This document shows positions 1 through 64,000 of a stretch of 64,000 nt of DNA, piece after piece. Within the stretch, counting starts at the first letter, position 1; each line of letters opens with the position of its first letter. The stretch spans positions 124,001 through 188,000 of IMG/VR virus record IMGVR_UViG_3300034101_004588; one strand, written 5' to 3'. The DNA is from a virus. Position numbers and translations under genes: made by a program. The notes beneath the pieces were generated by a model. That model worked only from the letters and a program-made list of their open reading frames with translations, was not told the DNA's origin and made no database searches.

Positions 1-38
1 TTGATTAGTTGAGCGTATTTTTCTGCTAATGGGTCCAT
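1..38 (-). CDS. N-terminal fragment of a gene cut by the window edge
   Basis: An ATG at 36-38 on the minus strand opens a frame (MDPLAEKYAQLI) that runs off the left edge without a stop. Orientation matches the neighbouring genes. Only 12 residues are visible, so no function can be given. Confidence 0.4.
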   Translation of the reverse strand, partial: MDPLAEKYAQLI

Positions 39-81
39 AATGTTTTGTATCTTGATATATTTATCCAATTAATGCCCACTT

Positions 82-885
82 TCAATAATTTTTATTTAAA
101 AGCTCTTCAGCTTCTCTTTTAACATTAAGGGTTTCTAACATCTGAAAATCGTTTTTATCTCCTATCCATACAATATGAGTATTATCAACGTCAAAACCTG
201 TATTTTTTTCTATTATCAAACGGTATATCCAAAGTTGTAGGCTATATTTAATATGATCACAATAAGGCAAATGAGATATAGGTTCTAAGAAATGCTCGTC
301 TCTGGGATTATTTTTTAAAATGGATTTATTAGTCTTATAATCAAAAATTTCTAACTTTTTGGTTTTTCTGTTCAATGACAAATTATCTATCGTGCCGCAT
401 ATTAAATTTTTTGGATCTCCAACAACAAATTCGGATTTAATTAAAAAATAATTTTTCTTATACCATTTATAAAAATTTAAAAAGTTTTTAATAAGATGAG
501 CTACTTCAGTATAATATTGACTGGTCAAATCTAAACTATTATTATTTTTTAAAAAGGTTTGTAAAGCTTCTTTATCTAAAACGTTTTGTTTTCTTTCTAT
601 ATAATTTTCTGCAAAAAGGTGAAACTCTGAACCTTTATGAGAAGAATAATCTCGCTTAAAATCCCATAAAGCTAATACTTCATCAACTCTTAATCCATCC
701 CTTTCAGAAATTATTCCAGCCATTTTTTCTCGAGGAAATTCTGGTGAATGATTTTTTAATAAACCGGTAACTGAACATTTAGCGTCTTTATTACCTATTT
801 TGTAGGTATGATTTTTACTATAAAAAATTACGTCTTTAAAAGACTCTTCCAAAGTTATTAAATCTTCTACATTAAAACTTGACAT
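82..885 (-). CDS. PD-(D/E)XK superfamily nuclease (RecB/Cas4-like fold)
   Basis: A 267-residue protein with the core of a RecB-type nuclease: a helical region with GSEFH near residue 86, E152 in SEFVV, D167 in GTIDNL, and D182-Y-K184 in the FDYKT strand, followed by a Q-L-W-I-Y-R helix like the conserved QxxxY motif. Such enzymes cleave DNA ends with Mg2+ and in phages serve in recombination or DNA processing. The N-terminal cysteines do not form an obvious iron-sulfur cluster set, so it is not a clear Cas4. The gene abuts the upstream gene (start codon next to its stop), suggesting one message with 885-1484. Confidence 0.75.
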   Translation of the reverse strand: MSSFNVEDLITLEESFKDVIFYSKNHTYKIGNKDAKCSVTGLLKNHSPEFPREKMAGIISERDGLRVDEVLALWDFKRDYSSHKGSEFHLFAENYIERKQNVLDKEALQTFLKNNNSLDLTSQYYTEVAHLIKNFLNFYKWYKKNYFLIKSEFVVGDPKNLICGTIDNLSLNRKTKKLEIFDYKTNKSILKNNPRDEHFLEPISHLPYCDHIKYSLQLWIYRLIIEKNTGFDVDNTHIVWIGDKNDFQMLETLNVKREAEELLNKNY

Positions 886-1484
886 TAAAGATATCTTACT
901 ACAAAATTTTGTAGTTTTCCAGTAAATTGATGAATTTTATATACGAATTTGTAAATTATATTGCGCCTAATATAACGAACAATTTTAGTGTTTAAAAAAT
1001 ATTTGTTATACCAAAGCTTTGACTGCTCTTCGTATTTTTTAAAAATTTCTTGAGTTCTATGGTAATGTTCTGTAGTATCTTCTATACTTTGGTCGATCAA
1101 TTCCATAGAAGACAATTTACCATCTATAAATTTAGCTTCGTAATCTAAATTAATTGTAGTTTCTTTAACATTATTTTTTTCATCTTTTGAATGTATTACT
1201 TCATAGAAATAAAAAACTATTTTACCATGAAAGTTTTCGTTAATATTTTCTGAGCTGGTTTCTTTTAAATACCCTTTAAGAAACATTTCATCATTATCTT
1301 CCCATTCATACGTACATTTTTTTCTTAATAGATCTCCATCTTCTGTAATGGTATAAACTTTCATCAAATTTTCTAAAGATTTGGTTTGGAGTTCCAATTC
1401 ATAGACATCAAAGACTCCTAAGTCTAAAATGTCTTTGGTCACTGGCAACGGGTGGTTGCAAATTATATTATCAAACATTCCCAT
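885..1484 (-). CDS. Conserved phage protein with MGMFDN N-terminus
   Basis: A 199-residue protein opening MGMFDNIICNHPLP, a signature I recall from many phage and prophage proteins of unknown role. The middle is strand-rich and acidic; the last 35 residues are basic and aromatic. The ATG at 1482-1484 lies inside the end of the upstream gene (14 nt overlap), indicating coupled translation. No catalytic motif is visible. Confidence 0.6.
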   Translation of the reverse strand: MGMFDNIICNHPLPVTKDILDLGVFDVYELELQTKSLENLMKVYTITEDGDLLRKKCTYEWEDNDEMFLKGYLKETSSENINENFHGKIVFYFYEVIHSKDEKNNVKETTINLDYEAKFIDGKLSSMELIDQSIEDTTEHYHRTQEIFKKYEEQSKLWYNKYFLNTKIVRYIRRNIIYKFVYKIHQFTGKLQNFVVRYL

Positions 1485-1755
1485 ATTTTAAAGCTTCCTC
1501 TATAAGATTTACAATGATATCATTCACAGTTTTATTTTTTTCTAAAGACTCTTCAACTAAAAATTCAAAAATTTGTTTAGGCCATGAAGACGTATCTAGA
1601 TCAATGGTTACCCAAGGTTTAATAACAATATTTTTATTTTCATCAACATCTATTGATAATTTTTGTTGAGGTTTCCAACCCAGTTCTTGTATTTCTTCTT
1701 CTGAAAATTCTATATACAATTCTTTTTTTTCTTTAACTGTTTTGTATTTTTGCAT
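1471..1755 (-). CDS. Small protein with AbrB/SpoVT-like N-terminal strand pattern
   Basis: A 94-residue protein. Residues 11-50 (KELYIEFSEEEIQELGWKP, then a second strand ending IVIKP) resemble the swapped-hairpin AbrB/MazE DNA-binding fold; the C-terminal half is helical, possibly for dimerisation. It could be a small transcription factor or an antitoxin-like protein, but no toxin partner is evident. It heads the 82-1755 gene string and has its own promoter 6 nt upstream of the ATG. Confidence 0.5.
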   Translation of the reverse strand: MQKYKTVKEKKELYIEFSEEEIQELGWKPQQKLSIDVDENKNIVIKPWVTIDLDTSSWPKQIFEFLVEESLEKNKTVNDIIVNLIEEALKYGNV

Positions 1756-1761
1756 TTTTTA

Positions 1762-1789
1762 AAGATAAATTGTTTTTTTAACTTATCAA
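1762..1789 (-). promoter_or_regulatory. Promoter of the 1755 gene, probably leaderless
   Basis: Read on the minus strand: TTGATA (1784-1789), 16 bp, TATCTT (1762-1767), then 6 nt to the ATG at 1755. The spacing places the transcript start at or next to the A of the ATG. No Shine-Dalgarno sequence is present. Confidence 0.55.
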
Positions 1790-1806
1790 CAGTTTTTTAA
1801 ATGTTT

Positions 1807-2397
1807 TTAGGTTTTACTGTTGTTTTCATTATATAATTTTAAATATTTTGAATCTTTGTTGTAATATTCTTTTAAAGATAAAAATTTATCTGGAAGTTGT
1901 TTGTAAATTTCTGGTTTGTTGTAAGGAAACGGATACCATTTTTTATCTCTATAAGTTGCCCAATAAGATAATAAATAAGCGTTTGCTTTTTGAATATATT
2001 CTTTAGAATCTATATTAAGTTTATATTTTTTTATTTTTTGGAGTGATCTTTTTTCACAGTCTAACTCTAATATAATGGTATCTTTAAATGATTTTTCTAC
2101 TTTTTTAGATGAAAAATCTTTTCCTTTTAACCAATCATCAATTAATGTTATACCATCTTCACCTTCTTTCCAGAAAAGACTTTTTTTTGTAAATTGATCT
2201 AAATGACAAGATTCATGTATTAAAATTATTTGCCAATCTTTCTTTTTAATAGCTACTTTGAGATAAACTTCATCAAAATATCCGCTACATTTTATGCCGT
2301 CTGCCAAAACATGATCTTCAGGTACCAAATCAAAACCTATTTTATGTTTAATACAGGTTAAAATTGTATCTGATAAAAATTTTGAAAAATTATTCAT
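1807..2397 (-). CDS. Putative zinc metallopeptidase (HExxH)
   Basis: A 196-residue protein with HESCH in the helix IILIHESCHLDQF (about residues 60-72), which fits a gluzincin-type HExxH zinc site. A later E-L-D-C-E segment could supply the third ligand. The C-terminal 60 residues are Lys/Tyr-rich. It resembles phage proteins with a minimal SprT/ImmA-type fold, but the family is not certain. It overlaps the start region of the next gene (2390-3259) by 8 nt. It is one of four unrelated-looking HExxH proteins in the window. Confidence 0.5.
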   Translation of the reverse strand: MNNFSKFLSDTILTCIKHKIGFDLVPEDHVLADGIKCSGYFDEVYLKVAIKKKDWQIILIHESCHLDQFTKKSLFWKEGEDGITLIDDWLKGKDFSSKKVEKSFKDTIILELDCEKRSLQKIKKYKLNIDSKEYIQKANAYLLSYWATYRDKKWYPFPYNKPEIYKQLPDKFLSLKEYYNKDSKYLKLYNENNSKT

Positions 2398-3259
2398 TGT
2401 TTTTAAATGTTTTAATATCTCTTTCTAAAGAATCTAAAGTATTTGGCATACTTAATCCTAAGGATTCTATTTTGTCTGTTGATAAAACACAATTGCTTCT
2501 CTTAGCTTTTGTTTTTAAATTTTCAGTTTTTATAAAATTCCATTCCTGATTTTGTAATTGATATTTTTTTAAAATGTCAATTACTTGTTCTGCTTTAATT
2601 GGTTGTGGATTGACTACATTGTATATACCATAGGGAATTTGATTGATCGGAAACTGCTCAATAAATTTACAAAAATCTTGCACAGATGTAACACTATTAG
2701 TTTCATTTATTAAATCTTTATATCTTAATAATTTAGTAAAATAGTTTTTAATAGATCTATCTGAATTAAAAGGAATTCTAATGCGTAAAGTATAAGCGTT
2801 ATAATCTTTTACCAATGTTTCAAAAAGATGTTTACATTTACTATAATAAGAAGAATCTTCCGAATAAAAACCAAAATTTGGAACATCTTCTTCTGTATAA
2901 TTTTTATTATACCCATTATATATACAACCTGAAGCAACCTGAATTACAGGAATACTAAGATGATGACAGGTTTTAACTACGTTTAAAGGGTATAATACAT
3001 TATATTCATAACATTTTTCTTTATTATCTTCACAGGCATCAACATTGGGTGATCCAGTATATCCAAAACAATTTATAACAGTTTTGATATTAGAAGTTTC
3101 ATTTGCTAAAAAATCTCTAAAAATTTCAGGATTTGCATAATCTAATTGATATCTAGAAAAAGCTTTATATTCTATTTTATTTTTCTCAAAATGATGAATT
3201 AATTGAGACCCAATATAACCTTTACCTAGTATAACTGTATACATTTTATTAATATACAT
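2390..3259 (-). CDS. NAD(P)-dependent sugar epimerase/reductase (extended SDR, RmlD-like)
   Basis: A 289-residue Rossmann protein. The cofactor loop GKGYIGSQL lies near residues 12-20, a VASG strand near 105-109 and the catalytic Y-S-K-C-K (YxxxK) near 138-142. Length and order fit dTDP-4-dehydrorhamnose reductase-like enzymes. The likely role is modification of a nucleotide sugar, for host surface or phage glycan chemistry. The ATG at 3257-3259 overlaps the stop of the GuaC-like gene (TAATG); an in-frame ATG at 3244 begins right before the Rossmann strand and is an alternative start. Confidence 0.75.
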   Translation of the reverse strand: MYINKMYTVILGKGYIGSQLIHHFEKNKIEYKAFSRYQLDYANPEIFRDFLANETSNIKTVINCFGYTGSPNVDACEDNKEKCYEYNVLYPLNVVKTCHHLSIPVIQVASGCIYNGYNKNYTEEDVPNFGFYSEDSSYYSKCKHLFETLVKDYNAYTLRIRIPFNSDRSIKNYFTKLLRYKDLINETNSVTSVQDFCKFIEQFPINQIPYGIYNVVNPQPIKAEQVIDILKKYQLQNQEWNFIKTENLKTKAKRSNCVLSTDKIESLGLSMPNTLDSLERDIKTFKNNE

Positions 3260-4281
3260 TAAATCAGCCTATAATCAACGGTTTGAAAAGATGTTAAATC
3301 TGTTCCACCCGCATAAGAAATTGCTGAAGTAAGATCTTGGTAAATCTCCTTAAGTTTTTGTTCGTAAGTCATACCATTCATTGGCATTGACAAAGTTATT
3401 CCTTCAATATTTTTCTTATTACCGTTCATAGATGAAGCAGAACCAAAGTAAAGTTTCTTAGTGGGATCTGTAGGATCAACCATAGCGGGGGAATCAATAC
3501 ACCGAGCAAACACAGAACCCGCCATAACCATATCAGCGCCGGCTACTAGAGCCTTAGCAATATCTCCGTTACAAGAAATACCTCCATCGGCAATAATAAA
3601 AGGTGCTGGCTTATCTTTAAGTTTAGAAACTGATTTCGGGCTATTGAGAGCTGAAGTAGGAGATTGTCGACATCTATTAATATCTAAAACTGTTGAAAAC
3701 ATAGGGGACGCAAATCCTGTCTTATTGTAAGTAATACAGGAAGCTCCACAAGCAATACCTACTTTAACAGCCTGTACATAAGGAGCCAAGCGAACATAAG
3801 CTTGGGTTGTAGCTATATTACCTCCAATAATAAACAAATTTGGGTTAAGAGTATTCTTATAAAAATTTAAATATCGAAGCATATTAATAGCTTCAGAATG
3901 GTCTCCATGAGCAACATCAACTGTAATAAAATCAACTCTAAGCTTTTCATCTACAATTCTAGCCATTAGTTCAATATCTCTTTTTTTAATACCAATTGAA
4001 ATAGAAATAAAGGGAAGAAGATCTTCACACTTATTCATTCTCCGCATCCAATTTAAAATCTCATCATACTCATAAAACCGATGCATAATGTAGAAGTATC
4101 CATTTTGTGCTAACCAAGTAGCTTTTGTCATGTCGATGCATGAAGCCATATTAGCTGGTACAACGGGAAGTCTAAAGGCAAACTCGCCAAGCTCGACAAA
4201 TGTATCTGCTTCTGTGCGTGATTTAAGTTCTGAATAATTCGGAATAAGATGAATGTCTTTATAATTTAGAGATTTAATCAT
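3259..4281 (-). CDS. guaC: GMP reductase / IMP dehydrogenase family enzyme
   Basis: A 340-residue TIM-barrel enzyme without CBS domains. It has the PANMASC entry strand (near residue 42), the phosphate and catalytic loop KVGIACGASC with Cys182, the IADGGIS phosphate-binding strand (near 232) and a GSAS turn after a Tyr-Phe pair. The lack of CBS domains and the size favour GMP reductase (GMP to IMP, NADPH) over IMP dehydrogenase. The catalytic loop differs from the usual GPGS, having ACGAS, so the activity should be viewed with caution. Purine interconversion fits the nearby phosphoribosyltransferase and QueD genes. Confidence 0.75.
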   Translation of the reverse strand: MIKSLNYKDIHLIPNYSELKSRTEADTFVELGEFAFRLPVVPANMASCIDMTKATWLAQNGYFYIMHRFYEYDEILNWMRRMNKCEDLLPFISISIGIKKRDIELMARIVDEKLRVDFITVDVAHGDHSEAINMLRYLNFYKNTLNPNLFIIGGNIATTQAYVRLAPYVQAVKVGIACGASCITYNKTGFASPMFSTVLDINRCRQSPTSALNSPKSVSKLKDKPAPFIIADGGISCNGDIAKALVAGADMVMAGSVFARCIDSPAMVDPTDPTKKLYFGSASSMNGNKKNIEGITLSMPMNGMTYEQKLKEIYQDLTSAISYAGGTDLTSFQTVDYRLI

Positions 4282-4453
4282 GTTTGTTTTTTTCTGTATA
4301 TGAATTTTGTATTTCTGTGAAAAGTTCTTCTAATATTATTTTTCCGTTCTCTATTCCGTATTTAAAACTCTGAATACAAAATCCAGTAATTTCTCCAATT
4401 TTTAAAAAAGGGAATGCTATTAACAATTTTATTAGGTATCCTATTTGAGACAT
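4274..4453 (-). CDS. Small protein with a hydrophobic N-terminal helix
   Basis: A 59-residue frame from the ATG at 4453 to TAA at 4274-4276, overlapping the start of the GuaC-like gene by 8 nt. Residues 5-25 are hydrophobic (YLIKLLIAFPFLKIG), perhaps a membrane anchor; the rest is charged. It fills the otherwise empty gap between two genes with tight phage-like spacing. Function unknown. Confidence 0.5.
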   Translation of the reverse strand: MSQIGYLIKLLIAFPFLKIGEITGFCIQSFKYGIENGKIILEELFTEIQNSYTEKNKHD

Positions 4454-4454
4454 A

Positions 4455-4988
4455 CTAAAAATTTTCTAATTCTTCTTCATCCGGATCAAAACCGAAACGC
4501 TTAATTGCTTCTTCTTTACAAAGTGTTACACACCAACCTTTAGAATAAAGCTTACCGGGCTTTCCGGTTACTTCACAGGTCTTAGATGAAAGGTATTCAC
4601 AGAAGTCAATAGCACTTTCAACTACATCAGAATATCTGCTTATGTATTTGTCTAGATCTTCCGTATTTTTAAGTTGAGGAACAAATTCTTCATAATTTAA
4701 TTCATCAAAATGCCAGTAAACTCGAAGAGTTCCGTACTTTTCTTTAATTTGATCAAAGACAACATCAGGACAATGAAAGTCTATGCATTTATCGTCTTTT
4801 TTCATAAGAAAGTAAGAGCGATTTTTTTGAAGGTTTATAATAAATCCACAGAGATTATCAAGAATATCAAACCATCCGTCTCCGCATTCACAACCAAAAC
4901 AAATTAAAGTTTCTTTTGGCGACTTATTTACATTTTTAAAAAGTTTAGGATACTTTTCAATTAATTTATGTTCTAATTCCGGTGACAT
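4455..4988 (-). CDS. Conserved phage protein with C-terminal Cys-rich motif
   Basis: A 177-residue protein. An early CFGCECGDGW segment (about residues 31-40), IKEKYGTLRVYW in the centre and a C-terminal TCEVTGKPG...GWC...LC pattern suggest a zinc-binding fold. I recognise this arrangement from phage hypothetical proteins but know no function. It sits in a tight string with 4274-4453 and 4990-5199. Confidence 0.6.
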   Translation of the reverse strand: MSPELEHKLIEKYPKLFKNVNKSPKETLICFGCECGDGWFDILDNLCGFIINLQKNRSYFLMKKDDKCIDFHCPDVVFDQIKEKYGTLRVYWHFDELNYEEFVPQLKNTEDLDKYISRYSDVVESAIDFCEYLSSKTCEVTGKPGKLYSKGWCVTLCKEEAIKRFGFDPDEEELENF

Positions 4989-4989
4989 A

Positions 4990-5199
4990 TTAGTTGCGAG
5001 ATATTAAAAGTGCTAAATGACTCTGTTCTCCAGTCCCTTCTTCATATTTGCCATAATACCAAGCAGGATCTGAGCAAGGTTTGATAAATTTTTGATGAAT
5101 ATGACCAATAGAATCATAACCATCTTCATAACCATCCACAACAACTTCTATGTCTGGATTAATATGTGAAAGATATTCTGTAAGCTCTTTAACTGTCAT
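4990..5199 (-). CDS. Hypothetical acidic small protein
   Basis: A 69-residue protein (MTVKELTEYLSHINPDIEVV) with a short helix-strand start and acidic Gly/Tyr-rich middle. It lies 3 nt from the next gene (metallophosphoesterase), in one gene string. The opening resembles small phage proteins of unknown role. Confidence 0.55.
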   Translation of the reverse strand: MTVKELTEYLSHINPDIEVVVDGYEDGYDSIGHIHQKFIKPCSDPAWYYGKYEEGTGEQSHLALLISRN

Positions 5200-5202
5200 G
5201 TC

Positions 5203-6045
5203 TTAAAGTCCTTCATAATTTGATAAATTTGAGACCTGAGAAGAAAGTTTATAATTTAGTTGTTCTTCTGGAATATGTTTTGTAGTCATCATACCATCTA
5301 TGATTATACCATAATCTTTCTCAGTGTCAAGGTTCCAACATTCTAAAGGAGTGTTCATATGAATACAATCTGGTTCTTTAATAGTAGTATGACCAACTAT
5401 TTGTTTTCCGGTTTCAATTATCGAATTAAATTCGGCTCGCCAATCACACCATATAACACCCCCAATTGGATGATTTCCTCCACGATGATAACCAGCTGCA
5501 GATATGATTTCATTGTGATTATATTCTAAATTTCTAAAATTTTTCCAAACATCCGGCAAAAGCTCATTTACAAAACGTTCCATAGTGTAACCATAAGGAA
5601 ACATACGAATTGAAATACCAGCATGAGATAAAGTCCATCCTTGAGTCTGATGAGCAAATTTGAAATGTTTAAAAAAGAAATCGTCTTTTAATCCTTTATC
5701 AAAAAAGGCATGGCGAAACTTTTTTGCTTTAGAGACTGTAAATCCGGAACAAAAATATTTTAAAGTTTTAGAAATGGGTTTATCACTAAAATTTTTGTTT
5801 TCATAAATATAGCTTAAATCATGATTGCCTATTAAAAAAACAAACTTGTCTTTATTAGGGTGTTCTAAAACAAGACTTTTTAAATATTCACAAGTGTTTT
5901 CAAATCCGGTGACCTTCGGAGGATCATAAAAGGAATCAAACCAGTCACCTAAAAAAACTACTTCATCATAAGAAGTTTCATTTTTTAATATTTTTTCTAC
6001 AGAATTCGTTCTTTGATGAACATCAGGAATTACTAAAGTTTTCAT
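5203..6045 (-). CDS. Calcineurin-like metallophosphoesterase
   Basis: A 280-residue protein with the metallophosphoesterase motif order: D-V-H at residues 8-10 (PDVH), GDWFDS near 33, GNHD near 73, a LSHAG loop near 146 and a late GHT motif. These residues bind two metal ions. The family covers protein phosphatases, nucleotide and RNA phosphatases and DNA nucleases; the substrate here is unknown. The start ATG lies 22 nt inside the upstream gene. Confidence 0.8.
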   Translation of the reverse strand: MKTLVIPDVHQRTNSVEKILKNETSYDEVVFLGDWFDSFYDPPKVTGFENTCEYLKSLVLEHPNKDKFVFLIGNHDLSYIYENKNFSDKPISKTLKYFCSGFTVSKAKKFRHAFFDKGLKDDFFFKHFKFAHQTQGWTLSHAGISIRMFPYGYTMERFVNELLPDVWKNFRNLEYNHNEIISAAGYHRGGNHPIGGVIWCDWRAEFNSIIETGKQIVGHTTIKEPDCIHMNTPLECWNLDTEKDYGIIIDGMMTTKHIPEEQLNYKLSSQVSNLSNYEGL

Positions 6046-6265
6046 TAGATTGCTCTTCTTTATCTTGAGATATGAGTTGATTTCTTTCTTGGCTTTCTTG
6101 AATAACTGAAGTCATGTTTAATATAGCAGAATTAATGATAGCAGCAACTGCATTTACTACATTTTCTGCAGAATCATTTTCTGGTAAATTAAATTGGGTT
6201 TTCAAACATTCAATTGCTTTTTGACGGCAAATTTCTGCTGCTTCTTTTAGAGCTTGTGATGTCAT
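6023..6265 (-). CDS. Hypothetical helical protein
   Basis: An 80-residue, mostly alpha-helical and acidic protein, with an alanine-rich central helix (ENVVNAVAAIINSAI) and a polar Gln/Glu-rich tail. It overlaps the following phosphoesterase gene by 22 nt, indicating co-translation. No function can be assigned. Confidence 0.5.
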   Translation of the reverse strand: MTSQALKEAAEICRQKAIECLKTQFNLPENDSAENVVNAVAAIINSAILNMTSVIQESQERNQLISQDKEEQSNENFSNS

Positions 6266-6295
6266 TTTTTAATTATATTTTATTTTATCTAAATA

Positions 6296-6700
6296 TCAAT
6301 AATTTTCTTTTATCCACCCTAAAACTGTTTTTTTATCTTTTTTAGCATAATAAAATTTATATTGCCCAAAATATTTTCGCATACCCATTTCATCCCATTT
6401 TCTTCTAGCCCAGTTATCTATCCAGTTTTCTATTCGAAATATTACAGAAGGGTGTATATCATTCGAAAGATGGAATTGTTTCCATATTTTATTTCTCATG
6501 CAATAAACATGCCCTAGTTCGTGAAAAACTGTACAAGCTGTGTCTTGAATTAATAAATTTTTATTAATGTAAATAATTTTTCCAGGCCTAACACATATTC
6601 CACTAGCATCTGTGTTGAATTTTTTAAAAATTACTTTAACTTTTTCTTTTTTACATATATTTCTTAAAATTTTTATAGTATCTTTTTTAGTTCTAATCAT
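6296..6700 (-). CDS. Putative zinc metallopeptidase with HELGH motif
   Basis: A 134-residue protein. The helix around TVFHELGHVYCM carries HExxH, as in ImmA/SprT-type minimal peptidases. A GTG two codons upstream is possible, but the ATG at 6700 overlaps the stop of the preceding gene (ATGA), the common arrangement here. The C-terminal part is basic and aromatic. A role in cleaving a repressor or other host protein would be a guess. Confidence 0.55.
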   Translation of the reverse strand: MIRTKKDTIKILRNICKKEKVKVIFKKFNTDASGICVRPGKIIYINKNLLIQDTACTVFHELGHVYCMRNKIWKQFHLSNDIHPSVIFRIENWIDNWARRKWDEMGMRKYFGQYKFYYAKKDKKTVLGWIKENY

Positions 6701-7233
6701 GTCCACAAAAATTCTCGATTTTTAACTAATTCATTGATAATTTTCGTATCTTTATCGAACATCAATTTTTCTAGTTCATCAACTTTACCGTATAATTCTT
6801 TGTATGAGGTTTTACTAGATGGATAGGTAGATACATCTGGATAAGCATTCTCTATGTCTTTTTCTATAAGAGGTCTTTCTGTTGTTATATAATGATAAGC
6901 AGATTCCAACCATTTTGCAAACTTTTTATGTTTTGCATCAGAATTCCAATCTATTAAACCGTCTTTATATTCGTCTTCATAAAAAGATTTAATAATTTCA
7001 AAATTAATTTGAATTAAAACATAATCTAAATCCATCCAATGTTTTGGGATAATTTTTCTTAATCTGCTATGTTGTGGTTTAAATAAGGTTTTAATTTTAA
7101 TTCGATAGAATTCTTTTAATTTATAGGGAATTAATCTTTTGATTTTTAATTTAAAATTAAAACATAGCAATGATAATTTGTTTTGTGGATTTACTTTATT
7201 AAATATATAATAAATCTCGTCTAATTTATTCAT
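6697..7233 (-). CDS. Hypothetical basic protein
   Basis: A 178-residue protein, Lys/Tyr/Ile-rich with a very basic first half and a more acidic C-terminal helix region. No motif recognised. It begins the 1807-7233 gene string and is preceded by a promoter whose -10 lies 6 nt from its ATG. Confidence 0.5.
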   Translation of the reverse strand: MNKLDEIYYIFNKVNPQNKLSLLCFNFKLKIKRLIPYKLKEFYRIKIKTLFKPQHSRLRKIIPKHWMDLDYVLIQINFEIIKSFYEDEYKDGLIDWNSDAKHKKFAKWLESAYHYITTERPLIEKDIENAYPDVSTYPSSKTSYKELYGKVDELEKLMFDKDTKIINELVKNREFLWT

Positions 7234-7239
7234 AAAAGT

Positions 7240-7267
7240 ATATTAGAACAAACAATTTTTAAATCAA
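7240..7267 (-). promoter_or_regulatory. Promoter of the 7233 gene, probably leaderless
   Basis: Minus strand TTGATT (7262-7267), 16 bp, TAATAT (7240-7245), 6 nt to the ATG at 7233. It overlaps the region upstream of the divergent NUDIX gene, so the two genes share a short intergenic control region. Confidence 0.5.
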
Positions 7268-7279
7268 TAAATATTTTGT

Positions 7280-7699
7280 ATGAATTTTTTAGATTATATG
7301 GATTCAGATTACGAAGGAGCTGGTTACGTTTTTATAACCCCTAATAATAAAATATTAATGTTACAAAAAACCAATAAAAAATGGTCTTTTCCAGGAGGTC
7401 ATAGAGAACCTGGAGAAATACCAATAAAAACCGCAATGAGAGAAACCCAAGAAGAAATAGGATTTATGCCTAAAGGAGAAACGGTAAATTTTACCAAATA
7501 TATTAAAAAGGAAACTAATGGTAATTGCTATTCTTTTATAATGAAAGTTAAAGAACCTTTTGGAGTTTCACTATCTAACGAACATATAAATTTTAAGTGG
7601 GTTGCTTTTAAAGATATAGATTCTTTAAAATTATCTAAAGCAGTTTTAGATTTATGGCCTAACTTAAAACAAATTATTTCCGCTGAAATCCAATCCTAG
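7280..7699 (+). CDS. NUDIX hydrolase
   Basis: A 139-residue protein with a full Nudix box (G-x5-E-x7-RE-x2-EE-x-G) at about residues 39-61, preceded by the WSFPGG strand. These enzymes hydrolyse nucleoside diphosphates linked to another group, such as oxidised dNTPs, ADP-ribose, NAD or RNA caps. It stands alone on the plus strand between minus-strand genes; its end overlaps the 3' end of the AAA gene by about 26 nt. Confidence 0.85.
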   Translation: MNFLDYMDSDYEGAGYVFITPNNKILMLQKTNKKWSFPGGHREPGEIPIKTAMRETQEEIGFMPKGETVNFTKYIKKETNGNCYSFIMKVKEPFGVSLSNEHINFKWVAFKDIDSLKLSKAVLDLWPNLKQIISAEIQS

Positions 7700-8831
7700 G
7701 TTTTTCTGTTAATTTGTTTTTATTGCAGATTAATTGTTCGTCTTTTTTATAATTGTATATATCTGCCAATGTCATTTCTTTTTCTACTTCAATTTCTATG
7801 TTTAATTTAGCGGCCAATTTTTTAGCCAAAGTCTCATCTAAAGGTTTAAAGTAATATTCAGCTTTCAAGCGACCTTTTCGCAACAATGCTTCATCTATCT
7901 CTTGTTTATCGCAGTTATAGGTTACTATAACATTAAGCTTCATTACATCCCCTAAAATACCGTCTGTCATATTAAGAAGAGTTGAAACTAAAGAAGCTTC
8001 ATTGTTGGATTCTCTTTTCATTATAGCTTTTTCTGCATCTTCTAAGATTAAAACACAATTTTGTTTTTGTCTTAATAAATTCATAACCGTAGGGTTTGTT
8101 ATTTCATGGACTAATGATGTAGGAAAAAATATTACATCTTTTTTTAAAGCTGCTGCCAAATATTTTAAATAGGTAGTTTTTCCTGTACCAGGAGGTCCGT
8201 GAAACATATATAGCCCCGAGTAATTTGTATGTAAAGAATCTACTATTTTTTCATTTAATTCTATAAAATCGTCACCATAATTCAACCCCAAATCAAAGGT
8301 TTCTGGAAGAGTTATACCAAATTTAGAAAAGGTAAAATCTCCATATTCCTGATCTAACATATAAACGTTAGGTTCTGTATCTTCACATAAAAATTCTAAA
8401 AATTCTTCATCAATACTTTTATATCCACTTGGTGTATAAAAAGTCAAACTACATTTTTCTTTTAATTGAGTTTTAGTATTCTTTTCATTTTTGATATCTA
8501 CTATTATAAAATTGTCTTTATAAAAATAAGTGGCGTTTCTTTCAACATCATCAAATATATCATCAAAAAATGCTGTGTTTATATTTTCAGATTTAATAAT
8601 ATTTTTAGTTTCTTGGCGATGAAAAAGTTGACCATTTTTATTAAGTTTATTTAAAACTTTCTCAACTTTAAAAAAGTCTGTATACCTTTTAACTTGGGTT
8701 CCTAATCCTTCATATACATACCCTATCAGTATAGATAAACAAACTCTGCTACCGCTTTGATAAAATTGATCTAAAATTTTAGCATCAACTATATTTTTAG
8801 GTATTTTATAATAATTTTTTACATTTCCCAT
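7674..8831 (-). CDS. AAA+ ATPase, BCS1-like
   Basis: A protein of about 385 residues. After a roughly 200-residue N-terminal region it has Walker A GPPGTGKT (near 212-219), Walker B VLILEDAEKA (near 260-269) and a later RKGR arginine segment. The compact AAA module with little after it resembles BCS1/proteasome-type AAA proteins found in phages. It may remodel protein complexes. The ATG at 8831 is preferred over a TTG 15 nt upstream. It overlaps the end of the phosphoribosyltransferase gene. Confidence 0.75.
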   Translation of the reverse strand: MGNVKNYYKIPKNIVDAKILDQFYQSGSRVCLSILIGYVYEGLGTQVKRYTDFFKVEKVLNKLNKNGQLFHRQETKNIIKSENINTAFFDDIFDDVERNATYFYKDNFIIVDIKNEKNTKTQLKEKCSLTFYTPSGYKSIDEEFLEFLCEDTEPNVYMLDQEYGDFTFSKFGITLPETFDLGLNYGDDFIELNEKIVDSLHTNYSGLYMFHGPPGTGKTTYLKYLAAALKKDVIFFPTSLVHEITNPTVMNLLRQKQNCVLILEDAEKAIMKRESNNEASLVSTLLNMTDGILGDVMKLNVIVTYNCDKQEIDEALLRKGRLKAEYYFKPLDETLAKKLAAKLNIEIEVEKEMTLADIYNYKKDEQLICNKNKLTEKPRIGFQRK

Positions 8832-9283
8832 GGTTGTACAATCCAAAAATTGCTATTGATTTCTTCTGCATAATAATCTGGTATAAAAGAAGAATGTGTT
8901 TTTTTAAAAACCGAGGCGGTTTGTACTCTTTCACACATAGATGTTTTTAATTTTTTAATAGTGTATTTAAAAGTTTCTCCTGTATCTGCAATGTCGTCAA
9001 CTATCAAAATATTGGCATCTTGTAAAATTTTATAATGTTCATCTAAAGATTGATATTCCTGAATCTTTGTTTGGTTATATTTATCATAAGATCTCAAACC
9101 CAAATTAAGACAAGTTACATCATAATGTTCTGCTAATATTACTCCGGGAATTAATCCACCTTTGCCAATAGCTATTATTATATTAGGTGTAACTTCAATT
9201 TTATTTTTTAAATTTTTAACTAAATTATCATAAGTTTCCCAATAATAATATTTTTTTTCTATTGTGCTATTTTCTGTCGTCAT
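8819..9283 (-). CDS. Purine/pyrimidine phosphoribosyltransferase
   Basis: A 154-residue type I PRTase: hydrophobic strand and PPi loop IAIGKGGLIPG (near 38-47) and the PRPP-binding signature ILIVDDIADTGET (near 92-104). It transfers or recovers a base on PRPP; size and the first loop fit xanthine-guanine-type enzymes. The ATG at 9283 is chosen over a TTG at 9289. It lies between QueD and an AAA protein, and with the GuaC-like reductase suggests purine salvage. Confidence 0.8.
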   Translation of the reverse strand: MTTENSTIEKKYYYWETYDNLVKNLKNKIEVTPNIIIAIGKGGLIPGVILAEHYDVTCLNLGLRSYDKYNQTKIQEYQSLDEHYKILQDANILIVDDIADTGETFKYTIKKLKTSMCERVQTASVFKKTHSSFIPDYYAEEINSNFWIVQPWEM

Positions 9284-9815
9284 ATTCAATCTCTCCCATT
9301 TTTTGTTTATATGTTTCCAATTCTGATTTTCGGTGATTTAAAAAATTGTTTTGTTCTGATAAACTATAAGAATCTACATAACAGTCTGTATAACAATTAG
9401 GTGTTTCATATAATCTTATTTTTTGTAATTTAAGATGTTTGTTATTTAATAAATAGCTTATTGCTAAAAACATTTCTTTAGCAATATTTTCCACTGAAGG
9501 ATTGCAATAACCGTCAATTCCATTTAAAGACATAAACCATATTTTAGATTTAGTAGATTCGCAAGCCGAAATAACATGATGATCTTTCGGGTTCACTATG
9601 GTTCCGTGATCTAACATATCATCAATCCATTGACATCCTACTCTCTTGATTTCTTTAAAATCTATAGCATAACCAATACTTTCCATTTGGTCAAACTTAA
9701 ATTCCAATTCATAAAGATAGGTATGCCCGTGTAAATTAAAACATTTCATTCTCTCATTCATAACGCGATGAGCTGAATCGAAAGTTCCTTTACGTGTGAT
9801 AGTTTGATATGCCAT
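9267..9815 (-). CDS. queD: 6-carboxytetrahydropterin synthase-like (QueD / PTPS family)
   Basis: A 182-residue protein with FDSAH (His16), catalytic-position Cys25, and HGH (His29, His31), which form the zinc site of the PTPS/QueD fold. D-H-G, an ENIAK helix and a late L-Y-E-T-P strand complete the family pattern. QueD makes the 7-deazaguanine precursor from dihydroneopterin triphosphate. In phages this pathway can feed DNA modification with 7-deazaguanines or tRNA queuosine. No QueC, QueE, FolE or DpdA is visible in this window. Confidence 0.85.
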   Translation of the reverse strand: MAYQTITRKGTFDSAHRVMNERMKCFNLHGHTYLYELEFKFDQMESIGYAIDFKEIKRVGCQWIDDMLDHGTIVNPKDHHVISACESTKSKIWFMSLNGIDGYCNPSVENIAKEMFLAISYLLNNKHLKLQKIRLYETPNCYTDCYVDSYSLSEQNNFLNHRKSELETYKQKMGEIEYDDRK

Positions 9816-9818
9816 AAT

Positions 9819-10145
9819 TTAATCTAAAGCCCAATTTTTAATCATTTTAAAACATTCTGGAGCTTTTTTCTCTGTTAATTTTCTTTCGTTTTTTTCTATT
9901 TCATAATACTCTATTATTTCACCGGTATGTTTATTTTCATTTTGATATTTTTCTATAAAAAAACTATCATAAATTTTATCTTCTATATCTTTCCACTTAT
10001 TTTCTAAAGCATCTTGAGCCGACCAAAGATTTGTGTAATATCCGAAAACCCGATGTTTATCTTTTAAACTTGAATAAGCAATAACATAATAAATATCATT
10101 TTTTAAATGTGGAATTTCGCCGGGTGCTACAGATGTTGGTCCCAT
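9819..10145 (-). CDS. Hypothetical protein
   Basis: A 108-residue protein with strand-forming start (IYYVIAYSSL), a charged middle and a Lys/Glu-rich end. It lies 3 nt before QueD in the same string. No function recognised. Confidence 0.5.
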   Translation of the reverse strand: MGPTSVAPGEIPHLKNDIYYVIAYSSLKDKHRVFGYYTNLWSAQDALENKWKDIEDKIYDSFFIEKYQNENKHTGEIIEYYEIEKNERKLTEKKAPECFKMIKNWALD

Positions 10146-10184
10146 ACTTTAATACATATTACAATAGTATTAAAAAGCAAAAAA

Positions 10185-10382
10185 TCAAATGTATTTGTTT
10201 TGATTTTTAATTTTATTAAGTTTTTGTTGAAACCTTCTTTTTCTTTCTCTTTTTTGTTTAGGAGTTTCAAAAGCTCTTTTAGAATAAAGTTGATCCATTA
10301 AACCATCATTAATAACTAATGTTTTTAATTTTTTTAAAGCAATATCTAAAAATTCTTTATTTTTTATTTTAATCGTGTACAT
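10185..10382 (-). CDS. rpsU: Phage-encoded small-subunit ribosomal protein bS21 homologue
   Basis: A 65-residue, strongly basic protein. The order matches bS21: a short strand (IKNKEF), the helix DIALKKLKTLVINDGL, an R-x-F-E-x-P-K-Q-K-R segment (RAFETPKQKR) and a basic C-terminal helix. bS21 sits near the anti-Shine-Dalgarno region of the 30S subunit. Phage-encoded bS21 is known from several large phages and is thought to replace the host protein to favour phage messages. That fits a phage whose own genes mostly lack Shine-Dalgarno sequences. Confidence 0.75.
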   Translation of the reverse strand: MYTIKIKNKEFLDIALKKLKTLVINDGLMDQLYSKRAFETPKQKRERKRRFQQKLNKIKNQNKYI

Positions 10383-10401
10383 AGTTAAAAATAATTATTA
10401 T

Positions 10402-11856
10402 TTAGTTATTTAAGGCATCTGCCAATAGCTGACCAACCTGGCTTACGGTTACAAAATTAGATAGTTTTTGATTTATCAATTGATTTGTTGCACTAAGATC
10501 TGTGGTAGTCGCTACGGCTGATAATCTTGCACCTATACTATCAGGTACTGTTATACTCGATAATGCAAAACTCCAAATATCTGCAGGATTTAATAAAGCA
10601 GTACCTACAGTATTATCTACAGGGACACCCCATGAAACAGCAGACGGAGAAGGCACTGCCATTGTTCCAATTAACCCCCCAGAAGCATAAACAGTACCTG
10701 TTCTTACACTTGAAACGGGTGGTAAACTAAAAGTTTCATAATCCGGTGTATAAAAATAAACAAATGTATTATTTCCACTTAATGCTTCTCTTATAACTGA
10801 TTTTACTGGTGTTGTTCCGGTTACTAAAGTCGGTGAATAAATAGCCACAGTACCATCTGAATTATCGTATGCATTACCATTAAAAGTAAGTGTGCCTGTA
10901 TTTTCAATAGCAGAAGCTCCTGTAACGCCCGCATAAGCTTCTCCAGTAATAAACATCGTCGCTATATTTCTGACACCTGTGAAATTAAGGTTCGTACCTC
11001 GAATTGTACCAGTACAATAAGCTATTCCTGCTGCACCATTATTATTGACGCCATATGTAGCACCATTTGCCCCATTACCACCTTCCATAATACCAACAAC
11101 GGTTACGGTTCCACCTGCATTATTAAAAACGCCACTAGAGCCAGTGTTTCTGCCGTACGCTGCTCCAGTTACAAACATTTGTCCAGCTGCTAAATTTCTA
11201 ATTCCATGATTTCCATTTTGGCCAGCTAATACTGTTCCGGTAATGTAAACTATTCCTGTTGATTCATTTGTAAGAGCATTGCATTGCATATTGTTGCCTA
11301 TTGCCTCTAAATTACCTATTATATTAAGTGTGCCTGTTGAAATATTTCTTATGCAATGAGCATTAGATGTACTTCCAGAAACAGAATTTCCTATTATATT
11401 TCCCGTATCAACATGATTACAATTTAATAAAGTAACAGTACTACTACGAAAATCTGCCCAAATAGTATAACCCGTATTCATGGTTAAACCGCCACCAGCC
11501 GTTGCTAAAACTGCTGCATTTGTATTTGCTAGATTAGTTATAGTAGCTACCGTTCTAGCAGTTCCTGTTCCAGTTCCAACTCCAGTAGCTAAAAATACCG
11601 CACCCACAGTATTGCTACCAGCACCAATAGAAGTAAAATTAGTAGAACCAATCGTAACAATTTCGTAATATTGCCCAATAACAAACGAACCCGCATTAAC
11701 TACTACATTATTAGTTGAACCTATTTGTATATTTTGATTAACCGTAACATCATAGCTGTTTAAATAGACAGTATCTCCAGCACTAGGTACAAGACCGGTG
11801 CTCCATACGGTATTATCATTCCAATTTCCGGTTTTTATTGCTTTTACTACGGCCAT
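10402..11856 (-). CDS. Tail-fibre-type structural protein, paralogue A
   Basis: A 484-residue, Gly/Thr/Asn/Val-rich protein predicted to be beta-helical. It opens with a module (VVKAIKTGNWNDNTVWSTG) typical of phage appendage proteins, followed by a roughly 45-residue insert ending in GTGTGTA, then repeated I-T-G-x(n)-N turns. The C-terminal region with DNTVGTALLNPADIW is shared with the next gene. It is probably a receptor-binding or decoration component. Composition is less AT-biased at third positions than neighbours. Confidence 0.65.
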   Translation of the reverse strand: MAVVKAIKTGNWNDNTVWSTGLVPSAGDTVYLNSYDVTVNQNIQIGSTNNVVVNAGSFVIGQYYEIVTIGSTNFTSIGAGSNTVGAVFLATGVGTGTGTARTVATITNLANTNAAVLATAGGGLTMNTGYTIWADFRSSTVTLLNCNHVDTGNIIGNSVSGSTSNAHCIRNISTGTLNIIGNLEAIGNNMQCNALTNESTGIVYITGTVLAGQNGNHGIRNLAAGQMFVTGAAYGRNTGSSGVFNNAGGTVTVVGIMEGGNGANGATYGVNNNGAAGIAYCTGTIRGTNLNFTGVRNIATMFITGEAYAGVTGASAIENTGTLTFNGNAYDNSDGTVAIYSPTLVTGTTPVKSVIREALSGNNTFVYFYTPDYETFSLPPVSSVRTGTVYASGGLIGTMAVPSPSAVSWGVPVDNTVGTALLNPADIWSFALSSITVPDSIGARLSAVATTTDLSATNQLINQKLSNFVTVSQVGQLLADALNN

Positions 11857-11857
11857 A

Positions 11858-13285
11858 TTATGTTAAAGTATCTATTAAAATTTTACCCATATCATTAGCA
11901 GTTACTGCATTTTTAAGTCTTTCTCCAATACTGCCTTCTGTATCTATATTGTTTTTTAAATAATCCCAAACATTTTCTGGTTTTAAAACCGCTGTTCCCA
12001 GCGTATTATCAACAGGTACATTATACACAACATTATTTAAAGACGGTATTTTACAATTTCCTATTAAATTATTATTAGCATAAAAGACACCATTTCTAAC
12101 ATCTTGTATTGCTGGATAATCCCATACACTATTATCAACTGTATAATATGTTACTGTTGTTGATAACCCATTTACAGCTCTTACCCTAACAGCTTGGGGC
12201 GGAATTGATAAATTCCTTATTTTTCTCACAAAAAAAGCAACATTACCGTTAATATCATCATATGAAGATCCTAAAAAATTAATATTTGTGGTTGTCGCAA
12301 AACTACTTGATGATACTCCATTAGCTGATGGTCCAGTTCCTGCATATACATTTCCGATTAAATTAAGTGTTCCTGCATCTATAGTAACCCCCCGACACGT
12401 TTGTCTTGGTCCACCATAAACATTTCCTGTAATATTAATAGTACCAGAACTACCTGTATTTACTACGCCCGCGTGGGCCGTGCCGTTAGATGAGCCACCG
12501 CCATAAACATCTCCAATGATATTTATTGTACCGGTACCGGTATTTACAGCACCATGTGAAGTTATAGATCCATTTCCTCCGCGAACAATACCGGTTATAT
12601 TAACTATCCCATTAGAAGTGTTTATAATTCCATAAGATGTGTTACCTCCAACACCACCATTTACTTCACCTGTTACATTAAATGTGCCACTTGAATTATT
12701 TCGAAAACTGGTATTATTTGCAAAACCGGCAAGCCCGCCCATCAAATTTCCAATAAAGTTTATAGTACTGTTACCTTCATGTGTATTACCAAATATATTG
12801 TTAGTTGCGCTGCCGTATGCCACACCTATTATTTCTATAATACCACCAGATGCTGTAATAGTTAATAATATAGATGTAGATGGACGTAACCAGCTATGTA
12901 TTCGTCTATTAGTGGATAAAGAAAATCCACCACCAACGGAAGCGCCAGCACCAGTATTCGCAGCATTTGTGAGAGTAGCAACGGTTCTAGCTATTCCCGT
13001 ACCGCTACCGGCAGCATTCGCAAGAAATATAGCGCCAACAGTATTAGAACCATTAACAGTAGTAAAGTTAGTAGTACCAATTTCTACTACTTCATACCAT
13101 TGTCCGCTTATAAATGAGCCAGCGTTAACATTATAATTATTTGTATCTCCAATTAAAACATCTTGGTCTATAGTAACTGTAAAAGTATTTGAATATACAG
13201 TATCTCCAGATGTTGGTACTGTCCCCGTACTCCATACTGTAGGATCAGACCAATTTCCAGATTTTACTGCTCGTACCGCTGCCAT
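11858..13285 (-). CDS. Tail-fibre-type structural protein, paralogue B
   Basis: A 475-residue paralogue of 10402-11856, one nucleotide away. N-terminus (AVRAVKSGNWSDPTVWSTG), the GSGTGIA insert and the DNTLGTAVLKPENVWDY C-terminal segment match closely, while the central repeats (NITGxVxGG units) have diverged. A duplication with conserved ends and variable middle suggests alternative adhesins on a common base. Confidence 0.65.
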   Translation of the reverse strand: MAAVRAVKSGNWSDPTVWSTGTVPTSGDTVYSNTFTVTIDQDVLIGDTNNYNVNAGSFISGQWYEVVEIGTTNFTTVNGSNTVGAIFLANAAGSGTGIARTVATLTNAANTGAGASVGGGFSLSTNRRIHSWLRPSTSILLTITASGGIIEIIGVAYGSATNNIFGNTHEGNSTINFIGNLMGGLAGFANNTSFRNNSSGTFNVTGEVNGGVGGNTSYGIINTSNGIVNITGIVRGGNGSITSHGAVNTGTGTINIIGDVYGGGSSNGTAHAGVVNTGSSGTINITGNVYGGPRQTCRGVTIDAGTLNLIGNVYAGTGPSANGVSSSSFATTTNINFLGSSYDDINGNVAFFVRKIRNLSIPPQAVRVRAVNGLSTTVTYYTVDNSVWDYPAIQDVRNGVFYANNNLIGNCKIPSLNNVVYNVPVDNTLGTAVLKPENVWDYLKNNIDTEGSIGERLKNAVTANDMGKILIDTLT

Positions 13286-13288
13286 TTA

Positions 13289-13570
13289 TTATAACCCCTT
13301 TAATTGAATAAACTCTTGTAATGCTTGTTGTACTTTAGCTACTGCTAATTGAGTTGCTTCGTCCGCACCAACAATGGTGCCTAGATATACAGGAATTGAT
13401 TGTTCGTCTACTTTTTCTACAACCCCGTTTTCTACTCTTGTAGGTATGAGCCGCATTGCTATATTAGCATCCGGTGTCCCGTCTTCTTTATACATTCCAT
13501 TAATTGCTAAATTAAGAGAATATTTGTCATATACTTTACCGTTAATAGTTTTAGGATTTGATGAATTCAT
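13289..13570 (-). CDS. Small tail-associated protein, hypothetical
   Basis: A 93-residue protein starting NSSNPKTINGKVYDKYSLNL, with an alanine/Gln-rich C-terminal helix. It sits 3 nt from the fibre paralogue and 11 nt from the next structural gene, so a tail assembly role is likely from position only. Confidence 0.5.
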   Translation of the reverse strand: MNSSNPKTINGKVYDKYSLNLAINGMYKEDGTPDANIAMRLIPTRVENGVVEKVDEQSIPVYLGTIVGADEATQLAVAKVQQALQEFIQLKGL

Positions 13571-13581
13571 AGTGTTAATAT

Positions 13582-15021
13582 TTAGATGTATACTGCAGAA
13601 AGTCTATCTGTCCAAGCGACGTTCGTAGCTTTTCCAGTAGCAGAAACTGTTCCTGTTGTTGTAAATACGGTTCTGTTAATAATCCAAACACTATTAGTAT
13701 CTAAAGAACCGGTTACTGCTTTACCAGAATAAGACGTATTTGGGATATAATCAAAACGATAAGTGTAAGTTATAATAGGCTGAGCTGATAAAGAAGATAA
13801 AGAAATGGTATTGCCATTAGATATAGATAAATTATAAGACGTCGAGTTCCAAGATAATGTTTGTGAATCGGTCTCAGCAGTTAAAAAGATATCTACTAAA
13901 TCTGTTCCACCGGAAAGAATTTTATTTGTAGTATTTAAATCTCCTTCTATATCTAAAATATTATTTGGTCCAGATAATTTACCGTCTGGTTTAAAAGTCC
14001 AATTATAATCATCTAATGTAGTTAAAACTATTTCATTATCTGTATTATCAAAAGTTATGCTGTTGTTATTTGAATCATAAGCATAAAAAGCCGATGGAGA
14101 TAAAGCAACTTTAACAAAAGATGATAAAGAAGTATTTTCCGATTCTAATGATAAAGTTTTTTCGTCTCCTATACGTATAGTGTCATCTGGTATAGATAAA
14201 GTACCATCTGCACTAAGAATAAAAGATTCTGTTCCAGCTATTAATCTATCGGGAAGACTCCCACTAGAAAATACTGATGCTAAATCAACGCCACCAGAAA
14301 GATATTGTCCAGTGACATTTAAAGTTCCGTCCATGGTACCGCCATTACGAAAGTCTCTAGCAAAATTACCATCTCCACCTCCACCCTCCGCAACTACTCC
14401 TCCGCGGAACTTAGAAAAAAATTCTTTGACCTGTTTTTCTACTATTTTATTAATAGATTTTTCTAAATTTTTATTTTCGTTCTTTTCTTCTTCTTTTTCT
14501 GTTTTATTATCTGCTTTTTCTAATTCTTGAACATAAACATTTTCTTTTATTTCTTCTTTTTTCTTTTTTGTGGGAAGCTTTTTAACAGATCTTTTTGAAA
14601 TGTTGATAGGTTCTTTTGAAGATTTAAGATTTTCTATTAATTCTAAAGCAGCTTTTTTAATGTTAGAGTTTTTAGTTTCTTCTAAATTTTGTTTAGGTTT
14701 TATAATTACCTTTTTTGTTTCTAAAGGTTCTAGATTATTTTCCTTTATATCTTCTACAATTTTAACAAGTTTTGGTGGAGAAGTTTTTAAAATGTTAACC
14801 AGTTTATGTAAAAAACCTTCTAAAGGTTCTTTAGAAGAATTGTCTGAAGCCTCTACTATTTCTTTGATTAATAAATTTTTATCTTCAACTACGTTTAAGG
14901 ATTCTTCTATTTTAACATTTTCTGTTGAAGGATTTTTTTCAGACAACAAAACATCTTTGATAGGTTTTTTTTGTTCTGTAGCTTTTTTATATAAATTTAA
15001 AACTTCTTCCGTAGAATCCAT
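13582..15021 (-). CDS. Tail-fibre-type protein with long charged N-terminal helix
   Basis: A 479-residue protein. Residues 1-200 are Lys/Glu-rich and helical (likely coiled coil), followed by a Gly-rich hinge (VVAEGGGGDG), then a beta-rich fibre body beginning NGGTMDGTLNVTGQYLSGG, a motif common in phage short-fibre proteins. The C-terminal domain has strands and an SVWIINRTVF segment. It is probably an elongated tail appendage; it lies at the upstream end of the 10402-15021 structural cluster. Confidence 0.6.
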   Translation of the reverse strand: MDSTEEVLNLYKKATEQKKPIKDVLLSEKNPSTENVKIEESLNVVEDKNLLIKEIVEASDNSSKEPLEGFLHKLVNILKTSPPKLVKIVEDIKENNLEPLETKKVIIKPKQNLEETKNSNIKKAALELIENLKSSKEPINISKRSVKKLPTKKKKEEIKENVYVQELEKADNKTEKEEEKNENKNLEKSINKIVEKQVKEFFSKFRGGVVAEGGGGDGNFARDFRNGGTMDGTLNVTGQYLSGGVDLASVFSSGSLPDRLIAGTESFILSADGTLSIPDDTIRIGDEKTLSLESENTSLSSFVKVALSPSAFYAYDSNNNSITFDNTDNEIVLTTLDDYNWTFKPDGKLSGPNNILDIEGDLNTTNKILSGGTDLVDIFLTAETDSQTLSWNSTSYNLSISNGNTISLSSLSAQPIITYTYRFDYIPNTSYSGKAVTGSLDTNSVWIINRTVFTTTGTVSATGKATNVAWTDRLSAVYI

Positions 15022-15063
15022 GATTATCTACTTATAAACATTTTACAAAATTCTCTGTATAAG

Positions 15064-15135
15064 CATCCTCGACGAGATTTGAACTCGTGATAACTCCGTG
15101 AAAGGGAGCTGTGATAACCACTTCACTACGAGGAC
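15064..15135 (-). tRNA. tRNA-Glu(UUC)
   Basis: Minus-strand cloverleaf: acceptor GTCCTCG / CGAGGAT, anticodon loop CTTTCAC (anticodon TTC), T-loop TTCAAAT. CCA is not encoded. G1-U72 is a wobble pair. Confidence 0.85.
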
Positions 15136-15184
15136 TAGCTAAATAATTATTCGTTTAATTTTAAAAAAATCAAGAAATATTTAA

Positions 15185-15388
15185 TTATTCTTCTGGATAA
15201 AGATCATCAACAAATCCTTCGTCTTCTGCATAATGCCTGACTTTACTGAAGATATTAATGTTTTTTACAGGTTTACTACTAGTTATTTCCCAATCATCAT
15301 CTTCTAATACACTAATTGAAAAATCTATGCCGTAAAGTTTGATATTGAACCTTTTAACTACTTTAGGCTTTCTTTTTTTACGACTCAT
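15185..15388 (-). CDS. Hypothetical small protein
   Basis: A 67-residue protein starting MSRKKRKPKVVKRF at the ATG 15388; an in-frame start 24 nt upstream is possible. Basic N-terminus, a strand (FNIKLYGIDFSISVL), then an acidic end. The pattern 'IKLYGIDFSI...EDDDWEI' resembles the 35783-35977 product (LEFKKRKFEVFIKPYG...EIRTKK...DEGYVD). Both end with an 'EGFVDD/EGYVDT' motif, so they may be distant paralogues. Confidence 0.5.
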   Translation of the reverse strand: MSRKKRKPKVVKRFNIKLYGIDFSISVLEDDDWEITSSKPVKNINIFSKVRHYAEDEGFVDDLYPEE

Positions 15389-15422
15389 GATATACTTATA
15401 GTACGGCTTCATAAGTCGTAAA

Positions 15423-15497
15423 TGGCGTGCCCAGCAGGACTCGAACCTGCAACCTACAGCTTAGAAGGCTGTTGCTCTTCCATTGAGCTATGAGCAC
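15423..15497 (-). tRNA. tRNA-Arg(UCU)
   Basis: Minus strand: acceptor GTGCTCA / TGGGCAC, anticodon loop CTTCTAA (TCT), canonical T-loop TTCGAGT. CCA is encoded (15423-15425). Confidence 0.9.
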
Positions 15498-15632
15498 TTA
15501 AAAATGGGGTATATCCCAACCATCTTCATGAGCTTCTTTTACTGCTTTATAATAATGGTATATAATAAAACTTACCACAGTTATAACACCTAAGCAAAAA
15601 CCTATACCCAAAGTTAATAATGTAGTTATCAT
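15498..15632 (-). CDS. Small single-span membrane protein
   Basis: A 44-residue frame from ATG 15632 to TAA 15498. Residues 1-24 (MITTLLTLGIGFCLGVITVV) form a transmembrane helix, followed by IIYHYYKAVKEAHEDGW. Its stop abuts the 5' end of tRNA-Arg. Small one-span proteins of this kind recur in the window (23245, 23905, 25025). Function unknown. Confidence 0.5.
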   Translation of the reverse strand: MITTLLTLGIGFCLGVITVVSFIIYHYYKAVKEAHEDGWDIPHF

Positions 15633-15671
15633 ATAATATATCTTATAAAAATTAATATGGAAACGCAACCT

Positions 15672-15848
15672 TTATTTTTTTAATTTTTGATATTCTTCGT
15701 AATACCAGTCTCTTTGATCTGCTATATCCCAAAGATCATTCATATTAAGCTCTAAAAGCTTATCAAGTATTACAATTTCTTTTTTAAGTCTTTCATTCTC
15801 TTTAAGAACATCCTTTAAAGTTTGATCTTTGTATTGTTTGTCAATCAT
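15672..15848 (-). CDS. Hypothetical coiled-coil protein
   Basis: A 58-residue frame from ATG 15848 to TAA 15672, overlapping the end of the lipoprotein gene by 8 nt. The heptad-like helix KDVLKENERLKKEIVILDKLL suggests a coiled coil; the end is WYYEEYQKLKK. Pairing with the upstream lipoprotein is compatible with an envelope role, but no spanin signature is certain. Confidence 0.5.
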   Translation of the reverse strand: MIDKQYKDQTLKDVLKENERLKKEIVILDKLLELNMNDLWDIADQRDWYYEEYQKLKK

Positions 15849-16017
15849 TTTCTTTTTTAAACCAAGGTTTCTTTAATGTTGTACCATCCCATATGCAGGG
15901 TATCTTCCAGTAATTAGTCTCATCGACTTTAGGTTTCAAAGGCTTTTCTAACTCATCCCAGATAGTACTACATCCAGTTAGTATAATTGTTAACGTAGAT
16001 ATAATTACCTTTTTCAT
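15841..16017 (-). CDS. Small lipoprotein
   Basis: A 58-residue frame from ATG 16017 to TGA 15841. The N-terminus MKKVIISTLTIILTGC has a basic start, hydrophobic core and lipobox L-T-G-C, predicting lipidation at Cys16. The mature part is short and Trp/Lys-rich. It is one of four small lipoproteins here, and could be an outer spanin or a superinfection factor. Confidence 0.6.
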   Translation of the reverse strand: MKKVIISTLTIILTGCSTIWDELEKPLKPKVDETNYWKIPCIWDGTTLKKPWFKKEND

Positions 16018-16025
16018 AACTTAAC

Positions 16026-16766
16026 TCAGGATTTATTATCTTTTTTATCATTCCGCCATTCGTAACCAATATTCTCTAAACATATCCGGGCTTTGTTGGC
16101 AAGGGATTGTAAACCAACCCAATCATTATGATAAATTTCGGATCTAATTTCAAAGCATTCCCAGATGTTAATAAGAGTATCCTTTATAATTTTGTTAGCT
16201 CTGTCAAGTTCATCATTAGCTGTTTCAAGGATATGACTATGCATCTTATAATAGTCTCTATCTCTATAAATCTCTTCAATCTGTTTACAGATCTCTTCAG
16301 TTTTTTTAGAAGGCTTTAACTTCTCTTCTGCCTCCATAGCCCTCTTTTTGAACTTCTCTGTCAGATCCCTCTGTTTATAAAATCTATCCTGAAAGTGTTC
16401 GAATGAATTTTTAACACTTTTTACTGAATTTTCTAACAGTTTAATTTCATCTTTTAGCTTTTCGTTTTCTAAGACATAACTAATGACAAGCTTTTGCTGC
16501 ATGTCATGAGCATCTTTCCAATTGATAGGAGGCACTTCGTTGAGTGCTTTATCTAGAGGAACTGTTCTACCCTCTTTGATATCATCCATAGCATTTTTAA
16601 ATTCATCAGGAATTTCTTCAATGTAAAAGATCTTACCTACTTCATACTCATGCCATATATGGGAAGGTACTTGCATATCCGTTCCATCTTCAAAGATAAA
16701 GAAGTACTTGTCAACCAAAGTACCACCATAAGTTGTCTTATCAATAATTGTCTTTTTGCTTTTCAT
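16026..16766 (-). CDS. Coiled-coil protein of unknown function
   Basis: A 246-residue protein. The first 80 residues include a strand-rich part (TYGGTLVDKYFFIFEDGTDM); residues 90-220 form long charged helices. No enzyme motif seen. The start lies 26 nt inside 16741-17145, in a gene string running from 23151 down to 16026. Confidence 0.5.
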   Translation of the reverse strand: MKSKKTIIDKTTYGGTLVDKYFFIFEDGTDMQVPSHIWHEYEVGKIFYIEEIPDEFKNAMDDIKEGRTVPLDKALNEVPPINWKDAHDMQQKLVISYVLENEKLKDEIKLLENSVKSVKNSFEHFQDRFYKQRDLTEKFKKRAMEAEEKLKPSKKTEEICKQIEEIYRDRDYYKMHSHILETANDELDRANKIIKDTLINIWECFEIRSEIYHNDWVGLQSLANKARICLENIGYEWRNDKKDNKS

Positions 16767-17145
16767 CTCTTTCTACTTTCTCTATAATCATTCTATCTGC
16801 AATTTTATAAACTTCAAAGAAGTCTTTCTTCTCACCCTCTTCAATGTAAAGCAATCTATCACTTACTGATTCAAGCTTTGTTACACACTCATGATTATCA
16901 TATCTGAGGAATGCTATAACATAGTTTGTTTCTTTATTCTTAAAGCAATTTTTATTGATTGAAAGACTTTCAGACTCAATATAGTCTCCTTCATCTTTCC
17001 AGCCATTTTTGAGATAGTTCTCAAGCTCACCCCAATACCTATTAGGATGATATTTTATAATAGCACATTCATATTCATGACCTTCAGGTTTTTTGCCTAG
17101 ATAGGCTATAGGTTCAGCTCCTATGTTATTAATTCTAACTTTCAT
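16741..17145 (-). CDS. Hypothetical protein
   Basis: A 134-residue mixed alpha/beta protein (start MKVRINNIGAEPIAYLGKKP) with a Lys/Glu-rich C-terminus. The overlap with the next gene indicates co-expression. No family recognised. Confidence 0.5.
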   Translation of the reverse strand: MKVRINNIGAEPIAYLGKKPEGHEYECAIIKYHPNRYWGELENYLKNGWKDEGDYIESESLSINKNCFKNKETNYVIAFLRYDNHECVTKLESVSDRLLYIEEGEKKDFFEVYKIADRMIIEKVERDEKQKDNY

Positions 17146-17146
17146 A

Positions 17147-17374
17147 TTAACTATGGCATCCTATTCTAACTTTGTACCCTTTGATGGTTGGGTGATTATA
17201 TTCATTCACACAACAGCATCCAAATGTTGAGCCTGTTTCCATCCAAGGCAGCCACTTATCTTTAAGATAATCAGGAATAACTGCAAGCCAATCCTCATCT
17301 CCACCATTAGTGCTGAGTTCTTGCAGTTCTTGAGGGGCAAGATGAAATGGCCAAATTTTAATAGGAGGGTTCAT
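17147..17374 (-). CDS. Hypothetical protein with a CCC motif
   Basis: A 75-residue protein with LAPQELQELSTNGGDEDWLA and a Cys-Cys-Cys stretch (FGCCCVNEY), ending RIGCHS. The cysteines could bind metal. It overlaps the preceding gene by ATGA coupling (17371-17374). Confidence 0.5.
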   Translation of the reverse strand: MNPPIKIWPFHLAPQELQELSTNGGDEDWLAVIPDYLKDKWLPWMETGSTFGCCCVNEYNHPTIKGYKVRIGCHS

Positions 17375-17655
17375 TCTGTTATTGTATTATACAGAGATTC
17401 AATGTTATGGCAAATCTCATTTCCTTCTTTGTCCCAAGCTTTTAAATCTTCCCTACCATCTTTTTCGTAAATGTACCAATTAATCCAATCTTTTCCTTCT
17501 TTACCAAATACTTCAAGCATTAAAGGATGTACTACCTCTCTGTAATAATCTTCATTAAATGACAACAAGTCAACTCCATGCTTATAGAGCTCATGAGTCT
17601 TATTGCTCTGAGCCTGAATGCCTTCAATGAGTGTTGTGAATGTTTTTAGATCCAT
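17371..17655 (-). CDS. Hypothetical protein
   Basis: A 94-residue acidic, helical protein (MDLKTFTTLIEGIQAQSNKT) with a WINWYIYEKDG segment. It overlaps neighbours on both sides (4 nt and 32 nt). The IEGIQAQS..THELYKHGVDL pattern is familiar from small phage proteins of unknown role. Confidence 0.5.
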   Translation of the reverse strand: MDLKTFTTLIEGIQAQSNKTHELYKHGVDLLSFNEDYYREVVHPLMLEVFGKEGKDWINWYIYEKDGREDLKAWDKEGNEICHNIESLYNTITE

Positions 17656-17875
17656 TTTCTTTTTCCCAGAGCTCTTTTACTCTCTGTGCTATTTCTTTTT
17701 TAGATTGTCTCAATTGTTCTATCTCTTCAGGGGTTAAGTCACCGAGAGGGTAAGGGGGTCTTTTAGTTTCTTTTCTAAGTTTAAGAATAAAGACAAATGT
17801 AGTCCAAGCTTTTAGGCATATCAGGAATGCTGCTATAAGCCCGAATATAATTAGAATGTTATTGGGGTCTTCCAT
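17624..17875 (-). CDS. Single-span membrane protein
   Basis: An 83-residue protein: residues 6-30 (NILIIFGLIAAFLICLKAW) are a transmembrane helix, followed by a basic Pro-containing linker and a charged helix. Overlaps both neighbours. Unknown role. Confidence 0.5.
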   Translation of the reverse strand: MEDPNNILIIFGLIAAFLICLKAWTTFVFILKLRKETKRPPYPLGDLTPEEIEQLRQSKKEIAQRVKELWEKENGSKNIHNTH

Positions 17876-18233
17876 TTGATTTGTTCACAAATATGTTTCC
17901 AGTAACCTCAATAGAGTCTACTTCAACTTTATCTAAGATCTGGTGTCCATCTTTACCAAAATAGAATCCTGCGAGCTCTTCATCATAATAGACCTCACAA
18001 TCTTTGTAGTCAATGATATCTGGGTCACCAAGCTCAACTGTATAGTTAACAGAGAAGCTAATAATGTCTCCTTCATAGATTTCTTTGCCATTTTTATCTT
18101 TTAGGCTAATGTATTGCTGAATCTCACTATCAATAAAGTCTAAAGGCAACTTAGTAAGACCTTCCTTAAGTCCAAAGTAATTAAAGTTACCTGTTTGATA
18201 GTTCCAAGCTCTAAATTTTAGTTCTCTTCTCAT
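17859..18233 (-). CDS. YopX-family protein
   Basis: A 124-residue protein starting RRELKFRAWNYQTGNF with the Q-Y-I-S-L-K-D-K-N-G-K-E-I-Y-E-G-D-I-I core that marks the YopX family, common in phages and prophages. The function of the family is unknown. Overlaps the metallopeptidase-like gene upstream by 23 nt. Confidence 0.8.
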   Translation of the reverse strand: MRRELKFRAWNYQTGNFNYFGLKEGLTKLPLDFIDSEIQQYISLKDKNGKEIYEGDIISFSVNYTVELGDPDIIDYKDCEVYYDEELAGFYFGKDGHQILDKVEVDSIEVTGNIFVNKSNGRPQ

Positions 18234-18858
18234 TTATATACAGCTTATTGTACTTTCTTCTTACTTTTAAGGCAACACCTTTTCCAAAGTCATAATGGTC
18301 AAAGTCATATTGAAGATAGGCTTGGATCTCATCATCAATTACTTTTGCTGTATAGCCCATCTCTAAGAGATTCTTTTTGAAGATGTTATAGTGTTCTTTA
18401 GGAAGGGATTTTGTTAAAGCATCCATTCTCTTTTTGTAATCTTTATCGGTATAGTAAAGGGCATGGCATACTTCATGCTTAAAGGTATCTCCATTTATAT
18501 CTCCACAGGCAATCAAATAGCCATCCTCTGCAGAGCATTTTTTAAGCACTTCTACTACAATACTATACATGACTTTATCATAAGGTGATTCAAACTTGCC
18601 CAGATATTTGTAGCATTGGGTGATAACTTTCAAAGGAATATTGAACCCAGACCAATCAGCACCATAACTAAAGCCCTTACCATACTTTTCGTTATACCAC
18701 TTCATGTAGTCCCAGATTGAGAAGGTTTTATTTCTAAATTTAGGATTAGGAGATTCATAATACTCCTGAGCTCTGCAGAACAGCATAGCCCTATCATATT
18801 TGTCTTTTACTATAACAGCAAAGACATTAGGCTTAACTTCTTTAATTCTATATTTCAT
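18211..18858 (-). CDS. Putative zinc metallopeptidase (HEVCH)
   Basis: A 215-residue protein with FKHEVCHALYY (HExxH, near residues 126-136) and a downstream D-D-E-I-Q-A-Y that could give the glutamate ligand. The N-terminal half is mixed and aromatic-rich. The fold is similar in logic to, but not clearly homologous with, the other HExxH proteins at 1807, 6296 and 25225. Confidence 0.5.
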   Translation of the reverse strand: MKYRIKEVKPNVFAVIVKDKYDRAMLFCRAQEYYESPNPKFRNKTFSIWDYMKWYNEKYGKGFSYGADWSGFNIPLKVITQCYKYLGKFESPYDKVMYSIVVEVLKKCSAEDGYLIACGDINGDTFKHEVCHALYYTDKDYKKRMDALTKSLPKEHYNIFKKNLLEMGYTAKVIDDEIQAYLQYDFDHYDFGKGVALKVRRKYNKLYINEKRTKI

Positions 18859-19036
18859 TTGCTCCTAATTGTGCTAATTCTGAAATTTCGTCATATTTAC
18901 CTTCTTTTATTAGATAACCAACAAAGTCATCTGTATTCATCCATTTATTATTGACTAAGATTTCTCTGCTGCTGTTTATAACTTGAACTTTATAAACACT
19001 ATTTCCTAGTTTTATAAATGTATTGTCAGATTTCAT
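18848..19036 (-). CDS. Hypothetical small protein
   Basis: A 62-residue protein (MKSDNTFIKLGNSVYKVQVI) whose middle 'VNNKWMNTDDFVGYLIKEGKYDEI' parallels the next gene's 'MSDKWLDDEEMLVYLNDFENGRNEKI'. The two adjacent genes look like diverged duplicates. They overlap by 4 nt. Confidence 0.5.
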   Translation of the reverse strand: MKSDNTFIKLGNSVYKVQVINSSREILVNNKWMNTDDFVGYLIKEGKYDEISELAQLGANEI

Positions 19037-19239
19037 TTATCCATTAACTCCAATTCTTTGATGACTTTCTTTAGCTTCTTGATAGCTCTTTTCCTTGCTG
19101 TTGTACCACTATCTGCAACAGCTAAGATGATCTTTTCATTCCTGCCATTCTCAAAGTCATTCAAGTAGACAAGCATTTCTTCATCATCAAGCCATTTGTC
19201 GCTCATGAATACTTTTAACTTTGTGTCTGCTTGTTTCAT
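19033..19239 (-). CDS. Hypothetical small protein, probable paralogue of 18848-19036
   Basis: A 68-residue protein with a DKWLDDEEMLVYL segment shared with its neighbour and a basic helical end (KRAIKKLKKVIKELELMDK). Preceded by a promoter whose -10 lies 7 nt from the ATG. Confidence 0.5.
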   Translation of the reverse strand: MKQADTKLKVFMSDKWLDDEEMLVYLNDFENGRNEKIILAVADSGTTARKRAIKKLKKVIKELELMDK

Positions 19240-19246
19240 TGTTCTA

Positions 19247-19275
19247 AGTATATCGGAACTTTAAGCCTCAATTAA
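19247..19275 (-). promoter_or_regulatory. Promoter of the 19239 gene
   Basis: Minus strand TTAATT (19270-19275), 17 bp ending TTCCGA, TATACT (19247-19252), 7 nt to the ATG. The 14-mer TTCCGATATACTTA recurs exactly at the next promoter upstream, supporting function. Confidence 0.5.
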
Positions 19276-19473
19276 CTCATCCCAATTGTCATCGAGATAA
19301 TTGATAATTGCGTGTTCTGTGTTAGGACTTATCTCTTTGTCATCGAGGGCAACAATAATCCAATCATCAAATATACCTTTTTGGTTTGTATAAAGGGTAA
19401 CATGAAAATCTCTTTTGCCTTTTTTGACCTCAAAGTAAAAGGTATAGACTTGTTTAAGTAGGTTGGCTTTCAT
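19261..19473 (-). CDS. Hypothetical small protein
   Basis: A 70-residue protein (MKANLLKQVYTFYFEVKKGK), strand-rich first half and acidic end. It has its own promoter and stands slightly apart from its neighbours. Unknown function. Confidence 0.5.
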   Translation of the reverse strand: MKANLLKQVYTFYFEVKKGKRDFHVTLYTNQKGIFDDWIIVALDDKEISPNTEHAIINYLDDNWDELIEA

Positions 19474-19480
19474 TATTGTA

Positions 19481-19509
19481 AGTATATCGGAACCTTAAGG
19501 ACAAAGCAA
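19481..19509 (-). promoter_or_regulatory. Promoter of the 19473 gene, probably leaderless
   Basis: Minus strand TTGCTT (19504-19509), 17 bp, TATACT (19481-19486), 7 nt to the ATG. Shares TTCCGATATACTTA with 19247-19275. Confidence 0.55.
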
Positions 19510-19529
19510 GATTATTTTTTTATCCTGCA

Positions 19530-19769
19530 TCACTCACTCTCTCCCTCCACAATCATCGGTACATCAGTCCAATGCGGCTTTCCGCATTCAAGGCATCGCA
19601 CCCCTTGCTGAAGTGTGTCTTTATAGTAATAGTTTTCTAATCCTTGACTGTTGAGTTTGCCTCCGACTTTTTTGCGAACCCAACGCAAGCCAGCGAATAC
19701 GCCACCTGTAACGCAATAATGTTTACCCATGGTAACTGTATCCCCAGTAACAGTGTAGTTTTGGCTCAT
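19530..19769 (-). CDS. Hypothetical protein with CxxC motif
   Basis: A 79-residue protein with C-L-E-C-G-K-P-H near residues 59-66, a possible zinc knuckle, and a VTGGVFAGLRWVRKKVGGK stretch. It begins 1 nt from the neighbour at 19771. Unknown role. Confidence 0.5.
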   Translation of the reverse strand: MSQNYTVTGDTVTMGKHYCVTGGVFAGLRWVRKKVGGKLNSQGLENYYYKDTLQQGVRCLECGKPHWTDVPMIVEGESE

Positions 19770-19770
19770 A

Positions 19771-20040
19771 TTATTTTACCCTCTTCCATCTAAATCCAAA
19801 GAACAGGGTCATCATCCATCTATAGAAGATGTTAGGTGCTTTAGGTAATGTTATAGTAACATATTTGTCATTACAGAAAGGATAAAGTTCCCAAGAGTGT
19901 TTAGGATATTCTGTTATCTTTATACAAGATTCTCCTTCCCAGCGATAAGGCTCTTTTATATCTTGACAAATATCACATACTTGATTGCGACCTATAACAT
20001 CAGCACAATCACATTTTGGTTTTTTAGATTTCTTTTTCAT
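19771..20040 (-). CDS. Hypothetical cysteine-rich protein
   Basis: An 89-residue protein. The N-terminal CDCADVIGRNQVCDIC pattern gives paired cysteines suited to zinc binding; the C-terminus is aromatic and basic (FYRWMMTLFFGFRWKRVK), perhaps membrane-associating. Confidence 0.5.
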   Translation of the reverse strand: MKKKSKKPKCDCADVIGRNQVCDICQDIKEPYRWEGESCIKITEYPKHSWELYPFCNDKYVTITLPKAPNIFYRWMMTLFFGFRWKRVK

Positions 20041-20286
20041 TTAGTAAACCTCAATATCTTCTAATGCAATATTTTCACCTTGTGTGTGTCTGTAAACCTT
20101 ATCAAAGAATTCACTAATCAGTTTGTAATCTTCATTAATAAAGCTACAATAATCAAAGGCTGGAATTTCTCCATATCCTTTGATGTTTCTTAATTTGACA
20201 CCTTCATTAGGGATATATTCAAATACAACATTACCTCTGAACACATAGCTCATTGTTTTCTCTTCAATCTTTTTCTGTGTAGTCAT
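20041..20286 (-). CDS. Hypothetical protein
   Basis: An 81-residue protein (MTTQKKIEEKTMSYVFRGNV) with several short strands. Its start is inside the end of the next gene (23 nt overlap). An internal ATG at residue 12 is an alternative start. Unknown function. Confidence 0.45.
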   Translation of the reverse strand: MTTQKKIEEKTMSYVFRGNVVFEYIPNEGVKLRNIKGYGEIPAFDYCSFINEDYKLISEFFDKVYRHTQGENIALEDIEVY

Positions 20287-20470
20287 ATTCAGTCAAAGGC
20301 TCATCTTCCATTATATCCATTTGAATAGCATCTATCCAGCTTCTTTCAAATTTAATTGTTTTGACATTTTCATTAAGCCAAAGGATATATTCTGGATCAA
20401 TATCAGAAATTTCATCAAAAGTTTTTCCTGAGTATTTACCAAAGGTTATTTTGCTCTTTAAATCTATCAT
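20264..20470 (-). CDS. FGKYxGK motif protein (DUF3820-like / ExoX C-terminal-like)
   Basis: A 68-residue protein with T-F-G-K-Y-S-G-K-T-F-D-E-I and D-P-E-Y-I-L-W-L. This combination marks a small domain found alone in phages and at the C-terminus of exonuclease X-type proteins, thought to bind DNA ends or a partner nuclease. Overlaps both neighbours. Confidence 0.65.
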   Translation of the reverse strand: MIDLKSKITFGKYSGKTFDEISDIDPEYILWLNENVKTIKFERSWIDAIQMDIMEDEPLTEYDYTEKD

Positions 20471-20681
20471 ATCTTTCTTTAGCTAATTTGTCAATCCAAG
20501 ATTCCTTGTGTCTATATCTGTTCCAAAGATAATTCAACCACCAAACAAATCTTACAGCATAATGGAAAGGAAACATAACCATCACTCTTTGACCTCTAGG
20601 GTAGTCATAATATGCCATAGCCATCCAAGGTCTATCCATAAACCAATCATCAACTCTTTCAAAGAATATATTATTTTTCAT
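20436..20681 (-). CDS. Hypothetical Trp/Tyr-rich protein
   Basis: An 81-residue protein with PWMAMAYYDYPRGQRVMVMF and a hydrophobic WWLNYLW segment, possibly membrane-associated. Overlaps the downstream gene by 35 nt. Unknown function. Confidence 0.45.
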   Translation of the reverse strand: MKNNIFFERVDDWFMDRPWMAMAYYDYPRGQRVMVMFPFHYAVRFVWWLNYLWNRYRHKESWIDKLAKERYDRFKEQNNLW

Positions 20682-20832
20682 GCCATTGATCTTCTAATGT
20701 CCATTTTAGATCTTGTCTAAGGTTTAGTTCTTCATCAGAATAGCCATAATTGATACCTTCAGGAAGATCAGCAGCCCTTTGAACTCTTAGGTCAATGTAC
20801 TTGAGTAATAGTTCTAATTGTTCTTTTGTCAT
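20671..20832 (-). CDS. Hypothetical small helical protein
   Basis: A 53-residue frame from ATG 20832 to TAA 20671 (MTKEQLELLLKYIDLRVQRA). Acidic, helical. It overlaps its neighbours by 4 and 11 nt, the tight spacing expected of a real gene. Confidence 0.5.
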   Translation of the reverse strand: MTKEQLELLLKYIDLRVQRAADLPEGINYGYSDEELNLRQDLKWTLEDQWHEK

Positions 20833-21113
20833 AATTTAGGTACTCCTTGAGATAGAAGGAAATCATCTCCAAACTTTTCCCAATACTTTTTTGCTCTAGT
20901 CATAATACTATCAAGCACTTCTTTTCTATTTTGCTCTTTCATGGCTTCAATATCATTTTTAAGCTTTCGGTAAACCTCACCAATAGCAAATTTATTATCC
21001 TGAAGCATAAAGAGATCATCTTCAGACATTCTATGACAAGCCCAAAGGTCTGTTTGCTTTGATGGGCAATAGTCTCTAACTCTTATTTCAACCATTGGAC
21101 TCATTGTATTCAT
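20829..21113 (-). CDS. Hypothetical protein
   Basis: A 94-residue protein from the ATG at 21113 (MNTMSPMVEIRVRDYCPSKQ); an earlier ATG at 21149 would overlap the upstream gene more deeply. Contains a W-A-C-H-R-M segment and a charged helix (KNDIEAMKEQNRKEVLDSIM). Unknown. Confidence 0.5.
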   Translation of the reverse strand: MNTMSPMVEIRVRDYCPSKQTDLWACHRMSEDDLFMLQDNKFAIGEVYRKLKNDIEAMKEQNRKEVLDSIMTRAKKYWEKFGDDFLLSQGVPKL

Positions 21114-21285
21114 CCTTTTCAAATAGTTCTCTCCATCTCCATGGACCATAAGCTGACATTGACAGAAAGAGACCTAATACCACCCACCACCCTGACCATC
21201 CCTGCCAACCATAAAGGTAAATAGAGCCTCCCAGAACTAAAGATTCCCAGAAGATAATATAGATCAAGTATGTTAAAGCTCTCAT
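21088..21285 (-). CDS. Two-span membrane protein
   Basis: A 65-residue protein with two hydrophobic helices (about 3-24 and 31-46) joined by a Gly/Trp-rich turn. The frame on this strand at 21119-21340 is an out-of-frame shadow. ATGA overlap with 21282-21443. Confidence 0.5.
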   Translation of the reverse strand: MRALTYLIYIIFWESLVLGGSIYLYGWQGWSGWWVVLGLFLSMSAYGPWRWRELFEKDEYNESNG

Positions 21286-21443
21286 TTTGTCTTAGAATGT
21301 TTTGTGCAAAGAGTTTCATACCCTTCTTGAGTACATTCACTCTCAGGGGTGGTTAGCTTTCTAATTGCTTTATTTGTTTCAAAATCGTTTAATGCTATGA
21401 ATTTACCACAAACATCACATCTGTTCCATATCTCTTGTTTCAT
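21282..21443 (-). CDS. Small zinc-finger-like protein
   Basis: A 53-residue frame from ATG 21443 to TGA 21282. C-D-V-C-G-K near residues 9-14 with a later C...C-T-K-H suggests a zinc ribbon. ATGA overlaps on both sides place it in a translationally coupled string. Confidence 0.55.
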   Translation of the reverse strand: MKQEIWNRCDVCGKFIALNDFETNKAIRKLTTPESECTQEGYETLCTKHSKTK

Positions 21444-21616
21444 TTTGTCTTAAACTGAAATTTAGCATCACCATTTGCATCAGCAACCCATTCAGCTGCT
21501 CCAGCCTTTACAGCTTCTTTTTGCCATTGATGTCCACTAACAGCACCACCAAAGATGAATATTGCTATTAGGACAAAGATTAGCATCAGTATATATACAG
21601 GACCATTTTCGTTCAT
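21440..21616 (-). CDS. Small single-span membrane protein
   Basis: A 58-residue frame from ATG 21616 to TGA 21440. Residues 7-26 are a transmembrane helix (VYILMLIFVLIAIFIFGGAV), followed by a soluble SGHQWQKEAVKAGAAEW tail. The tail resembles small phage proteins with a 'H..A...G.AEY' pattern. Unknown function. Confidence 0.55.
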   Translation of the reverse strand: MNENGPVYILMLIFVLIAIFIFGGAVSGHQWQKEAVKAGAAEWVADANGDAKFQFKTK

Positions 21617-21617
21617 A

Positions 21618-21914
21618 TTAAATTTCTATATCTTCTAGTATTTCGTTAACAACTTCAGAAACATATCCAACTGAGTTCCTCATATTTTGTATTTGTTTAC
21701 CTAAAGATGACTGGCAAATTTCTCTAGGGGTAGCTGTTTCATTTACAGTTTTATCAACTTGTTTTAGAACAGGTTTAAGTCTTTTTGCAAGCAGATCTGT
21801 AACAAGATGATTAAGCACTTTAATTTCTTCTTCAAGCTTAGTAAGCTCCCTAATAATTTCTGGTTCTCTTACAGGTGTTTCAGTATCATATATAGTATTG
21901 TATTTTGTATTCAT
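21618..21914 (-). CDS. Hypothetical helical protein
   Basis: A 98-residue helical protein from the ATG at 21914, which overlaps the preceding stop (ATGA). Long charged helices (LTKLEEEIKVLNHLVTDLLA) suggest a coiled-coil dimer. Unknown function. Confidence 0.5.
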   Translation of the reverse strand: MNTKYNTIYDTETPVREPEIIRELTKLEEEIKVLNHLVTDLLAKRLKPVLKQVDKTVNETATPREICQSSLGKQIQNMRNSVGYVSEVVNEILEDIEI

Positions 21915-22165
21915 AGAGTTCTTGGATCTACCCATTTTAGTATAGGTAGAGGGGTGTTCAACAGCATTTCTATAAATGCTTCTCCTTTATGGGTTAAGGC
22001 ATAGGTATGATTTATCTTCTCAACCTTTTCTACCAGGCCATTTGTGATAAAGTATTGCAATTCACTTTTATGAATTTCAGCAGGAATATCATTTGGTTTG
22101 AGTGTCTGGGTTGTATGAATTTTTAACAGAAGCTTAATCTGCAGAGGTGACCAATTAGTGTTCAT
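21911..22165 (-). CDS. Winged-helix-like small protein
   Basis: An 84-residue protein. Helices SPLQIKLLLKIHTTQTL and KSELQYFITNGLVEKV followed by the wing HTYALTHKGEAFIEML fit a minimal winged helix-turn-helix (as in MarR/PadR-like proteins). It may bind DNA, or a host transcription complex. Confidence 0.6.
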   Translation of the reverse strand: MNTNWSPLQIKLLLKIHTTQTLKPNDIPAEIHKSELQYFITNGLVEKVEKINHTYALTHKGEAFIEMLLNTPLPILKWVDPRTL

Positions 22166-22166
22166 A

Positions 22167-22394
22167 TTATTCTAATTCAGGTAAGTTTCTATGTAGTTTT
22201 AATTCTACTATAAAGTCTCTAACCTTCTCAATAGTAGCATCATCACAATCTTTAAAACTTCCACTATCATATTTGAGCTTTGACCTGCACTCAGATAAGA
22301 TATCACTAATAGTAAGGAGTGCATCCAATCCTGCTACAGCATAAGCATGGTCAGATTTCTCTTCAGGTAGATTGAATTTGAGAATAGCCTTCAC
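22167..22394 (-). CDS. Hypothetical protein, GTG start
   Basis: A 75-residue protein starting at GTG 22394 (KAILKFNLPEEKSDH), adjacent to the previous stop. The opening is a strand with the 'F-x-L-P-E-E' signature common among phage small proteins followed by helices; function unknown. Confidence 0.55.
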   Translation of the reverse strand: MKAILKFNLPEEKSDHAYAVAGLDALLTISDILSECRSKLKYDSGSFKDCDDATIEKVRDFIVELKLHRNLPELE

Positions 22395-22736
22395 TTACTC
22401 TTTATGATACCATTTATTCGAAGTAACACAATCCTCATATTTGACATTATACTTTTCCAAGTATTCTTCAAACTCAATATCTTTGCTATCTTCATTAAAG
22501 ACATAATCAAAGAGCCAGTCTTGACCTTTTTGATTGAGCCTTAAGTCATTGGCTAAGAGATCATAAACTGAATCAATGTGCCTTTGAAGCCTTTGAATGT
22601 ACTCTCGGTCTTTAAAGATCCGATCTTCTGGATGCTCATTAAACTTTGTATAATGTTCTTTAGTAATAGTAGAGGCATCTGGCCCGTAGTGTTTAGTAAT
22701 AGTTAAGTGTGTAGGTTTTTTTGATTTAGTTTTCAT
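22395..22736 (-). CDS. Hypothetical protein
   Basis: A 113-residue acidic protein, helical, starting KTKSKKPTHLTITKHYGPDA. No domain recognised. One nucleotide separates it from its neighbours. Confidence 0.5.
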   Translation of the reverse strand: MKTKSKKPTHLTITKHYGPDASTITKEHYTKFNEHPEDRIFKDREYIQRLQRHIDSVYDLLANDLRLNQKGQDWLFDYVFNEDSKDIEFEEYLEKYNVKYEDCVTSNKWYHKE

Positions 22737-22737
22737 A

Positions 22738-23151
22738 TTAGCTGTTCCAACAATTGTCTGTAGGATCTAAGTTTTTATCATGTTTACCCCAACCAGGTAG
22801 ACTAGAAGCTTTAACATGATCTGAAGAAGGAGGGTTACACATACCATGCACCCATTTGTTCTTTTGAACCTCTTGAAATGGGGTATATTCTTTACCATAA
22901 CAATCAGTTATATTATCACTATCTCCCATGCAGCACCCGTGAGCGTCTTCGTCAATTACATCATCAGTCTCATCATTAACTATCTCTAAATGTCCGTCAA
23001 AGACAAAACCACAAGCTTTCAAATAACACTGAAAATTCCAGAGTATTTGAGTAATAGTGACTTCTCCGGGTATATCAAAAGTTACATCAAGAGGTGAGAA
23101 GTCTTCACATTCTTCGTTATAGATATATTTGAATTGATGTTTTGCATTCAT
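22738..23151 (-). CDS. Hypothetical protein with Cys/His-rich centre
   Basis: A 137-residue protein. The segment IPGEVTITQILWNFQCYLKA followed by G-F-V and acidic patches, D-A-H-G-C-C and later C-N-P-P-S, might bind metal. First gene of the string that ends near 16026. Unknown function. Confidence 0.5.
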   Translation of the reverse strand: MNAKHQFKYIYNEECEDFSPLDVTFDIPGEVTITQILWNFQCYLKACGFVFDGHLEIVNDETDDVIDEDAHGCCMGDSDNITDCYGKEYTPFQEVQKNKWVHGMCNPPSSDHVKASSLPGWGKHDKNLDPTDNCWNS

Positions 23152-23165
23152 ATTTTTTTAAAAGG

Positions 23166-23238
23166 TGGGCCCGGTAGGATTCGAACCTACAACCAATCGA
23201 TTATGAGCCGACTGCTCTAACCATTGAGCTACAAGCCC
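23166..23238 (-). tRNA. tRNA-Met(CAU), elongator-type (or Ile2)
   Basis: Minus strand: acceptor GGGCTTG / CGGGCCC, D-stem GCTC/GAGC with C11-G24 (elongator-like), anticodon loop CTCATAA (CAT), T-loop TTCGAAT. A lysidine-modified Ile tRNA cannot be excluded. Confidence 0.85.
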
Positions 23239-23244
23239 GAAAAT

Positions 23245-23412
23245 TTATTGAGAATTTTTTATCATGTATTGTCTTTGTTCAATATAGATTTGTTTTTTAA
23301 AATTTTCAACATCTTTTTTAATATATCCTTGAATTAAACTAACTATAAAGAAACAAGTAATAAAAGCACCTGCAAAAATTCCAAAAGCAATTATTAAATT
23401 ATCTTTATTCAT
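23245..23412 (-). CDS. Small single-span membrane protein
   Basis: A 55-residue frame from ATG 23412 to TAA 23245: N-terminal transmembrane helix (NLIIAFGIFAGAFITCFFIV) then a charged helix. It fills the gap between a tRNA and 23455-23787. Unknown. Confidence 0.5.
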   Translation of the reverse strand: MNKDNLIIAFGIFAGAFITCFFIVSLIQGYIKKDVENFKKQIYIEQRQYMIKNSQ

Positions 23413-23454
23413 TTAATTTAGGATAATATATTTTTTAAAAACATCAACAATTAT

Positions 23455-23787
23455 TCACTGAAACAATTGTAAAATTTGAGGGTTGTCTGATAAAAATTGA
23501 GCTATTTTATTAATTAAATCTTTTGCCATTTCTTCATTATGTAAAAATATTTCAGGATTTTTTGAAAAAAAGTTATGGGAATAAATTGCCATAGTAAATG
23601 TTGAGATAGCTGGAATAAATCCTACATACTCTCTCCTTATTTCATCCTGATTAAGCCATTTTAATATATCTTTTCCTTTGTTAATCCAATCTTTGGCAGT
23701 GAAGATAAAGTTTTTAAAATCTTTTAAAGAAAATCCTTCTACCAAACATGCTTCATAAACTAAAGCCATTTTTTGTTGTTCTGTCAT
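23455..23787 (-). CDS. Hypothetical protein
   Basis: A 110-residue helical protein from ATG 23787 (MTEQQKMALVYEACLVEGF). A longer GTG-start version would run into tRNA-Ile, so the shorter form is preferred. No family recognised. Confidence 0.5.
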   Translation of the reverse strand: MTEQQKMALVYEACLVEGFSLKDFKNFIFTAKDWINKGKDILKWLNQDEIRREYVGFIPAISTFTMAIYSHNFFSKNPEIFLHNEEMAKDLINKIAQFLSDNPQILQLFQ

Positions 23788-23808
23788 TTGAATACTTATT
23801 CTAAAATA

Positions 23809-23898
23809 TGGGTCCACCCGGATTCGAACCGGGATCTCGCCGCCGTCGCGCAGCTTCTGGTGTATAAGACCAGTGTTTTACCGTTAAACTATAGACCC
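23809..23898 (-). tRNA. tRNA-Ile(UAU) with a long variable arm
   Basis: Minus strand: acceptor GGGTCTA / TGGACCC, anticodon stem CTGGT/ACCAG with loop CTTATAC (TAT), T-arm CCCGG-TTCGAAT-CCGGG. Between anticodon stem and T-stem there are about 23 nt, GC-rich, able to fold as GCTGC-6 nt-GCGGC. Normal Ile tRNAs have a 4-5 nt variable loop, so identity (Ile, or a class II tRNA with altered anticodon) is uncertain. Confidence 0.75.
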
Positions 23899-23904
23899 TA
23901 AAAT

Positions 23905-24084
23905 TTATCTCACGTTTAAACTTTCTTTATCTAAAATCATAGCTGGTAAAAATTTTTGATCAACTATAATCTTCAACTCATCTATTTGTGTCTGTAATTC
24001 TTTTGTTTGTTTAAAATAGATTACAAATAAAATAATAATCATTCCAATAAGGAAACCAAAGAAAATATCTAAATCAAATTTCAT
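23905..24084 (-). CDS. Small single-span membrane protein with coiled coil
   Basis: A 59-residue frame from ATG 24084 to TAA 23905. Residues 5-24 are hydrophobic (LDIFFGFLIGMIIILFVIYF), then a helical KELQTQIDELKIIVDQ segment. Similar in layout to 23245-23412. Confidence 0.5.
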   Translation of the reverse strand: MKFDLDIFFGFLIGMIIILFVIYFKQTKELQTQIDELKIIVDQKFLPAMILDKESLNVR

Positions 24085-24101
24085 ATATTTGTAAAGTTGT
24101 A

Positions 24102-24443
24102 TTAATCATAAAGTTTAATGTTTTTAAGACCTTGCCAATCTGGGTCATCTACAACTGACGTCCATCCTTTTCGCCATTCTAAAACGCTATTAGAGTAATG
24201 TTTTTTTCCGTCTTCGTCAACATGAACTGTACGAACATATTTTACTTCAATGTCTTTAAACATTTTTTCAAGACGAGCTTCTAACATTTTAATAGGCTTC
24301 ATCCAAGAAGGTTGCTTGCTTGACCAAAAATCATAATAAGGTTTATACCAATAGACCAGGTCATAAACCCTTTCCGTCTTTTCTCCAATGACAATGTCCT
24401 TGAAGTGTTTTTTTCCTTTTAGTCTGTAAACGTATGCTCCCAT
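24102..24443 (-). CDS. Hypothetical Trp-rich protein
   Basis: A 113-residue protein (MGAYVYRLKGKKHFKDIVIG) rich in Trp, Tyr and Lys; strands alternate with turns. Driven by its own promoter at 24467-24495. Unknown function. Confidence 0.5.
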   Translation of the reverse strand: MGAYVYRLKGKKHFKDIVIGEKTERVYDLVYWYKPYYDFWSSKQPSWMKPIKMLEARLEKMFKDIEVKYVRTVHVDEDGKKHYSNSVLEWRKGWTSVVDDPDWQGLKNIKLYD

Positions 24444-24466
24444 AGATTTATTTTTGTTATGTAAAC

Positions 24467-24495
24467 ATTATGGAGAATATTATCGGGAAAGACAA
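24467..24495 (-). promoter_or_regulatory. TTCCC-type promoter of the 24443 gene
   Basis: Minus strand TTGTCT (24490-24495) followed by TTCCC, 17 bp spacer, CATAAT (24467-24472), 23 nt to the ATG. Same -35/TTCCC block as the 55-63 kb promoters, here with a short leader. Confidence 0.6.
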
Positions 24496-24511
24496 GCAAA
24501 AAATAAAAAAA

Positions 24512-24582
24512 CTGCCTTGCTACGACTCGAACGTAGAAAAGGAGATCCAAATTCTCCTGTGATACCATTTCACCACAAGGCA
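24512..24582 (-). tRNA. tRNA-Gln(UUG)
   Basis: Minus strand: acceptor TGCCTTG / CAAGGCA, anticodon stem GGAGA/TCTCC with loop ATTTGGA (TTG), T-loop TTCGAGT. CCA not encoded. Confidence 0.8.
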
Positions 24583-24593
24583 TTTTTAATATT

Positions 24594-24676
24594 TAGGAGT
24601 GAAAGGATTCGAACCTTCTAAGCCAATGGCATCAGATTTACAGTCTGAAGTAACTCTCCAACGTTACCGCACTCCT
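24594..24676 (-). tRNA. tRNA-Tyr(GUA)
   Basis: Minus strand: acceptor AGGAGTG / CACTCCT, anticodon loop CTGTAAA (GTA), long variable arm as usual for bacterial Tyr, T-loop TTCGAAT. Confidence 0.85.
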
Positions 24677-24712
24677 GTATATTATATATACATCATATCC
24701 TCCAAAAATAAC

Positions 24713-24740
24713 TTGATTTTTTCAATAAATTTGAGATAAT
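24713..24740 (+). promoter_or_regulatory. Sigma70-like promoter of the plus-strand RNR block
   Basis: TTGATT (24713-24718), 16 bp, GATAAT (24735-24740), 7 nt to the ATG at 24748. First plus-strand gene of the 24748-27857 block; again the -10 lies close to the start codon. Confidence 0.5.
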
Positions 24741-24747
24741 AAAACTC

Positions 24748-25032
24748 ATGAAAGAGCTACCCAAAGAGATATCAAAAAAAGGGTTTATTTACACCCAAAT
24801 AAAAAGAAAAAAGAATATAGCTATTTACGAGCAAAAATCTAATACTTTATTAAAACAAAAGCCTTCTTATGAGGTTATTAAAATTAAAGCTCATAAAGGA
24901 CTAACTATAGCAGACACCTATTTACCTCCTTCTGAAATGTACCCTCCATCTACTCAATGGGGAGTTGCTGGATTTACTTATTCAGATTTAGAAGCAGCAG
25001 AAGAAAGATTTAATCAATTGTTACATGTTTAA
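24748..25032 (+). CDS. Conserved phage hypothetical protein
   Basis: A 94-residue protein with Y-E-V-I-K-I-K-A-H-K-G, P-P-S-E-M-Y-P and Q-W-G-V-A-G-F-T-Y signatures that I recall from small phage proteins of unknown function. Its end overlaps the next gene by 8 nt. Confidence 0.6.
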   Translation: MKELPKEISKKGFIYTQIKRKKNIAIYEQKSNTLLKQKPSYEVIKIKAHKGLTIADTYLPPSEMYPPSTQWGVAGFTYSDLEAAEERFNQLLHV

Positions 25033-25216
25033 GATTCTTTTTTATTTGGCAATTTTATTTTTAATACTTTCTTATATAGTATTTGCTCCTTTCATGTTTA
25101 TTTGGAGTTTAAATACTTTATTCAAATTAAACGTAGAATATAATTTTTATACATGGATTGCAGTCTATACCTTGTTGATTTTATTAGATTTATCTAAAGG
25201 GTTGATTAAAAAATAA
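25025..25216 (+). CDS. Two-span membrane protein
   Basis: A 63-residue, very hydrophobic protein with two predicted helices (about 3-25 and 40-57). Starts inside the previous gene. Unknown function. Confidence 0.5.
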   Translation: MFKILFYLAILFLILSYIVFAPFMFIWSLNTLFKLNVEYNFYTWIAVYTLLILLDLSKGLIKK

Positions 25217-25224
25217 GTATTATT

Positions 25225-25617
25225 ATGAAACTCAATAAGACCCAAATTAAAACAATTCACAAAAGATGTTTAAGTCTTATTAAACGCAAGGAACCTTCTT
25301 TTTTTATTTTCAGAAAATTGAGAGGAGCAATGGGGTATATGTTGTGGGAAGATGAAAAAAATGAAGAAAAAATAGAAATAGATTATCGAAAATCTTTATT
25401 ACCTACAGTCATTCATGAATGTATACACTATCTATATCCAGAATGGAATGAAACAGAAGTACTATATGCAGAATCAAGAGTAGTTAATCATTTAGATTCT
25501 TTTGAGATGGCAAAAATATTAAAATTGTTTAGTGAAAAACTCTATAAAAATGAAAAATCTATAAGAGTTAAAAAGAAAATTGCAAAAAAAAGACACAAAA
25601 AAAACTGCAATTTGTAA
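25225..25617 (+). CDS. Putative zinc metallopeptidase-like protein (HECIH)
   Basis: A 130-residue basic protein with VIHECIHYLYPEWNETEV, giving HExxH at about residues 71-75 and possible ligands E and D downstream. The helix and following 'YPEW' resemble SprT/WLM-type minimal peptidases. The C-terminus is very Lys-rich. Upstream of the reductase gene. Confidence 0.5.
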   Translation: MKLNKTQIKTIHKRCLSLIKRKEPSFFIFRKLRGAMGYMLWEDEKNEEKIEIDYRKSLLPTVIHECIHYLYPEWNETEVLYAESRVVNHLDSFEMAKILKLFSEKLYKNEKSIRVKKKIAKKRHKKNCNL

Positions 25618-25696
25618 TTTAGTTTAAATTCATAATGTTACATATATAACAGTTCAATTGAATTTTTCGACAAAAAAGATAATTAAAAATAATCAC

Positions 25697-27712
25697 ATGA
25701 ATAATACAAATGAAGCTAAAGTTACTACCTCATATGTTTCTGATATACTACCAGAAGAATTTCTTAATAAATACATAAACAAACAAGTTCCTTGGGGTTT
25801 TAATGGTCTCGGTTATATTGTGTATAAAAGAACATATGCAAGAAAGCTAGAAAATTCTAATCAAACAGAAGAATGGTGGCAAACAGTAGCTAGGTGTATT
25901 AACGGTTCTCAAAAACTTGGGGCAGATTATACAACAGAAGAAGCTCAAAGATTATTTGATTTAGTGTTCAATCTTAAATGTAATTTTGCAGGAAGAATGT
26001 TGTGGCAGCTTGGTACTAGTACAGTTGATCGGTTTGGAGCTAATAGTCTTTTAAATTGTTGGTTTGTTGCTATTAATGATCCTAAAGCATTTCTTTTCAT
26101 TTTTGAAAATTTAATGCTTGGTGGTGGAGTTGGATTCTCTATACGCAGAGAAGATATTCATGAACTTCCTAAAGTAAAGAAAAATGTGTCTGTAAACCAT
26201 TTAAATACAAAAGACGCAGATTTTATAGTTCCAGATTCTCGCCAAGGTTGGGTTGAATTACTTCGAAAAATTTTAGAAGCTTTTTATGTAAATGGTAAAT
26301 CTTTTTCTTATTCTACTATTTTAGTTAGAGGAGCCGGAGAAAGAATTTCAGGTTTTGGTGGTTTAGCTTCTGGTCCAGGTCCTCTTATTGACGGAGTTCA
26401 AAGAATAATAAAAATTTTCTCTTCCAGAGAGGGGAAAAAATTAAGATCAATAGATGTATTAGATATCTGTAATATTATTGGTTCAGTGGTTGTAGCAGGT
26501 AATGTTCGTAGATCTGCTCAGATTGCTCTTGGAGATCCGGATGATTATCTTTACCTTAGAGCTAAAAACTGGTCTTTAGGAACTATACCTAACTGGAGAG
26601 CAATGTCTAATAATACAATTTATGCTGATGAGTTTGATCATATTTCTAACGAGATATGGGAAAATGGATATGTTACAGACTCTAAAACAGGATTTGCTAA
26701 AGGAGAACCTTACGGATTTTTTAATTTACCTCTTTCACAAAAATGCGGACGTACAAAAGATGGTCCCATGAAATCTAGCAAACTATACCCTACAGATGAA
26801 GATAATGTTCAAGGAACTAATCCTTGTGGAGAGATCAGTTTGTCTTCTTATGAATGTTGTAATTTAGCAGAATTGTATTTAAATAATATTGAATCAAAAG
26901 AAGAATTATTTGATTGTGCAAAACTTTTATATAAAAGTCAAAAAGCTATTGCTTCATTACCTTTTATCCATGAAGAAACCAATAAAATTGTACATAAAAA
27001 TATGCGACTAGGTCTTGGTGTTACAGGTATCTGTCAATCTATTGATAAATTACCTTGGTTAGACGAATGTTATGTTCAGTTAAGAAAATTTGACAAAGAA
27101 TGGAGCAAACAAAAAGGTTATCCACAAAGTATTAAATTAACAACAACAAAACCTAGTGGTACATTATCTTTACTAGCTGGTTCAACTCCTGGAGTACATC
27201 CAGCTTATTCTCAATATTACATACGCAGAGTAAGAATGGCTTCATCTGATGCTCTAGTTTCTGTGTGTAGAGAGTTAGGATACCAAGTAGAGTATGCATT
27301 AAATTTTGACGGTACAGAAAACCATGATACAGTAGTAGTAAGCTTTCCTTGTTCTGCTGGAACACAATCAATATTAGCAAAAGATATGTCAGCAATACAA
27401 CAATTAGAATTAGTTAAACAAATTCAAAGTGTGTGGAGTGATAATGCGGTTTCCGTGACAGTATATTATCGTAAAGAGGAATTAACAGAAATTAAAGAGT
27501 GGTTAAAAAATAATTTTGAAGAAAATATCAAATCTGTAAGCTTTTTATTACATAACGAACACGGATTTGTACAAGCTCCTTACGAAGAAATAAGTGAAGA
27601 AAATTATAATAAAATGTCTTCTAAAGTAAAGCTCATTACAACTTTATATAATACAGGTTATGGTGATTTAGAAACTTTAGAATGCGCCGGCGGAGTATGT
27701 CCTGTTAAATAA
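25697..27712 (+). CDS. nrdJ: Class II (adenosylcobalamin-dependent) ribonucleoside-triphosphate reductase
   Basis: A 671-residue protein reducing ribonucleotides to deoxyribonucleotides using a B12-derived thiyl radical, so it needs no oxygen and no beta subunit. Visible landmarks: redox Cys121 in LLNCWF, the GGGVGFS loop near 143, N-P-C377-G-E379 active-site motif, LGVTGIC cysteine strand, TTKPSGTLS loop and a C-terminal C663-x4-C668 shuttle pair. The monomeric layout matches the Lactobacillus-type RTPR. The ATG at 25697 is preferred over a TTG at 25658. The host must provide or import B12. Confidence 0.9.
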   Translation: MNNTNEAKVTTSYVSDILPEEFLNKYINKQVPWGFNGLGYIVYKRTYARKLENSNQTEEWWQTVARCINGSQKLGADYTTEEAQRLFDLVFNLKCNFAGRMLWQLGTSTVDRFGANSLLNCWFVAINDPKAFLFIFENLMLGGGVGFSIRREDIHELPKVKKNVSVNHLNTKDADFIVPDSRQGWVELLRKILEAFYVNGKSFSYSTILVRGAGERISGFGGLASGPGPLIDGVQRIIKIFSSREGKKLRSIDVLDICNIIGSVVVAGNVRRSAQIALGDPDDYLYLRAKNWSLGTIPNWRAMSNNTIYADEFDHISNEIWENGYVTDSKTGFAKGEPYGFFNLPLSQKCGRTKDGPMKSSKLYPTDEDNVQGTNPCGEISLSSYECCNLAELYLNNIESKEELFDCAKLLYKSQKAIASLPFIHEETNKIVHKNMRLGLGVTGICQSIDKLPWLDECYVQLRKFDKEWSKQKGYPQSIKLTTTKPSGTLSLLAGSTPGVHPAYSQYYIRRVRMASSDALVSVCRELGYQVEYALNFDGTENHDTVVVSFPCSAGTQSILAKDMSAIQQLELVKQIQSVWSDNAVSVTVYYRKEELTEIKEWLKNNFEENIKSVSFLLHNEHGFVQAPYEEISEENYNKMSSKVKLITTLYNTGYGDLETLECAGGVCPVK

Positions 27713-27716
27713 ACCT

Positions 27717-27857
27717 ATGAACGGCAAAGGCGATAAATGGCGTAAAACAGATTACAAAAAATATTTTACCAATTGGGAAAATATTAAATTATTTCCAAAT
27801 AAAAATACAAAAACAAAGATTAAAAAGAATAAAAATAAAACAACTTATGTTTATTAA
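27717..27857 (+). CDS. Small basic conserved protein
   Basis: A 46-residue frame (MNGKGDKWRKTDYKKYFTNW) ending at TAA 27855-27857, 5 nt after the reductase. The GKGDKxRxxDYxxYxxNWExI pattern is common in phage reading frames near structural or nucleotide genes. It converges with 27854-28060, sharing 4 nt. Confidence 0.55.
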   Translation: MNGKGDKWRKTDYKKYFTNWENIKLFPNKNTKTKIKKNKNKTTYVY

Positions 27858-28060
27858 TCTTCTTTGTCTTCTTCGTCTTCTTTGGAATCTATATTCTTTT
27901 TTTCTACTTTAGCTATAGCTTCTTCTTTACTCATACCTGAAGCTACCATACGAGCAATCAAAACATCTTTATAATTGTTTTTGCCGTCTTTGTTTTGATC
28001 TTCTTTTTCTAAAGTTAATGTTTTGAGATATTCTTCTAAGATATTATTGAATTTTGACAT
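27854..28060 (-). CDS. Small acidic protein with N-terminal ILEE motif
   Basis: A 68-residue protein, SKFNNILEEYLKTLTLE then a Lys/Asp-rich middle with a K-D-V-L-I-A-R-M-V-A-S-G-M-S helix and acidic tail. The early I-L-E motif fits the putative head-targeting group (see findings). Co-directional with 28062-28271. Confidence 0.5.
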   Translation of the reverse strand: MSKFNNILEEYLKTLTLEKEDQNKDGKNNYKDVLIARMVASGMSKEEAIAKVEKKNIDSKEDEEDKED

Positions 28061-28061
28061 A

Positions 28062-28271
28062 TTATTTATTTCTTAATTTTGCTAAAACTGCCCCTGCAAC
28101 TTTTTTTCCAGCTTCTTTTGATCCGTATTTTTTACCAGCCGATTTTGCAATTTTTTTAAACATTTTACCAGGTTTACCAATATCTTTACCTTTGCGAGCT
28201 TGTTTAGGTGAATAAGATTTTTTAGCTTCTTCTATTACCTGATTATAAAACCTATCGAATTTAGTGTCCAT
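28062..28271 (-). CDS. Small basic protein with N-terminal VIEEA motif
   Basis: A 69-residue protein: DTKFDRFYNQVIEEAKKSY then a Lys/Gly-rich segment with KQARKGKDIGKPGKMF and KKYGSKEAGKKVAGAVLAKL. The basic body could bind nucleic acid and the N-terminus resembles a processed propeptide of a virion-internal protein. Family function is unknown. Confidence 0.5.
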   Translation of the reverse strand: MDTKFDRFYNQVIEEAKKSYSPKQARKGKDIGKPGKMFKKIAKSAGKKYGSKEAGKKVAGAVLAKLRNK

Positions 28272-28272
28272 A

Positions 28273-28896
28273 TTATATATTTATACAAATATCATTCAGT
28301 TTTGACATAAGTGTTTCATCTTTTATATAATGAAAAGATACATAGTCTGCTATTTTATCTTCTGGTATGTTGTAATAAGAAGGAGGATGACATTTAAAAA
28401 TATCATTATGAGTAAATTTTATACCTTTTTCTCGGGTATTTAATCCAAAAGTAACATCACTATGAGTAGTTTTAAAATTTTTAAAATCTTTATATAAAGG
28501 TATTAAATTCTGATGCACTAAAAATCCTGCTCCTCCTTGTGGGTAATGTAAATCACCATAACATCCAAAACAATCCATACCATGAACAGATTGTGGATCA
28601 AAATTTTGTAGAATTTTTAATAAGAATTTTGTGTTAACAAAACAATCATCATCACAAAAATAAAACCACTCATATTCATTAATTAAATTCTTGTTAATAT
28701 ATTCAAAAATTCCTTTAATTTTTTCTTCCACGTCATCTACATCACATACTTTAATAATTTTGTTATTTTTATCTTCATATTCAGCATAAAAATGTATATC
28801 ACAATTTTTGCCCCAAGTATTTAAAATTGCTTGTTGTCTTTCCTTGCTATTAAGATATTTTTCAGAAGTTAATATTAAAATCAATAAAGGTTTCAT
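28273..28896 (-). CDS. Fringe/GT31-like glycosyltransferase
   Basis: A 207-residue protein. ERQQAILNTWG near residue 20, D-D-D in FYFCDDDCFVN (metal- and nucleotide-sugar-binding DxD-type motif) and GGAGFLVH match the beta-1,3-galactosyltransferase/Fringe family (GT31). Family members transfer a hexose from a UDP-sugar. In a phage it may glycosylate DNA bases, virion proteins or host surface glycans. The sugar is unknown. Confidence 0.65.
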   Translation of the reverse strand: MKPLLILILTSEKYLNSKERQQAILNTWGKNCDIHFYAEYEDKNNKIIKVCDVDDVEEKIKGIFEYINKNLINEYEWFYFCDDDCFVNTKFLLKILQNFDPQSVHGMDCFGCYGDLHYPQGGAGFLVHQNLIPLYKDFKNFKTTHSDVTFGLNTREKGIKFTHNDIFKCHPPSYYNIPEDKIADYVSFHYIKDETLMSKLNDICINI

Positions 28897-29345
28897 ATAT
28901 TTTTATTTAGAAACTTTTCATTTATTTCAATACATTCTATACTATAAAATTTAAAAATATCTAAAGCAGATTTGTCTCTGTCATACATTTCTTTATATAC
29001 AACCTTTTTAATCCCGTGACCAGCTATAAGTGTTGCACAGGATTTGCAGGGTAATAAAGTTGTTGCTAGTGTTTTACATTTTCCTCTTTCAAACAAAGAT
29101 AATAGATTAGCCTCTGCGTGAATCATGTACGGCAATCTCTGATCTCGGTCTTTCCAAAAATTTTTAGGAGCCTTTTTGCCAGGAGCTAAACCATTATAAG
29201 CAACACCTATAACTCTGTTATTATAATCAAGAGCGCAGGCTCCTACTTTTCTCCAAGGGTCTTCGGATCTTAAAGCAGCTACTTCTGCTATCTTTAAAGC
29301 ATAAACATCCCAATTTAAGCGCTTTGTTTTAAAAATAAATTCCAT
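28893..29345 (-). CDS. dCMP/cytidine deaminase family protein
   Basis: A 150-residue protein with the zinc deaminase signature H-A-E-A (near residue 78) and P-C-K-S-C (near 100). ALDYNNRVIGVAYNG at the front and the DxxVxYKE end fit phage dCMP deaminases, which convert dCMP to dUMP for dTMP synthesis. It complements the ribonucleotide reductase at 25697. Confidence 0.8.
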   Translation of the reverse strand: MEFIFKTKRLNWDVYALKIAEVAALRSEDPWRKVGACALDYNNRVIGVAYNGLAPGKKAPKNFWKDRDQRLPYMIHAEANLLSLFERGKCKTLATTLLPCKSCATLIAGHGIKKVVYKEMYDRDKSALDIFKFYSIECIEINEKFLNKNI

Positions 29346-29905
29346 TCTTTTATATTGTGTTTGTTTCTTATATAATGAAAAGCTGGTAGTTCTTTAGGAG
29401 GTTCTGGAGTTTTTAATAATTTAAGACCTGCCTCTTTAGGCAATAAGTCTGCTTTTTTAGCGTTTATTGTTTTGTGAGCCAATACACAGTTAGACCAATC
29501 AGTTTTACCTCCTCTTGATTTTGGTATTACATGATCAATATTCCCTTCACCTGGTTTTAATTTTTTCCCTGTATATTGACAAGTACCATTATCTCTAAAC
29601 CAAATAGCTTTGGACGAAAACCTAGGTCTTCTTTTAGGAACTCTATCAAATTTACACAACACAATAACTTTAGGAACTCTTATTTTTCCTTTTACTGTGT
29701 TAATAAAATCATCTTCCTCTCTTACTGAAAGATTCATCCATTCTTTCCATTTGAGGGGAACCATGTTGTCCAAGCCTTCTATGTTTAAAGCAGTAGCTGT
29801 ATCTGTCATAAGCATAGCAAAAGTTTCGGCAGGACTTTTGACATGAATAGCTTGCCAATTTCTATTTAAAACTAAAACTATATCTTTGTATAATATACTA
29901 TTCAT
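29315..29905 (-). CDS. HNH endonuclease domain protein
   Basis: A 196-residue protein with an HNH core: C-Q-Y-T-G-K-K-L near 113, I-D-H-V-I-P-K-S-R-G-G near 128 and the N-C-V-L-A-H-K-x-x-N helix. The usual CxxC zinc ligands are mostly replaced, so it may be a zinc-poor variant. The N-terminal 90 residues (VLNRNWQAIHVKSPAETFAM) are typical of the phage/bacterial HNH family without a homing module. It overlaps the deaminase gene by 31 nt. Confidence 0.75.
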   Translation of the reverse strand: MNSILYKDIVLVLNRNWQAIHVKSPAETFAMLMTDTATALNIEGLDNMVPLKWKEWMNLSVREEDDFINTVKGKIRVPKVIVLCKFDRVPKRRPRFSSKAIWFRDNGTCQYTGKKLKPGEGNIDHVIPKSRGGKTDWSNCVLAHKTINAKKADLLPKEAGLKLLKTPEPPKELPAFHYIRNKHNIKEWNLFLKQSA

Positions 29906-30432
29906 TTTAAAGATTTTTTTTGTTCTTCTGTTCTAAAATCGAACCAAACCGGACATTTATATCTTTTACCTGCTGCTAAATGTTCTTGTAATTCTTTTTC
30001 TATACGAGAAGCCATTTCATAATCTCCTCTTTCTTTTAAAATCTTAATAGTTCTCCTAGCTCTCATTCTACCAGACAATTTATATTTTTTGATTCTTTGA
30101 TGTTTATTGTCTACTCTGTAACCATATTTTTTAAAAATATCTTCCGGAGAATACGGCTTATCTGCCAAGGACCAAACCGCATAATATTTTTTATCAGAAC
30201 CACCCATCATATAATTATTGCAATAAAATTTACGACTTAAAGAATCAATCATATTGATTCTATATTTTCCGATACCTAGCCGCATATTACCAGTAGTATA
30301 AAATTTGGTTTTCTCTTTCAATAAAACAGGTTCATGAGTTTCTGCATCAAAAACATAACCTCCTTCTGGTCCATAAAGATTCATATCTTTAAAAACCTGA
30401 CCTTGATAATTGTCCAATTTACAAAAAGCCAT
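29902..30432 (-). CDS. Hypothetical protein
   Basis: A 176-residue protein starting AFCKLDNYQGQVFKDMNLYG, with a basic helical region (KLSGRMRARRTIKILKERGD) and an E-K-E-L-Q helix. It is co-transcribed with the HNH gene (4 nt overlap). Possibly nucleic-acid binding; no family recognised. Confidence 0.5.
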   Translation of the reverse strand: MAFCKLDNYQGQVFKDMNLYGPEGGYVFDAETHEPVLLKEKTKFYTTGNMRLGIGKYRINMIDSLSRKFYCNNYMMGGSDKKYYAVWSLADKPYSPEDIFKKYGYRVDNKHQRIKKYKLSGRMRARRTIKILKERGDYEMASRIEKELQEHLAAGKRYKCPVWFDFRTEEQKKSLK

Positions 30433-30435
30433 ATA

Positions 30436-30828
30436 TTAAAAACAAGAGTTATTGATTACTTTCCATGCATCGGTAATTCTGCAATAAGGAGATTGTTCGA
30501 ACATGTCCAATACTATTCCATCTTTAACTACAAAAACATGGGCTCTGATTCTTACATAATAAATTCCTGATGAATATTTCATTATAAATTTTCGTAAAGT
30601 TATCGGTTTTCTAAAATTTAATTTAAGAAAAGAATGACCCATATAGCTGCAACTTTTTTTCAAAAACCTTTTAATATGAAATCCTTTATTTGGTTTACGA
30701 CCAGCTCTCCATAACAAATCATAACATTTATGATAAGATGAATTTGTAGCTATTGCTAATGCTCTGACTGTGCAGTCATTCTTTTCCTGAGAAGGAGATT
30801 TAGCATTGTTATACTCAAATTTAATCAT
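30436..30828 (-). CDS. Putative papain-like cysteine peptidase-fold protein
   Basis: A 130-residue protein. K-N-D-C-T-V-R-A-L-A-I-A near residue 17 looks like a catalytic Cys at the start of a helix, and R-A-H-V-F-V-V-K-D-G near 97 like the catalytic His strand of small papain-fold peptidases. I have seen this pair in phage hypothetical proteins. The activity is an inference. Confidence 0.45.
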   Translation of the reverse strand: MIKFEYNNAKSPSQEKNDCTVRALAIATNSSYHKCYDLLWRAGRKPNKGFHIKRFLKKSCSYMGHSFLKLNFRKPITLRKFIMKYSSGIYYVRIRAHVFVVKDGIVLDMFEQSPYCRITDAWKVINNSCF

Positions 30829-30878
30829 ACTAAAAAATATTAAATTTTTTTATTAGGATAGGCAAGCTTAAAATACGT

Positions 30879-30906
30879 CCCCAGAAGATGTTTTCATCTT
30901 CTGGGG
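30879..30906 (-). terminator. Strong hairpin, probable terminator
   Basis: A perfect 12-bp stem (CCCCAGAAGATG and its complement) with a TTTT loop lies about 30 nt past the stop of the DUF932 gene. On the minus strand it is followed by ACGTATTTT, a weak U tract. Confidence 0.6.
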
Positions 30907-30935
30907 GTTAGTATAACCGGTTCTAACCTAATTAC

Positions 30936-31958
30936 TTAGTTTAAGATTACCTGATTCTCTTCTACGAACCCTGTTTTAGCAAAGTTAATGCCAAGACGAA
31001 GAGCTGCATCTTTAACCATTTTACCAGAACCAAAACCAATGTATTGGATTCTTCCGTCTTCGCCTGCTTTGGGTCTTTTATGGTGATCAACATATTCTGT
31101 TATGGCATTATAAGTACCCCACAAAGTACCTCTAACTCCTTTGATATCAGCTCCTTTACCAATTTCAACTAATTCCATAACATTATTAACTTCTGTAACC
31201 AAACGAGCTGGAGCTTTATCTTCTTCTGAAACATTACGATTTTCACTATTACCGTAAGGTCTTAAAGATTCTGCAATATATTGCTTCATTTGCTTTTCCT
31301 TAATATTAACTCTGGCAAACTTGCGATAAACTTCAGAAAGCTCATCATAAAATGCTCCGATTTGTCCGAGAAGAGTGCCGGCCACTTCTAATCGATCTGC
31401 TACATTGCCACGGTGTACAAGACGAACTTCTTCTTTTACATTGCGATTCAAAGATGCGGTTAAAGTATTCCAACATACAACTCGAACTGGAGTAACTCTA
31501 CCAGTAACAGAACCTTTACCATCATGACGGTTAGTAAGAAGAAAATATTTATCTACATAATCTTCTGCCAAAATCTTGATTTGTCCTTTAATTTTAGCTA
31601 AAAGCCAAATCAAACTACCGTTTTTCAAAGCCCCTGCAGTTTCATAAAGAGCTTCTCCTTCATCTACTGCTGCATCAAAAAAGCGAAATGCTTCTTTATT
31701 TTGTAAGGGTTTATAACCGTTTCCGACAATTCCTAAAACGGTTCCAGTGTCATTGCGTACAACAGCTTTGTGGGAATCCACATTTTGATCTGCTGTAAAC
31801 AATTCTTGCAATTCTACTTCATAATCTAAACCTGCTTGTTGCATGGCTTCTTCTGAAGTAAATGGTTTATCAAAACGATGACCGTATTGATGCCATGGTG
31901 TTTCTCCGGTGTAAGCTATTGCTGCCCGGCCTTTGCTCATATCTAGTTCGTGTGACAT
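30936..31958 (-). CDS. DUF932 phage/plasmid-like protein
   Basis: A 340-residue protein from the ATG at 31958 (MSHELDMSKGRAAIAYTGET). The start pattern, VVRNDTGTVLGIVGNGYKPL, LLTNRHDGKGSVTGRVTPVR and VCWNTL segments identify the DUF932 family (phage/plasmid-related TIGR03299), large conserved proteins of unknown molecular role, proposed to act in replication or as DNA-associated proteins. It has its own promoter and terminator. Confidence 0.8.
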   Translation of the reverse strand: MSHELDMSKGRAAIAYTGETPWHQYGHRFDKPFTSEEAMQQAGLDYEVELQELFTADQNVDSHKAVVRNDTGTVLGIVGNGYKPLQNKEAFRFFDAAVDEGEALYETAGALKNGSLIWLLAKIKGQIKILAEDYVDKYFLLTNRHDGKGSVTGRVTPVRVVCWNTLTASLNRNVKEEVRLVHRGNVADRLEVAGTLLGQIGAFYDELSEVYRKFARVNIKEKQMKQYIAESLRPYGNSENRNVSEEDKAPARLVTEVNNVMELVEIGKGADIKGVRGTLWGTYNAITEYVDHHKRPKAGEDGRIQYIGFGSGKMVKDAALRLGINFAKTGFVEENQVILN

Positions 31959-31984
31959 ATATTTGTTTATTGTTAACAAAAAAC

Positions 31985-32013
31985 ATCTTAACATTGTTTA
32001 TGAGGACAATCAA
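31985..32013 (-). promoter_or_regulatory. Promoter of the DUF932 gene
   Basis: Minus strand TTGATT (32008-32013), 17 bp beginning GTCCTC, TAAGAT (31985-31990). The leader to ATG 31958 is about 20 nt. Confidence 0.5.
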
Positions 32014-32054
32014 CAAAAATAAAAAAAGAATCTTTAATTGTATAAATATTAAAT

Positions 32055-32246
32055 ATGAATAAATTTTTAAAATTAGTTCTAGAAATTTTAAATGAGACAG
32101 AAACTATTGAAGCACCTACAAAACCCAAAACAACTCCTAAAAGACATCCATTTGCTCCAAAGCCTGGACAAACTCCAAAGCCTAGACCAAAAGCTTTAGA
32201 AGATAATGCTAGTGTAAAATTATTTAAAAAATTAAGATCAAAGTAA
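32055..32246 (+). CDS. Small Pro-rich protein with N-terminal LVLE motif
   Basis: A 63-residue protein: NKFLKLVLEILNETETIEA, a Pro/Lys-rich middle (PTKPKTTPKRHPFAPKPGQT) and basic end. The LVLE start fits the putative head-targeting group. Precedes 32246-33385 with an overlapping stop/start. Confidence 0.45.
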   Translation: MNKFLKLVLEILNETETIEAPTKPKTTPKRHPFAPKPGQTPKPRPKALEDNASVKLFKKLRSK

Positions 32247-33385
32247 TGAATTTAAAAGAAACAATATTAGAAGCTATTGATACTGGAGACTATCCAGATT
32301 TTATAAATCCGTCAAGAAAAGAGGCCATAGCTTCTGGGCAAGAAGAAATTACCGGAGTATTGCCGGACATAGGAGGTTCTGCTGCATCTTATTTAGAAAT
32401 TATTACTTCTAAAAATTATAATAAACTAATGCAAAGATTAGAATATTACTCAGGTGTATCAGCAAAAAATCAATCTTTACCTTCTTTGATATCTCAACTA
32501 TTTACTGGTGTCCAAAAAATACAAAGATTAGAAAACAAAAACAAAAAATTTTTAGAATCTTTATCTTTAGATTTAATATTATCTTTACCAGAATTTAAAC
32601 AAATAAAAGAATTGCATGATTCTGGAGATTTATTATTCGATGTGCAATTAGGACCTGCTGAGTTGCAAAATGTTATAACCCAAGCAGAAAAAGAAGCAGA
32701 AGAAAAAAATGCGGAAGCTCCAGAAGAAAATGAATTAAACGAAGGAGAATCTGAAGAAATGGCTTTGATTAAAGAATTGCAATCAGAAGAAAAAGCAGAA
32801 ACAATTTTACGTAGAAGATTAGCCAATACTATTATGCAAGGTATAGCTACTCATGGTTTATTTTTGTTTAATTTAGTAGAAGATAAACTTAATGAGTTAG
32901 ATAAAAATTTAATACCTTTATATGGTATGGTATCAGTATTAACTCAATTAGGATATTTTGCGGTTCCTGCTAATTTAAATTTAGGGGGCATGAGCCAAGA
33001 TGCTCAAGCTGGTAGTGAAGAAGTTATAGAAAATGAAGGAACCTATACTATAAAAGCTAGGGGATTGACATTTCCATTTTTAGTTCATGAAATTGTAAAA
33101 GGGATTTATGAATATATGGCTTTAGAAGGAGCAACTCCTAATGATACTTTAGAAGCTGAGATACCAGATATTATATATGGTCCGGAATTTTATAATTTAT
33201 TAACCCAATTTATACCAGATGACAAAAGAGAATTAATACCGTTAGTGTATAAAAAGTTTTTAGAAATTGATTTAGACGAAATCAAAGAAGTCTTAGCTGG
33301 TGGAGGTAAAGCCAAAGCTATTATAGATAGATTAGTAAATCTTGCAGATGAAGAAATGCAAGATTATGAAAAATACGAAGACTAA
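32246..33385 (+). CDS. Probable virion protein with N-terminal TILEA motif
   Basis: A 379-residue protein. NLKETILEAIDTGDYPDFIN opens it; residues 150-190 are highly acidic; the second half is helical. The last part repeats hydrophobic helices (HEIVKGIYEYMALEG, DIIYGPEFYNLL). I recognise similar large-phage proteins only as conserved and probably structural. The ILEA motif could be a propeptide cleavage site. Confidence 0.5.
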   Translation: MNLKETILEAIDTGDYPDFINPSRKEAIASGQEEITGVLPDIGGSAASYLEIITSKNYNKLMQRLEYYSGVSAKNQSLPSLISQLFTGVQKIQRLENKNKKFLESLSLDLILSLPEFKQIKELHDSGDLLFDVQLGPAELQNVITQAEKEAEEKNAEAPEENELNEGESEEMALIKELQSEEKAETILRRRLANTIMQGIATHGLFLFNLVEDKLNELDKNLIPLYGMVSVLTQLGYFAVPANLNLGGMSQDAQAGSEEVIENEGTYTIKARGLTFPFLVHEIVKGIYEYMALEGATPNDTLEAEIPDIIYGPEFYNLLTQFIPDDKRELIPLVYKKFLEIDLDEIKEVLAGGGKAKAIIDRLVNLADEEMQDYEKYED

Positions 33386-33780
33386 ATTTTAGGTATAAAT
33401 TTAGCTGTTGTATTAAAATTTTCTTGTCCTTGATCTACTAAAAGAACGTCAATACCTGCCATTATACAAAGAGTACAAACTTCAACGCTGTCATCAAGAT
33501 GAAGTTTGCTGTTAAGTTTTTTAATAAAAGGAATTTTATTTTTACCTTCTGTGCAAACAATAGATTTTATTGGAACTTCATACAATCTACAAAAACCTTC
33601 TACCTCTTTTTTATTATTCCAATTTCTAAACGTAACTATATGAATCTCATATCCTTTTTTGTGTTGGTCTTTTACAAAATCTATAATCCGTTGAATTGGT
33701 TTAAGAGTTGAGCCTCCCCAAGCAGTTGGTAATGTTTCCGCTAAACATTCATCAAAATCAACTGTTATTATTTTATTCAT
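33382..33780 (-). CDS. HAD-like phosphatase/nucleotidase
   Basis: A 132-residue protein from the ATG at 33780 (longer versions would enter tRNA-Val). The start IITVDFDECLAE gives the D-x-D-x nucleophile motif, IVTFRN the second motif, a Lys-containing K-N-K-I third motif and LHLDDS the last acidic motif. Small phage HAD proteins include 5'-nucleotidases and 3'-phosphatases. Substrate unknown. Confidence 0.65.
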   Translation of the reverse strand: MNKIITVDFDECLAETLPTAWGGSTLKPIQRIIDFVKDQHKKGYEIHIVTFRNWNNKKEVEGFCRLYEVPIKSIVCTEGKNKIPFIKKLNSKLHLDDSVEVCTLCIMAGIDVLLVDQGQENFNTTAKFIPKI

Positions 33781-33786
33781 AATAAA

Positions 33787-33860
33787 ATGGTAGGGAATGA
33801 CGGTTACGCTCCGCCGACCCATGAGTGTAAATCACGTGTTTTACTATTAAACTAATTCCC
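33787..33860 (-). tRNA. tRNA-Val(UAC) with unusual T-loop
   Basis: Minus strand: acceptor GGGGAAT / ATTCCCT, anticodon loop TTTACAC (TAC), T-stem GGCGG/CCGTC enclosing AGCGTAA instead of TTCRANY. CCA is encoded (33787-33789). Confidence 0.8.
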
Positions 33861-33863
33861 CAA

Positions 33864-34127
33864 TTATCTTTTATACTTAAACCAAGCATACACTAAAATT
33901 GTGCACATAATAAGCCCAACACAATAATTTAAAAACCACCAAAGCCCAAAAGTTCCTAAAAACATATAAACCATCCCAGAAATATAACCTCCAATAGACA
34001 TAAGAATAAGAGTTAAAGAAACGTCTCGGGAAGATTTGTTTTGAAATATTTTAACAATTTGCGGAATGTAACAAAACATAAAACACAGAGTCATTACAAT
34101 TCCTGCAATTTCTTTTACTATTTCCAT
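33864..34127 (-). CDS. SemiSWEET/PQ-loop-type membrane transporter
   Basis: An 87-residue protein with three predicted membrane helices (about 5-25, 38-58, 64-83). The first helix ends Y-I-P-Q-I-V-K-I-F-Q-N-K-S-S, the PQ motif and following polar turn of SemiSWEETs, and S-L-T-L-I-L-M-S-I-G-G follows. Bacterial SemiSWEETs have this length and dimerise to move sugars. A phage-encoded member may alter host sugar uptake or efflux. Transport is inferred. Confidence 0.7.
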   Translation of the reverse strand: MEIVKEIAGIVMTLCFMFCYIPQIVKIFQNKSSRDVSLTLILMSIGGYISGMVYMFLGTFGLWWFLNYCVGLIMCTILVYAWFKYKR

Positions 34128-34197
34128 TCAAGCATTATAGGTCTAACAGGCAAAGAATGCAACAACAAAATAGCTTTTATAAACTAAATATATAAGA

Positions 34198-34962
34198 ATG
34201 TTAAGTCATCATTTAGTAAGAATTTATTCTAATTTATTGCAAGAAGGATATTACGAAAATCAATTAAATCCAAAGTTTTGGAGTCCACAAGGAATTTTTG
34301 ATAGAAGTATAAGAGAAAAGCTGTTATCAATAGCTCATGAATTTTACGACAATTTAAAATTAGAAACTCCGATAATAGATATACAATTGACCGGATCTCT
34401 AGCAAATTATACCTACACAGATTATTCTGATTTAGATGTTCATATAATAATAGATTTTTCTAAAATCAATAAAGACGTAGAATTGGTTAAAAAAGCTCTA
34501 GACGGTATGAGATTTGTTTGGAATTTAAGGCACAATATAACTATTAAAGAACATGAAGTAGAAATGTATTTACAAGACATAAATGAAGTTCATTTGGCTT
34601 CTGGATTGTATAGTCTTATGGAAGATAAATGGCTTAAGAAACCAGTATATAATCCGCCAGAAATAGATGAAAAGGATGTAGATTTAAAATTTGAAGAATT
34701 TGCAAAAGAGATTACGCGTTTAGAAAATGTTTTAAATTTAACAAATTTAACTCGAGAAGAAGCTAAACATTTAAGAGAAAGAGCAATACACATTAAAGAT
34801 AAAATACAAAATGGAAGAAAACAATGCTTAGGTGTAGGTGTATATAATGAGTTTTGTGTCGAAAATTTAGTTTTTAAAAAATTACGCAATGCTGGTTTAA
34901 TTGCTAAATTAATAGAATTATCCAGTGAAGCTTACGATAAAATATATTCTGAAAGCGTTTAA
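34198..34962 (+). CDS. Nucleotidyltransferase-fold protein
   Basis: A 254-residue protein. L-T-G-S-L-A-N near residue 64 followed by Y-S-D78-L-D80-V gives the G-S-x(n)-D-x-D signature of the polymerase-beta NTase superfamily. The C-terminal half is helical with a REEAKHLRERAIHIKDKI stretch. NLLQEG near residue 12 weakly resembles the shared N-terminal motif. It may adenylate or otherwise modify a protein or RNA; it lies just upstream of the tRNA array. Confidence 0.65.
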   Translation: MLSHHLVRIYSNLLQEGYYENQLNPKFWSPQGIFDRSIREKLLSIAHEFYDNLKLETPIIDIQLTGSLANYTYTDYSDLDVHIIIDFSKINKDVELVKKALDGMRFVWNLRHNITIKEHEVEMYLQDINEVHLASGLYSLMEDKWLKKPVYNPPEIDEKDVDLKFEEFAKEITRLENVLNLTNLTREEAKHLRERAIHIKDKIQNGRKQCLGVGVYNEFCVENLVFKKLRNAGLIAKLIELSSEAYDKIYSESV

Positions 34963-34963
34963 T

Positions 34964-35036
34964 TGGATCCTCCAGGATTCGAACCTAGAATGTAACGTCC
35001 GTAGCGTTAAGTGATAGTCCATTTCACTAAGGATCC
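34964..35036 (-). tRNA. tRNA-Arg(ACG)
   Basis: Minus strand: acceptor GGATCCT / AGGATCC, anticodon stem TAACG/CGTTA with loop CTACGGA (ACG), T-loop TTCGAAT. CCA not encoded. Confidence 0.85.
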
Positions 35037-35040
35037 TAAA

Positions 35041-35117
35041 TGGCGGAACCAAGGGGACTTGAACCCCTGGCCCCCTGCGTGACAGGCAGGTGCTCTAACC
35101 AACTGAGCTATGATTCC
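35041..35117 (-). tRNA. tRNA-Asp(GUC)
   Basis: Minus strand: acceptor GGAATCA / TGGTTCC, anticodon stem CCTGC/GCAGG with loop CTGTCAC (GTC), T-loop TTCAAGT, encoded CCA. Confidence 0.9.
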
Positions 35118-35121
35118 AAAA

Positions 35122-35195
35122 TGGTGCGGTGACACGGTTACGCTCCGAGGCCCGAAGTTTGGAAGACTCCTGTACTACTATTATACTACCACCGC
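35122..35195 (-). tRNA. tRNA-Gly(UCC) with unusual T-loop
   Basis: Minus strand: acceptor GCGGTG(G) / (T)CACCGC, anticodon loop CTTCCAA (TCC), T-arm CTCGG-AGCGTAA-CCGTG, encoded CCA. The T-loop is the same as in tRNA-Val. Confidence 0.8.
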
Positions 35196-35202
35196 AAAAG
35201 AT

Positions 35203-35294
35203 TTGTGCTGTTATGGGTTCTGCCCTTTACTTACGTATGGTGACCCTACCACGTAGACCAATGCCAAGGGTTATTAGGTTCTTAACCACAGCAC
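35203..35294. ncRNA. Unexplained structured RNA element X1 in the tRNA array
   Basis: A closed fold bounded by an 8-bp helix (TGTGCTGT 35204-35211 with ACAGCACA near 35287-35294). Inside are a GGG/CCC hairpin, an extended hairpin TACGT...ACGTA, and GGTTA...TAACC. It does not give a standard tRNA on either strand. It shares ACTTAC-hairpin-CCAATGCCAAGGGTT with element X2 (ACTTAC-hairpin-CCTAATACCAGAGGGTT). Strand of transcription is unknown, although tRNAs around it are on the minus strand. Confidence 0.4.
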
Positions 35295-35298
35295 AAAA

Positions 35299-35373
35299 TG
35301 GCATGTCGGGTGGGTAATGCTCCCACATAAGGCAGTTTTGGAGACTGCTGCATTGCTTGTCTGCCACCGACAT
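35299..35373 (-). tRNA. tRNA-Trp(CCA) with unusual T-loop
   Basis: Minus strand: acceptor ATGTCGG / CCGACAT, anticodon stem GCAGT/ACTGC with loop CTCCAAA (CCA), T-arm GTGGG-AGCATTA-CCCAC, encoded 3' CCA. Confidence 0.8.
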
Positions 35374-35380
35374 ATAAAAA

Positions 35381-35453
35381 TAGCGGAGGTGGGAGTTGAA
35401 CCCACCTATAGATGCTTATGAGACACCCCAATTCACCGGAATTGTACTCCGCA
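35381..35453 (-). tRNA. tRNA-Met(CAU), initiator-like
   Basis: Minus strand: acceptor TGCGGAG / CTCCGCT leaves a U1-U72 mismatch; D-stem CAAT/ATTG gives A11-U24; anticodon loop CTCATAA. The mismatch at 1-72 and the purine11-pyrimidine24 pair are bacterial initiator determinants. The three G-C pairs of the anticodon stem are absent (TGT/GCA), so it is a partial match. Confidence 0.75.
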
Positions 35454-35454
35454 A

Positions 35455-35661
35455 TCAAATTACAAAAACTTTACATTTACCGTCTTTAGAATAATAAGAC
35501 ATAGCTTCTTCATAAGAATCAAACAAAACACAACTGCCATCAGAATAAATGGCTTTAAATTTAGTTGGATTCATTTTCAAAAAATCCATTGTCATGTCAA
35601 TTGCTTTTTTAATTGCTTGGTCTGATGTTTGATCTTCAAGACTATTACCACTGGTTATCAT
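35455..35661 (-). CDS. Hypothetical small protein within tRNA array
   Basis: A 68-residue protein (MITSGNSLEDQTSDQAIKKA) with strands FKAIYSDGSCVLFDSYEEAM and KCKVFVI. It lies between tRNA-Met and tRNA-Ser without overlap. Unknown function. Confidence 0.45.
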   Translation of the reverse strand: MITSGNSLEDQTSDQAIKKAIDMTMDFLKMNPTKFKAIYSDGSCVLFDSYEEAMSYYSKDGKCKVFVI

Positions 35662-35694
35662 TAAAATACTTAATGGGTCTTAGACCATTAAATG

Positions 35695-35779
35695 CGGGTG
35701 CAGAGGGAATCGAACCCCCGAGGGAATGGTTACCCCAGCTGATTTCAAGTCAGTGTCCTCGACCAACCGGACTACACCC
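35695..35779 (-). tRNA. tRNA-Ser(UGA)
   Basis: Minus strand: acceptor GGGTGTA / TGCACCC, anticodon loop CTTGAAA (TGA), long variable arm, T-loop TTCGATT. Confidence 0.85.
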
Positions 35780-35782
35780 TTT

Positions 35783-35977
35783 TTAAAATTTGTTATATTC
35801 TTTAGCAGTATCTACATAACCTTCATCTATTAAATATTTTTTTAAAGATTGAAAATCATCTCTAGATAAAGGTTTTTTAGTACGGATTTCTAAATCAAAT
35901 CCTTGTCCGTAAGGTTTAATAAAAACTTCAAATTTTCTTTTTTTAAATTCTAATTTTGTGTAATATGCATTTTTCAT
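35783..35977 (-). CDS. Hypothetical small basic protein
   Basis: A 64-residue protein (MKNAYYTKLEFKKRKFEVFI) alternating strands and turns, ending DEGYVDTAKEYNKF. Similar in layout to 15185-15388. Its start overlaps the stop of 35974-36165 (ATGA). Confidence 0.45.
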   Translation of the reverse strand: MKNAYYTKLEFKKRKFEVFIKPYGQGFDLEIRTKKPLSRDDFQSLKKYLIDEGYVDTAKEYNKF

Positions 35978-36165
35978 AAATTGTTTTTAACCCATGATAT
36001 TTCTAAAGTGTATCCTAACCAGGACACACCATACTTTGCACACGATGTAAAATTGTAATAAGAAAAATTAGGTATTTTAAAAAATATTGGCCATTTCCAT
36101 AAACCAAAATTATATCTGCCTAATATAAGCCAATTGAATGTTGGTAGTATTGTTTGAGTTTTCAT
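35974..36165 (-). CDS. Hypothetical aromatic-rich small protein
   Basis: A 63-residue frame from ATG 36165 (MKTQTILPTFNWLILGRYNF); the longer open frame would extend into tRNA-Ser and is rejected. Rich in Trp, Phe and Tyr; could be membrane-associated. Confidence 0.4.
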   Translation of the reverse strand: MKTQTILPTFNWLILGRYNFGLWKWPIFFKIPNFSYYNFTSCAKYGVSWLGYTLEISWVKNNL

Positions 36166-36177
36166 AAAAATATTTAA

Positions 36178-36265
36178 CGGAGCGAGCAGGATTTGAACCT
36201 GCGGAGGATTATTAGCCCTCGAAGCTTTAGCAAAGCTTTGTTTTAAACCACTCAACCACCGCTCC
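36178..36265 (-). tRNA. tRNA-Ser(GCU)
   Basis: Minus strand: acceptor GGAGCGG / TCGCTCC, anticodon stem AAGCT/AGCTT with loop TTGCTAA (GCT), long variable arm, T-loop TTCAAAT. Confidence 0.85.
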
Positions 36266-36271
36266 TTAAAA

Positions 36272-36353
36272 TGCTCAATGAGGGAGTCGAACCCACACGC
36301 CTTGCGGCTACAGATCCTAAGTCTGTCGTGTCTGCCAATTTCACCAATTGAGC
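36272..36353 (-). tRNA. tRNA-Leu(UAG)
   Basis: Minus strand: acceptor GCTCAAT / ATTGAGC, anticodon stem ACAGA/TCTGT with loop CTTAGGA (TAG), long variable arm (TAGCCGCAAGGCGT), T-loop TTCGACT. Confidence 0.85.
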
Positions 36354-36355
36354 TT

Positions 36356-36426
36356 TGGAGAATACCAGAGTCGAACTGGTGACACCTGAATGCAAATCAG
36401 GAGTTATACCACTTAACTAATTCCCC
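36356..36426 (-). tRNA. tRNA-Ala(UGC)
   Basis: Minus strand: acceptor GGGGAAT / ATTCTCC, anticodon stem CCTGA/TCAGG with loop TTTGCAT (TGC), T-loop TTCGACT. It starts 2 nt from tRNA-Leu. Confidence 0.85.
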
Positions 36427-36432
36427 GAAAGA

Positions 36433-36535
36433 GTGAGACGTTTACCCGCGACGTCTCAGGATCAATCTTAACTCTTCCTAGAGAGAACCCTGGAAAAAGA
36501 ATGTCGGCTCCATTTACAAGATTAACCCAATTGTT
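36433..36535. other. Structured noncoding stretch
   Basis: About 100 nt without a gene. It holds a GAGACGT...ACGTCTC hairpin (7 bp), a long imperfect pairing GGATCAATCTT with AAGATTAACCC, and an inner GGAA/TTCC stem. No tRNA can be folded. Possibly the 3' region of the lipoprotein message or another array RNA. Confidence 0.35.
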
Positions 36536-36643
36536 TTACTTTACGGTGCAAACAGTCGTCTTACCACTTGGTTTACATTCTTTTTTTGATGCACATGCGG
36601 TAAGGGTCATAATTGCCACGATTGTTAGAATAATGTATTTCAT
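36536..36643 (-). CDS. Very small lipoprotein
   Basis: A 35-residue frame from ATG 36643 to TAA 36536. MKYIILTIVAIMTLTAC is a lipoprotein signal with lipobox L-T-A-C (Cys17); the mature part is only 19 residues (ASKKECKPSGKTTVCTVK) with two cysteines. It sits inside the tRNA array. Confidence 0.55.
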   Translation of the reverse strand: MKYIILTIVAIMTLTACASKKECKPSGKTTVCTVK

Positions 36644-36686
36644 AGAATCTTTATTATAATACTTTTATTTATAATATCAACTGTTG

Positions 36687-36759
36687 GTTGCTCGACGGGG
36701 TTCGAACCCGCTCCGACAGAATCACAATCTGTAATGCTTACCGTTACACTACAAGCAAC
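36687..36759 (-). tRNA. tRNA-His(GUG)
   Basis: Minus strand: G-1 paired with C73, acceptor TTGCTTG / CGAGCAA, anticodon loop TTGTGAT (GTG), T-loop TTCGAAC. The extra G-1 is the His identity element. Confidence 0.85.
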
Positions 36760-36765
36760 ATTAAA

Positions 36766-36849
36766 AGTTTTGGAGCAGGACTTACTTTTGTGCACTTTCC
36801 AATTACACAAAACGCCTAATACCAGAGGGTTGGTGGTTACTCCAAAAAA
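36766..36849. ncRNA. Unexplained structured RNA element X2
   Basis: Bounded by an 8-bp helix TTTTGGAG / CTCCAAAA, with an internal 7-bp hairpin TTTTGTG/CACAAAA. Shares the ACTTAC-hairpin-CC(T)AAT-CCA-AGGGTT arrangement with X1. No standard tRNA fits either strand. Confidence 0.4.
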
Positions 36850-36851
36850 TA

Positions 36852-36924
36852 TCGGGATAGAGGGGCTCGAACTCTCAATCTCCTGCTCCCAAAGCAGGCG
36901 CCTTAACCGTTGGGCTATATCCCG
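36852..36924 (-). tRNA. tRNA-Pro(UGG)
   Basis: Minus strand: acceptor CGGGATA / TATCCCG, anticodon stem CCTGC/GCAGG with loop TTTGGGA (TGG), T-loop TTCGAGC. Confidence 0.9.
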
Positions 36925-36930
36925 TAAAAA

Positions 36931-37044
36931 TTATTTTTTAATTAAATTTCTTTTTTTAATTTCTGTTAAAAACTCCTCAGCTAATGTATTAAAATTTATA
37001 TTTAAAGCCCATTCATAATAATATAAAAGCTCTTTGTTAGTCAT
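36931..37044 (-). CDS. Hypothetical very small protein
   Basis: A 37-residue frame from the ATG at 37044 (MTNKELLYYYEWALNINFNT), helical and charged. A longer TTG-start version reaches 37149. Evidence is only the open frame and the fit between tRNA genes. Confidence 0.35.
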   Translation of the reverse strand: MTNKELLYYYEWALNINFNTLAEEFLTEIKKRNLIKK

Positions 37045-37157
37045 TTTAGATTCGTGTTTTAAAGATCTTATTATTTTTAAACCAAAAAAATTTAAAAAAA
37101 TTTCCAAAAAATTCACAATTAATAATACCTTAGAAAAACTTAAAATCAAGAAAATAA

Positions 37158-37228
37158 TCCCTCCTCAAGGTACTGCCCCTTGTTCTATCGGTTATCAACC
37201 GATTGTAATGCTACTATACTAAAGAGGG
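37158..37228 (-). tRNA. tRNA-Ile(GAU) with unusual T-loop
   Basis: Minus strand: acceptor CCCTCTT / AGGAGGG, anticodon stem ATCGG/CCGAT with loop TTGATAA (GAT), T-arm CAAGG-GGCAGTA-CCTTG. CCA not encoded. Confidence 0.75.
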
Positions 37229-37620
37229 GAAGGGCGTGTTTTTGTCCCGGAAACCGAAGGCGTCCCAACTTAATGTGTACCGGTTTTGTTATCACGCTAA
37301 TCACCCGATTGGTGCGCATCAACATCATTGAGAGGCGTTCCGGGTCTACTATAATATTTAGTTAGTATTTGAAGAGTTTTGCTCCGGAAATTGTCTCTTC
37401 TTCAACGAGACCGGGCATGGAGCCCGGAATCATCCGTCTAGCCTGTATTGAATCTAATGCATGGAGTCATAGTTTTACGCAGCCTGACTCGTCCAGCAAC
37501 AGTAAGAAAGTCCCAACACACTAACAGGCAAAGACTATCTTACCTGGATCTGGTTTATTTGCTGCTGCCAGATCCGTTATCTTTATACTATAGCAATATT
37601 TTATATTTGCAAATAGAAAA
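37229..37620. ncRNA. 392-nt structured noncoding region (includes element X3)
   Basis: No credible gene. At 37246-37345 CCCGGAA pairs with TTCCGGG around AACTTA and CTAATCACC segments, resembling X1/X2 loosely. Further on are CCGGGC/GCCCGG (near 37421-37437), GTAAGAAAGTC pairing with GACTATCTTAC (37502-37543, one mismatch) and GGATCTGG/CCAGATCC (37547-37576). The density of perfect stems in an AT-rich genome suggests functional RNA. Class unknown. Confidence 0.4.
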
Positions 37621-37697
37621 TGGAGTATCGGGTCAGACTTGCACTGACTAATGAAAGTTTTGCAGACTATCGCTTCGACTACTTTAGCTTCCGATAC
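37621..37697 (-). tRNA. tRNA-Cys(GCA)
   Basis: Minus strand: acceptor GTATCGG / CCGATAC, anticodon loop CTGCAAA (GCA), T-arm GTCAG-TGCAAGT-CTGAC, U73 discriminator (Cys identity) and encoded CCA. T-loop differs from TTCRANY. Confidence 0.8.
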
Positions 37698-37706
37698 TTT
37701 AAAATG

Positions 37707-37777
37707 AGCCTAGTGACAGAATCGAACTGACGTCAGATGATTACAAATCAACCGTTTTACCATTAAACTAACCAGGC
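37707..37777 (-). tRNA. tRNA-Thr(UGU)
   Basis: Minus strand: acceptor GCCTGGT / ACTAGGC, anticodon loop TTTGTAA (TGT), T-loop TTCGATT with one mismatch in the T-stem and one in the anticodon stem. Confidence 0.75.
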
Positions 37778-37783
37778 ATAAAA

Positions 37784-37854
37784 TGCGAGTACTCGGTAAT
37801 GCTCCGAGGCCTAAAACTTGGCAAGCTTCCGTTCTACTATTAAACTATACCCGC
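37784..37854 (-). tRNA. tRNA-Gly(GCC) with unusual T-loop
   Basis: Minus strand: acceptor GCGGGTA / TACTCGC, anticodon loop TTGCCAA (GCC) on a stem with G-U pairs, T-arm CTCGG-AGCATTA-CCGAG. Confidence 0.75.
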
Positions 37855-38117
37855 TTAAATTATATACACCTCTGAGTTACCTCACCCACGGAATTCACGG
37901 TGGTTGTTTTGGTGATTCAGGTTCACCTCCCATAAAACCTTTAAAATTAAAAACCCGCTTTCCATTTTATTGGAATAAGCGGGTTTAGTTGACAATAAAA
38001 ATGTACAAACCCGCTAGACACTCCAACAAAGTCTTCGTGGACTTGTTGAAATTGCATTGCTGGTTGTTGTATGAATTTTCATTGAATGTAATATTATTTA
38101 TCTTTTATATGAGAATT
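37855..38117. other. Noncoding stretch with several hairpins
   Basis: About 260 nt without a gene. Apart from the terminator at 37951-37986 it contains GGTGA-7 nt-TCACC, a CCAC...GTGG pairing around GAATTC, and CAACA(A)AGTC-TTCGTG-GACTTGTTG near 38021-38046. No tRNA is evident. Confidence 0.4.
37951..37986 (-). terminator. Strong hairpin terminator
   Basis: AAACCCGCTT-TCCA pairs with TGGA-AT-AAGCGGGTTT around a TTTTAT loop; A/T tracts flank both sides, so it could act in either direction. It lies at the downstream end of the 38288/38466 gene pair. Confidence 0.6.
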
Positions 38118-38288
38118 TCAAGCAAATTTTATATATTTTTTTAAGATATAAGATTCTTTTGATAGGTGATGTAATTTAATAATGTAATAATCTATTGTTT
38201 CTCCTATCACAATCACTATATTTCCTTTTACAAAAGGTTTTACATCTTCTATAATCAAAGCTTGTTTATATGGAAGATTTTTATTCAT
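38118..38288 (-). CDS. Hypothetical small protein
   Basis: A 56-residue frame from ATG 38288 to TGA 38118 (MNKNLPYKQALIIEDVKPFV), with a strand-rich VKGNIVIVIGETIDYYII core and basic end, like a small SH3/OB barrel. Overlaps 38281-38466 by 8 nt. Confidence 0.5.
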   Translation of the reverse strand: MNKNLPYKQALIIEDVKPFVKGNIVIVIGETIDYYIIKLHHLSKESYILKKYIKFA

Positions 38289-38466
38289 TAAAAATTTGAG
38301 ATATTAAATCTATTAATCTTTTTTCATTTTTAGTAGCTATTTGTATAGCTGCTAATTGTTTTACTGCTTTTTCTTTAGTCGGAAAGGGTTTTTTACTAAA
38401 ACATTTAGAACTATTTTTTTTACAAACCTTATAACCAGAATTTATTTTACGTATAGTATATGGCAT
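38281..38466 (-). CDS. Conserved small basic protein (MPYxIRK domain)
   Basis: A 61-residue protein: PYTIRKINSGYKVCKKNSSK, then S-K-K-P-F-P-T-K-E-K-A-V-K-Q-L-A-A-I. This short domain (Y-x-V-x-N ... S-K-x-T-T-K-E-K-A-x-x-Q) is widespread in phages and large viruses; its function is unknown. Downstream of the tmRNA gene. Confidence 0.6.
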   Translation of the reverse strand: MPYTIRKINSGYKVCKKNSSKCFSKKPFPTKEKAVKQLAAIQIATKNEKRLIDLISQIFNE

Positions 38467-38496
38467 ATTATTATTTATAGTAAAATAGAAAGGAAG

Positions 38497-38952
38497 AGGA
38501 GATGAGGGGACTCGAACCCCTGTCCAAATACTTTACACTAAAAGGTCTACATGTTTAAGTGTCTTTAGCATTTCAGCCACCATACGGTGACGAAGACTTT
38601 AGGCTGCTTGGCGACACTAACCGAGTTTTTAGTCTGCCTATAGACATTACCGCACATCTACAAACGGAGGATTCTTTTTGTTACGTTGATACAGTCCACA
38701 ATTCAACTACCTCTGCATATCAATATAACCTTAGAGGATCTGGTTATAAGGACCTTAGGCTGCTAAGAGATACTCTTCTTCAACACCACCGAGGAACTCG
38801 GAAGCATTGTTGAAGATATACTCGGCTTCAGCCAAGATAGCATCAGTATTATCTTCTGCTTTTAGTTTTTTGATCTGCTTTTTACGAGGCCAGCTGATCA
38901 ACCTCGACATGCACTCTTAGTTTCAACTATTTGTCGAAACCAGTACATCCCC
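38497..38952 (-). ncRNA. ssrA: tmRNA (ssrA)
   Basis: Minus strand. The 5' end GGGGATGTACTGGTTTCGAC and the 3' T-arm AGGGGTTCGAGTCCCCT are hallmarks of tmRNA; ends pair as GGGGATG / CATCTCC. GTGCATGTCGAGG and AACATGTAGACC match conserved helix 2 and pseudoknot regions of bacterial tmRNA. The tag frame starts at GCA 38857-38859 and ends at TAA 38755-38757: 34 residues beginning AEDNTDAILAEA and ending EEEYLLAA. A strong hairpin (CTTCAACA...TGTTGAAG with CCGAG/CTCGG inside) lies within the tag frame. CCA is not encoded. It would rescue stalled ribosomes, tagging products for LAA-recognising proteases. Confidence 0.9.
38755..38859 (-). other. tmRNA tag-peptide reading frame
   Basis: 35 codons including the stop. 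The frame starts at the alanine resume codon GCA, preceded by A-rich sequence (ACTAAAA), and ends Leu-Leu-Ala-Ala-stop, the ClpXP-type degron end. At 34 residues it is about three times the usual length. Confidence 0.75.
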
Positions 38953-38965
38953 GAATTTTCAAAGA

Positions 38966-39730
38966 TCAAACTTCCATTGAAGGTATTGAATGTCCACCCA
39001 TAGGATTGCTTGTCGCTTCCTGTGGTTTTGGAGCACCTGCTACTTCGTATATAGATTTTCTAACACTATCTAAATCTGTAATAAAATAATCTGTTCCGTT
39101 TATATTAATAGCTGCAATACTGTCTATGCTAATAATTCTTGGTTCTATTCCTTTTTCCACTCCTTGATAAGATGCTGAACCTTTAGAAGGAGATTTATAT
39201 TGAGATACTTCATCTTTATTGGTTACTTCAAAGTCTGAAGATGAATTGGGATTTTCTTTATTAGCTTTAACCAACACTGGTGAAAAACTAGCAGATATAG
39301 CAACCGGAAGATACCGTAAATAAATCTGTCCTTCTTTTTGGCGCAAAGAGGTACTACCTTCTACATCATCATAAACACTTTTTTGAGCAACAAAATCTGT
39401 TGTTTTTCCTTCTCTTTCTCTTTGACGATTAACAGCTGCTGTATAATCAAAACCAATTTGTCCATTGACTTGAGATACTTTAGCAAAATATGCTTTACCA
39501 TGTTTTAAACCCGGCAAAACAAATGAAGGAGAAGGTGCTTTGTTGCTAGACTCTCTAGTAACTTGAGTAACACTAAAGAAGTTAGTTCCTTTGTGTTTTT
39601 GTTCTACCTCTTTAATAATATTAATCAATTCTGATTTAGTGATATTACCTTGCTTTTCTGGTGTTGATGATATGCCGTAAGCCATTTCGTTGTATACCCT
39701 TTCTAGTAGTATGTGATCTTTATTTTTCAT
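38966..39730 (-). CDS. Protein with N-terminal ILLE module
   Basis: A 254-residue protein starting MKNKDHILLERVYNEMAYG. The N-terminal KDxILLExxY block is shared with proteins at 48691, 50429, 51256, 53650 and 54023. The rest is Ser/Lys-rich with strands, including RYLPVAISASFSPVLVK. It could be an internal virion protein processed after ILLE. The stop lies 13 nt from the tmRNA 5' end. Confidence 0.55.
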   Translation of the reverse strand: MKNKDHILLERVYNEMAYGISSTPEKQGNITKSELINIIKEVEQKHKGTNFFSVTQVTRESSNKAPSPSFVLPGLKHGKAYFAKVSQVNGQIGFDYTAAVNRQREREGKTTDFVAQKSVYDDVEGSTSLRQKEGQIYLRYLPVAISASFSPVLVKANKENPNSSSDFEVTNKDEVSQYKSPSKGSASYQGVEKGIEPRIISIDSIAAININGTDYFITDLDSVRKSIYEVAGAPKPQEATSNPMGGHSIPSMEV

Positions 39731-39751
39731 GATTATACTACTTATACCGGG

Positions 39752-40849
39752 TCAACTCACGCTTAAAGTTTTACCTAATGTCGTAATTGTAGCTTTTTTA
39801 TTAGATACAATAACTGTCTCTACTCCTACATTATCATCATTATAGTTAATAATAGAAAACCCGTTTTGCCAATTGGCAGCAGATGCGTAAATGGGTTTTA
39901 AATCACAAGCACATCCATTTTCATAAACCCTAACAACTTTTTCTTTTTGAGTTCCTATGCTCGGAATTCTTTGAGCTGTCATGCCTGTACGATGAGTGTG
40001 ATTTGCCATAATAGAAGTAAACCATTTTTCAAATAATCCACGAGCAGAATAACCACCATGGCGTCTGACTACATCTCCATGCATAACTATAAAACCTGGA
40101 GCTACTTCTACATAGTCAACTAATTTAACTCTACTCCATTCTTGGGTAGGTAAGAATACAGAAGCATAAGAAAGTTTTTCTTTAATTTCTGCTATATCTG
40201 CTATTTCACCAATACGGTCACTTAGATACCTCCACCATCTTCCTTCGTTTCCGTCACCAGAGTGATTAGCATTTGTCTCATAAATTTTGCTTTGATAAGG
40301 AGCTGTAACATCATGAATCAATTTTAAAAATTTATGATATTGCTCCCTTTCTGCTGATAATGAATAAAAATGTCTTACATCTTTTGGATATCTACTAATA
40401 GCAAACATATCTAAGGTGTCTCCGTTAAGAATAATAGTTTCCGGTTTAACCTCCTGAATTGTTTGAATAAAAATGTCTAAAACATTCCAGTCTTCACTTC
40501 CAAAATGGATATCTCCAATAACCATAGCTGTTTTAGTAGCTTGAGCATTAACTGTTGGTTTTGGAGGAGCTGGATAATGAATAGGAGCCAATTGAGATAT
40601 AAAATCTTTTAAATCTTCAAATCTCTCTTCTTCTTTAATAATAGGAATGTGCAAATATGGCACAGGTGTATCATGTGAAGGAACAATCACAGCTGAAGGG
40701 TTATGTCTCTTGCGATCTGTAACCCAATCCCAAACGGTTGATCTCTTAGCTCCTAAAAGATCGGCTATTTCTTTAAAGGTGTAACCTTCTTGTTTTAGCT
40801 CTTTAGCTTTTGTTTTTAGATAGCTATGCTGTTCTTTATTTTTTTGCAT
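39752..40849 (-). CDS. HTH domain fused to a metallophosphoesterase
   Basis: A protein of 365 residues from the ATG at 40849 (upstream ATG 40855 overlaps the -10). Residues 1-50 form a helix-turn-helix (LKQEGYTFKEIADLLGAKRS, STVWDWV), then a linker, then a calcineurin-like domain: GDIHFG, NGDTLD, N-A-N-H-S-G-D replacing GNHD, HGD and A-N-H-T-H. Similar fusions occur in large phages. The HTH may direct the phosphatase to DNA, or the whole may act on DNA ends. Altered third motif noted. Confidence 0.7.
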   Translation of the reverse strand: MQKNKEQHSYLKTKAKELKQEGYTFKEIADLLGAKRSTVWDWVTDRKRHNPSAVIVPSHDTPVPYLHIPIIKEEERFEDLKDFISQLAPIHYPAPPKPTVNAQATKTAMVIGDIHFGSEDWNVLDIFIQTIQEVKPETIILNGDTLDMFAISRYPKDVRHFYSLSAEREQYHKFLKLIHDVTAPYQSKIYETNANHSGDGNEGRWWRYLSDRIGEIADIAEIKEKLSYASVFLPTQEWSRVKLVDYVEVAPGFIVMHGDVVRRHGGYSARGLFEKWFTSIMANHTHRTGMTAQRIPSIGTQKEKVVRVYENGCACDLKPIYASAANWQNGFSIINYNDDNVGVETVIVSNKKATITTLGKTLSVS

Positions 40850-40855
40850 TTTCAT

Positions 40856-40883
40856 ATGATATATTTTTTATAGGAAAAATCAA
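40856..40883 (-). promoter_or_regulatory. Promoter of the HTH-phosphoesterase gene, probably leaderless
   Basis: Minus strand TTGATT (40878-40883), spacer of 16 bp beginning TTTCC, TATCAT (40856-40861), 6 nt to ATG 40849. The spacing selects the ATG at 40849 over that at 40855. Confidence 0.5.
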
Positions 40884-40891
40884 CTTTTTTA

Positions 40892-41134
40892 TCACCAAAA
40901 CCAAATTTCAACATTTGAAGTATAATGTGGTGGTTTATCTAAACTGGCCATGTCACTGAGTATTCCAGTTGTAAAATATATAGGTGTGTTTTTATATTCT
41001 GTATTATATTTCATTCGAGGGTAATGTTTTACCTTTTTAATACCATTAATATGGGTTGCTTCTATTTCTCCTTCTATTTGTAGATTTTTACATCCAACCA
41101 AAGCCATCATCAACAGGCTTAGAAAAAATTTCAT
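40892..41134 (-). CDS. Small lipoprotein
   Basis: An 80-residue protein with signal MKFFLSLLMMALVGC (lipobox L-V-G-C, Cys15) and a mature domain with KVKHYPRMKYNTEYKNTPIY. ATGA overlap with 41131-41400. Probably anchored in the host envelope; function unknown. Confidence 0.6.
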   Translation of the reverse strand: MKFFLSLLMMALVGCKNLQIEGEIEATHINGIKKVKHYPRMKYNTEYKNTPIYFTTGILSDMASLDKPPHYTSNVEIWFW

Positions 41135-41400
41135 AATTTATATATTTTAACTTTACAATCTTTTGTGCCTTTAATCAACCGGTGATATTCACCTTTTGGT
41201 ATAAAAATCTGCCCTTCAAATTTTTGTGGTAATTTATTATCAAATTGAATTAACCAATCCGTAGATTCTACAGATTCAACTAATCTGTCTTCATCATCAA
41301 AATGCCATTGTAAATCTTCTTCGTCAACTTTTTCGGAAAAATCTCTAACTACACATTTATCTGATAAAAGTTTTTCTTTGAATGGATATTTTTTTACCAT
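41131..41400 (-). CDS. Hypothetical protein
   Basis: An 89-residue strand-rich protein (VKKYPFKEKLLSDKCVVRDF, FIPKGEYHRLIKGTKDCKVK). The end resembles a small cupin- or OB-like barrel, but the assignment is weak. Overlaps both neighbours. Confidence 0.45.
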   Translation of the reverse strand: MVKKYPFKEKLLSDKCVVRDFSEKVDEEDLQWHFDDEDRLVESVESTDWLIQFDNKLPQKFEGQIFIPKGEYHRLIKGTKDCKVKIYKL

Positions 41401-41966
41401 GTACGAGATGATTTAAGACCTAACGCTTTACGATATCGATGAATATTACAAGACCAGTAACCAGCTTTTGTTCTGTCTTTTTTCTGAGAACATTTATGTC
41501 TTGCTGTAAACGATTTTGCTCTGGCTTTGCTGGTATTACGTACTCTCATGTTTGGATCACCAAACGTGACTTTTTTAATAGAACCTTTTGGTGTTTTAAC
41601 ATAAACCGCAAATTTTTTAGGACCACCCGGAGTTCGAAATGGTTTATTTAATTTAACCTTTTTTCCATGGTGAACTGCTTCTATCATTAAATCTTCTTCT
41701 TCAAATAAAGGAGCGTCTAAATAAACTTCTCTGCCTTCGTATATAGCCTTTTCCCCGATATCTGTTTCTAAAATTTCTGCATCTTCGTCAGATAATTTTA
41801 ATTCTCCTTTGTAATACAAATTTTTAGCTTCTTTAATAATCTCAAAAAATTTATCTGAATATATTCTAAATACGTTATCGCAGAGAGTTTGATTATTTTC
41901 TATAACATATTGTAACTCTTTTGAAATTTTATTGTCTTGTAATTTAAAATATTCTGAAAATTTCAT
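41394..41966 (-). CDS. Conserved phage protein with FGDPNM / RHKC...YWSC domain
   Basis: A 190-residue protein. The C-terminal 80 residues (KFAVYVKTPKG, VTFGDPNMRVRNT, ARAKSFTARHKC, AGYWSC) form a domain very common in large T4-like and marine phages, with conserved Cys that may bind zinc. The N-terminal half is acidic and helical (SEYFKLQDNKISKELQYVIE). Function unknown. Confidence 0.6.
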   Translation of the reverse strand: MKFSEYFKLQDNKISKELQYVIENNQTLCDNVFRIYSDKFFEIIKEAKNLYYKGELKLSDEDAEILETDIGEKAIYEGREVYLDAPLFEEEDLMIEAVHHGKKVKLNKPFRTPGGPKKFAVYVKTPKGSIKKVTFGDPNMRVRNTSKARAKSFTARHKCSQKKDRTKAGYWSCNIHRYRKALGLKSSRTW

Positions 41967-42001
41967 TTTGTTTATTTTAAAATAAATCTATTAATAAGCA
42001 C

Positions 42002-42169
42002 TTATTTCTTTTTACCCCAGTTTTTAGCTCCTTTTTTGCGACATTTTGCTAAAGCTCCTGCTGCATAATAAGAAGGCCATGCTCCAGATTTTTGGTATTT
42101 TCTTTTTACTTTTTTATAACAAGCATCTTTTTCTTCTAAAACTAATTTTATTAGGTTATTTAAATTCAT
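42002..42169 (-). CDS. Small conserved protein with LVLEE start and CYKKVKxxY domain
   Basis: A 55-residue protein from ATG 42169, whose start overlaps the stop of 42169-42771. NLNNLIKLVLEEKDACYKKV then KYQKSGAWPSYYAAGALAKC and GAKNWG. The CYxKVKxxYxxWPSxYAxGALxxCRKxGAxNWG block is widespread in phages; LVLEE at residues 8-12 fits the putative processing motif. Confidence 0.55.
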   Translation of the reverse strand: MNLNNLIKLVLEEKDACYKKVKRKYQKSGAWPSYYAAGALAKCRKKGAKNWGKKK

Positions 42170-42771
42170 TATGATTTTATTAAATTTGCTTGTGCTGTCC
42201 AAAAATAGGTTTCTCCAGTGGCTCCATTAACTTTTATCCTAAAGAAATTTGGAGAATCAACAACTACATTAGCATCTACTGACGTGTTGTCTCTGGCATG
42301 TATTATCTTAGTAGGAGTGCCTACTAGTTCTGTAATAGATCCAGATGTTGATCTTCTTTTAACGGATCCGGAGAATTCAAAAAAAGCAGTATCTCTGCTA
42401 CTAGCACTACTACGACCTATAAGGTGTATTTTATAATTCCAGGAATCTCCTAAATTTAAAGTCATGTCTGCTCCGTCTTTAGTTAATAAAGTAGTTAAAG
42501 TTGTTCCTGTAGCTGAACCTCTTAAAATTAAAATTTCTGATACATAAGTAGCATCACCAAAAATAACCGGGGTTTCTGCGTATAAAGTTCCATCTACAGT
42601 TAAATCGTTTTTAATTTCTGCATAAGGAAGATTTAAAAATACTGTAGATAAAGCAATTTTAAAGGTGTCTGGATTATCAAAAGTTCCAAAATTTGCTGGG
42701 ATAACCCCTGTATTAAAAGCATTACCTATATAAGGAGGTAATTGACTAATTTTTTTAGATGCTGTAGCCAT
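42169..42771 (-). CDS. Tail/fibre-type structural protein
   Basis: A 200-residue beta-rich protein. KKISQLPPYIGNAFNTG at the start and repeated short strands resemble base or neck segments of phage fibres; NDLTVDGTLYAETPVIFGDA is a fibre-like turn region. Followed by 42002-42169 without a gap. Confidence 0.55.
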   Translation of the reverse strand: MATASKKISQLPPYIGNAFNTGVIPANFGTFDNPDTFKIALSTVFLNLPYAEIKNDLTVDGTLYAETPVIFGDATYVSEILILRGSATGTTLTTLLTKDGADMTLNLGDSWNYKIHLIGRSSASSRDTAFFEFSGSVKRRSTSGSITELVGTPTKIIHARDNTSVDANVVVDSPNFFRIKVNGATGETYFWTAQANLIKS

Positions 42772-42780
42772 TATTAATAT

Positions 42781-43164
42781 TTATGGACGTTGAGGTGGAT
42801 AATCTTTATGATATCGTTCTAAATATGTAGTTCTTTCTGATATTTGATCTAATTGTTTTTGTAAGCCAGATACTACTGTATTGTAACCCTTCAACTGTTC
42901 TGCATATACTAACTGGGTTTGCATTATATTTTCCAATTTGCTTTGAGTTAATTCAAATTGAGTTTGTAAAAAATTTTCTTGTTTGTCTAAATAGGTTTGA
43001 AATTTATCTTGTCTCAAATAAGTGGATTCCATCCACAGTGTATAATACCCAACAGCTAAAAAGGTTATAATAACAAAAATAGGTTTGATTACAACACTAA
43101 TAAAAGCTCGATGACGAGTTTCGAATTTATTAAATTTGGATATAAAATCTGATGATTCACTCAT
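42781..43164 (-). CDS. Membrane-anchored coiled-coil protein
   Basis: A 127-residue protein: cytoplasmic start, one transmembrane helix (about 25-47, PIFVIITFLAVGYYTLWMES) and a long Gln-rich coiled coil (KLENIMQTQLVYAEQLKGYN). Layout suits an inner-membrane spanin-like or holin-associated role; no direct evidence. Confidence 0.5.
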   Translation of the reverse strand: MSESSDFISKFNKFETRHRAFISVVIKPIFVIITFLAVGYYTLWMESTYLRQDKFQTYLDKQENFLQTQFELTQSKLENIMQTQLVYAEQLKGYNTVVSGLQKQLDQISERTTYLERYHKDYPPQRP

Positions 43165-43209
43165 ATACTTCTAACAAAATATACTTATAAATCGTTTATC
43201 CAGATTTAT

Positions 43210-43350
43210 TTAAAAATTTAAAAATTTAAAAAAATTCTTAATTTTTTCTTTAAAAGAAGTTTTTTTATTTTTCTTAACAGTCTTTTTAATAATGATTTCT
43301 TCTGTTACTGTTTTTCCATCTCTATAGGTTCTTTTTTTGCTATATTTCAT
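43210..43350 (-). CDS. Hypothetical small basic protein
   Basis: A 46-residue frame from ATG 43350 to TAA 43210 (MKYSKKRTYRDGKTVTEEII), then Lys-rich to the end. Placed directly after 43352-44173. Unknown function. Confidence 0.45.
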   Translation of the reverse strand: MKYSKKRTYRDGKTVTEEIIIKKTVKKNKKTSFKEKIKNFFKFLNF

Positions 43351-43351
43351 A

Positions 43352-44173
43352 TTAATTTCTGTATTTAGCTCCAGTTTTAAAAATTTTATTTATTTTATTA
43401 ATGATAGTTTCGTCTTTTTCATCCGAGATTTCTTTTTTATTGTTTCTATTAATTGCTATATTATAAGCCAAAACCAAAGCGATTGCTAAAGGATCAAACA
43501 CAACAATAATTGCCAAGGTAAACCATTTAACAATTGTGTTGATGTCTGTTCCGAAAAGTTCTGCTGCATATTTGAGAGTTCCAATATCTTTTTGTTTTCC
43601 GCTTTGTTTTTGTGCTTCCAATGTTTGCAAATCGAGAGCTTTAATTTCATCAAATATCTGATTCATTCTTCCTCTAGCTTGTGATATTTCTTCTCCTGCC
43701 GCTTTAATGTCTTCATAGACAGGTGCTGCTGCTCTACGAGACATTGATGGAAGTCTTTGTTCTTGTGAAAGGCGAGATTGATTTAATGTTTCAACCCGCG
43801 TGTTTAATGATTCTAATTCCTTTTCTAGTATCGCTTTTTGCGATACCAAAAATTCTTGTTGTGTTTCTGCTTGAGAATATTCAATAAGACTTGTTTGATA
43901 TGCGGATGTCAAAAATCCAAAAATACCCATTGATGTAATTCCCATCAAAGTTAAAATGGCAACAAGAATATAAGTTTTTAACAACAGATTAGTCTTGTGC
44001 CAATATCGATAAAGAAAACTTGTTGCTACAAGCTTACCGACTTCCAAAGCTCCTGCCATGACAAGAACAGAAATAAATGCTCCTGCATAGAGTGTAGCAA
44101 TACCATAAACGGAAAAATATGCTGCAACACCAGCAATAACAAATGCGGTTAACGCTAAAATACCTACGAACAT
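43352..44173 (-). CDS. Multi-span membrane protein with central coiled coil
   Basis: A 273-residue protein: three N-terminal membrane helices (about 4-25, 30-55, 66-90), a Gln/Glu-rich coiled coil (about 100-190) and a further helix pair near 215-240 with VFDPLAIALVLAYN. The P-L-A-x-x-L-x-x-A-x-N end is one I associate with large marine phages. Could be a membrane scaffold or lysis-timing protein; unknown. Confidence 0.55.
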   Translation of the reverse strand: MFVGILALTAFVIAGVAAYFSVYGIATLYAGAFISVLVMAGALEVGKLVATSFLYRYWHKTNLLLKTYILVAILTLMGITSMGIFGFLTSAYQTSLIEYSQAETQQEFLVSQKAILEKELESLNTRVETLNQSRLSQEQRLPSMSRRAAAPVYEDIKAAGEEISQARGRMNQIFDEIKALDLQTLEAQKQSGKQKDIGTLKYAAELFGTDINTIVKWFTLAIIVVFDPLAIALVLAYNIAINRNNKKEISDEKDETIINKINKIFKTGAKYRN

Positions 44174-44186
44174 AACTATCTAATAT

Positions 44187-45770
44187 TTATCTGCTAATCT
44201 CTTCCCAGTCCAAGGAACCATATACATCATCTCCATCACCATTAGATGCCATAACAAGTGATAATTCAAAAGGAGTACCCGTTAATCCGTTTCGTTCTAG
44301 TTGAAACTTAAAAATAGCTTCTTTAAGAATGTCTATTTGTCCTTTAGCAAAGTTATTAGTAATAAAATAACCACTTGCTAAAATTCTTCCTTCTGAAATC
44401 CCTGTGCCTGTTAAATTATATTCAACAGCACTATCTACTCCTGCACTCAACCATGTTCCTCCCGTTGTAGTAGTATTTGATCTTATCTGCCAATTGTATA
44501 CACCATCACTTGAACCTATAACAGAAATTGCTGTAGGTACTACAATAGCATCTAGACTGTCTGTTCTCAATTTTAAAGAGACAACAGGGTAGTAAGTTCC
44601 TGCTGTGGTTAATTCTTTTCCTCCTCCTGTGATTGCAGTTCCCACGGCTTGTTGCAACCCTCTAAGTTCATACCCTCCTTCTGAAATTACACTGGAACAT
44701 ATTTGTTTCAATGTATTAGAGCCATTTGTGGCTGCTTTGTTGACGATCTCATATCTCAGAGGCAATGAAGCTGTGGTGATGTAAGTTGAATCGATAAGAT
44801 TAGCATGATGGAATGAATGACAAACAATAAACTGACCATTAATTACAAATCCTGTTCTTGCTGTTCCTACACCAAGCCATTCAATATCCATCCAAAAAAT
44901 TTGAGCCTTGGTTATATCTAAAACTATACCAGAGGCTCCAGTTCCATCCAATTTGTCTCCGTTCCAATTAGATCGAAGAACTACGGTATCCACAACGGAA
45001 CCTGATATAAAAGATCTTTTAACCAGACCAATATTATCATCATCTAACTGGAAATAAAATCCATTTTGACTTCCGAAATACCCCACTCTTTGTCTTAAAT
45101 TTGTGGTAGAAGAAGCCATGACAAAAGTATTCATGACTAGCAAAGACTTGCCTGGTTGATAAGCAAATACTTTTGTTGTTTCTCTAATTGCACTAGCTCC
45201 TGACGCATTGGTGACATTTAACTGCATCAATCCCTGTGATGCGTTGAATGAAACTGAACCTCCATTTGCTGATAATGTAGCCCAAAGATTATTATCTTTG
45301 TAACGATGTGAAGAATCAAACAAAGTCATAGGGGTAGACATTCTCAATCTTCCAAAAGCATCAAGCTGTGTTGGTTCTGGTCTTGTTATACTTGTTACGG
45401 TATTTGTAACTTTAACATTTAAAGAAGATGTTGGTGCAAAAACTGTAGCAAAATTTCCATCTTTATCACCAATGGTAATATCATCAACAGATGATTCTAA
45501 ATCTTGGGATAAAACTCTTAATGCATTTAATCCATCAGATGTTGTTACATCGGCTCTTAAATTTGAATTCCAATCTTTGATTTCGACTGCACCTATATCA
45601 ACATTTCCAGCAGATAGTGAAATAGTTAAATCATCAAAATTTGTTATATAAGACGCCTGTGCAAACAAATCACGATTTGCATTGTTTCCTACTTCTACCC
45701 AAGAATTGTTGTATCCGACATTACAATTTATAGGAGCAGATGAAACTGTATTTACTAAACTATATGACAT
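44187..45770 (-). CDS. Large virion structural protein
   Basis: A 527-residue beta-rich protein from the ATG at 45770 (a TTG one codon earlier is not needed). Contains D-A-F-G-R-L-R-M-S-T-P near residue 145 and strand repeats (FYFQLDDDNIGLVKRSFISG). I recognise this D-x-F-G-R-L-R-x-S motif from large-phage structural or adhesion proteins. C-terminus: GDDVYGSLDWEEIS. Likely a fibre or capsid decoration. Confidence 0.6.
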   Translation of the reverse strand: MSYSLVNTVSSAPINCNVGYNNSWVEVGNNANRDLFAQASYITNFDDLTISLSAGNVDIGAVEIKDWNSNLRADVTTSDGLNALRVLSQDLESSVDDITIGDKDGNFATVFAPTSSLNVKVTNTVTSITRPEPTQLDAFGRLRMSTPMTLFDSSHRYKDNNLWATLSANGGSVSFNASQGLMQLNVTNASGASAIRETTKVFAYQPGKSLLVMNTFVMASSTTNLRQRVGYFGSQNGFYFQLDDDNIGLVKRSFISGSVVDTVVLRSNWNGDKLDGTGASGIVLDITKAQIFWMDIEWLGVGTARTGFVINGQFIVCHSFHHANLIDSTYITTASLPLRYEIVNKAATNGSNTLKQICSSVISEGGYELRGLQQAVGTAITGGGKELTTAGTYYPVVSLKLRTDSLDAIVVPTAISVIGSSDGVYNWQIRSNTTTTGGTWLSAGVDSAVEYNLTGTGISEGRILASGYFITNNFAKGQIDILKEAIFKFQLERNGLTGTPFELSLVMASNGDGDDVYGSLDWEEISR

Positions 45771-46012
45771 CAATCATACTTAGTTTTAAAGGGTTCCATT
45801 ATTTTTAAAAATTCAGTATTAAAACTTTCTCCTATGGCTTTGTCATATTTATTAATGCGTTTACGCAACATTTTTACCCAACCCGTATTATTAGTTTTTT
45901 CTGCTCTTTTTAAATGTTTAAAAGCTATTTTTTTCTTTGCTCTCCAGAAATTTTTCTTTTCTGATTTGTTTAATTTTTTAGGAGCTGTGCTTCTTTGAGT
46001 AAGTTTTGACAT
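45770..46012 (-). CDS. Hypothetical basic protein
   Basis: An 80-residue Lys/Arg-rich helical protein (TAPKKLNKSEKKNFWRAKKK) that may bind nucleic acid. Overlaps the start of the structural gene (TGATG). Confidence 0.5.
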   Translation of the reverse strand: MSKLTQRSTAPKKLNKSEKKNFWRAKKKIAFKHLKRAEKTNNTGWVKMLRKRINKYDKAIGESFNTEFLKIMEPFKTKYD

Positions 46013-46024
46013 TTAATCTACTTA

Positions 46025-46381
46025 TCAAAGTTTTCCTCCATGGCGATGGGTTGCTTTTTCACCTAACATTTTTGCCCATACTTCTCTGACTTCTTCTCTT
46101 AATTTATCTGCTGAAGGTTCTTTAATAGCTCCTGTTCTAAATCCAGAACAGGTTAAGTAATTTAACAATCGCCTAATACGATAAGGATCTGTTTTATCCT
46201 TTTCAAAATATTCTCTCATACGCTGCACGCATTCAGGTCCATGTTGAGCCCATTTGCCTTTTAACCATAATCTCAATTTTTGCCATTCAGGGTCATCAAC
46301 AACAACTTGAATGTTCATTCCTTTAACCTTTTGAGCCAATTCTTGTACACGAGAATTTAAATTCGCAATTTCTTGTTTCAT
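46025..46381 (-). CDS. Hypothetical protein
   Basis: A 118-residue protein, N-terminal coiled coil (KQEIANLNSRVQELAQKVKG), then Trp/Arg-rich region with RIRRLLNYLTCSGFRTGA and a THRHGGK end. Overlaps the upstream gene by one base. Confidence 0.5.
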   Translation of the reverse strand: MKQEIANLNSRVQELAQKVKGMNIQVVVDDPEWQKLRLWLKGKWAQHGPECVQRMREYFEKDKTDPYRIRRLLNYLTCSGFRTGAIKEPSADKLREEVREVWAKMLGEKATHRHGGKL

Positions 46382-46584
46382 TAATTTATTTTCTTTTCTA
46401 GATTTAAACGACTTTGCATAATCAAAAAATTCTTTTCAATAATGTTCAATTGTTCATCTGCGTTTTCTTCTTCTAAGTCTTCGCAAGTCTTAATAAATTG
46501 TTTAAGCTGTTTAGACAAATCTTTTAATTGATCGTTTAACCATAAAAAGTTTTTAATTTTTAAGTTAGGTGTTTTATATTTCAC
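46381..46584 (-). CDS. Hypothetical coiled-coil protein, GTG start
   Basis: A 67-residue acidic helical protein, likely coiled coil (QLKDLSKQLKQFIKTCEDLE). The GTG at 46584 lies 6 nt from a consensus -10, supporting both a leaderless message and this start. Confidence 0.5.
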   Translation of the reverse strand: MKYKTPNLKIKNFLWLNDQLKDLSKQLKQFIKTCEDLEEENADEQLNIIEKNFLIMQSRLNLEKKIN

Positions 46585-46590
46585 CCTATT

Positions 46591-46619
46591 AATATAAAAA
46601 AAATAATGAAGAAGTTCAA
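46591..46619 (-). promoter_or_regulatory. Promoter of the 46584 gene, leaderless GTG start
   Basis: Minus strand TTGAAC (46614-46619), spacer of 17 bp beginning TTC, TATATT (46591-46596), 6 nt, GTG. The spacing equals that seen before ATG starts. Confidence 0.6.
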
Positions 46620-46622
46620 CTA

Positions 46623-46829
46623 TTATTTTTTCTTAAATACTGGAACAGAAGGTGGGCAACAAGTTAAAAATATCATACCCCAAAAAATTCCCAACCCAAA
46701 AGCCATAAATCCAAAAACTGACAACAATACAGTCCATATACAAGCAATATTACCTATTATACCGTAATGTATACTTCCTCCTGCTACAACACCTAATAAT
46801 AAAACCAATGTCGAATAGATTGTCTTCAC
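46623..46829 (-). CDS. Two-span membrane protein, GTG start
   Basis: A 68-residue protein from GTG 46829 with two hydrophobic helices (about 4-24 and 32-56). It ends CCPPSVPVFKKK. Small holin-like layout, but no family recognised. Confidence 0.5.
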   Translation of the reverse strand: MKTIYSTLVLLLGVVAGGSIHYGIIGNIACIWTVLLSVFGFMAFGLGIFWGMIFLTCCPPSVPVFKKK

Positions 46830-46834
46830 ATCTT

Positions 46835-46864
46835 ATTAAATTATTTAGGGGTTTAAACCATCAA
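46835..46864 (-). promoter_or_regulatory. Possible promoter of the 46829 gene
   Basis: Minus strand TTGATG (46859-46864), 18 bp, TTTAAT (46835-46840), 5 nt to GTG 46829. Weaker spacing than the others. Confidence 0.35.
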
Positions 46865-46878
46865 TTTGATTTTTTTTA

Positions 46879-47178
46879 TTAGCGAGACAATTCTTGATCT
46901 AAATCAATTTTTTGAAATTCTAACTGGTTGGCTGCTTTTGATAAGATTATTTGAATCTCATTTAAAATTTGAGGCAATTCTTCAAAAGGTGTTTGTGTTT
47001 GTTGATGGACAAATTCAGCTGCAGTTTCTGTTTCTTTGGCTATTGATTTTAATCCAAGCAATAAAGAATCTAAATCTTTTTGCAAATTTTTTAAATTTTC
47101 AAATGAATATGTTTGTTCGTTAATCTGATTTAGATCTTTATATATGTTTTTTAAAATGTTTAAATCTTTGATGAGCAT
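46879..47178 (-). CDS. Hypothetical coiled-coil protein
   Basis: A 99-residue helical protein (LIKDLNILKNIYKDLNQINE) with Gln/Glu heptads throughout; the plus-strand frame over the same DNA is a shadow. Divergent from 47211. Confidence 0.5.
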   Translation of the reverse strand: MLIKDLNILKNIYKDLNQINEQTYSFENLKNLQKDLDSLLLGLKSIAKETETAAEFVHQQTQTPFEELPQILNEIQIILSKAANQLEFQKIDLDQELSR

Positions 47179-47210
47179 GATAAATATATTTAGTTTAAAA
47201 ATACATTTTT

Positions 47211-47621
47211 ATGAATTTACAATACAACTTACAACCAACTAGCTTTGTTTCAAACATTTCCTGTTTAAATGGTTTAACCGTGAATGGTACATTATCAACT
47301 ACTGGAAATTTATATACGAATCTTCCAATAATATTATCCCAATCTCCTTTAACCTACACATTTTCTTTATCAGATAAAGGAAAATTATATGGATCGATTG
47401 GGTCTGTGGTTTATATACCTAATGACAACACGACCAATTTTGAAATAGGTACACAGATAGCAATAGCTCAATTTAGTACAACAATTTTAACAATTTCTGC
47501 AGAACAAAACGTAATCGTAAGAAGTACTGAAAATAGACGAAATTTAAGAACACAAAATTCTATGGCGGTTATAATAAAAATAAACCCTAATGATTGGTTT
47601 TTATTTGGTGATCTGTTATGA
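47211..47621 (+). CDS. Fibre-type structural protein
   Basis: A 136-residue beta-rich protein with LNGLTVNGTLSTTGNLY (fibre shaft-like) and a strand-rich end NSMAVIIKINPNDWFLFGDL, a known phage fibre tail pattern ending in 'W-x-L-x-G-D'. Its stop overlaps the start of the LamG-like gene. Confidence 0.6.
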   Translation: MNLQYNLQPTSFVSNISCLNGLTVNGTLSTTGNLYTNLPIILSQSPLTYTFSLSDKGKLYGSIGSVVYIPNDNTTNFEIGTQIAIAQFSTTILTISAEQNVIVRSTENRRNLRTQNSMAVIIKINPNDWFLFGDLL

Positions 47622-48418
47622 ATCTATGTTTTTTTTCAGCTGCAGCAGGTGGCTTTGATATTAAAAAAATTTCAAATATTGTAATGTGGATTGATGCTTC
47701 GGATCCTAATGCATTATATACAGAAAGTATAAACGGAACCTTAGTAGAACCAAACAGTGCAATAGGTTTGGTTTTAGATAAATCTGGTAATCAATTTAAT
47801 TTAACTCAAAGCCTTTCAGTTAACAGACCTATAAGAAGAGAAAATGTTCAAAATTCTTTAGGAGTAATAGAATTTAATACACAAGATTACATCAAATTTC
47901 TTACAAGCCCTTCTCTTTTATTTGACGATTCTCAATGGTCTGTGTTTACAGTTTATAAATTTTTATCTGCTTCAGAGTTTAATTGTATATTAGAATTAGG
48001 AAGACCGAGACATTCAGGATCTTTTTTCGGATTTTCATTTACTCCAAGTAATAGTGTTCGTTCATCAGTTGCAGCAAGATCTAATACTAGTAGAGGAGGT
48101 CTTTTGAATATAACTTTAGGTACTAGTTTAAATACGTCTTCTTTTGAAGTACAAAGTTTTGTATGGAACAGAACTAATGCTACTTTAGCAACTAACCGAT
48201 ATTTAGAAGGTTCATCAACTATAGTTAGCGGGAATGTACAAACCCCAACAACACAACAAATAATTTTAGGTAGTGGTTATAGTTCAGGGGTTATACCGTT
48301 TCCAGATCTTGGAACAAATATACAAATTGCAGAAATAATTATTATTAAAAGAAATGTTTCTCCGGGTGAAAGAACCGCTATAGAAGAATATTTAAATAGA
48401 AAATGGAATTTATATTAA
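47618..48418 (+). CDS. LamG/concanavalin-like adhesin
   Basis: A 266-residue protein. SNIVMWIDASDPNALYTES, L-D-K-S-G-N, SQWSVFTVYKFLSASEFNCI and the C-terminal IAEIIIIKRNVSPGERTAIE...L-N-R-K-W identify the LamG/ConA-like jelly-roll proteins common on phage fibres, which bind carbohydrate. It would follow the shaft protein upstream as a tip or decoration. Confidence 0.7.
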   Translation: MNLCFFSAAAGGFDIKKISNIVMWIDASDPNALYTESINGTLVEPNSAIGLVLDKSGNQFNLTQSLSVNRPIRRENVQNSLGVIEFNTQDYIKFLTSPSLLFDDSQWSVFTVYKFLSASEFNCILELGRPRHSGSFFGFSFTPSNSVRSSVAARSNTSRGGLLNITLGTSLNTSSFEVQSFVWNRTNATLATNRYLEGSSTIVSGNVQTPTTQQIILGSGYSSGVIPFPDLGTNIQIAEIIIIKRNVSPGERTAIEEYLNRKWNLY

Positions 48419-48690
48419 ATGGATTTTGCTTTCTTTTGTAAATGTTGTTCATAGGCAGAAGCTAATTTTGGATTAGTTTCTACCATCCATTCTCTGAAAG
48501 ATTTATTAGAATTTGTTTCTTTTTGTTTTGTTTTGGATTCTTGAGATTGATTCTCAAGCTCTTGTAATTTATTTAAATAAGATTTTAATTCTTGTAAATC
48601 TCTTTCATCATACGTTCCGGTAAATCTTTTATTGTTTACAAAACCGACATATCCTTGACCTGGAATCAATTTGTAAGAATATTTTAACAT
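48415..48690 (-). CDS. Hypothetical protein
   Basis: A 91-residue protein: strands YSYKLIPGQGYVGFVNNKRF, then Gln/Lys-rich helix and basic end. One nucleotide from 48691-49968, with which it is probably co-translated. Confidence 0.45.
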   Translation of the reverse strand: MLKYSYKLIPGQGYVGFVNNKRFTGTYDERDLQELKSYLNKLQELENQSQESKTKQKETNSNKSFREWMVETNPKLASAYEQHLQKKAKSI

Positions 48691-49968
48691 TTATTGTGCT
48701 CGTTGATCTGCTCTAGCTGCGGATCCCATATCATTTAAAGTGTCGTCTATTAATTTTGCCCAATACTTGTAAGTTTGACTCTTTTTACTATTTTTCATAA
48801 TAGAATCTTCCCATAAAACAGCTTCCCAATTTTCTTTATTTTGTTCTGCTAATTCCATGGCTTGAGCCATTCTTTTGTTAATACTTTCGTAATCTGTGTC
48901 TGCAAATAGATATAACAATTTACGCAATCTTGAATTCATGTCTTCATCTGCTGCATCTGGAGCTCTAACATTAATATATGTATGTTGTAATTCTGCTGGT
49001 AATTCTGTGTAATCTTTTGAATATATCTTTTTTCTAGTATCTATATAAGCTCTTTTTACTCTATAAGATGTAAAGTTTGTAAAATCTGAAGGACCTGCAT
49101 TACGAGTAACTTGATAAATTTGCTCGTCTTCTGTAAGAGGACGATAAACAAATAATTTTTCCAATCCTTTTAACTTTGGTTGCCATTCTTGAGAAATAAC
49201 CATATTCCAATCACCAACTCTTTCACGATTGTTCAACGCATTAGTTAATCTAAATTTACCATCTCTTTGAGCGTGAATAACTATAACGTGGTTGTCATCA
49301 GATACTGGTAAGGTTTCATCATACACAAAATAAACACTGGCACTAGTATCACCGGATCCAAATCTATAACTGTAAAATAAACTTCTTTCTATAGGATAAG
49401 AAATACACCATCCGTAGTATTTGCTGATATCTTTGCTTTCGTTTTTGGCTTCTTCTTCTTTTTCTTTTGATAGAAAACGTTTAAATAAAATACAAGAATT
49501 GGGATCTTTACCAAAATAAACATGAATTCCATTTTTCGGATCTTTGTATATTTCTTCAGCTCCGGTTTCTCCTTCTGCCATTTCAACTTTAGATGCTGCT
49601 TTTTCTGCCGGGTCTCTAAATTGATGGACTATTTTTTCTAGATCAGACCAATTATAAAATTCTACTTGAAGAGGTTGTTTTTTTAAATTTTCAAAACGGC
49701 GAACATCTTTTTGATTTCTTTCATCCGGTTTAATATCTCCACTATCTATATATTGTTGAACTAGTTCTTTAATACGATTAGATGTATTGTTGGCTGTTTT
49801 AAGTTGATCAAATCTTTGTAAGGTTGCTCGAATAGCTGTTTCTTCTACAAATGCTCCTGCTTGTGGTTTTAATCTTTTAATTTGTTGATTGAGAAACCCT
49901 TCACTGTATTCGTTCAAAATAATACCTCCATACACTTGTTCCAATAAAATTTGATCTTTGGTTCTCAT
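48691..49968 (-). CDS. Large protein with N-terminal ILLE module
   Basis: A 425-residue protein starting MRTKDQILLEQVYGGIILNE. The module is shared with neighbours; the body is mixed, with a central GWCISYPIERSLFYSYRFG strand block and HVIVIHAQRDGKFRLTN that suggest a folded enzyme-like or structural domain. Best guess: an internal virion protein whose propeptide is removed after ILLE. No catalytic motif is certain. Confidence 0.5.
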   Translation of the reverse strand: MRTKDQILLEQVYGGIILNEYSEGFLNQQIKRLKPQAGAFVEETAIRATLQRFDQLKTANNTSNRIKELVQQYIDSGDIKPDERNQKDVRRFENLKKQPLQVEFYNWSDLEKIVHQFRDPAEKAASKVEMAEGETGAEEIYKDPKNGIHVYFGKDPNSCILFKRFLSKEKEEEAKNESKDISKYYGWCISYPIERSLFYSYRFGSGDTSASVYFVYDETLPVSDDNHVIVIHAQRDGKFRLTNALNNRERVGDWNMVISQEWQPKLKGLEKLFVYRPLTEDEQIYQVTRNAGPSDFTNFTSYRVKRAYIDTRKKIYSKDYTELPAELQHTYINVRAPDAADEDMNSRLRKLLYLFADTDYESINKRMAQAMELAEQNKENWEAVLWEDSIMKNSKKSQTYKYWAKLIDDTLNDMGSAARADQRAQ

Positions 49969-49980
49969 CTATTTTAATAT

Positions 49981-50427
49981 TTACCAGTTTTGTTCATAAT
50001 ATTCTGCTCTGGTTAAAGATGGAGAACCTAATATATTTTCTATTCTTGAAACTACTTCTTCATCATCAATATTACAAGGACCTCCTACATGCCAATTATA
50101 TTCTTCTCTTGGTATGCGTTTTTCTCTATAGACATATATTGTAACTATTAATCCGTCTTCAAACTGTATTACCCATCTAGCTAAAACCTTATCGTCTTCT
50201 GTATAAATTGGTTTACCAAATTTATCTATCAATTGTTTGTGTGTTGTTTTTACGTATCCTTTTAAACAAGTACCAGATATTTCTATATCATTGCTATTAA
50301 TTTTTTTTATCTTATAGCGATTTGAAAAGGATCTCAAAGCTTGAACTTTATTTAAATCTGCTTCTAAAAGAGATGCATAAACATTTTTTAAGGTTTTAAA
50401 TTTTTTGGGTATATTACTTTTATTCAT
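49981..50427 (-). CDS. Protein with N-terminal SLLEA-KVQALRSF module
   Basis: A 148-residue protein. The module lies at residues 21-38 (SLLEADLNKVQALRSF), further in than in its relatives. The rest is strand-rich: WVIQFEDGLIVTIYVYREKR and WHVGGP. Lies in a run of six genes with the same module. Confidence 0.5.
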   Translation of the reverse strand: MNKSNIPKKFKTLKNVYASLLEADLNKVQALRSFSNRYKIKKINSNDIEISGTCLKGYVKTTHKQLIDKFGKPIYTEDDKVLARWVIQFEDGLIVTIYVYREKRIPREEYNWHVGGPCNIDDEEVVSRIENILGSPSLTRAEYYEQNW

Positions 50428-50428
50428 A

Positions 50429-50827
50429 TTAATACGAATTCCACATTTTTAACCATTTATCATAATTTGGTTCTATTTTTCCGTCTATTACCAATTCTCT
50501 TAATACCACTTCTGCAACTTTGAAAAGGTGAGAAGTTGGAGGTATTTCTGCATCCAAACTAGTATATTCACTGTCTGAAAATCTTTTTAAACTTATTAAT
50601 TCCATTTCTGGTTCTTCTAGAGCCCACTCAAACGTATACCTTGCTTCGTAATGGTCGTCTTTAGCAATAAAACTTAATATATAAATTTTATTGTCTTTAT
50701 CATAATCTTCGTTTTCTATTATAAAATCCCTGCCAGGTCCTAAGTCTTTATCAAAATCCATAAATTTTTTTAAACCTTGAATCTTATCATATTGAGATTC
50801 TAAAAGTATTTGATCCTTGGTTTTCAT
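50429..50827 (-). CDS. Protein with N-terminal ILLE-KIQGLKKF module
   Basis: A 132-residue protein starting MKTKDQILLESQYDKIQGLK. The body (IYILSFIAKDDHYEARYTFE, LISLKRFSDSEYTSLDAEIP) matches that of 50843-51259, so the two are paralogues. Probable packaged internal protein. Confidence 0.55.
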   Translation of the reverse strand: MKTKDQILLESQYDKIQGLKKFMDFDKDLGPGRDFIIENEDYDKDNKIYILSFIAKDDHYEARYTFEWALEEPEMELISLKRFSDSEYTSLDAEIPPTSHLFKVAEVVLRELVIDGKIEPNYDKWLKMWNSY

Positions 50828-50842
50828 TTTTATTATTTAGGT

Positions 50843-51259
50843 TCAATAATCTGGTTTCCAAAAATGAGGCGGTATTTCTGGTTCCAGTTTACCTGCATCT
50901 ACCAAGGCTTCTATCTTTTCTTCTGCGTCTATAAAAAGTTTTGAACCAGGTGTTATTTCTGCTTCTAGATAATCATAATTTTCATCTGCATATCTTTTTA
51001 AACTCAAAAGTTTTATAATATGATCTGGATTCCAACCTTCGTATTTCCACCAAAAATTATATCTTGCTTCATAATAATCATCTTTAGCTTTAAAGGATAC
51101 CACATAAATTTTTGCTTGATAATTCGGAAATTCTGTGTCTTTATATAATATTTGAAAATGAGAAGGGTCTCCTAAATCCGATTCTCTTTCGGCAAACTTT
51201 TTAAGAGCTAAAATTTTATCTGTAGCTTCTCTTAATAATTGTAAATCCTTTTTATTCAT
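50843..51259 (-). CDS. Paralogue of 50429, N-terminal LLREA-KILALKKF module
   Basis: A 138-residue protein from the ATG at 51259, overlapping the preceding stop (ATGA). NKKDLQLLREATDKILALKK opens it; IYVVSFKAKDDYYEARYNFW and LLSLKRYADENYDYLEAEIT align with 50429-50827. Tandem duplication. Confidence 0.55.
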   Translation of the reverse strand: MNKKDLQLLREATDKILALKKFAERESDLGDPSHFQILYKDTEFPNYQAKIYVVSFKAKDDYYEARYNFWWKYEGWNPDHIIKLLSLKRYADENYDYLEAEITPGSKLFIDAEEKIEALVDAGKLEPEIPPHFWKPDY

Positions 51260-51744
51260 GGACCATACCACCTAGTTGATGCTGTGAAATAATCTAAAAA
51301 GTCATTGTAATCAGGTTCATTATAAAATGTTGTCAAATAATCATAAGCTTTACTTCCTAATTCTTCTGTTAAATCTTCAGACCAATTTTTTTTAAATTTT
51401 TCATAACCGCCATAATTTTCTAAAGTATCTTTGGTTGCTTTATCGTACAAAGCTTGGTGTAAGAATCCTTCATACTCTTGTTGTATTTCTCGAGAAGACA
51501 AATGGTCATAATAAAAATCTACATTTATTGGATTTAATTCTATATTTCTTTTTACATGGTCTAGATATTCTGGTAAAATAGACATATACAATTCTCTGGG
51601 AACACCCATGGAAGAGTTTTCATATTCGTCTATGGTTAGTTTTTTAACATGATCTAAAACATTAAGCTCTTTATTGGCAAATTGTTTAAACGCTTGTATC
51701 TTGTCGTATTGAGCTTCTAAAAGTATTTGGTCTTTATATTTCAT
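51256..51744 (-). CDS. Protein with N-terminal ILLEA-KIQAFKQF module
   Basis: A 162-residue acidic protein starting MKYKDQILLEAQYDKIQAFK. After the module the body is helical and unlike the neighbours (YLDHVKRNIELNPINVDFYY). ATGA overlaps on both sides. Confidence 0.5.
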   Translation of the reverse strand: MKYKDQILLEAQYDKIQAFKQFANKELNVLDHVKKLTIDEYENSSMGVPRELYMSILPEYLDHVKRNIELNPINVDFYYDHLSSREIQQEYEGFLHQALYDKATKDTLENYGGYEKFKKNWSEDLTEELGSKAYDYLTTFYNEPDYNDFLDYFTASTRWYGP

Positions 51745-52085
51745 TAAACAAATAATTCTACAACATCTTTAATATCTGGAATTATCATTTCTATATCATC
51801 TTGGTCTATCTCTTTTCCTTCTTTATCATAAAGAGGAGTTTCTAAATATTTTTGCGAAGATACCCAGTTTCTATAAAAATTATCAAATTCTGGTGTAGAT
51901 AAAAATCCAGCAAATGTTTGTATAGCAGAATTTAATTTATCTATATGTTCATTGTACTTGCTAATCATAAGACCGGCTTCTCGGCGATCTTTTTCATCTT
52001 TAGAAAAAGATTTTAGTCCTTGAATTTTTAGATTAGTTATTTCTTCTGCAGCTTCTTGTAATAATTGTAAATCTTTTTTTGTCAT
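51744..52085 (-). CDS. Protein with N-terminal LLQEA-IQGLKSF module
   Basis: A 113-residue protein (MTKKDLQLLQEAAEEITNLK) with helical body. Starts with one base overlap after the next gene. Same family module. Confidence 0.5.
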   Translation of the reverse strand: MTKKDLQLLQEAAEEITNLKIQGLKSFSKDEKDRREAGLMISKYNEHIDKLNSAIQTFAGFLSTPEFDNFYRNWVSSQKYLETPLYDKEGKEIDQDDIEMIIPDIKDVVELFV

Positions 52086-52402
52086 AATTGTTCACTTGCA
52101 TAAATGCCTAATTTTTTGTGAGCTTCATCTCTGTTTAAGAAATGCCATTTGTTGTTAGTTGGGTGTATAAAAGCGAATCCTTCTTCAGGTTTTCCTTTAT
52201 CATACCATTTATCGGCTTCTTCATCACTAGGAATACGACCTAATTTTTTAGGAAGATATTCGTCAAATATTTCTCGAAAAACAAAACCATGACCCATGCG
52301 AGTTTTATCATGGAATATTTTTCCGTATACTTTAATAGCGGGGTAAAGCTTAATGCCTCCACGAGCTTCAAAAATCAGACAAATATAATATGTATTAAAC
52401 AT
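52082..52402 (-). CDS. Hypothetical protein
   Basis: A 106-residue mixed protein (MFNTYYICLIFEARGGIKLY) with G-R-I-P-S-D-E-E-A-D-K-W-Y-D-K-G and WHFLNRDEAHKKLG; no module. Overlaps the module-bearing gene by 4 nt. Confidence 0.5.
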   Translation of the reverse strand: MFNTYYICLIFEARGGIKLYPAIKVYGKIFHDKTRMGHGFVFREIFDEYLPKKLGRIPSDEEADKWYDKGKPEEGFAFIHPTNNKWHFLNRDEAHKKLGIYASEQL

Positions 52403-52432
52403 ATCATATATTTATAGAAACCAGGTGGTATT

Positions 52433-52951
52433 CTAAAATACTTGCTGCAAAAACTCTGCTACTTCTTTATCTTTAATAGATTGTCCTTCATGCAGAATCT
52501 CACAAACAACCTTATACATATCAAAAGCCTTGCGTTCAAAAAACTTTGTTGCCTCTTCATATCCTAGAGTCTCAATCCAACAATTCATTTGTGGGTATTG
52601 AGGAGCAGCATGGAAGATACATCCATTATGAAAATTACCAATCCAACACAAAAGAAAGATTGCTCCTTTGACACCTTTTTCTTTAACCATGTATTCAAAG
52701 AATACAGCTCGTTCTTCTGGGTCTTTACCTACATACCGATTGAGCTTGGTAATATAAGAACCGTCTAAAAAGATAATCGAACGGCCTTTAGAAAGAACAT
52801 GATCCTTTAAAACGGAAACATTATTATCATTCATATAGACCTTACGAATAGTAGGCCATTTAACATTAACCCCTCTAGAGGAAAAAATAGACGAACCTAT
52901 CAAAGGTTGTCGATTCATTGACACTTTTTTATTTTGACGAAGATCTATCAT
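52433..52951 (-). CDS. Hypothetical protein
   Basis: A 172-residue protein, basic start (IDLRQNKKVSMNRQPLIGSS), hydrophobic core VKGAIFLLCWIGNFHNGCIF and acidic C-terminus. No family recognised. Promoter 7 nt upstream. Confidence 0.5.
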   Translation of the reverse strand: MIDLRQNKKVSMNRQPLIGSSIFSSRGVNVKWPTIRKVYMNDNNVSVLKDHVLSKGRSIIFLDGSYITKLNRYVGKDPEERAVFFEYMVKEKGVKGAIFLLCWIGNFHNGCIFHAAPQYPQMNCWIETLGYEEATKFFERKAFDMYKVVCEILHEGQSIKDKEVAEFLQQVF

Positions 52952-52958
52952 GTTTAAA

Positions 52959-52987
52959 ATGATAGATTAAATTGGTGGGAAATACAA
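52959..52987 (-). promoter_or_regulatory. TTCCC-type promoter of the 52951 gene, leaderless
   Basis: Minus strand TTGTAT (52982-52987) followed by TTCCC, 17-bp spacer, TATCAT (52959-52964), 7 nt to the ATG. Matches the 55-63 kb class. Confidence 0.65.
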
Positions 52988-52992
52988 GAATA

Positions 52993-53172
52993 TTATTCGG
53001 TTTTATATCTTTCTTTAATCCATTTAGATTTGAATTTTAAAGTCCAGTCGATCAAGGCTCGAGGAAATCCAATATCGTAACCCACTTTTTCTGACTCATA
53101 CCATTTGTGTTTATTGATCTCTTCTTTCATAGCCAAGAATTCTCGGTAAAGGCTAGTTTTTTCTATATTCAC
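52993..53172 (-). CDS. Conserved small protein, GTG start
   Basis: A 59-residue frame from GTG 53172 to TAA 52993. HKWYESEKVGYDIGFPRALI followed by D-W...K-x-K-W is a small block common in bacteria and phages (K-W-x-E-S-E-K-x-G-x-D-I-G-x-x-x-A-x-x-D-W), function unknown. Confidence 0.6.
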   Translation of the reverse strand: MNIEKTSLYREFLAMKEEINKHKWYESEKVGYDIGFPRALIDWTLKFKSKWIKERYKTE

Positions 53173-53195
53173 TCTATCTATTAATATTTATCATT

Positions 53196-53666
53196 TTAAG
53201 AGGTTATACGAAACGCAAATTCAACACCATCATTAGATTTAACTATTTTAAAACCATTTTGTTTATAAAAAGACATTAAATTTTTATGAGATGATTTGTT
53301 TTGCCCTGAAGAAATTTCTCCCGGAGATAATGCCATAAGGGTTCCTGAGGGATATTGCATGGCTAAAGTATTAATGATCTCTGAACCCCTACCTAATCCT
53401 CTTTGTGTAGAAAGTATTCTTAATAATTGAATCCATATATAGGTAAATTTTTTTGGTAGTTTTAAAGACCTTAGATATTTTGCTACCGGATCATTTTTGG
53501 GATCATCAAAATAAAAAAGATCAATAACCTCAGATATTGTCAGGTTTTCAGCAACGTCCCAATCGAAGTCTGCTATTTTTTTACCATCTTCTCGAACTTC
53601 TTCTCGAGACATATCAAATTCTAAAGACTCTAGAATTTGTTTTATTTTATTATTGAACCGATTCAT
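53196..53666 (-). CDS. GNAT-family acetyltransferase with N-terminal QILE motif
   Basis: A 156-residue protein from ATG 53666. The acetyl-CoA loop is STQRGLGRGSEIIN (Q/R-x-x-G-x-G) and SFYKQNGFKIV is the usual GNAT C-terminal strand. Its N-terminus NRFNNKIKQILESLEFDMSR has an ILE motif like packaged proteins, suggesting it may be delivered with the DNA. Substrate unknown. Confidence 0.65.
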   Translation of the reverse strand: MNRFNNKIKQILESLEFDMSREEVREDGKKIADFDWDVAENLTISEVIDLFYFDDPKNDPVAKYLRSLKLPKKFTYIWIQLLRILSTQRGLGRGSEIINTLAMQYPSGTLMALSPGEISSGQNKSSHKNLMSFYKQNGFKIVKSNDGVEFAFRITS

Positions 53667-54018
53667 TTTCAAACCAATAAATCATTCCATTAGGACCTTC
53701 TTCCATTTTTAGGTCATCATGTTTGATTCCTACTTTAGAAAGAAGATTGCCTAATCTTTCTCCAGTCGCTTGAAAATCAAATAAAGAATAATCCGTATTA
53801 AAAATTTGTTTATACATTTCATCTAAATCAGAAAACTTTTCTTGGTTATCATAAATTTTCTTCTTAGAAAAAAGACTATTGCCGAACATTTCTTTCAAAC
53901 GAGAAGCAAAGGTTTCAGACAATTCATCATAAGCTTTCATCTGAACTTTTTTCTGTTCTTTGGCTTGGTTAATTTTACCGTAAGTCTCTTCTAAGAGTAT
54001 TTGATCTTTATTTTTCAT
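53650..54018 (-). CDS. Protein with N-terminal ILLEE module
   Basis: A 122-residue protein starting MKNKDQILLEETYGKINQAK. Helical, charged; DYSLFDFQATGERLGNLLSK near the centre. Overlaps the acetyltransferase gene by 17 nt, so the pair is co-expressed. Confidence 0.5.
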   Translation of the reverse strand: MKNKDQILLEETYGKINQAKEQKKVQMKAYDELSETFASRLKEMFGNSLFSKKKIYDNQEKFSDLDEMYKQIFNTDYSLFDFQATGERLGNLLSKVGIKHDDLKMEEGPNGMIYWFENESVQ

Positions 54019-54022
54019 AAAA

Positions 54023-54274
54023 TTATTCTTTAGATTCTGTATATTTTAGATGTCTTAATATATCTTCAAAGACCTCGACTACATTATTAAAATTACCCCA
54101 ATAACCTAATCCATCTTGATTCTCGGCCTCATCAATATATTCATTAAAAGCTTCCATGACCTTATTTTTAAAACGCCAGAGTTCTTCTTCTTGAAAATCT
54201 TGTAAGGCCTGTAGTTTTGGATTTACAATTTTATCCATTTCCGCTTCCAAGAGTATTTGATCTTTAGATCGCAT
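54023..54274 (-). CDS. Small protein with N-terminal ILLEA-LQALQDF module
   Basis: An 83-residue protein, MRSKDQILLEAEMDKIVNPK then LQALQDFQEEELWRFKNKVM. The module makes up nearly half of it. First gene of the 48415-54274 string; divergent from 54335. Confidence 0.5.
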   Translation of the reverse strand: MRSKDQILLEAEMDKIVNPKLQALQDFQEEELWRFKNKVMEAFNEYIDEAENQDGLGYWGNFNNVVEVFEDILRHLKYTESKE

Positions 54275-54334
54275 ATTATTCTATTTACCCAACTTTTAAA
54301 GAGAATTCTCTTTATTACTCTTTATAATAAGAGT

Positions 54335-54988
54335 ATGGCTTATATCAATACCGATATTCCTTTATTCTCTTGTCTGCTAGATACTAGCTTTCTTTATGAT
54401 AAAGACCCAAGAACCACCCAAGAATATCTTAAAGTAGAGGTCTTTGGATTTACTTCTCTTAATCGAAGATGCGGTCTCTTCTCGGTTATGTCAGAAATGG
54501 GTAGTGTTCATACTCGAGTACCTCTTCATTACCTTATAGCCGAGGACACGGATAATCCCTCTCATTACCCGCTCGACTGGTTGCAACTTTGGGATTCCTA
54601 TTCTCCTTATGTGCAATGTATAAGATATGAGTACCTCAAAAACCTCACTTGTAAGATCTGCCTGAAAGATAGGAACTATGAGTCGGCTCGCTATCTCATG
54701 ACCTTTGATTGGTGCTATGGACCGGAATTCACCACCGGACAAAGTGAAAATCCGGGAGGTCATAAACAAGGACATCTACTAAAGGGCGATCACGGACAAT
54801 ACTATATACAACCGGGTAATAGAATAATCTGGAGAGACGGAGGAGCCTGGATTGGTAAAGAATTACAAGGGCATGAAAAATGGAAAGTCTTTTCTAAAGA
54901 GTTCTCTTGTGAACAAACAGGTTCTCGATGGTTTGCCGGAGAAGAAGAATTACACTTCTACCAATTTGAAAAGAATAAAGACAGGTGA
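54335..54988 (+). CDS. Conserved phage hypothetical protein
   Basis: A 217-residue protein from ATG 54335 (MAYINTDIPLFSCLLDTSFL); longer starts are not needed, and a TATAAT (54323-54328) lies 6 nt before this ATG. Trp/Tyr/Gly-rich with C-x-x-C pairs (LTCKICLKDR). The TDIPLFxCLxxxxFLYD start is familiar from phage early proteins, function unknown. Confidence 0.55.
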   Translation: MAYINTDIPLFSCLLDTSFLYDKDPRTTQEYLKVEVFGFTSLNRRCGLFSVMSEMGSVHTRVPLHYLIAEDTDNPSHYPLDWLQLWDSYSPYVQCIRYEYLKNLTCKICLKDRNYESARYLMTFDWCYGPEFTTGQSENPGGHKQGHLLKGDHGQYYIQPGNRIIWRDGGAWIGKELQGHEKWKVFSKEFSCEQTGSRWFAGEEELHFYQFEKNKDR

Positions 54989-55198
54989 TATAAAGATAAA
55001 GGGGTACCTATATAAAGGGGTAGGTACCGGGATTGCCCCGAGACCCGGGTATCGATTATTCTCGTCTATTATTGTTTTTGAACTGCCGGGGTCCTAGGAT
55101 ACCGCCCGTTGTCGTATTAACTTGCTTTTCCCTAGAATCCGATTTATAATTCCGCGCCTAGGGTTTCTTGGTCAAGGGGTTCGAACCCAGGTGACCTT
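54989..55198. other. Noncoding boundary region with inverted repeats
   Basis: About 210 nt. GGTACCTA (55003-55010) pairs with TAGGTACC (55021-55028) just after the plus-strand gene, likely its terminator. GGGTTCGAACCC (55177-55188), flanked by GGTCA/TGACC, forms a hairpin after the minus-strand 55199 gene. Base composition becomes more GC-rich from here on. Confidence 0.45.
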
Positions 55199-55498
55199 CT
55201 ACAGCTCGTACCCTTCAGACTCTTTCTTAGACTGGTGTTGATCCACGTGCCTGGCTAGCCGGCGAAGCTCTTGGCGGCACATCTCCTTAGCTTCTTCATT
55301 AGCCGAGGACTCCAGAACCGTCATACAGATATTCACCGCCTCTTCCCAAGAAGGGGTTAGGTCAATGACTCGACGATTGGTGTTGGCAGGAAGAGCTTGG
55401 AAGGCTTCGGCCATCTCTTCATTAGCTTCGGACTCGGTGACATAGACTTCTTCACATTGCACTTGAGTGTTGAAGTCATCGGTGTAGTTCTTATTCAT
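55199..55498 (-). CDS. Hypothetical acidic protein
   Basis: A 99-residue acidic, helical protein (MNKNYTDDFNTQVQCEEVYV). No family recognised. Start chosen by its own promoter: the ATG at 55498 is 10 nt from the -10. No Shine-Dalgarno. Typical of the small single genes in this region. Confidence 0.55.
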   Translation of the reverse strand: MNKNYTDDFNTQVQCEEVYVTESEANEEMAEAFQALPANTNRRVIDLTPSWEEAVNICMTVLESSANEEAKEMCRQELRRLARHVDQHQSKKESEGYEL

Positions 55499-55508
55499 AA
55501 CAGTTATT

Positions 55509-55537
55509 AGTGTAGAGACTATTTGGGGGAAACACCA
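55509..55537 (-). promoter_or_regulatory. TTCCC-type leaderless promoter (55498 gene)
   Basis: Minus strand TGGTGT (55532-55537)-TTCCCCC, 17-bp spacer, TACACT (55509-55514), 10 nt to the ATG. Confidence 0.65.
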
Positions 55538-55646
55538 GACTTTCTTTTTATTCTCTCAAAGTAATTTTAACGATGAAAGTAATCCTGCCTTTGTATTATT
55601 TTATACCGTTGTATTAAATTGCGGACTGCTATGAGAGATAAAAGAA

Positions 55647-55678
55647 CCCTCCAGCTTCCTATTACGGAAGCTGGAGGG
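55647..55678 (-). terminator. Strong hairpin terminator after the 56088 gene
   Basis: A 13-bp perfect stem (CCCTCCAGCTTCC with its complement) and 6-nt loop, followed on the minus strand by GGGTTCTTTT. It lies 45 nt past the stop of 55723-56088. Confidence 0.75.
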
Positions 55679-55722
55679 GGTTTCGTTGACACGGGTTCCT
55701 CTACTCAGAGGACCGAGAGTGT

Positions 55723-56088
55723 TTACTTCTTCCGCTTCTTCTTAGCGGCTTTCTTGACCGGAGCCTCTTCAACCGCAACTGTCACCATCTCCTCTTCAAT
55801 CTTAGCCTCGACCGCTTCTTTGACCTTAGGGTCAGCGGCGATGACTTCGAACTTGGGCTTGGAGACTTTGGCCGAGGAGACTTTCTCTTCGGTGTACTCT
55901 ACGCCGATCCCGAGGAAGGATCCTTTGCCGTTGGAGGCGGTGATCCGACGAAGCGCTCCGAAGACGGGACGATACTCGGCGGTGATGTTGTATTCGCTAG
56001 CGAGAGTGTCGATAACGAACTTCGGGGTGACCGTTTCATTCTTCATCAGAATGTCGCGGATGGCTTTGCTCATTGGGTTCTTTTCCAT
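55723..56088 (-). CDS. Small winged-helix-like protein with basic tail
   Basis: A 121-residue protein: an N-terminal 70-residue domain (KAIRDILMKNETVTPKFVID, PVFGALRRITASNGKGSFLG) looks like a winged helix and parallels the 61400-61582 protein (LREILSSGDSFEVHDLLKRV, GKGSF). The tail is Ala/Glu-rich and ends KKAAKKKRKK. Probably DNA-binding. Confidence 0.55.
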   Translation of the reverse strand: MEKNPMSKAIRDILMKNETVTPKFVIDTLASEYNITAEYRPVFGALRRITASNGKGSFLGIGVEYTEEKVSSAKVSKPKFEVIAADPKVKEAVEAKIEEEMVTVAVEEAPVKKAAKKKRKK

Positions 56089-56180
56089 ATTTTTATTTTA
56101 TTGGTTGTTTCTCTTGAGAGGTGGTCTCTCTTGATTGTTTATATCTTAAAGGTTTTTCTCGGGACTGGCAACCGGGTTTT

Positions 56181-56372
56181 TTAAATTTCGAAAGCCTTGG
56201 CATACCCCGACACTCGCGGCGAGAAGCAACGATCTTCGTTGATGATGCCATTGAGGTCATGTCCGATAGTGGAGACTATCGCCGCGTACTTCTCCTTAGA
56301 GCTGTACGTGGGGTGGTTGTGAACAAACCTGACATAAGCCAGGAGGTCTTTGAGGAAGGTTTTATCTTTCAT
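56181..56372 (-). CDS. Hypothetical small protein
   Basis: A 63-residue protein from ATG 56372 (MKDKTFLKDLLAYVRFVHNH), selected because the promoter -10 ends 7 nt upstream; the longer frame has no support. Contains H-N-H-P-T-Y-S-S. Unknown function. Confidence 0.55.
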   Translation of the reverse strand: MKDKTFLKDLLAYVRFVHNHPTYSSKEKYAAIVSTIGHDLNGIINEDRCFSPRVSGYAKAFEI

Positions 56373-56379
56373 AGTCTTT

Positions 56380-56408
56380 ATTATGGAGGAAATAAGGGGG
56401 AAGAGCCA
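56380..56408 (-). promoter_or_regulatory. TTCCC-type leaderless promoter (56372 gene)
   Basis: Minus strand TGGCTC (56403-56408)-TTCCCCC, 17 bp, CATAAT (56380-56385), 7 nt to ATG. Confidence 0.6.
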
Positions 56409-56410
56409 CC

Positions 56411-56614
56411 TCAAATCTCCTTCAGATGTTTGGGTTTCTTGAGAGAGAAGTTCTTGGGTTTCTTCTTGAGGACATTGAGGTAGTCCAAAGTATCGTCAAT
56501 CAATTGATAGATAGCTTTTATCTCCTCGGCTTTGGCTTTGGGGTCTTCTAGCATGTTGGCTAGACACTGCAAAGCCTCTTGGACTCGTTGGATCTCTTTC
56601 TCGATGCGATTCAT
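56411..56614 (-). CDS. Hypothetical helical protein
   Basis: A 67-residue helical protein (MNRIEKEIQRVQEALQCLAN) with Lys-rich end. Its ATG directly follows the stop of the lipoprotein gene (TAAATG), so it is translated from that message. Confidence 0.5.
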   Translation of the reverse strand: MNRIEKEIQRVQEALQCLANMLEDPKAKAEEIKAIYQLIDDTLDYLNVLKKKPKNFSLKKPKHLKEI

Positions 56615-56758
56615 TTAAAAGGAATAAGGGTTACCTGTCGAAGGGGGATGACTGGGTAGTACGTAATAGGTGGATACTCTTTCGTAGTAGCCATTGACTA
56701 TCTTGACAAAGCAGCCTAAGACAAAGAGACTGAAGAGGAGTGCAAGAGAGTATTTCAT
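56615..56758 (-). CDS. Very small lipoprotein
   Basis: A 47-residue frame from ATG 56758 to TAA 56615. MKYSLALLFSLFVLGC is a lipoprotein signal (lipobox V-L-G-C, Cys16); mature part Tyr/Pro-rich. ATGA overlap with the upstream gene and direct contact with the downstream one place it in a three-gene operon (57030 to 56411). May sit in the host envelope early in infection. Confidence 0.6.
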   Translation of the reverse strand: MKYSLALLFSLFVLGCFVKIVNGYYERVSTYYVLPSHPPSTGNPYSF

Positions 56759-57030
56759 TGATGGAGAAAATCCCAGGCAGAATTAGGAATCTCTTCGCGC
56801 ACCGCGGTGTCCAGGCTATCCGCCAGGTCCCGAGCTTCTTTAACCCGATTCTGCTCCAGCAGATGCCCAATGCAAAAGAGGTCAGCGGCATCGGTATAGG
56901 AGATGAGGAGATTGGCTCGATACTCTTTAACATTTTCTTTCTCCCAGGCCGTCTGCCAGTACTCGAGATACTTTGTAGAAGCCTCTTTGACGATGTTAGC
57001 CGCGGAGATGTGGGTGAGTTTTATTTTCAT
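56755..57030 (-). CDS. Hypothetical protein
   Basis: A 91-residue helical protein from ATG 57030 (MKIKLTHISAANIVKEASTK). First gene of a three-gene string with the lipoprotein. Unknown function; promoter 8 nt upstream. Confidence 0.55.
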   Translation of the reverse strand: MKIKLTHISAANIVKEASTKYLEYWQTAWEKENVKEYRANLLISYTDAADLFCIGHLLEQNRVKEARDLADSLDTAVREEIPNSAWDFLHQ

Positions 57031-57038
57031 CAAACACT

Positions 57039-57067
57039 AGTGTAGGGGTTATTCGGGGGAATCTCAA
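57039..57067 (-). promoter_or_regulatory. TTCCC-type leaderless promoter (57030 gene)
   Basis: Minus strand TTGAGA (57062-57067)-TTCCCCCGAATAACCCC spacer (17 bp)-TACACT (57039-57044), 8 nt to ATG. Spacer identical to two other promoters. Confidence 0.75.
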
Positions 57068-57381
57068 GCCAATTCTCTAACCACTTTTAGGTAACTAGCT
57101 AGGATCCAGGTACCTCCTTGGATGGCAGGTCTCTTGTACTCTTGATAGTTAGTAACTTCTACCTCACACCAGACTCTCTTCTCTCCACTGCGAAGCTCTG
57201 TCTTAAGATGATCCGCCTTAGGTTCCACCGCACAATGCCAACCTGGACGATAGGCAAAGCCTTTGGTGGCATGACACTCGGCCGGCATCCATTGTCCGAA
57301 AGGTACTACTTGAGTGCGATTGATAAAGAGAGGACCAAGAGTTCCGTCTTTACGTTTGCGAAAGAGTTTGTAGGCTTTCAT
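57064..57381 (-). CDS. Hypothetical basic protein
   Basis: A 105-residue protein (MKAYKLFRKRKDGTLGPLFI) with the pattern P-L-F-I-N-R-T-Q-V-V-P-F-G-x-W and R-P-G-W-H-C, and W-x-E-V-E-V-T-N-Y-x-E-Y. I recall this in phage proteins ('AYKLFR..KDG...PLFI') without a known role. Follows 57385-57645 after 3 nt, same message. Confidence 0.55.
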   Translation of the reverse strand: MKAYKLFRKRKDGTLGPLFINRTQVVPFGQWMPAECHATKGFAYRPGWHCAVEPKADHLKTELRSGEKRVWCEVEVTNYQEYKRPAIQGGTWILASYLKVVRELA

Positions 57382-57384
57382 GGT

Positions 57385-57645
57385 TTAGGCGTCAAGTTTA
57401 AATGCGGTCATGATACGGTTGTACCAAATAGGGTTCTTGTCTTTGAGGATATCCAGGGGGGCTTTGCCATCGTGGTACTCCTCAAAGTATTCCTCTGGGG
57501 TGTGGTTGGCGATAAGCTCTTTGCGGAACTTAGCCATCGTGAACGGGCTGCCCGAGTACTTGAAACGAGCAACGAACTGGCGGTTGGGTCCGAAGAGCAG
57601 GTACTGCCCTTCCTTCTTGAGATTGTCTTTGGTGAACTTATTCAT
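57385..57645 (-). CDS. Hypothetical protein
   Basis: An 86-residue protein from ATG 57645 (MNKFTKDNLKKEGQYLLFGP); longer frames include the promoter. Contains RFKYSGSPFTMAKFRKELIA and a helical end. Unknown function. Confidence 0.6.
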   Translation of the reverse strand: MNKFTKDNLKKEGQYLLFGPNRQFVARFKYSGSPFTMAKFRKELIANHTPEEYFEEYHDGKAPLDILKDKNPIWYNRIMTAFKLDA

Positions 57646-57655
57646 AACAAATACT

Positions 57656-57684
57656 AGTGTAGGGGTTATTCGGGGGAAACTCAA
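57656..57684 (-). promoter_or_regulatory. TTCCC-type leaderless promoter (57645 gene)
   Basis: Minus strand TTGAGT (57679-57684), 17-bp spacer TTCCCCCGAATAACCCC, TACACT (57656-57661), 10 nt to ATG. Confidence 0.75.
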
Positions 57685-57687
57685 CCC

Positions 57688-57903
57688 TTATTTGATCCTC
57701 TTGACTTTGAGAGCTGTCGGCTCGATATCACGGTCTCCGAACTCGGATCCGAAAGCATAGAAGCTGCCATGATAACCGTTCCACTCTTGAATGAAATTGA
57801 AAAGCTGGGTTTGGAAGGCTTTCATGGAGGTGCTGTCCAGCTGTTCTCCTTTAAGAGTATTGAGGTTGAAGCTGATTTCGAATTTGAAGGTGTTCTTATT
57901 CAT
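57688..57903 (-). CDS. Hypothetical protein
   Basis: A 71-residue strand-rich protein from ATG 57903 (MNKNTFKFEISFNLNTLKGE) with a Gly/Tyr-rich turn. Its promoter and start region are nearly identical to those of 57385-57645, suggesting duplication of the control region. Confidence 0.6.
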   Translation of the reverse strand: MNKNTFKFEISFNLNTLKGEQLDSTSMKAFQTQLFNFIQEWNGYHGSFYAFGSEFGDRDIEPTALKVKRIK

Positions 57904-57913
57904 AACAAATACT

Positions 57914-57942
57914 AGTGTAGGGGTTATTCGGGGGAAACACAA
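57914..57942 (-). promoter_or_regulatory. TTCCC-type leaderless promoter (57903 gene)
   Basis: Minus strand TTGTGT (57937-57942), 17-bp spacer TTCCCCCGAATAACCCC, TACACT (57914-57919), 10 nt to ATG. Confidence 0.75.
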
Positions 57943-58184
57943 GTCAAAACATCGTCTTCGGAAAGGGCATTGTAATCCAACCAGCCAAAGAGTTCCTGCT
58001 TACGAGCTACGGAGATATAAGAATAGTCTTTTACTTTCTCTCCATAGAAGCCACAGATGAAGCCGGCATGATCTAAAGCATCTTGCAAAGAAGAATGGGT
58101 TCTTACTTTAAGATGGGTAATGAGGTTGTGAACCTCAAAGCCGCGATCGCTTTTGTAGATCTTGACTACTTGGGACTCTTTCAT
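57924..58184 (-). CDS. Hypothetical protein
   Basis: An 86-residue protein (MKESQVVKIYKSDRGFEVHN) with alternating strands and a helix SSLQDALDHAGFICGF. Unknown function. Its 3' end overlaps the next gene's promoter. Confidence 0.55.
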   Translation of the reverse strand: MKESQVVKIYKSDRGFEVHNLITHLKVRTHSSLQDALDHAGFICGFYGEKVKDYSYISVARKQELFGWLDYNALSEDDVLTCVSPE

Positions 58185-58191
58185 GATCCCT

Positions 58192-58220
58192 AGTGTATAT
58201 CAGATTAGGGGGTCAGGCCA
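58192..58220 (-). promoter_or_regulatory. Promoter of the 58184 gene, leaderless
   Basis: Minus strand TGGCCT (58215-58220), 17 bp with CCCCC, TACACT (58192-58197), 7 nt to ATG. Overlaps the end of 58213-58434. Confidence 0.55.
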
Positions 58221-58434
58221 GACTGAAAAAGTCACTAGAAACCTTTTTAACATTGTCTGTCTCTGGGTAAAACCAAACTGTGAAGGACATCGGTTGAGAT
58301 TCCTCTTCTTCGGTTTTCAGATAGACAGCACAAGACCAAACATCTCCATCAATGTTCCAGGCTTCTACTTCCAAGACCTCAGCTCCAAAGTTGTACGCTT
58401 CTAGAGCCACATTAACTTTCTCTTCTCTATTCAT
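58213..58434 (-). CDS. Hypothetical acidic protein
   Basis: A 73-residue protein (MNREEKVNVALEAYNFGAEV), with strands W-N-I-D-G-D-V-W-S-C-A and F-T-V-W-F-Y. 'E-x-W-N-I-D-G' is shared with the neighbour 58431 (S-R-W-N-I-D-G-V-I-F). ATGA-type overlap with it. Confidence 0.5.
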   Translation of the reverse strand: MNREEKVNVALEAYNFGAEVLEVEAWNIDGDVWSCAVYLKTEEEESQPMSFTVWFYPETDNVKKVSSDFFSLA

Positions 58435-58679
58435 ATCAGAACTCCATTCTCCTGGAGGTATTGCTGTCTTTCAACGGATGACAGATGCTTTTGTAATTTG
58501 ACATTGTCCTTAGAGCTTACATCTTTGAAGATGACCCCGTCTATATTCCATCGACTCTCATAGACCTCAAAGAGATGCAGCAGGAACTTCTGATGATGCC
58601 TGGCCAGGAAGTCATGGTCCTGTCGATTGATAAAGAAACTATCTACAGAAGAGACTACAGCACTCTGATAGGTCTTCAT
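58431..58679 (-). CDS. Hypothetical protein
   Basis: An 82-residue protein (MKTYQSAVVSSVDSFFINRQ), helical middle and a R-W-N-I-D-G-V strand. Coupled to both neighbours by 4-nt overlaps. Confidence 0.5.
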   Translation of the reverse strand: MKTYQSAVVSSVDSFFINRQDHDFLARHHQKFLLHLFEVYESRWNIDGVIFKDVSSKDNVKLQKHLSSVERQQYLQENGVLI

Positions 58680-58903
58680 AGAACAGAATCCTCTAGAATG
58701 TTTTCTTCATAGCATTCTTGGAACGACCCGTATTCTGAAAACATATGATAGAGTTCGTGGTTGATATCCGAGGTACCTACTTCTTCTGCTCCGGCATTAA
58801 CCAGACGACGAGCGGCTAGACGACGAAGAAAAGGTTTAATGAGGTCCTCCGTATTACGATAGGCCTGCATGGCCTCTTCAAAGGTGGGTTTAGTAGCTTC
58901 CAT
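58676..58903 (-). CDS. Hypothetical helical protein
   Basis: A 75-residue acidic helical protein from ATG 58903 (MEATKPTFEEAMQAYRNTED). The longer frame to 58936 lies wholly within the upstream gene and is not preferred. Unknown. Confidence 0.5.
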   Translation of the reverse strand: MEATKPTFEEAMQAYRNTEDLIKPFLRRLAARRLVNAGAEEVGTSDINHELYHMFSEYGSFQECYEENILEDSVL

Positions 58904-59057
58904 GATAGTGGTAACGATGAAGACGGTCTTGGGCAATCAAACGATCGATCCATCCACTTTGATTGAACCAGGTGATGTTATGAGTCAGGAGACTAGGTTT
59001 CGGCTTACGGTAACGCCGGCTGATAACTTCAAAGAGCCTATGGAGTTTGTTTTTCAT
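58890..59057 (-). CDS. Hypothetical small basic protein
   Basis: A 55-residue frame from ATG 59057 to TAA 58890: MKNKLHRLFEVISRRYRKPK, then THNITWFNQSGWIDRLIAQD. Basic and aromatic; DNA or RNA binding is possible. It is first in a four-gene string (59057 to 58213) and sits 8 nt from a promoter -10, which supports it. Confidence 0.6.
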   Translation of the reverse strand: MKNKLHRLFEVISRRYRKPKPSLLTHNITWFNQSGWIDRLIAQDRLHRYHYHGSY

Positions 59058-59065
59058 CGTCTGTA

Positions 59066-59094
59066 AGTGTAGATGGTATTAGGGGGAAGTTCAA
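59066..59094 (-). promoter_or_regulatory. TTCCC-type leaderless promoter (59057 gene)
   Basis: Minus strand TTGAAC (59089-59094)-TTCCCCC, 17-bp spacer, TACACT (59066-59071), 8 nt to ATG. Confidence 0.7.
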
Positions 59095-59420
59095 GCCTCG
59101 ATTTTCACATCAACGAAGATGTCCTCTTTGAATGACCAGAGAATATCTTTGAGGCGAAAGCCAGGAGAACATCCACAGCTGCAGCCACACTTCTGAGACC
59201 AGGAAGGTTTAACGGTCTTGATCTGATCTTCTGTGAACCCTAGTCGCCGAAGGATAGTCGGGATCTGTTTCTTGAATTCCAGATGAGGACGGCTACGGCG
59301 ATTGACTAGATTCTCCATCACAGACTCTCCGGTGAGGAAGAAGTACATATGAGGAGATGTCCGACGACGATCGTAACCGTTCATCGGTTGTTTGGTGATT
59401 CCTTCAATGGTTATTTTCAT
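59091..59420 (-). CDS. Hypothetical protein with Cys-rich GCSCGCS segment
   Basis: A 109-residue protein (MKITIEGITKQPMNGYDRRR). C-G-C-S-C-G-C-S-P-G-F near residues 79-89 could bind a metal; the G-R-L-G-F and W-S-x-K-C-G-C-S-C-G-C-S-P-G pattern appears in other phage proteins of unknown function. Confidence 0.55.
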   Translation of the reverse strand: MKITIEGITKQPMNGYDRRRTSPHMYFFLTGESVMENLVNRRSRPHLEFKKQIPTILRRLGFTEDQIKTVKPSWSQKCGCSCGCSPGFRLKDILWSFKEDIFVDVKIEA

Positions 59421-59428
59421 CGTTTATA

Positions 59429-59457
59429 AGTGTAGAGGAAATTCGGGGGAAACACAA
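59429..59457 (-). promoter_or_regulatory. TTCCC-type leaderless promoter (59420 gene)
   Basis: Minus strand TTGTGT (59452-59457)-TTCCCCC, 17 bp, TACACT (59429-59434), 8 nt to ATG. Confidence 0.75.
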
Positions 59458-59460
59458 GGA

Positions 59461-59497
59461 AAAAAAGAGGGGGTCCCAGCCGCACTAGGACCCCCTC
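59461..59497 (-). terminator. Rho-independent terminator after the 59880 gene
   Basis: GAGGGGGTCC pairs with GGACCCCCTC (10 bp, 11-nt loop) and on the minus strand is followed by seven T. It lies 15 nt past the stop of 59512-59880. Confidence 0.85.
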
Positions 59498-59511
59498 AAC
59501 CACACCCACAA

Positions 59512-59880
59512 TTACCAGGTAATGTCAACACCTAAGCGCCGCATCATCTTTTGCATACGCTTCAAGAAGGCTTCCTTGTCGTCTTCGGTGACCGAGACCG
59601 GCCGAGACCAGGTGGGGGCCATATCTTTGTAGATATAGGTCCTAGGATGAACGTTACGAATACACGTAACGTAGTTACGATTACCAGAGCCTTTACGATA
59701 CGACAGACAGACTCCTTTACGTTTAATGGTACGGTTCAAAGAACCAACCATGCGACGAACCTCAGCAGACTCGTTACCGAGGATTCGAATAGTATCACCT
59801 GGCTCCATGCTATGAAGAAGTTCGGCGAGTTGTGGATTGGCCGGCCTGCGACCACTGTTTTTGAGGTATGATTTATTCAT
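59512..59880 (-). CDS. Hypothetical basic protein
   Basis: A 122-residue protein (MNKSYLKNSGRRPANPQLAE). The middle (RRMVGSLNRTIKRKGVCLSY) is basic and helical, and the C-terminus (FLKRMQKMMRRLGVDITW) amphipathic. Possibly a small nucleic-acid-binding protein. Has its own promoter and terminator, so it forms a single transcription unit. Confidence 0.6.
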   Translation of the reverse strand: MNKSYLKNSGRRPANPQLAELLHSMEPGDTIRILGNESAEVRRMVGSLNRTIKRKGVCLSYRKGSGNRNYVTCIRNVHPRTYIYKDMAPTWSRPVSVTEDDKEAFLKRMQKMMRRLGVDITW

Positions 59881-59887
59881 CAGGATA

Positions 59888-59916
59888 AGGTTAAAGGATT
59901 TTATCGGGAATTGCCC
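59888..59916 (-). promoter_or_regulatory. TTCCC-type leaderless promoter (59880 gene)
   Basis: Minus strand GGGCAA (59911-59916)-TTCCC, 17 bp, TAACCT (59888-59893), 7 nt to ATG. Weak -35. Confidence 0.5.
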
Positions 59917-59919
59917 GCT

Positions 59920-60168
59920 TTATTTTAGAGGAAGTTCTGGGTGGTCAATAACAATCTTGTCAATCTTTTTATTGAGGTCTTGTAGTTTAGTAATCAAACT
60001 ACGCAGACCCTTTTTATTGACCGACACTATCTGAGAGGTGTTCTCATAAAAGAACTCCAGAGTAACGACTGCCTCTGAGGATATCGGGGTTGAGAAACCT
60101 TTGTATTTAACTTTCTTTTCCAAAGTAGCTTTGACTTTGGCACTGACGGCATTGAAACATTCTTTCAT
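59920..60168 (-). CDS. Hypothetical basic protein
   Basis: An 82-residue protein (MKECFNAVSAKVKATLEKKV), strand VTLEFFYENTSQIVSV and helix KGLRSLITKLQDLNKKIDKI. Unknown function. Confidence 0.55.
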   Translation of the reverse strand: MKECFNAVSAKVKATLEKKVKYKGFSTPISSEAVVTLEFFYENTSQIVSVNKKGLRSLITKLQDLNKKIDKIVIDHPELPLK

Positions 60169-60175
60169 AGTCTAT

Positions 60176-60204
60176 AGAATAAAAGGGTTTAGGGGGAAAG
60201 GCAA
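60176..60204 (-). promoter_or_regulatory. TTCCC-type leaderless promoter (60168 gene)
   Basis: Minus strand TTGCCT (60199-60204)-TTCCCCC, 17 bp, TATTCT (60176-60181), 7 nt to ATG. Confidence 0.7.
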
Positions 60205-60215
60205 CAACATTAAGA

Positions 60216-60290
60216 TGGCACCTAGGGTAGGATTCGAACCTACAACCGAGCGGTTAACAGCCGCTAGCTCTACCATTGAGCTACCTAGGT
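60216..60290 (-). tRNA. tRNA-Asn(GUU)
   Basis: Minus strand: acceptor ACCTAGG / CCTAGGT, anticodon stem AGCGG/CCGCT with loop CTGTTAA (GTT), T-loop TTCGAAT, encoded CCA. Confidence 0.9.
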
Positions 60291-60296
60291 GTGACT

Positions 60297-60368
60297 TGGA
60301 ACGATTGGGACTCGAACCCAAAACCAATACCTTAAAAGGGTACTGCTCTACCATTGAGCTACCGTTCC
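60297..60368 (-). tRNA. tRNA-Lys(UUU)
   Basis: Minus strand: acceptor GGAACGG / TCGTTCC, anticodon loop CTTTTAA (TTT), T-loop TTCGAGT. CCA not encoded. Confidence 0.9.
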
Positions 60369-60379
60369 GCAGCATAAAT

Positions 60380-60622
60380 CTATTTATAAGCGCCGACAAC
60401 TCCGTCAAGGAGGCTATCGAAGTCTCCGTAGGTCAACTCGACTCTCTCCTCTAAAGGATCCCCCGAAAGAGCCCCGTCTTGATACATCTGGTGTAGCTCC
60501 TTGAATTCTTCCCGAGAAACAATACCCTTAAGTTCATCAAGGGCATCATAGACAGCGCGCATGCGATCGTCGTACTTGTCGAGGACAATGTCATGCATGG
60601 TAGGTGTGGATTTGTTTTTCAT
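60380..60622 (-). CDS. Hypothetical acidic protein
   Basis: An 80-residue acidic helical protein from ATG 60622 (MKNKSTPTMHDIVLDKYDDR). Ends LTYGDFDSLLDGVVGAYK. Unknown function; first gene before the two tRNAs, which are probably on the same transcript. Confidence 0.6.
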   Translation of the reverse strand: MKNKSTPTMHDIVLDKYDDRMRAVYDALDELKGIVSREEFKELHQMYQDGALSGDPLEERVELTYGDFDSLLDGVVGAYK

Positions 60623-60630
60623 CACCCTTT

Positions 60631-60659
60631 ATCTTAAAGAGCCATTCCGGGAAAGACAA
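60631..60659 (-). promoter_or_regulatory. TTCCC-type leaderless promoter (60622 gene)
   Basis: Minus strand TTGTCT (60654-60659)-TTCCC, 17 bp, TAAGAT (60631-60636), 8 nt to ATG. May also drive the downstream tRNA-Lys and tRNA-Asn. Confidence 0.75.
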
Positions 60660-60721
60660 GAAGAAAATTGGGGTAACTTTAGCCTTGGCTTTCCCCCTTA
60701 AATGCCTTACAATGAATACAG

Positions 60722-60841
60722 AATAAAGGACGGTAGAGCCTCGAACCGATAAAGACAGGGCGAACAGGGGATCAAACCCCGAGGGTAGGGGACTGGAGGC
60801 TGCCCAAATTCCATTTACGCAAAAGCCTCTTCTCTCAGTAT
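60722..60841 (-). ncRNA. Predicted small noncoding RNA with own promoter
   Basis: No reading frame of note, yet a consensus promoter ends at 60847 and a terminator-like hairpin CGGT...ACCG (60731-60748) followed by TCCTTTATT lies about 110 nt downstream. Between them are a GAGGCT/AGCCTC hairpin and a T-arm-like GGGG-TTTGATC-CCC. GC-rich against its surroundings. Could be a regulatory RNA aimed at a host RNA or protein. Confidence 0.5.
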
Positions 60842-60846
60842 AACTT

Positions 60847-60875
60847 ATTATAGGGAAAATTCCCGGGGATGGCCA
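60847..60875 (-). promoter_or_regulatory. TTCCC-like promoter of the predicted small RNA
   Basis: Minus strand TGGCCA (60870-60875), 17 bp starting TCCCC, consensus TATAAT (60847-60852). No start codon at the usual distance, unlike the other members of the class. Confidence 0.65.
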
Positions 60876-60897
60876 GAACTTTTTTTAAAAATTTTTG

Positions 60898-60913
60898 CCG
60901 GGCTTTTCCCCGG
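60898..60913 (-). terminator. Hairpin, possible terminator
   Basis: CCGGG and CCCGG around a 6-nt loop; on the minus strand it is followed by CAAAAATTTTT. Just upstream of the small-RNA promoter and downstream of the 61072 gene. Confidence 0.45.
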
Positions 60914-61003
60914 AAACCCTTATAAAATGGGGTGATAGTTTTTTTATTCCGAGGAAATTAATAATAGGGTATCCCCCCTTGGTTTCCGTGGAATAAGAAA
61001 AAG

Positions 61004-61052
61004 AATACCTAGGTATTAATGGAAGGATTCCCGGGTTTAATACCTAGGTATT
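61004..61052. repeat. Two copies of a perfect 14-bp palindrome
   Basis: AATACCTAGGTATT occurs at 61004-61017 and 61039-61052, 35 bp start to start. Perfect dyads in a noncoding gap look like operator sites for a dimeric regulator; the 35-bp period (about 3.3 helical turns) is not exactly in phase. Confidence 0.6.
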
Positions 61053-61071
61053 GATTGGGAGGAAAGGATTA

Positions 61072-61398
61072 TCAGGTTTCCTCGGGATACTCGATTCCCG
61101 TGTCGATACCCAGGATTTCCTGCCAGTTAGTAGCAATGTAACGAAAGATCTCTTGAATGAAAGAAGAAGGATATTCATCAATCAACAAAGCAGAATCTTT
61201 GTCTTGTTCCAAATAATCGTTCTGGGTACCTTGTTCTAAAATGCTTTCAATGTAAGCACTTAGCTCCAAGGTGGTGACTTCTTTTTCATTATCCATAGAA
61301 TAATCATTAAGGAGAGTAGATGCCAAAGAATATACTCCTCGCCAAAATCCAGGATTGGTACGAAGAAGTTCATCTAGAGAAAGATTGAAATCACTCAT
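61072..61398 (-). CDS. Hypothetical acidic protein
   Basis: A 108-residue acidic helical protein from ATG 61398 (MSDFNLSLDELLRTNPGFWR); longer frame overlaps the upstream gene. Near-contact with 61400-61582 suggests one message. Unknown function. Confidence 0.55.
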   Translation of the reverse strand: MSDFNLSLDELLRTNPGFWRGVYSLASTLLNDYSMDNEKEVTTLELSAYIESILEQGTQNDYLEQDKDSALLIDEYPSSFIQEIFRYIATNWQEILGIDTGIEYPEET

Positions 61399-61399
61399 A

Positions 61400-61582
61400 T
61401 TAATCTTTTTTACGGAAGGATCCTTTACCACAAGAAACACCTACCGAACGACAAGTCCGATAGACCTGACGATAGGTATAAGACTGTTCTTCGGTAGAGA
61501 CTCTCTTGAGGAGGTCATGAACTTCAAAAGAGTCTCCACTAGAGAGAATCTCTCGCAACTTAGCAGATAATGTATTTTTCAT
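61400..61582 (-). CDS. Small winged-helix-like protein
   Basis: A 60-residue protein: LREILSSGDSFEVHDLLKRV, YRQVYRTCRSVGVSCGKGSF. Similar in order to the first 70 residues of 55723-56088, sharing the GKGSF end. Likely a DNA-binding regulator; it might use the palindromes at 61004-61052. Confidence 0.55.
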   Translation of the reverse strand: MKNTLSAKLREILSSGDSFEVHDLLKRVSTEEQSYTYRQVYRTCRSVGVSCGKGSFRKKD

Positions 61583-61594
61583 ATATCGATAAAA

Positions 61595-61623
61595 AGTTTA
61601 CCACGAATAAGGAGGTAAATCAA
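61595..61623 (-). promoter_or_regulatory. Promoter of the 61582 gene
   Basis: Minus strand TTGATT (61618-61623), 17 bp starting TACCTCC, TAAACT (61595-61600), 12 nt to ATG. Near-leaderless. Confidence 0.55.
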
Positions 61624-61698
61624 CAAAAATAAAAACGCGTTAATAGAAACCCCCGCGATAATATAACACACTGTTCTATTAAATTAAAACTCGCTATA

Positions 61699-61732
61699 GA
61701 AAAGGGGTAGCTCTTTCGAACTACCCCTTTTC
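61699..61732. terminator. Bidirectional hairpin terminator
   Basis: GAAAAGGGGTAG pairs with CTACCCCTTTTC (12 bp, 10-nt loop); U tracts arise on either strand. 40 nt past the stop of 61770-61982. Confidence 0.8.
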
Positions 61733-61769
61733 TTGTTTGGTGATCAGCTTCTTGACATTCCGATCCAAA

Positions 61770-61982
61770 TTAGCGGCGTTTACGGTTACGGGTAAAGCGA
61801 CCTTCTTCATCACGCATATTGTGATAACGAGGGCGCAAGCGAACCGTATTACCTTGGAGAGCCACGATCTCGTAACGGCTAGTATTGATCATACGAGCGA
61901 CACGAGACTTACGAGCTTCCAAAGAAGTCCGAGGATCCAATTTGATCCCGAGGTCTTCTTTAATGTTCTTAGTAATGGTCAT
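61770..61982 (-). CDS. Hypothetical very basic protein
   Basis: A 70-residue, Arg-rich protein (MTITKNIKEDLGIKLDPRTS ... ending NRKRR), with the strand YEIVALQGNTVRLRP. Likely binds nucleic acid. One of few genes here with a clear Shine-Dalgarno (AGAAAGGAG) upstream; a GTG at 61994 is an alternative start directly after it. Confidence 0.6.
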   Translation of the reverse strand: MTITKNIKEDLGIKLDPRTSLEARKSRVARMINTSRYEIVALQGNTVRLRPRYHNMRDEEGRFTRNRKRR

Positions 61983-62011
61983 TAGTGCATTCACTCCTTT
62001 CTAATAAAATA

Positions 62012-62039
62012 AGTATAGAACAGTTTAAGACTTAGGCAA
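62012..62039 (-). promoter_or_regulatory. Sigma70-like promoter with a leader and Shine-Dalgarno
   Basis: Minus strand TTGCCT (62034-62039), 16 bp, TATACT (62012-62017), about 29 nt to ATG 61982 with AGAAAGGAG between. Contrasts with the leaderless class: no TTCCC block, strong ribosome binding site. Confidence 0.6.
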
Positions 62040-62059
62040 CGAAGTATTTTTAATAAAGA

Positions 62060-62135
62060 TGGTACCTGAGGTGGGACTCGAACCCACACTTGACAGATTT
62101 TAAGTCTGTTGTCTCTGCCATTGGACTACTCAGGC
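62060..62135 (-). tRNA. tRNA-Leu(UAA) with a short variable loop
   Basis: Minus strand: acceptor GCCTGAG / CTCAGGT, anticodon stem ACAGA/TCTGT with loop CTTAAAA (TAA), variable loop only CAAGT, T-loop TTCGAGT, encoded CCA. Leu tRNAs normally have a long variable arm (as tRNA-Leu(UAG) at 36272), so the charging identity is uncertain. Confidence 0.8.
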
Positions 62136-62145
62136 CTAAAGCTCA

Positions 62146-62676
62146 TTATGCTGCCTTATGAAATCTTTTCAAGTCACAGACGCAATATTTAATCCACGGG
62201 CATCCATCACACCACTTTCCGTTATCGAGATAGATGTCGGGACGTTGACAAGCCACCGAAGTCAATGACTCTACCCCTTCTTTGTCTGTAGGAGTAATAA
62301 AAGGCAGCTTAGTGAATTCCATCTTCGGAAGATCTTTCTTAATCTTCTCGGCTCTCTCTTCTAGCTCTTCCTTGGTCATTACTGACAAAGGATTAACATA
62401 AGTCTTCTTCGGTTTAGGTTCTTTAGGATCTTTATGCAGATTGCGACAGGCTCGACATTCAAAGGTCTGTAGCAGCTCTTCTATGTTATTCTTATGCTTC
62501 TTAAGATAGTTCTTAAGATTAGGACCAAACATAGAAACGGTATTGTGTTTGCAGTGACTACAAGTAATCTTCTGCGCCGGCAGTTTCTTGTGTTCTTTAA
62601 AGAACTTGATCCAACCTGAGATATCTTCAAATTGATTGAATGATGCCTTTTTATTACCCTTAGTTTTCTTAGCCAT
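62146..62676 (-). CDS. Zinc-binding protein of unknown function
   Basis: A 176-residue protein. Two Cys pairs (TCSHCKHNTVSMFG near 39 and FECRACRNLHK near 75) form a likely zinc ribbon; near the C-terminus are C-D-G-C-P and C-V-C-D-L-K-R, another cluster. Lys-rich. Could bind nucleic acid or a host protein. A degenerate TTCCC-type promoter may lie around 62714-62742. Confidence 0.6.
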   Translation of the reverse strand: MAKKTKGNKKASFNQFEDISGWIKFFKEHKKLPAQKITCSHCKHNTVSMFGPNLKNYLKKHKNNIEELLQTFECRACRNLHKDPKEPKPKKTYVNPLSVMTKEELEERAEKIKKDLPKMEFTKLPFITPTDKEGVESLTSVACQRPDIYLDNGKWCDGCPWIKYCVCDLKRFHKAA

Positions 62677-62718
62677 AGATAGCGTTACTTTCTATTTGTT
62701 GGTGCTTTTGTATAGGAT

Positions 62719-62820
62719 CTAGTGCTTTGCCGGGAATGACACTCTTTTTTTATTAAGAGGTTTGACCACAATGCGAAGTCGGTTTTTGTTGATAATGAAG
62801 GTTAAAGAGGCTTTTTCCAT
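62719..62820 (-). CDS. Very small basic protein
   Basis: A 33-residue frame from ATG 62820 to TAG 62719: MEKASLTFIINKNRLRIVVK then PLNKKRVSFPAKH. The promoter -10 ends 9 nt upstream, which supports translation of this short frame. Confidence 0.5.
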   Translation of the reverse strand: MEKASLTFIINKNRLRIVVKPLNKKRVSFPAKH

Positions 62821-62829
62821 AAGACTAAT

Positions 62830-62858
62830 AATATAACATTTATTAGGGGGAAAGACAA
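62830..62858 (-). promoter_or_regulatory. TTCCC-type leaderless promoter (62820 small gene)
   Basis: Minus strand TTGTCT (62853-62858)-TTCCCCC, 17 bp, TATATT (62830-62835), 9 nt to ATG. One of the best matches to the class. Confidence 0.75.
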
Positions 62859-62895
62859 GGATTATTTTCTACCCCTATTTACCCCTTTTTTAGGC

Positions 62896-62923
62896 TTGAC
62901 TAAAATTTTTTTTGGGTTATAAT
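62896..62923 (+). promoter_or_regulatory. Consensus sigma70 promoter on the plus strand without a downstream gene
   Basis: TTGACT (62896-62901), 16 bp, TATAAT (62918-62923). Downstream is a G-rich stretch and a T-run (near 62960-62968), then genes in the opposite direction only. May make a short RNA or an antisense transcript. Confidence 0.55.
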
Positions 62924-63024
62924 GGGGTTGCTGGGGGTGGGGGCCGAAGGTTAATACACTTTTTTTTAAATCCCCTTTGAACTTTCTTTATATATTTTCC
63001 TAACCCATTCCTTAATATACTTCT

Positions 63025-63360
63025 TTAATCTGTATCTTTAATGAACTTCATAAGCTGTCTACCCCAATCAAAGAGGTTTTCCGGAAATTCTTTAATAGTT
63101 TTCATACTATAGTAAAGATTAAATTCTTCAGGGGTCTTTCCAGGTTTATTTTGTAATTGTTCTAAGACGTCTTCAATCCTTTGATTAATTTCTTCTTCTT
63201 GACCTATCAAGACCTTTTCTATATCTAATATAAGCCCAAAAACCTGATTGATCTTACGGGAGAGCTCCATTATATCTTTTTCTTTATTAGCAAATTCTTT
63301 AAAGGCATCAACCTTATTTTGCACCTGATTATAGGCTTCGGATAAACTTTTATTATTCAT
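63025..63360 (-). CDS. Protein with N-terminal LSEA-KVDAFKEF module
   Basis: A 111-residue helical protein: NNKSLSEAYNQVQNKVDAFK, E-F-A-N-K-E shares the second half with 51256 (FKQFANKE). Overlaps 63353-63940 by 8 nt. Probably a member of the packaged-protein group. Confidence 0.5.
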   Translation of the reverse strand: MNNKSLSEAYNQVQNKVDAFKEFANKEKDIMELSRKINQVFGLILDIEKVLIGQEEEINQRIEDVLEQLQNKPGKTPEEFNLYYSMKTIKEFPENLFDWGRQLMKFIKDTD

Positions 63361-63940
63361 TGGTCCATTTATCTATCTTTCTTAACATTTCGGAGAGTTT
63401 ATGAATTCCTTGGAAGTCATCTCCTAAAATACTATATTCATTTTCTGATCCCCAATGAGCCTTACGATAGGCAGGGGGCATATGGTTTAGATTAAATCCT
63501 AGGTCTTTGGCATTAGGAGCCCATAAGAGAAATTCTACTTCATTTTTAAGTAAGCGAGCCAGGATCTCTACTATAACATAAGCCTTATAGGTTCCTTCTA
63601 AACCAAAGATATGAAAGTCTCTTTTTTGATTCATTTCAAATTTATAGTTAGTATCTTGAGGGGTAGGTTTTAAAGGATCGGTATATATCAATAAAGGTTT
63701 AGCAGTTGCTCGATTAGGAATTTCCCAGGCCCATACATCATCGAAACCGGACTCTTGAGTAATTTCATCGTTCTCGGTTATATATTTGTGGGGTCCCAAT
63801 ACTCTTTCTAGATCGGCAATGGAAGCTTTAATGGTCAATTCATTTTTATATTGGTCTTTAATTTCTTGTTTAAAGAAATTTTTAAAGCCTTGAGCCTTAA
63901 CATTAGATAAGGTTTCTTCTACAAGTTGATTAAATTTCAT
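63353..63940 (-). CDS. Protein with N-terminal LVEE-GFKNFF module
   Basis: A 195-residue protein: KFNQLVEETLSNVKAQGFKN, then a mixed body with WAWEIPNRATAKPLLIYTDP and an EFLLWAPNAKDLGFNL strand. Same module type as the 48-54 kb cluster. Function unknown. Confidence 0.5.
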   Translation of the reverse strand: MKFNQLVEETLSNVKAQGFKNFFKQEIKDQYKNELTIKASIADLERVLGPHKYITENDEITQESGFDDVWAWEIPNRATAKPLLIYTDPLKPTPQDTNYKFEMNQKRDFHIFGLEGTYKAYVIVEILARLLKNEVEFLLWAPNAKDLGFNLNHMPPAYRKAHWGSENEYSILGDDFQGIHKLSEMLRKIDKWTNE

Positions 63941-63948
63941 GGATCTAT

Positions 63949-63977
63949 TATTTATTATTCTCCGGGTGGAAAGAGAA
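63949..63977 (-). promoter_or_regulatory. TTCC-type promoter of the 63940 gene
   Basis: Minus strand TTCTCT (63972-63977)-TTCC, 17 bp, TAAATA (63949-63954), 8 nt to ATG. Overlaps the end of the next upstream gene. Confidence 0.5.
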
Positions 63978-64000
63978 CCTCGTCTTGTAAGGGTTGTTCT
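63955..64000 (-). CDS. C-terminal end of a gene cut by the window edge
   Basis: The minus strand enters the window in an open frame (EQPLQDEVLFPPGE) ending at TAA 63955-63957. Only 14 residues visible. Confidence 0.4.
   Translation of the reverse strand, partial: EQPLQDEVLFPPGE

What the first reader, a model, noticed from the sequence alone, without database searches (positions are those of the whole stretch)
55499..62858. A repeated promoter class that appears to make leaderless early messages
In the 55-63 kb region almost every small gene has, immediately upstream, a block reading TTGnnT-TTCCC(CC)-N10-12-TAnnnT with 17 bp between hexamers. The -10 ends only 7-12 nt from the ATG (for example 55509, 56380, 57039, 57656, 57914, 59066, 59429, 59888, 60176, 60631, 62830). 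With a usual -10 to start distance, transcription would begin at or within a few bases of the ATG. Matching this, these genes lack Shine-Dalgarno sequences. The spacer TTCCCCCGAATAACCCC is identical at three sites, while the TTCCC block next to the -35 is shared by nearly all, suggesting an extra contact by sigma or a phage factor.
Basis: partly seen in the sequence, partly recalled or inferred. Interest (0 to 1): 0.85.

Follow-up and report, generated by a model that had tools for sequence, protein, structure and literature searches.

The report
Promoters abutting start codons in T4-like phages
An uncultivated group of large T4-like viruses of bacteria places both its host-type promoters and its T4-type late promoters so close to the start codons that its messages should begin at or within about three bases of the AUG, which would explain why these genomes lack the usual ribosome-binding sequence.

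Summary
The motif is real. On the minus strand of 55-63 kb, about a dozen of 23 small genes have TTG-N3-TTCCC...-TAnnnT (17-bp spacer), with the -10 ending 7-10 nt before the ATG (12 once). Whole-genome scans confirm its concentration there and its position before start codons.

First, Shine-Dalgarno (SD) sequences are missing genome-wide, not only from these genes. Second, placement next to the ATG is not special to early genes. The phage is a deep-branching T4-like myovirus with a gp55 late sigma. Its other sigma70-like promoters peak at exactly 6 nt, and its T4-type late promoters (NATAARTA) at 5-6 nt, before the start codon: the distances that put +1 on the A of the AUG for each class. Four related near-complete genomes show both peaks with a sharp inner edge; T4 and S-PM2 show neither.

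Best explanation: genome-wide leaderless or nearly leaderless transcription, conserved across a large uncultivated clade. The TTCCC block belongs to a wider TCC element just after the -35, enriched in four of seven clade records; what binds it is unknown. All is sequence inference; no transcript ends exist.

The parts
55509..55537 (-). cluster promoter (degenerate -35, TTCCCCC, TACACT), d=10 to ATG of gene 55199-55498
56380..56408 (-). weak cluster promoter (TTCCCCC, CATAAT), d=7 to ATG of gene 56181-56372
   Evidence: 19.4 bits, not a training site
57039..57067 (-). cluster promoter TTGAGA-TTCCCCCGAATAACCCC-TACACT, d=8 to ATG of gene 56755-57030
57656..57684 (-). cluster promoter TTGAGT-TTCCCCCGAATAACCCC-TACACT, d=10 to ATG of gene 57385-57645
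57914..57942 (-). cluster promoter TTGTGT-TTCCCCCGAATAACCCC-TACACT, d=10 to ATG of gene 57688-57903
58192..58220 (-). variant cluster promoter (GACCCCCTAAT, TACACT), d=7 to ATG of gene 57924-58184
   Evidence: 20.5 bits, not a training site
59066..59094 (-). cluster promoter TTGAAC-TTCCCCCTAATACCATC-TACACT, d=8 to ATG of gene 58890-59057
59429..59457 (-). cluster promoter TTGTGT-TTCCCCCGAATTTCCTC-TACACT, d=8 to ATG of gene 59091-59420
59888..59916 (-). cluster promoter (degenerate -35, TTCCCG, TAACCT), d=7 to ATG of gene 59512-59880
60176..60204 (-). cluster promoter TTGCCT-TTCCCCCTAAACCCTTT-TATTCT, d=7 to ATG of gene 59920-60168
60631..60659 (-). cluster promoter TTGTCT-TTCCCGGAATGGCTCTT-TAAGAT, d=8 to ATG of gene 60380-60622
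61595..61623 (-). weak related promoter TTGATT-TACCTCCTTATTCGTGG-TAAACT, d=12 to ATG of gene 61400-61582
   Evidence: read from sequence
62830..62858 (-). cluster promoter TTGTCT-TTCCCCCTAATAAATGT-TATATT, d=9 to ATG of small ORF 62719-62820
52959..52987 (-). same class outside the cluster: TTGTAT-TTCCCACCAATTTAATC-TATCAT, d=7 to ATG of gene 52433-52951
19481..19509 (-). sigma70-like promoter TTGCTT-TGTCCTTAAGGTTCCGA-TATACT, d=7 to ATG of gene 19261-19473; nearly the same promoter occurs in relative G013
40856..40883 (-). sigma70-like promoter TTGATT-TTTCCTATAAAAAATA-TATCAT, d=6 to ATG 40849
52409..52416 (-). late-type promoter TATAAATA, d=6 to ATG of gene 52082-52402
42778..42785 (-). late-type promoter CATAAATA, d=6 to ATG 42771
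38472..38479 (-). late-type promoter TATAAATA, d=5 to ATG 38466
28278..28285 (-). late-type promoter TATAAATA, d=6 to ATG 28271
32041..32048 (+). late-type promoter TATAAATA, d=6 to ATG of gene 32055-32246
7266..7273 (+). late-type promoter AATAAATA, d=6 to ATG of gene 7280-7699
10185..10382 (-). bS21 ribosomal protein homologue (65 aa); possible, untested link to SD-independent translation

Best explanation
The 55-63 kb blocks are sigma70-type promoters of a gene-dense, probably early, accessory region of a large T4-like phage. Transcription from them should start on the A of the ATG or 1-3 nt before it, so these mRNAs are leaderless or nearly so and are translated without Shine-Dalgarno (SD) pairing. 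The same design is used by the phage's other sigma70-like promoters and by its gp55-type late promoters, and is conserved across its uncultivated clade: transcription start and translation start are fused genome-wide. Operon-internal genes are closely packed (gap 10 nt or less) and probably rely on translational coupling. Shown: the motifs, their positions, the two sharp distance peaks, absence of SD, the gp55 homologue, conservation in relatives and absence of the pattern in T4 and S-PM2. Inferred: that the motifs are active promoters, that +1 lies at its usual distance, that the AUG-first mRNAs are translated, and the early timing. The TTCCC block is one form of a TCC element at spacer positions 3-5 that probably adds a contact for RNA polymerase or a regulator (inferred, about 45% for a positive contact).
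For: Distance histograms: in the rest of this genome TTG-N16-18-TANNNT gives 25 sites at d=5-10 against 3.4 per 6-nt bin further upstream, mode d=6; ATAARTA gives 30 against 1.9, mode 5-6. Five clade genomes pooled (1331 genes): sigma70-like 17-bp sites 2 at d=5, 40 at d=6, 16 at d=7; late motif 6 at d=4, 32 at d=5, 39 at d=6, 26 at d=7. Each inner edge matches the distance at which +1 would fall on the A of AUG (sigma70 -10 at -12 to -7; T4 late TATAAATA at -13 to -6; established knowledge). All five genomes individually show both peaks and near-background SD (5-10% vs 4-5% shuffled); T4 and S-PM2, called with the same script, have 0 at d=5-8 in both classes, late motifs at 15-40 nt and SD at 47.5% and 28.8%. 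Genes preceded by a gap of 20 nt or more have such a promoter in 29-38% of cases, tightly coupled genes in 3-10%, T4 and S-PM2 in 0%. Repeated promoter families with d=6 or 7 occur in relatives: TTGACA-CCTCCTCCTAAAGCATA-TAGAAT-AAGATT-ATG in G015 and G020, TTGACN-TTTCCTCAAACAAYCTC-TAATAT in G009. gp55 homologue in this genome (3e-27) and 15 of 16 records. No downstream in-frame start with SD in 13 of 13 genes checked, and only 5 of 239 in the clade. Precedent that TANNNT 6-7 bp before an ORF makes leaderless mRNA: PMC12340547 and PMC3160421.
Against: No 5'-end, RNA-seq or protein data. Host unknown, so its sigma factor and its ability to translate leaderless mRNA are unverified. The cluster's own sites (d=7-10, once 12) lie outside the d=6 mode, so up to 3 nt of leader is likely, more at d=12. 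Strict motif definitions find a start-adjacent promoter at only about a third of genes preceded by a gap; the rest are unexplained. Relatedness among the five genomes makes the pooled counts partly non-independent.
Confidence: 0.82

Rival explanations
1. The promoters are ordinary sigma70 promoters and the TTCCC/TCC block is an operator: a phage or host regulator binds next to the -35 and represses or activates the whole accessory regulon. Leaders are short, but the block has nothing to do with leaderlessness.
For: Block almost invariant while the rest of the spacer varies. Restricted largely to the accessory cluster; different clade members have different block sequences, absent in G013 and G014, as expected for a regulator-operator pair that drifts. 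T4 MotA and AsiA domains not detected (the AsiA control did not ring).
Against: Always at the same phase to the -35, never found alone, and TCC recurs at the same spacer positions in different genomes (p = 4e-25 pooled), which also fits a polymerase contact. No candidate regulator identified.
Confidence: 0.4
2. The motifs are promoters, but the true mRNAs are leadered and SD-independent as in Bacteroidota; the closeness to ATG is compaction of intergenic space.
For: SD is absent genome-wide and upstream regions are A-rich; freshwater phages encoding bS21 are predicted to infect Bacteroidota (PMC9723584), and this phage encodes a bS21 homologue.
Against: Compaction would not produce two different inner edges exactly at the +1 distance of each promoter class. 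RM378, an SD-less T4-like phage of Rhodothermus, shows no peak. The -10 and -35 boxes look like TTGACA/TATAAT, not the Bacteroidota TAnnTTTG box.
Confidence: 0.1
3. The TTCCC cassettes are simply copies of one promoter spread by gene duplication, so conservation of spacer and block reflects ancestry, not function.
For: 57656 and 57914 are identical through ATGAATAAG; identical copies also abound in G015.
Against: Downstream genes are unrelated apart from two weak pairs; outside the block the spacers differ at most sites; TCC at the same place in divergent genomes.
Confidence: 0.25
4. The ATGs are misannotated and translation starts downstream with an SD.
For: Start sites of small orphan genes are uncertain in principle.
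Against: 0 of 13 genes checked and 5 of 239 clade genes have a downstream in-frame start with SD within 60 nt. The fixed promoter-ATG distance recurs in hundreds of genes.
Confidence: 0.03

Closest known systems
Leaderless genes with -10 (TANNNT) next to the ORF in Deinococcus-Thermus and Actinobacteria (PMC12340547, PMC3160421)
   Same: TANNNT 6-7 bp before the start codon; TACACT is the commonest form in D. radiodurans and the form used in this cluster; no RBS needed.
   Different: Those are cellular, mostly high-GC genomes in which SD-led genes coexist; here a 31% GC phage clade with almost no SD and a second, gp55-type promoter class with the same placement.
Thermus phages P23-45 and phiYS40 (leaderless middle and late transcripts; own knowledge)
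   Same: Promoter abuts the ATG; in P23-45 a TATTC-like box is visible a few nt before many starts.
   Different: P23-45 retains SD at about half of its genes (49% vs 18% shuffled), has no gp55-type late motif in the stretch tested and infects a leaderless-rich host; not T4-like.
T4 late promoters (TATAAATA, gp55/gp33/gp45) and Kyanoviridae such as S-PM2
   Same: NATAARTA motif and a gp55 homologue.
   Different: T4 and S-PM2 late motifs lie about 15-40 nt upstream with SD sequences between; here 5-7 nt and no SD.
T4 middle promoters (MotA box at -30)
   Same: A conserved element near -29 to -25 next to a sigma70 -10.
   Different: Here the -35 TTG is kept, the sequence is TTCCC/TCC rather than the MotA box, and no MotA C-terminal domain was found.
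SD-poor huge phages and bS21 phages (PMC7162821, PMC9723584)
   Same: Large phage, SD-poor, encodes a bS21 homologue.
   Different: The word 'leaderless' occurs in neither paper; those bS21 phages are predicted to infect Bacteroidota and carry bS21 beside the terminase, unlike here.

Membership tests
Leaderless-gene promoter class (TANNNT adjacent to ORF) | -10 hexamer ends about 6-7 nt before the start codon, far above background | tested here: met
   Mode d=6 in this genome and four relatives; the 55-63 kb cluster itself d=7-10
Leaderless-gene promoter class (TANNNT adjacent to ORF) | No SD before the start codon | tested here: met
   SD near shuffled level
Leaderless-gene promoter class (TANNNT adjacent to ORF) | mRNA 5' end mapped at the AUG | not testable with these tools
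   Needs dRNA-seq or Cappable-seq
T4-type late promoters | TATAAATA-like motif enriched before genes | tested here: met
   NATAARTAT among the most enriched 8-mers upstream of genes
T4-type late promoters | gp55 late sigma encoded | tested here: met
   phrog_234 E=3e-27; 15 of 16 clade records
T4-type late promoters | Leadered mRNA with SD downstream of the promoter | tested here: not met
   Motif 5-7 nt from ATG; no SD
T4-like myovirus (Straboviridae/Kyanoviridae relatives) | gp17, gp18, gp41, gp43, gp46, UvsX, UvsW homologues | tested here: met
   only 30-36% identity to named phages
T4 middle (MotA/AsiA) promoters | MotA encoded | tested here: not met
   PF09158 not found in 11 records; AsiA search inconclusive because its control did not ring
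Bacteroidota sigma-ABfr promoters | -7 box TAnnTTTG | tested here: not met
   Boxes are TAnnnT followed by non-TTTG sequence; -35 TTGAC/TTG with 16-18 bp spacing (read; no separate scan)
Actinophage | whiB gene as a host marker (common, not universal) | tested here: not met
   PF02467 in 0 of 17 records

The most novel reading that the evidence does not exclude
A whole clade of T4-like phages has rebuilt its expression programme around leaderless mRNA in every temporal class, fusing transcription and translation start sites. A clade-specific early promoter element (TCC after the -35) is read by a dedicated phage factor or modified sigma, and in some members a phage bS21 retunes host ribosomes for AUG-first messages.
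Probability: 0.2. Interest if true: 0.85.

Novelty: new variant of a known kind. Interest (0 to 1): 0.66.

Why it matters
SD-poor large phages from metagenomes have been noted without an established mechanism for how they start translation (PMC7162821 links it to phage S1-like proteins). If transcription starts at the AUG in both promoter classes, that is one answer: leader-free messages, with coupling inside operons. It gives a directly testable prediction for a large uncultivated clade (at least 127 terminase relatives in one collection), a rule for correcting start codons and predicting promoters in such genomes, and a hint that the host favours or tolerates leaderless initiation. I know of no T4-like phage group described this way; the literature searches here found none, but the library is partial.

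Tried and rejected
Early-only leaderless class: rejected, late and other sigma70-like promoters share the placement. Lack of SD as a special trait of the cluster: rejected, genome-wide. Misannotated starts: rejected. Actinobacterial host: suggested by one shared protein (59091-59420, 44% to Actinomycetia phage DSL-LC01) but that phage is leadered with SD and whiB is absent; left open. Bacteroidota host: suggested by SD lack and bS21, contradicted by promoter boxes; left open. Host by MAG contigs: terminase profile found nothing useful. Exact-pattern scan of viral contigs gave 11 scattered single matches, so the TTCCCCC form itself is not widespread. TTCCC extension in G013 and G014: absent. 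MotA: not found; AsiA search uninformative. Rfam in 54-64 kb: only tRNAs credible. Papers on leaderless plus TATAAATA phages, or leaderless plus jumbo phage start-site mapping: none in the library. Structure prediction was not needed.
Full report
What was examined. The window is bases 124001-188000 of a 210,956-bp IMG/VR record. I read all of the record except about 2 kb of uncertain gene calls, called genes with a simple hexamer model, and compared with relatives and with named phages.

The observation. In 55-63 kb the genes lie on the minus strand. The identical spacer at three sites is confirmed; no other site matches with fewer than 3 mismatches and chance expectation is 0.08. The loose pattern occurs 14 times on the minus strand and never on the plus strand of the whole record; reversed controls give 1 and 2. 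A PWM scan of the whole record puts 18 of its 19 best distinct hits within 52-61 kb and 62.8 kb of the window, 13 of them 7-10 nt before an ATG. Six good hits have no ATG behind them and lie in non-coding stretches; one of them (56143-56172) is 55 nt before the ATG of 55723-56088 and others may drive small RNAs.

The phage. Terminase, tail sheath, DNA polymerase, gp46, gp41, UvsX and UvsW homologues make it T4-like, at only 30-36% identity to named relatives. A gp55 late sigma homologue lies beside gp47. A terminase profile finds at least 127 related contigs in IMG/VR, several of 160-226 kb.

SD sequences. The 278 genes outside the cluster show SD-like words barely above shuffled sequence. Missing SD is therefore a trait of the genome.

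Start-codon-proximal promoters everywhere. The most enriched 8-mers before genes are NATAARTAT, the T4 late-promoter type. ATAARTA peaks 5-6 nt before start codons; sigma70-like pairs outside the cluster peak at 6 nt. Pooling five clade genomes, the sigma70-like count jumps from 2 at d=5 to 40 at d=6, and the late motif from 6 at d=4 to 32 at d=5. For sigma70 the -10 spans -12 to -7 and for T4 late promoters TATAAATA spans -13 to -6 (established knowledge), so these edges are where +1 would coincide with the A of AUG. Two promoter classes with different geometry each stopping at their own +1 distance is hard to explain other than by leaderless initiation. The same script on T4 and S-PM2 gives zero at d=5-8, late motifs at 15-40 nt and abundant SD. 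RM378, which lacks SD, shows no such peak, so lack of SD alone does not produce it; P23-45, known from my own knowledge to be leaderless in part, shows a promoter-like TATTC box against many starts. Start-adjacent promoters are found at 29-38% of genes preceded by a gap of at least 20 nt and at 3-10% of tightly packed genes.

The extra block. Relatives have their own repeated early-type promoter families: TTGACN-TTTCCTCAAACAAYCTC-TAATAT in G009, TTGACA-CCTCCTCCTAAAGCATA-TAGAAT in G015 and G020, and TTGAAG-TGTCCTAAAGA-N6-TAGACT or TAGTAT in G015 and G016; nearly the same promoter occurs at own 19481-19509 and in G013. TCC at the start of the spacer occurs in 41 of 133 ATG-adjacent sites against 42 of 1480 other TTG-N17-TANNNT sites (p = 4e-25), significant separately in the own record, G015, G016 and G009 but absent in G013 and G014. 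Duplicated cassettes inflate these counts. I read the block as a probable regulatory or polymerase contact, undecided between factor, sigma and operator.

How it probably works. Shown: positions, peaks, absence of SD, gp55, conservation. Inferred: host polymerase with sigma70 starts the accessory (early) and other genes at or just before the AUG; the gp55-type sigma starts late genes likewise; ribosomes engage the 5'-terminal AUG; later genes in an operon are reached by coupling. For the cluster, purine +1 options give leaders of 0-3 nt. A bS21 homologue (window 10185-10382) exists here and in two relatives and could bear on SD-independent initiation, but 13 of 16 records lack a detectable one, so it is not required.

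Known versus new. Leaderless genes with an ORF-adjacent -10 are known in Deinococcus-Thermus and Actinobacteria, and individual leaderless phage messages are known. SD-poor huge phages were noted before, without the word leaderless. What appears new is the use of the design in both promoter classes through a whole T4-like clade. I rate it a new variant of a known kind.

Limits. No transcript data, host unknown, gene calls are mine, clade genomes are related, and the literature library is partial.

Noticed in passing
window 10185-10382 (-): bS21 ribosomal protein homologue (PF01165, 3.5e-9), also in relatives G013 and G014.
   Followed up: partly
window 54000-62500: GC jumps from about 30% to 42-46% across the accessory cluster, and codon-based coding scores trained on the rest of the genome are poor there; suggests different origin or mutational history.
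   Followed up: no
window 60640-61070: Non-coding stretch with two convergent promoter-like hits (60684+, 60876-), a third at 60899+, and a strong inverted repeat (AATACCTAGGTATT arms); candidate small RNAs, no Rfam match.
   Followed up: partly
window 55121-55300 (+): A promoter-like TTCCC hit on the plus strand followed by GGTTCGAACCC (tRNA T-arm-like), reading towards the antisense of gene 55199-55498; ARAGORN and Rfam call no tRNA.
   Followed up: partly
window 55723-56088 and 61400-61582 (-): Two cluster proteins are paralogues (E=1e-6); the first has a promoter-like hit 55 nt upstream rather than abutting it.
   Followed up: no
window 59091-59420 (-): Protein with 44% identity over 75 aa to a small protein of the freshwater Actinomycetia phage DSL-LC01 (L074:24942-25151).
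   Followed up: partly
L074 (OQ999401): DSL-LC01 has its own repeated promoter GTTATAATNGAATC about 30-40 nt upstream with ACGAAAGGACA SD before dozens of small genes; a leadered counterpart.
   Followed up: no
window 34964-37777, 60216-60368, 62060-62135 and elsewhere: 19 tRNA genes in the window, none in the other 147 kb of the record.
   Followed up: no
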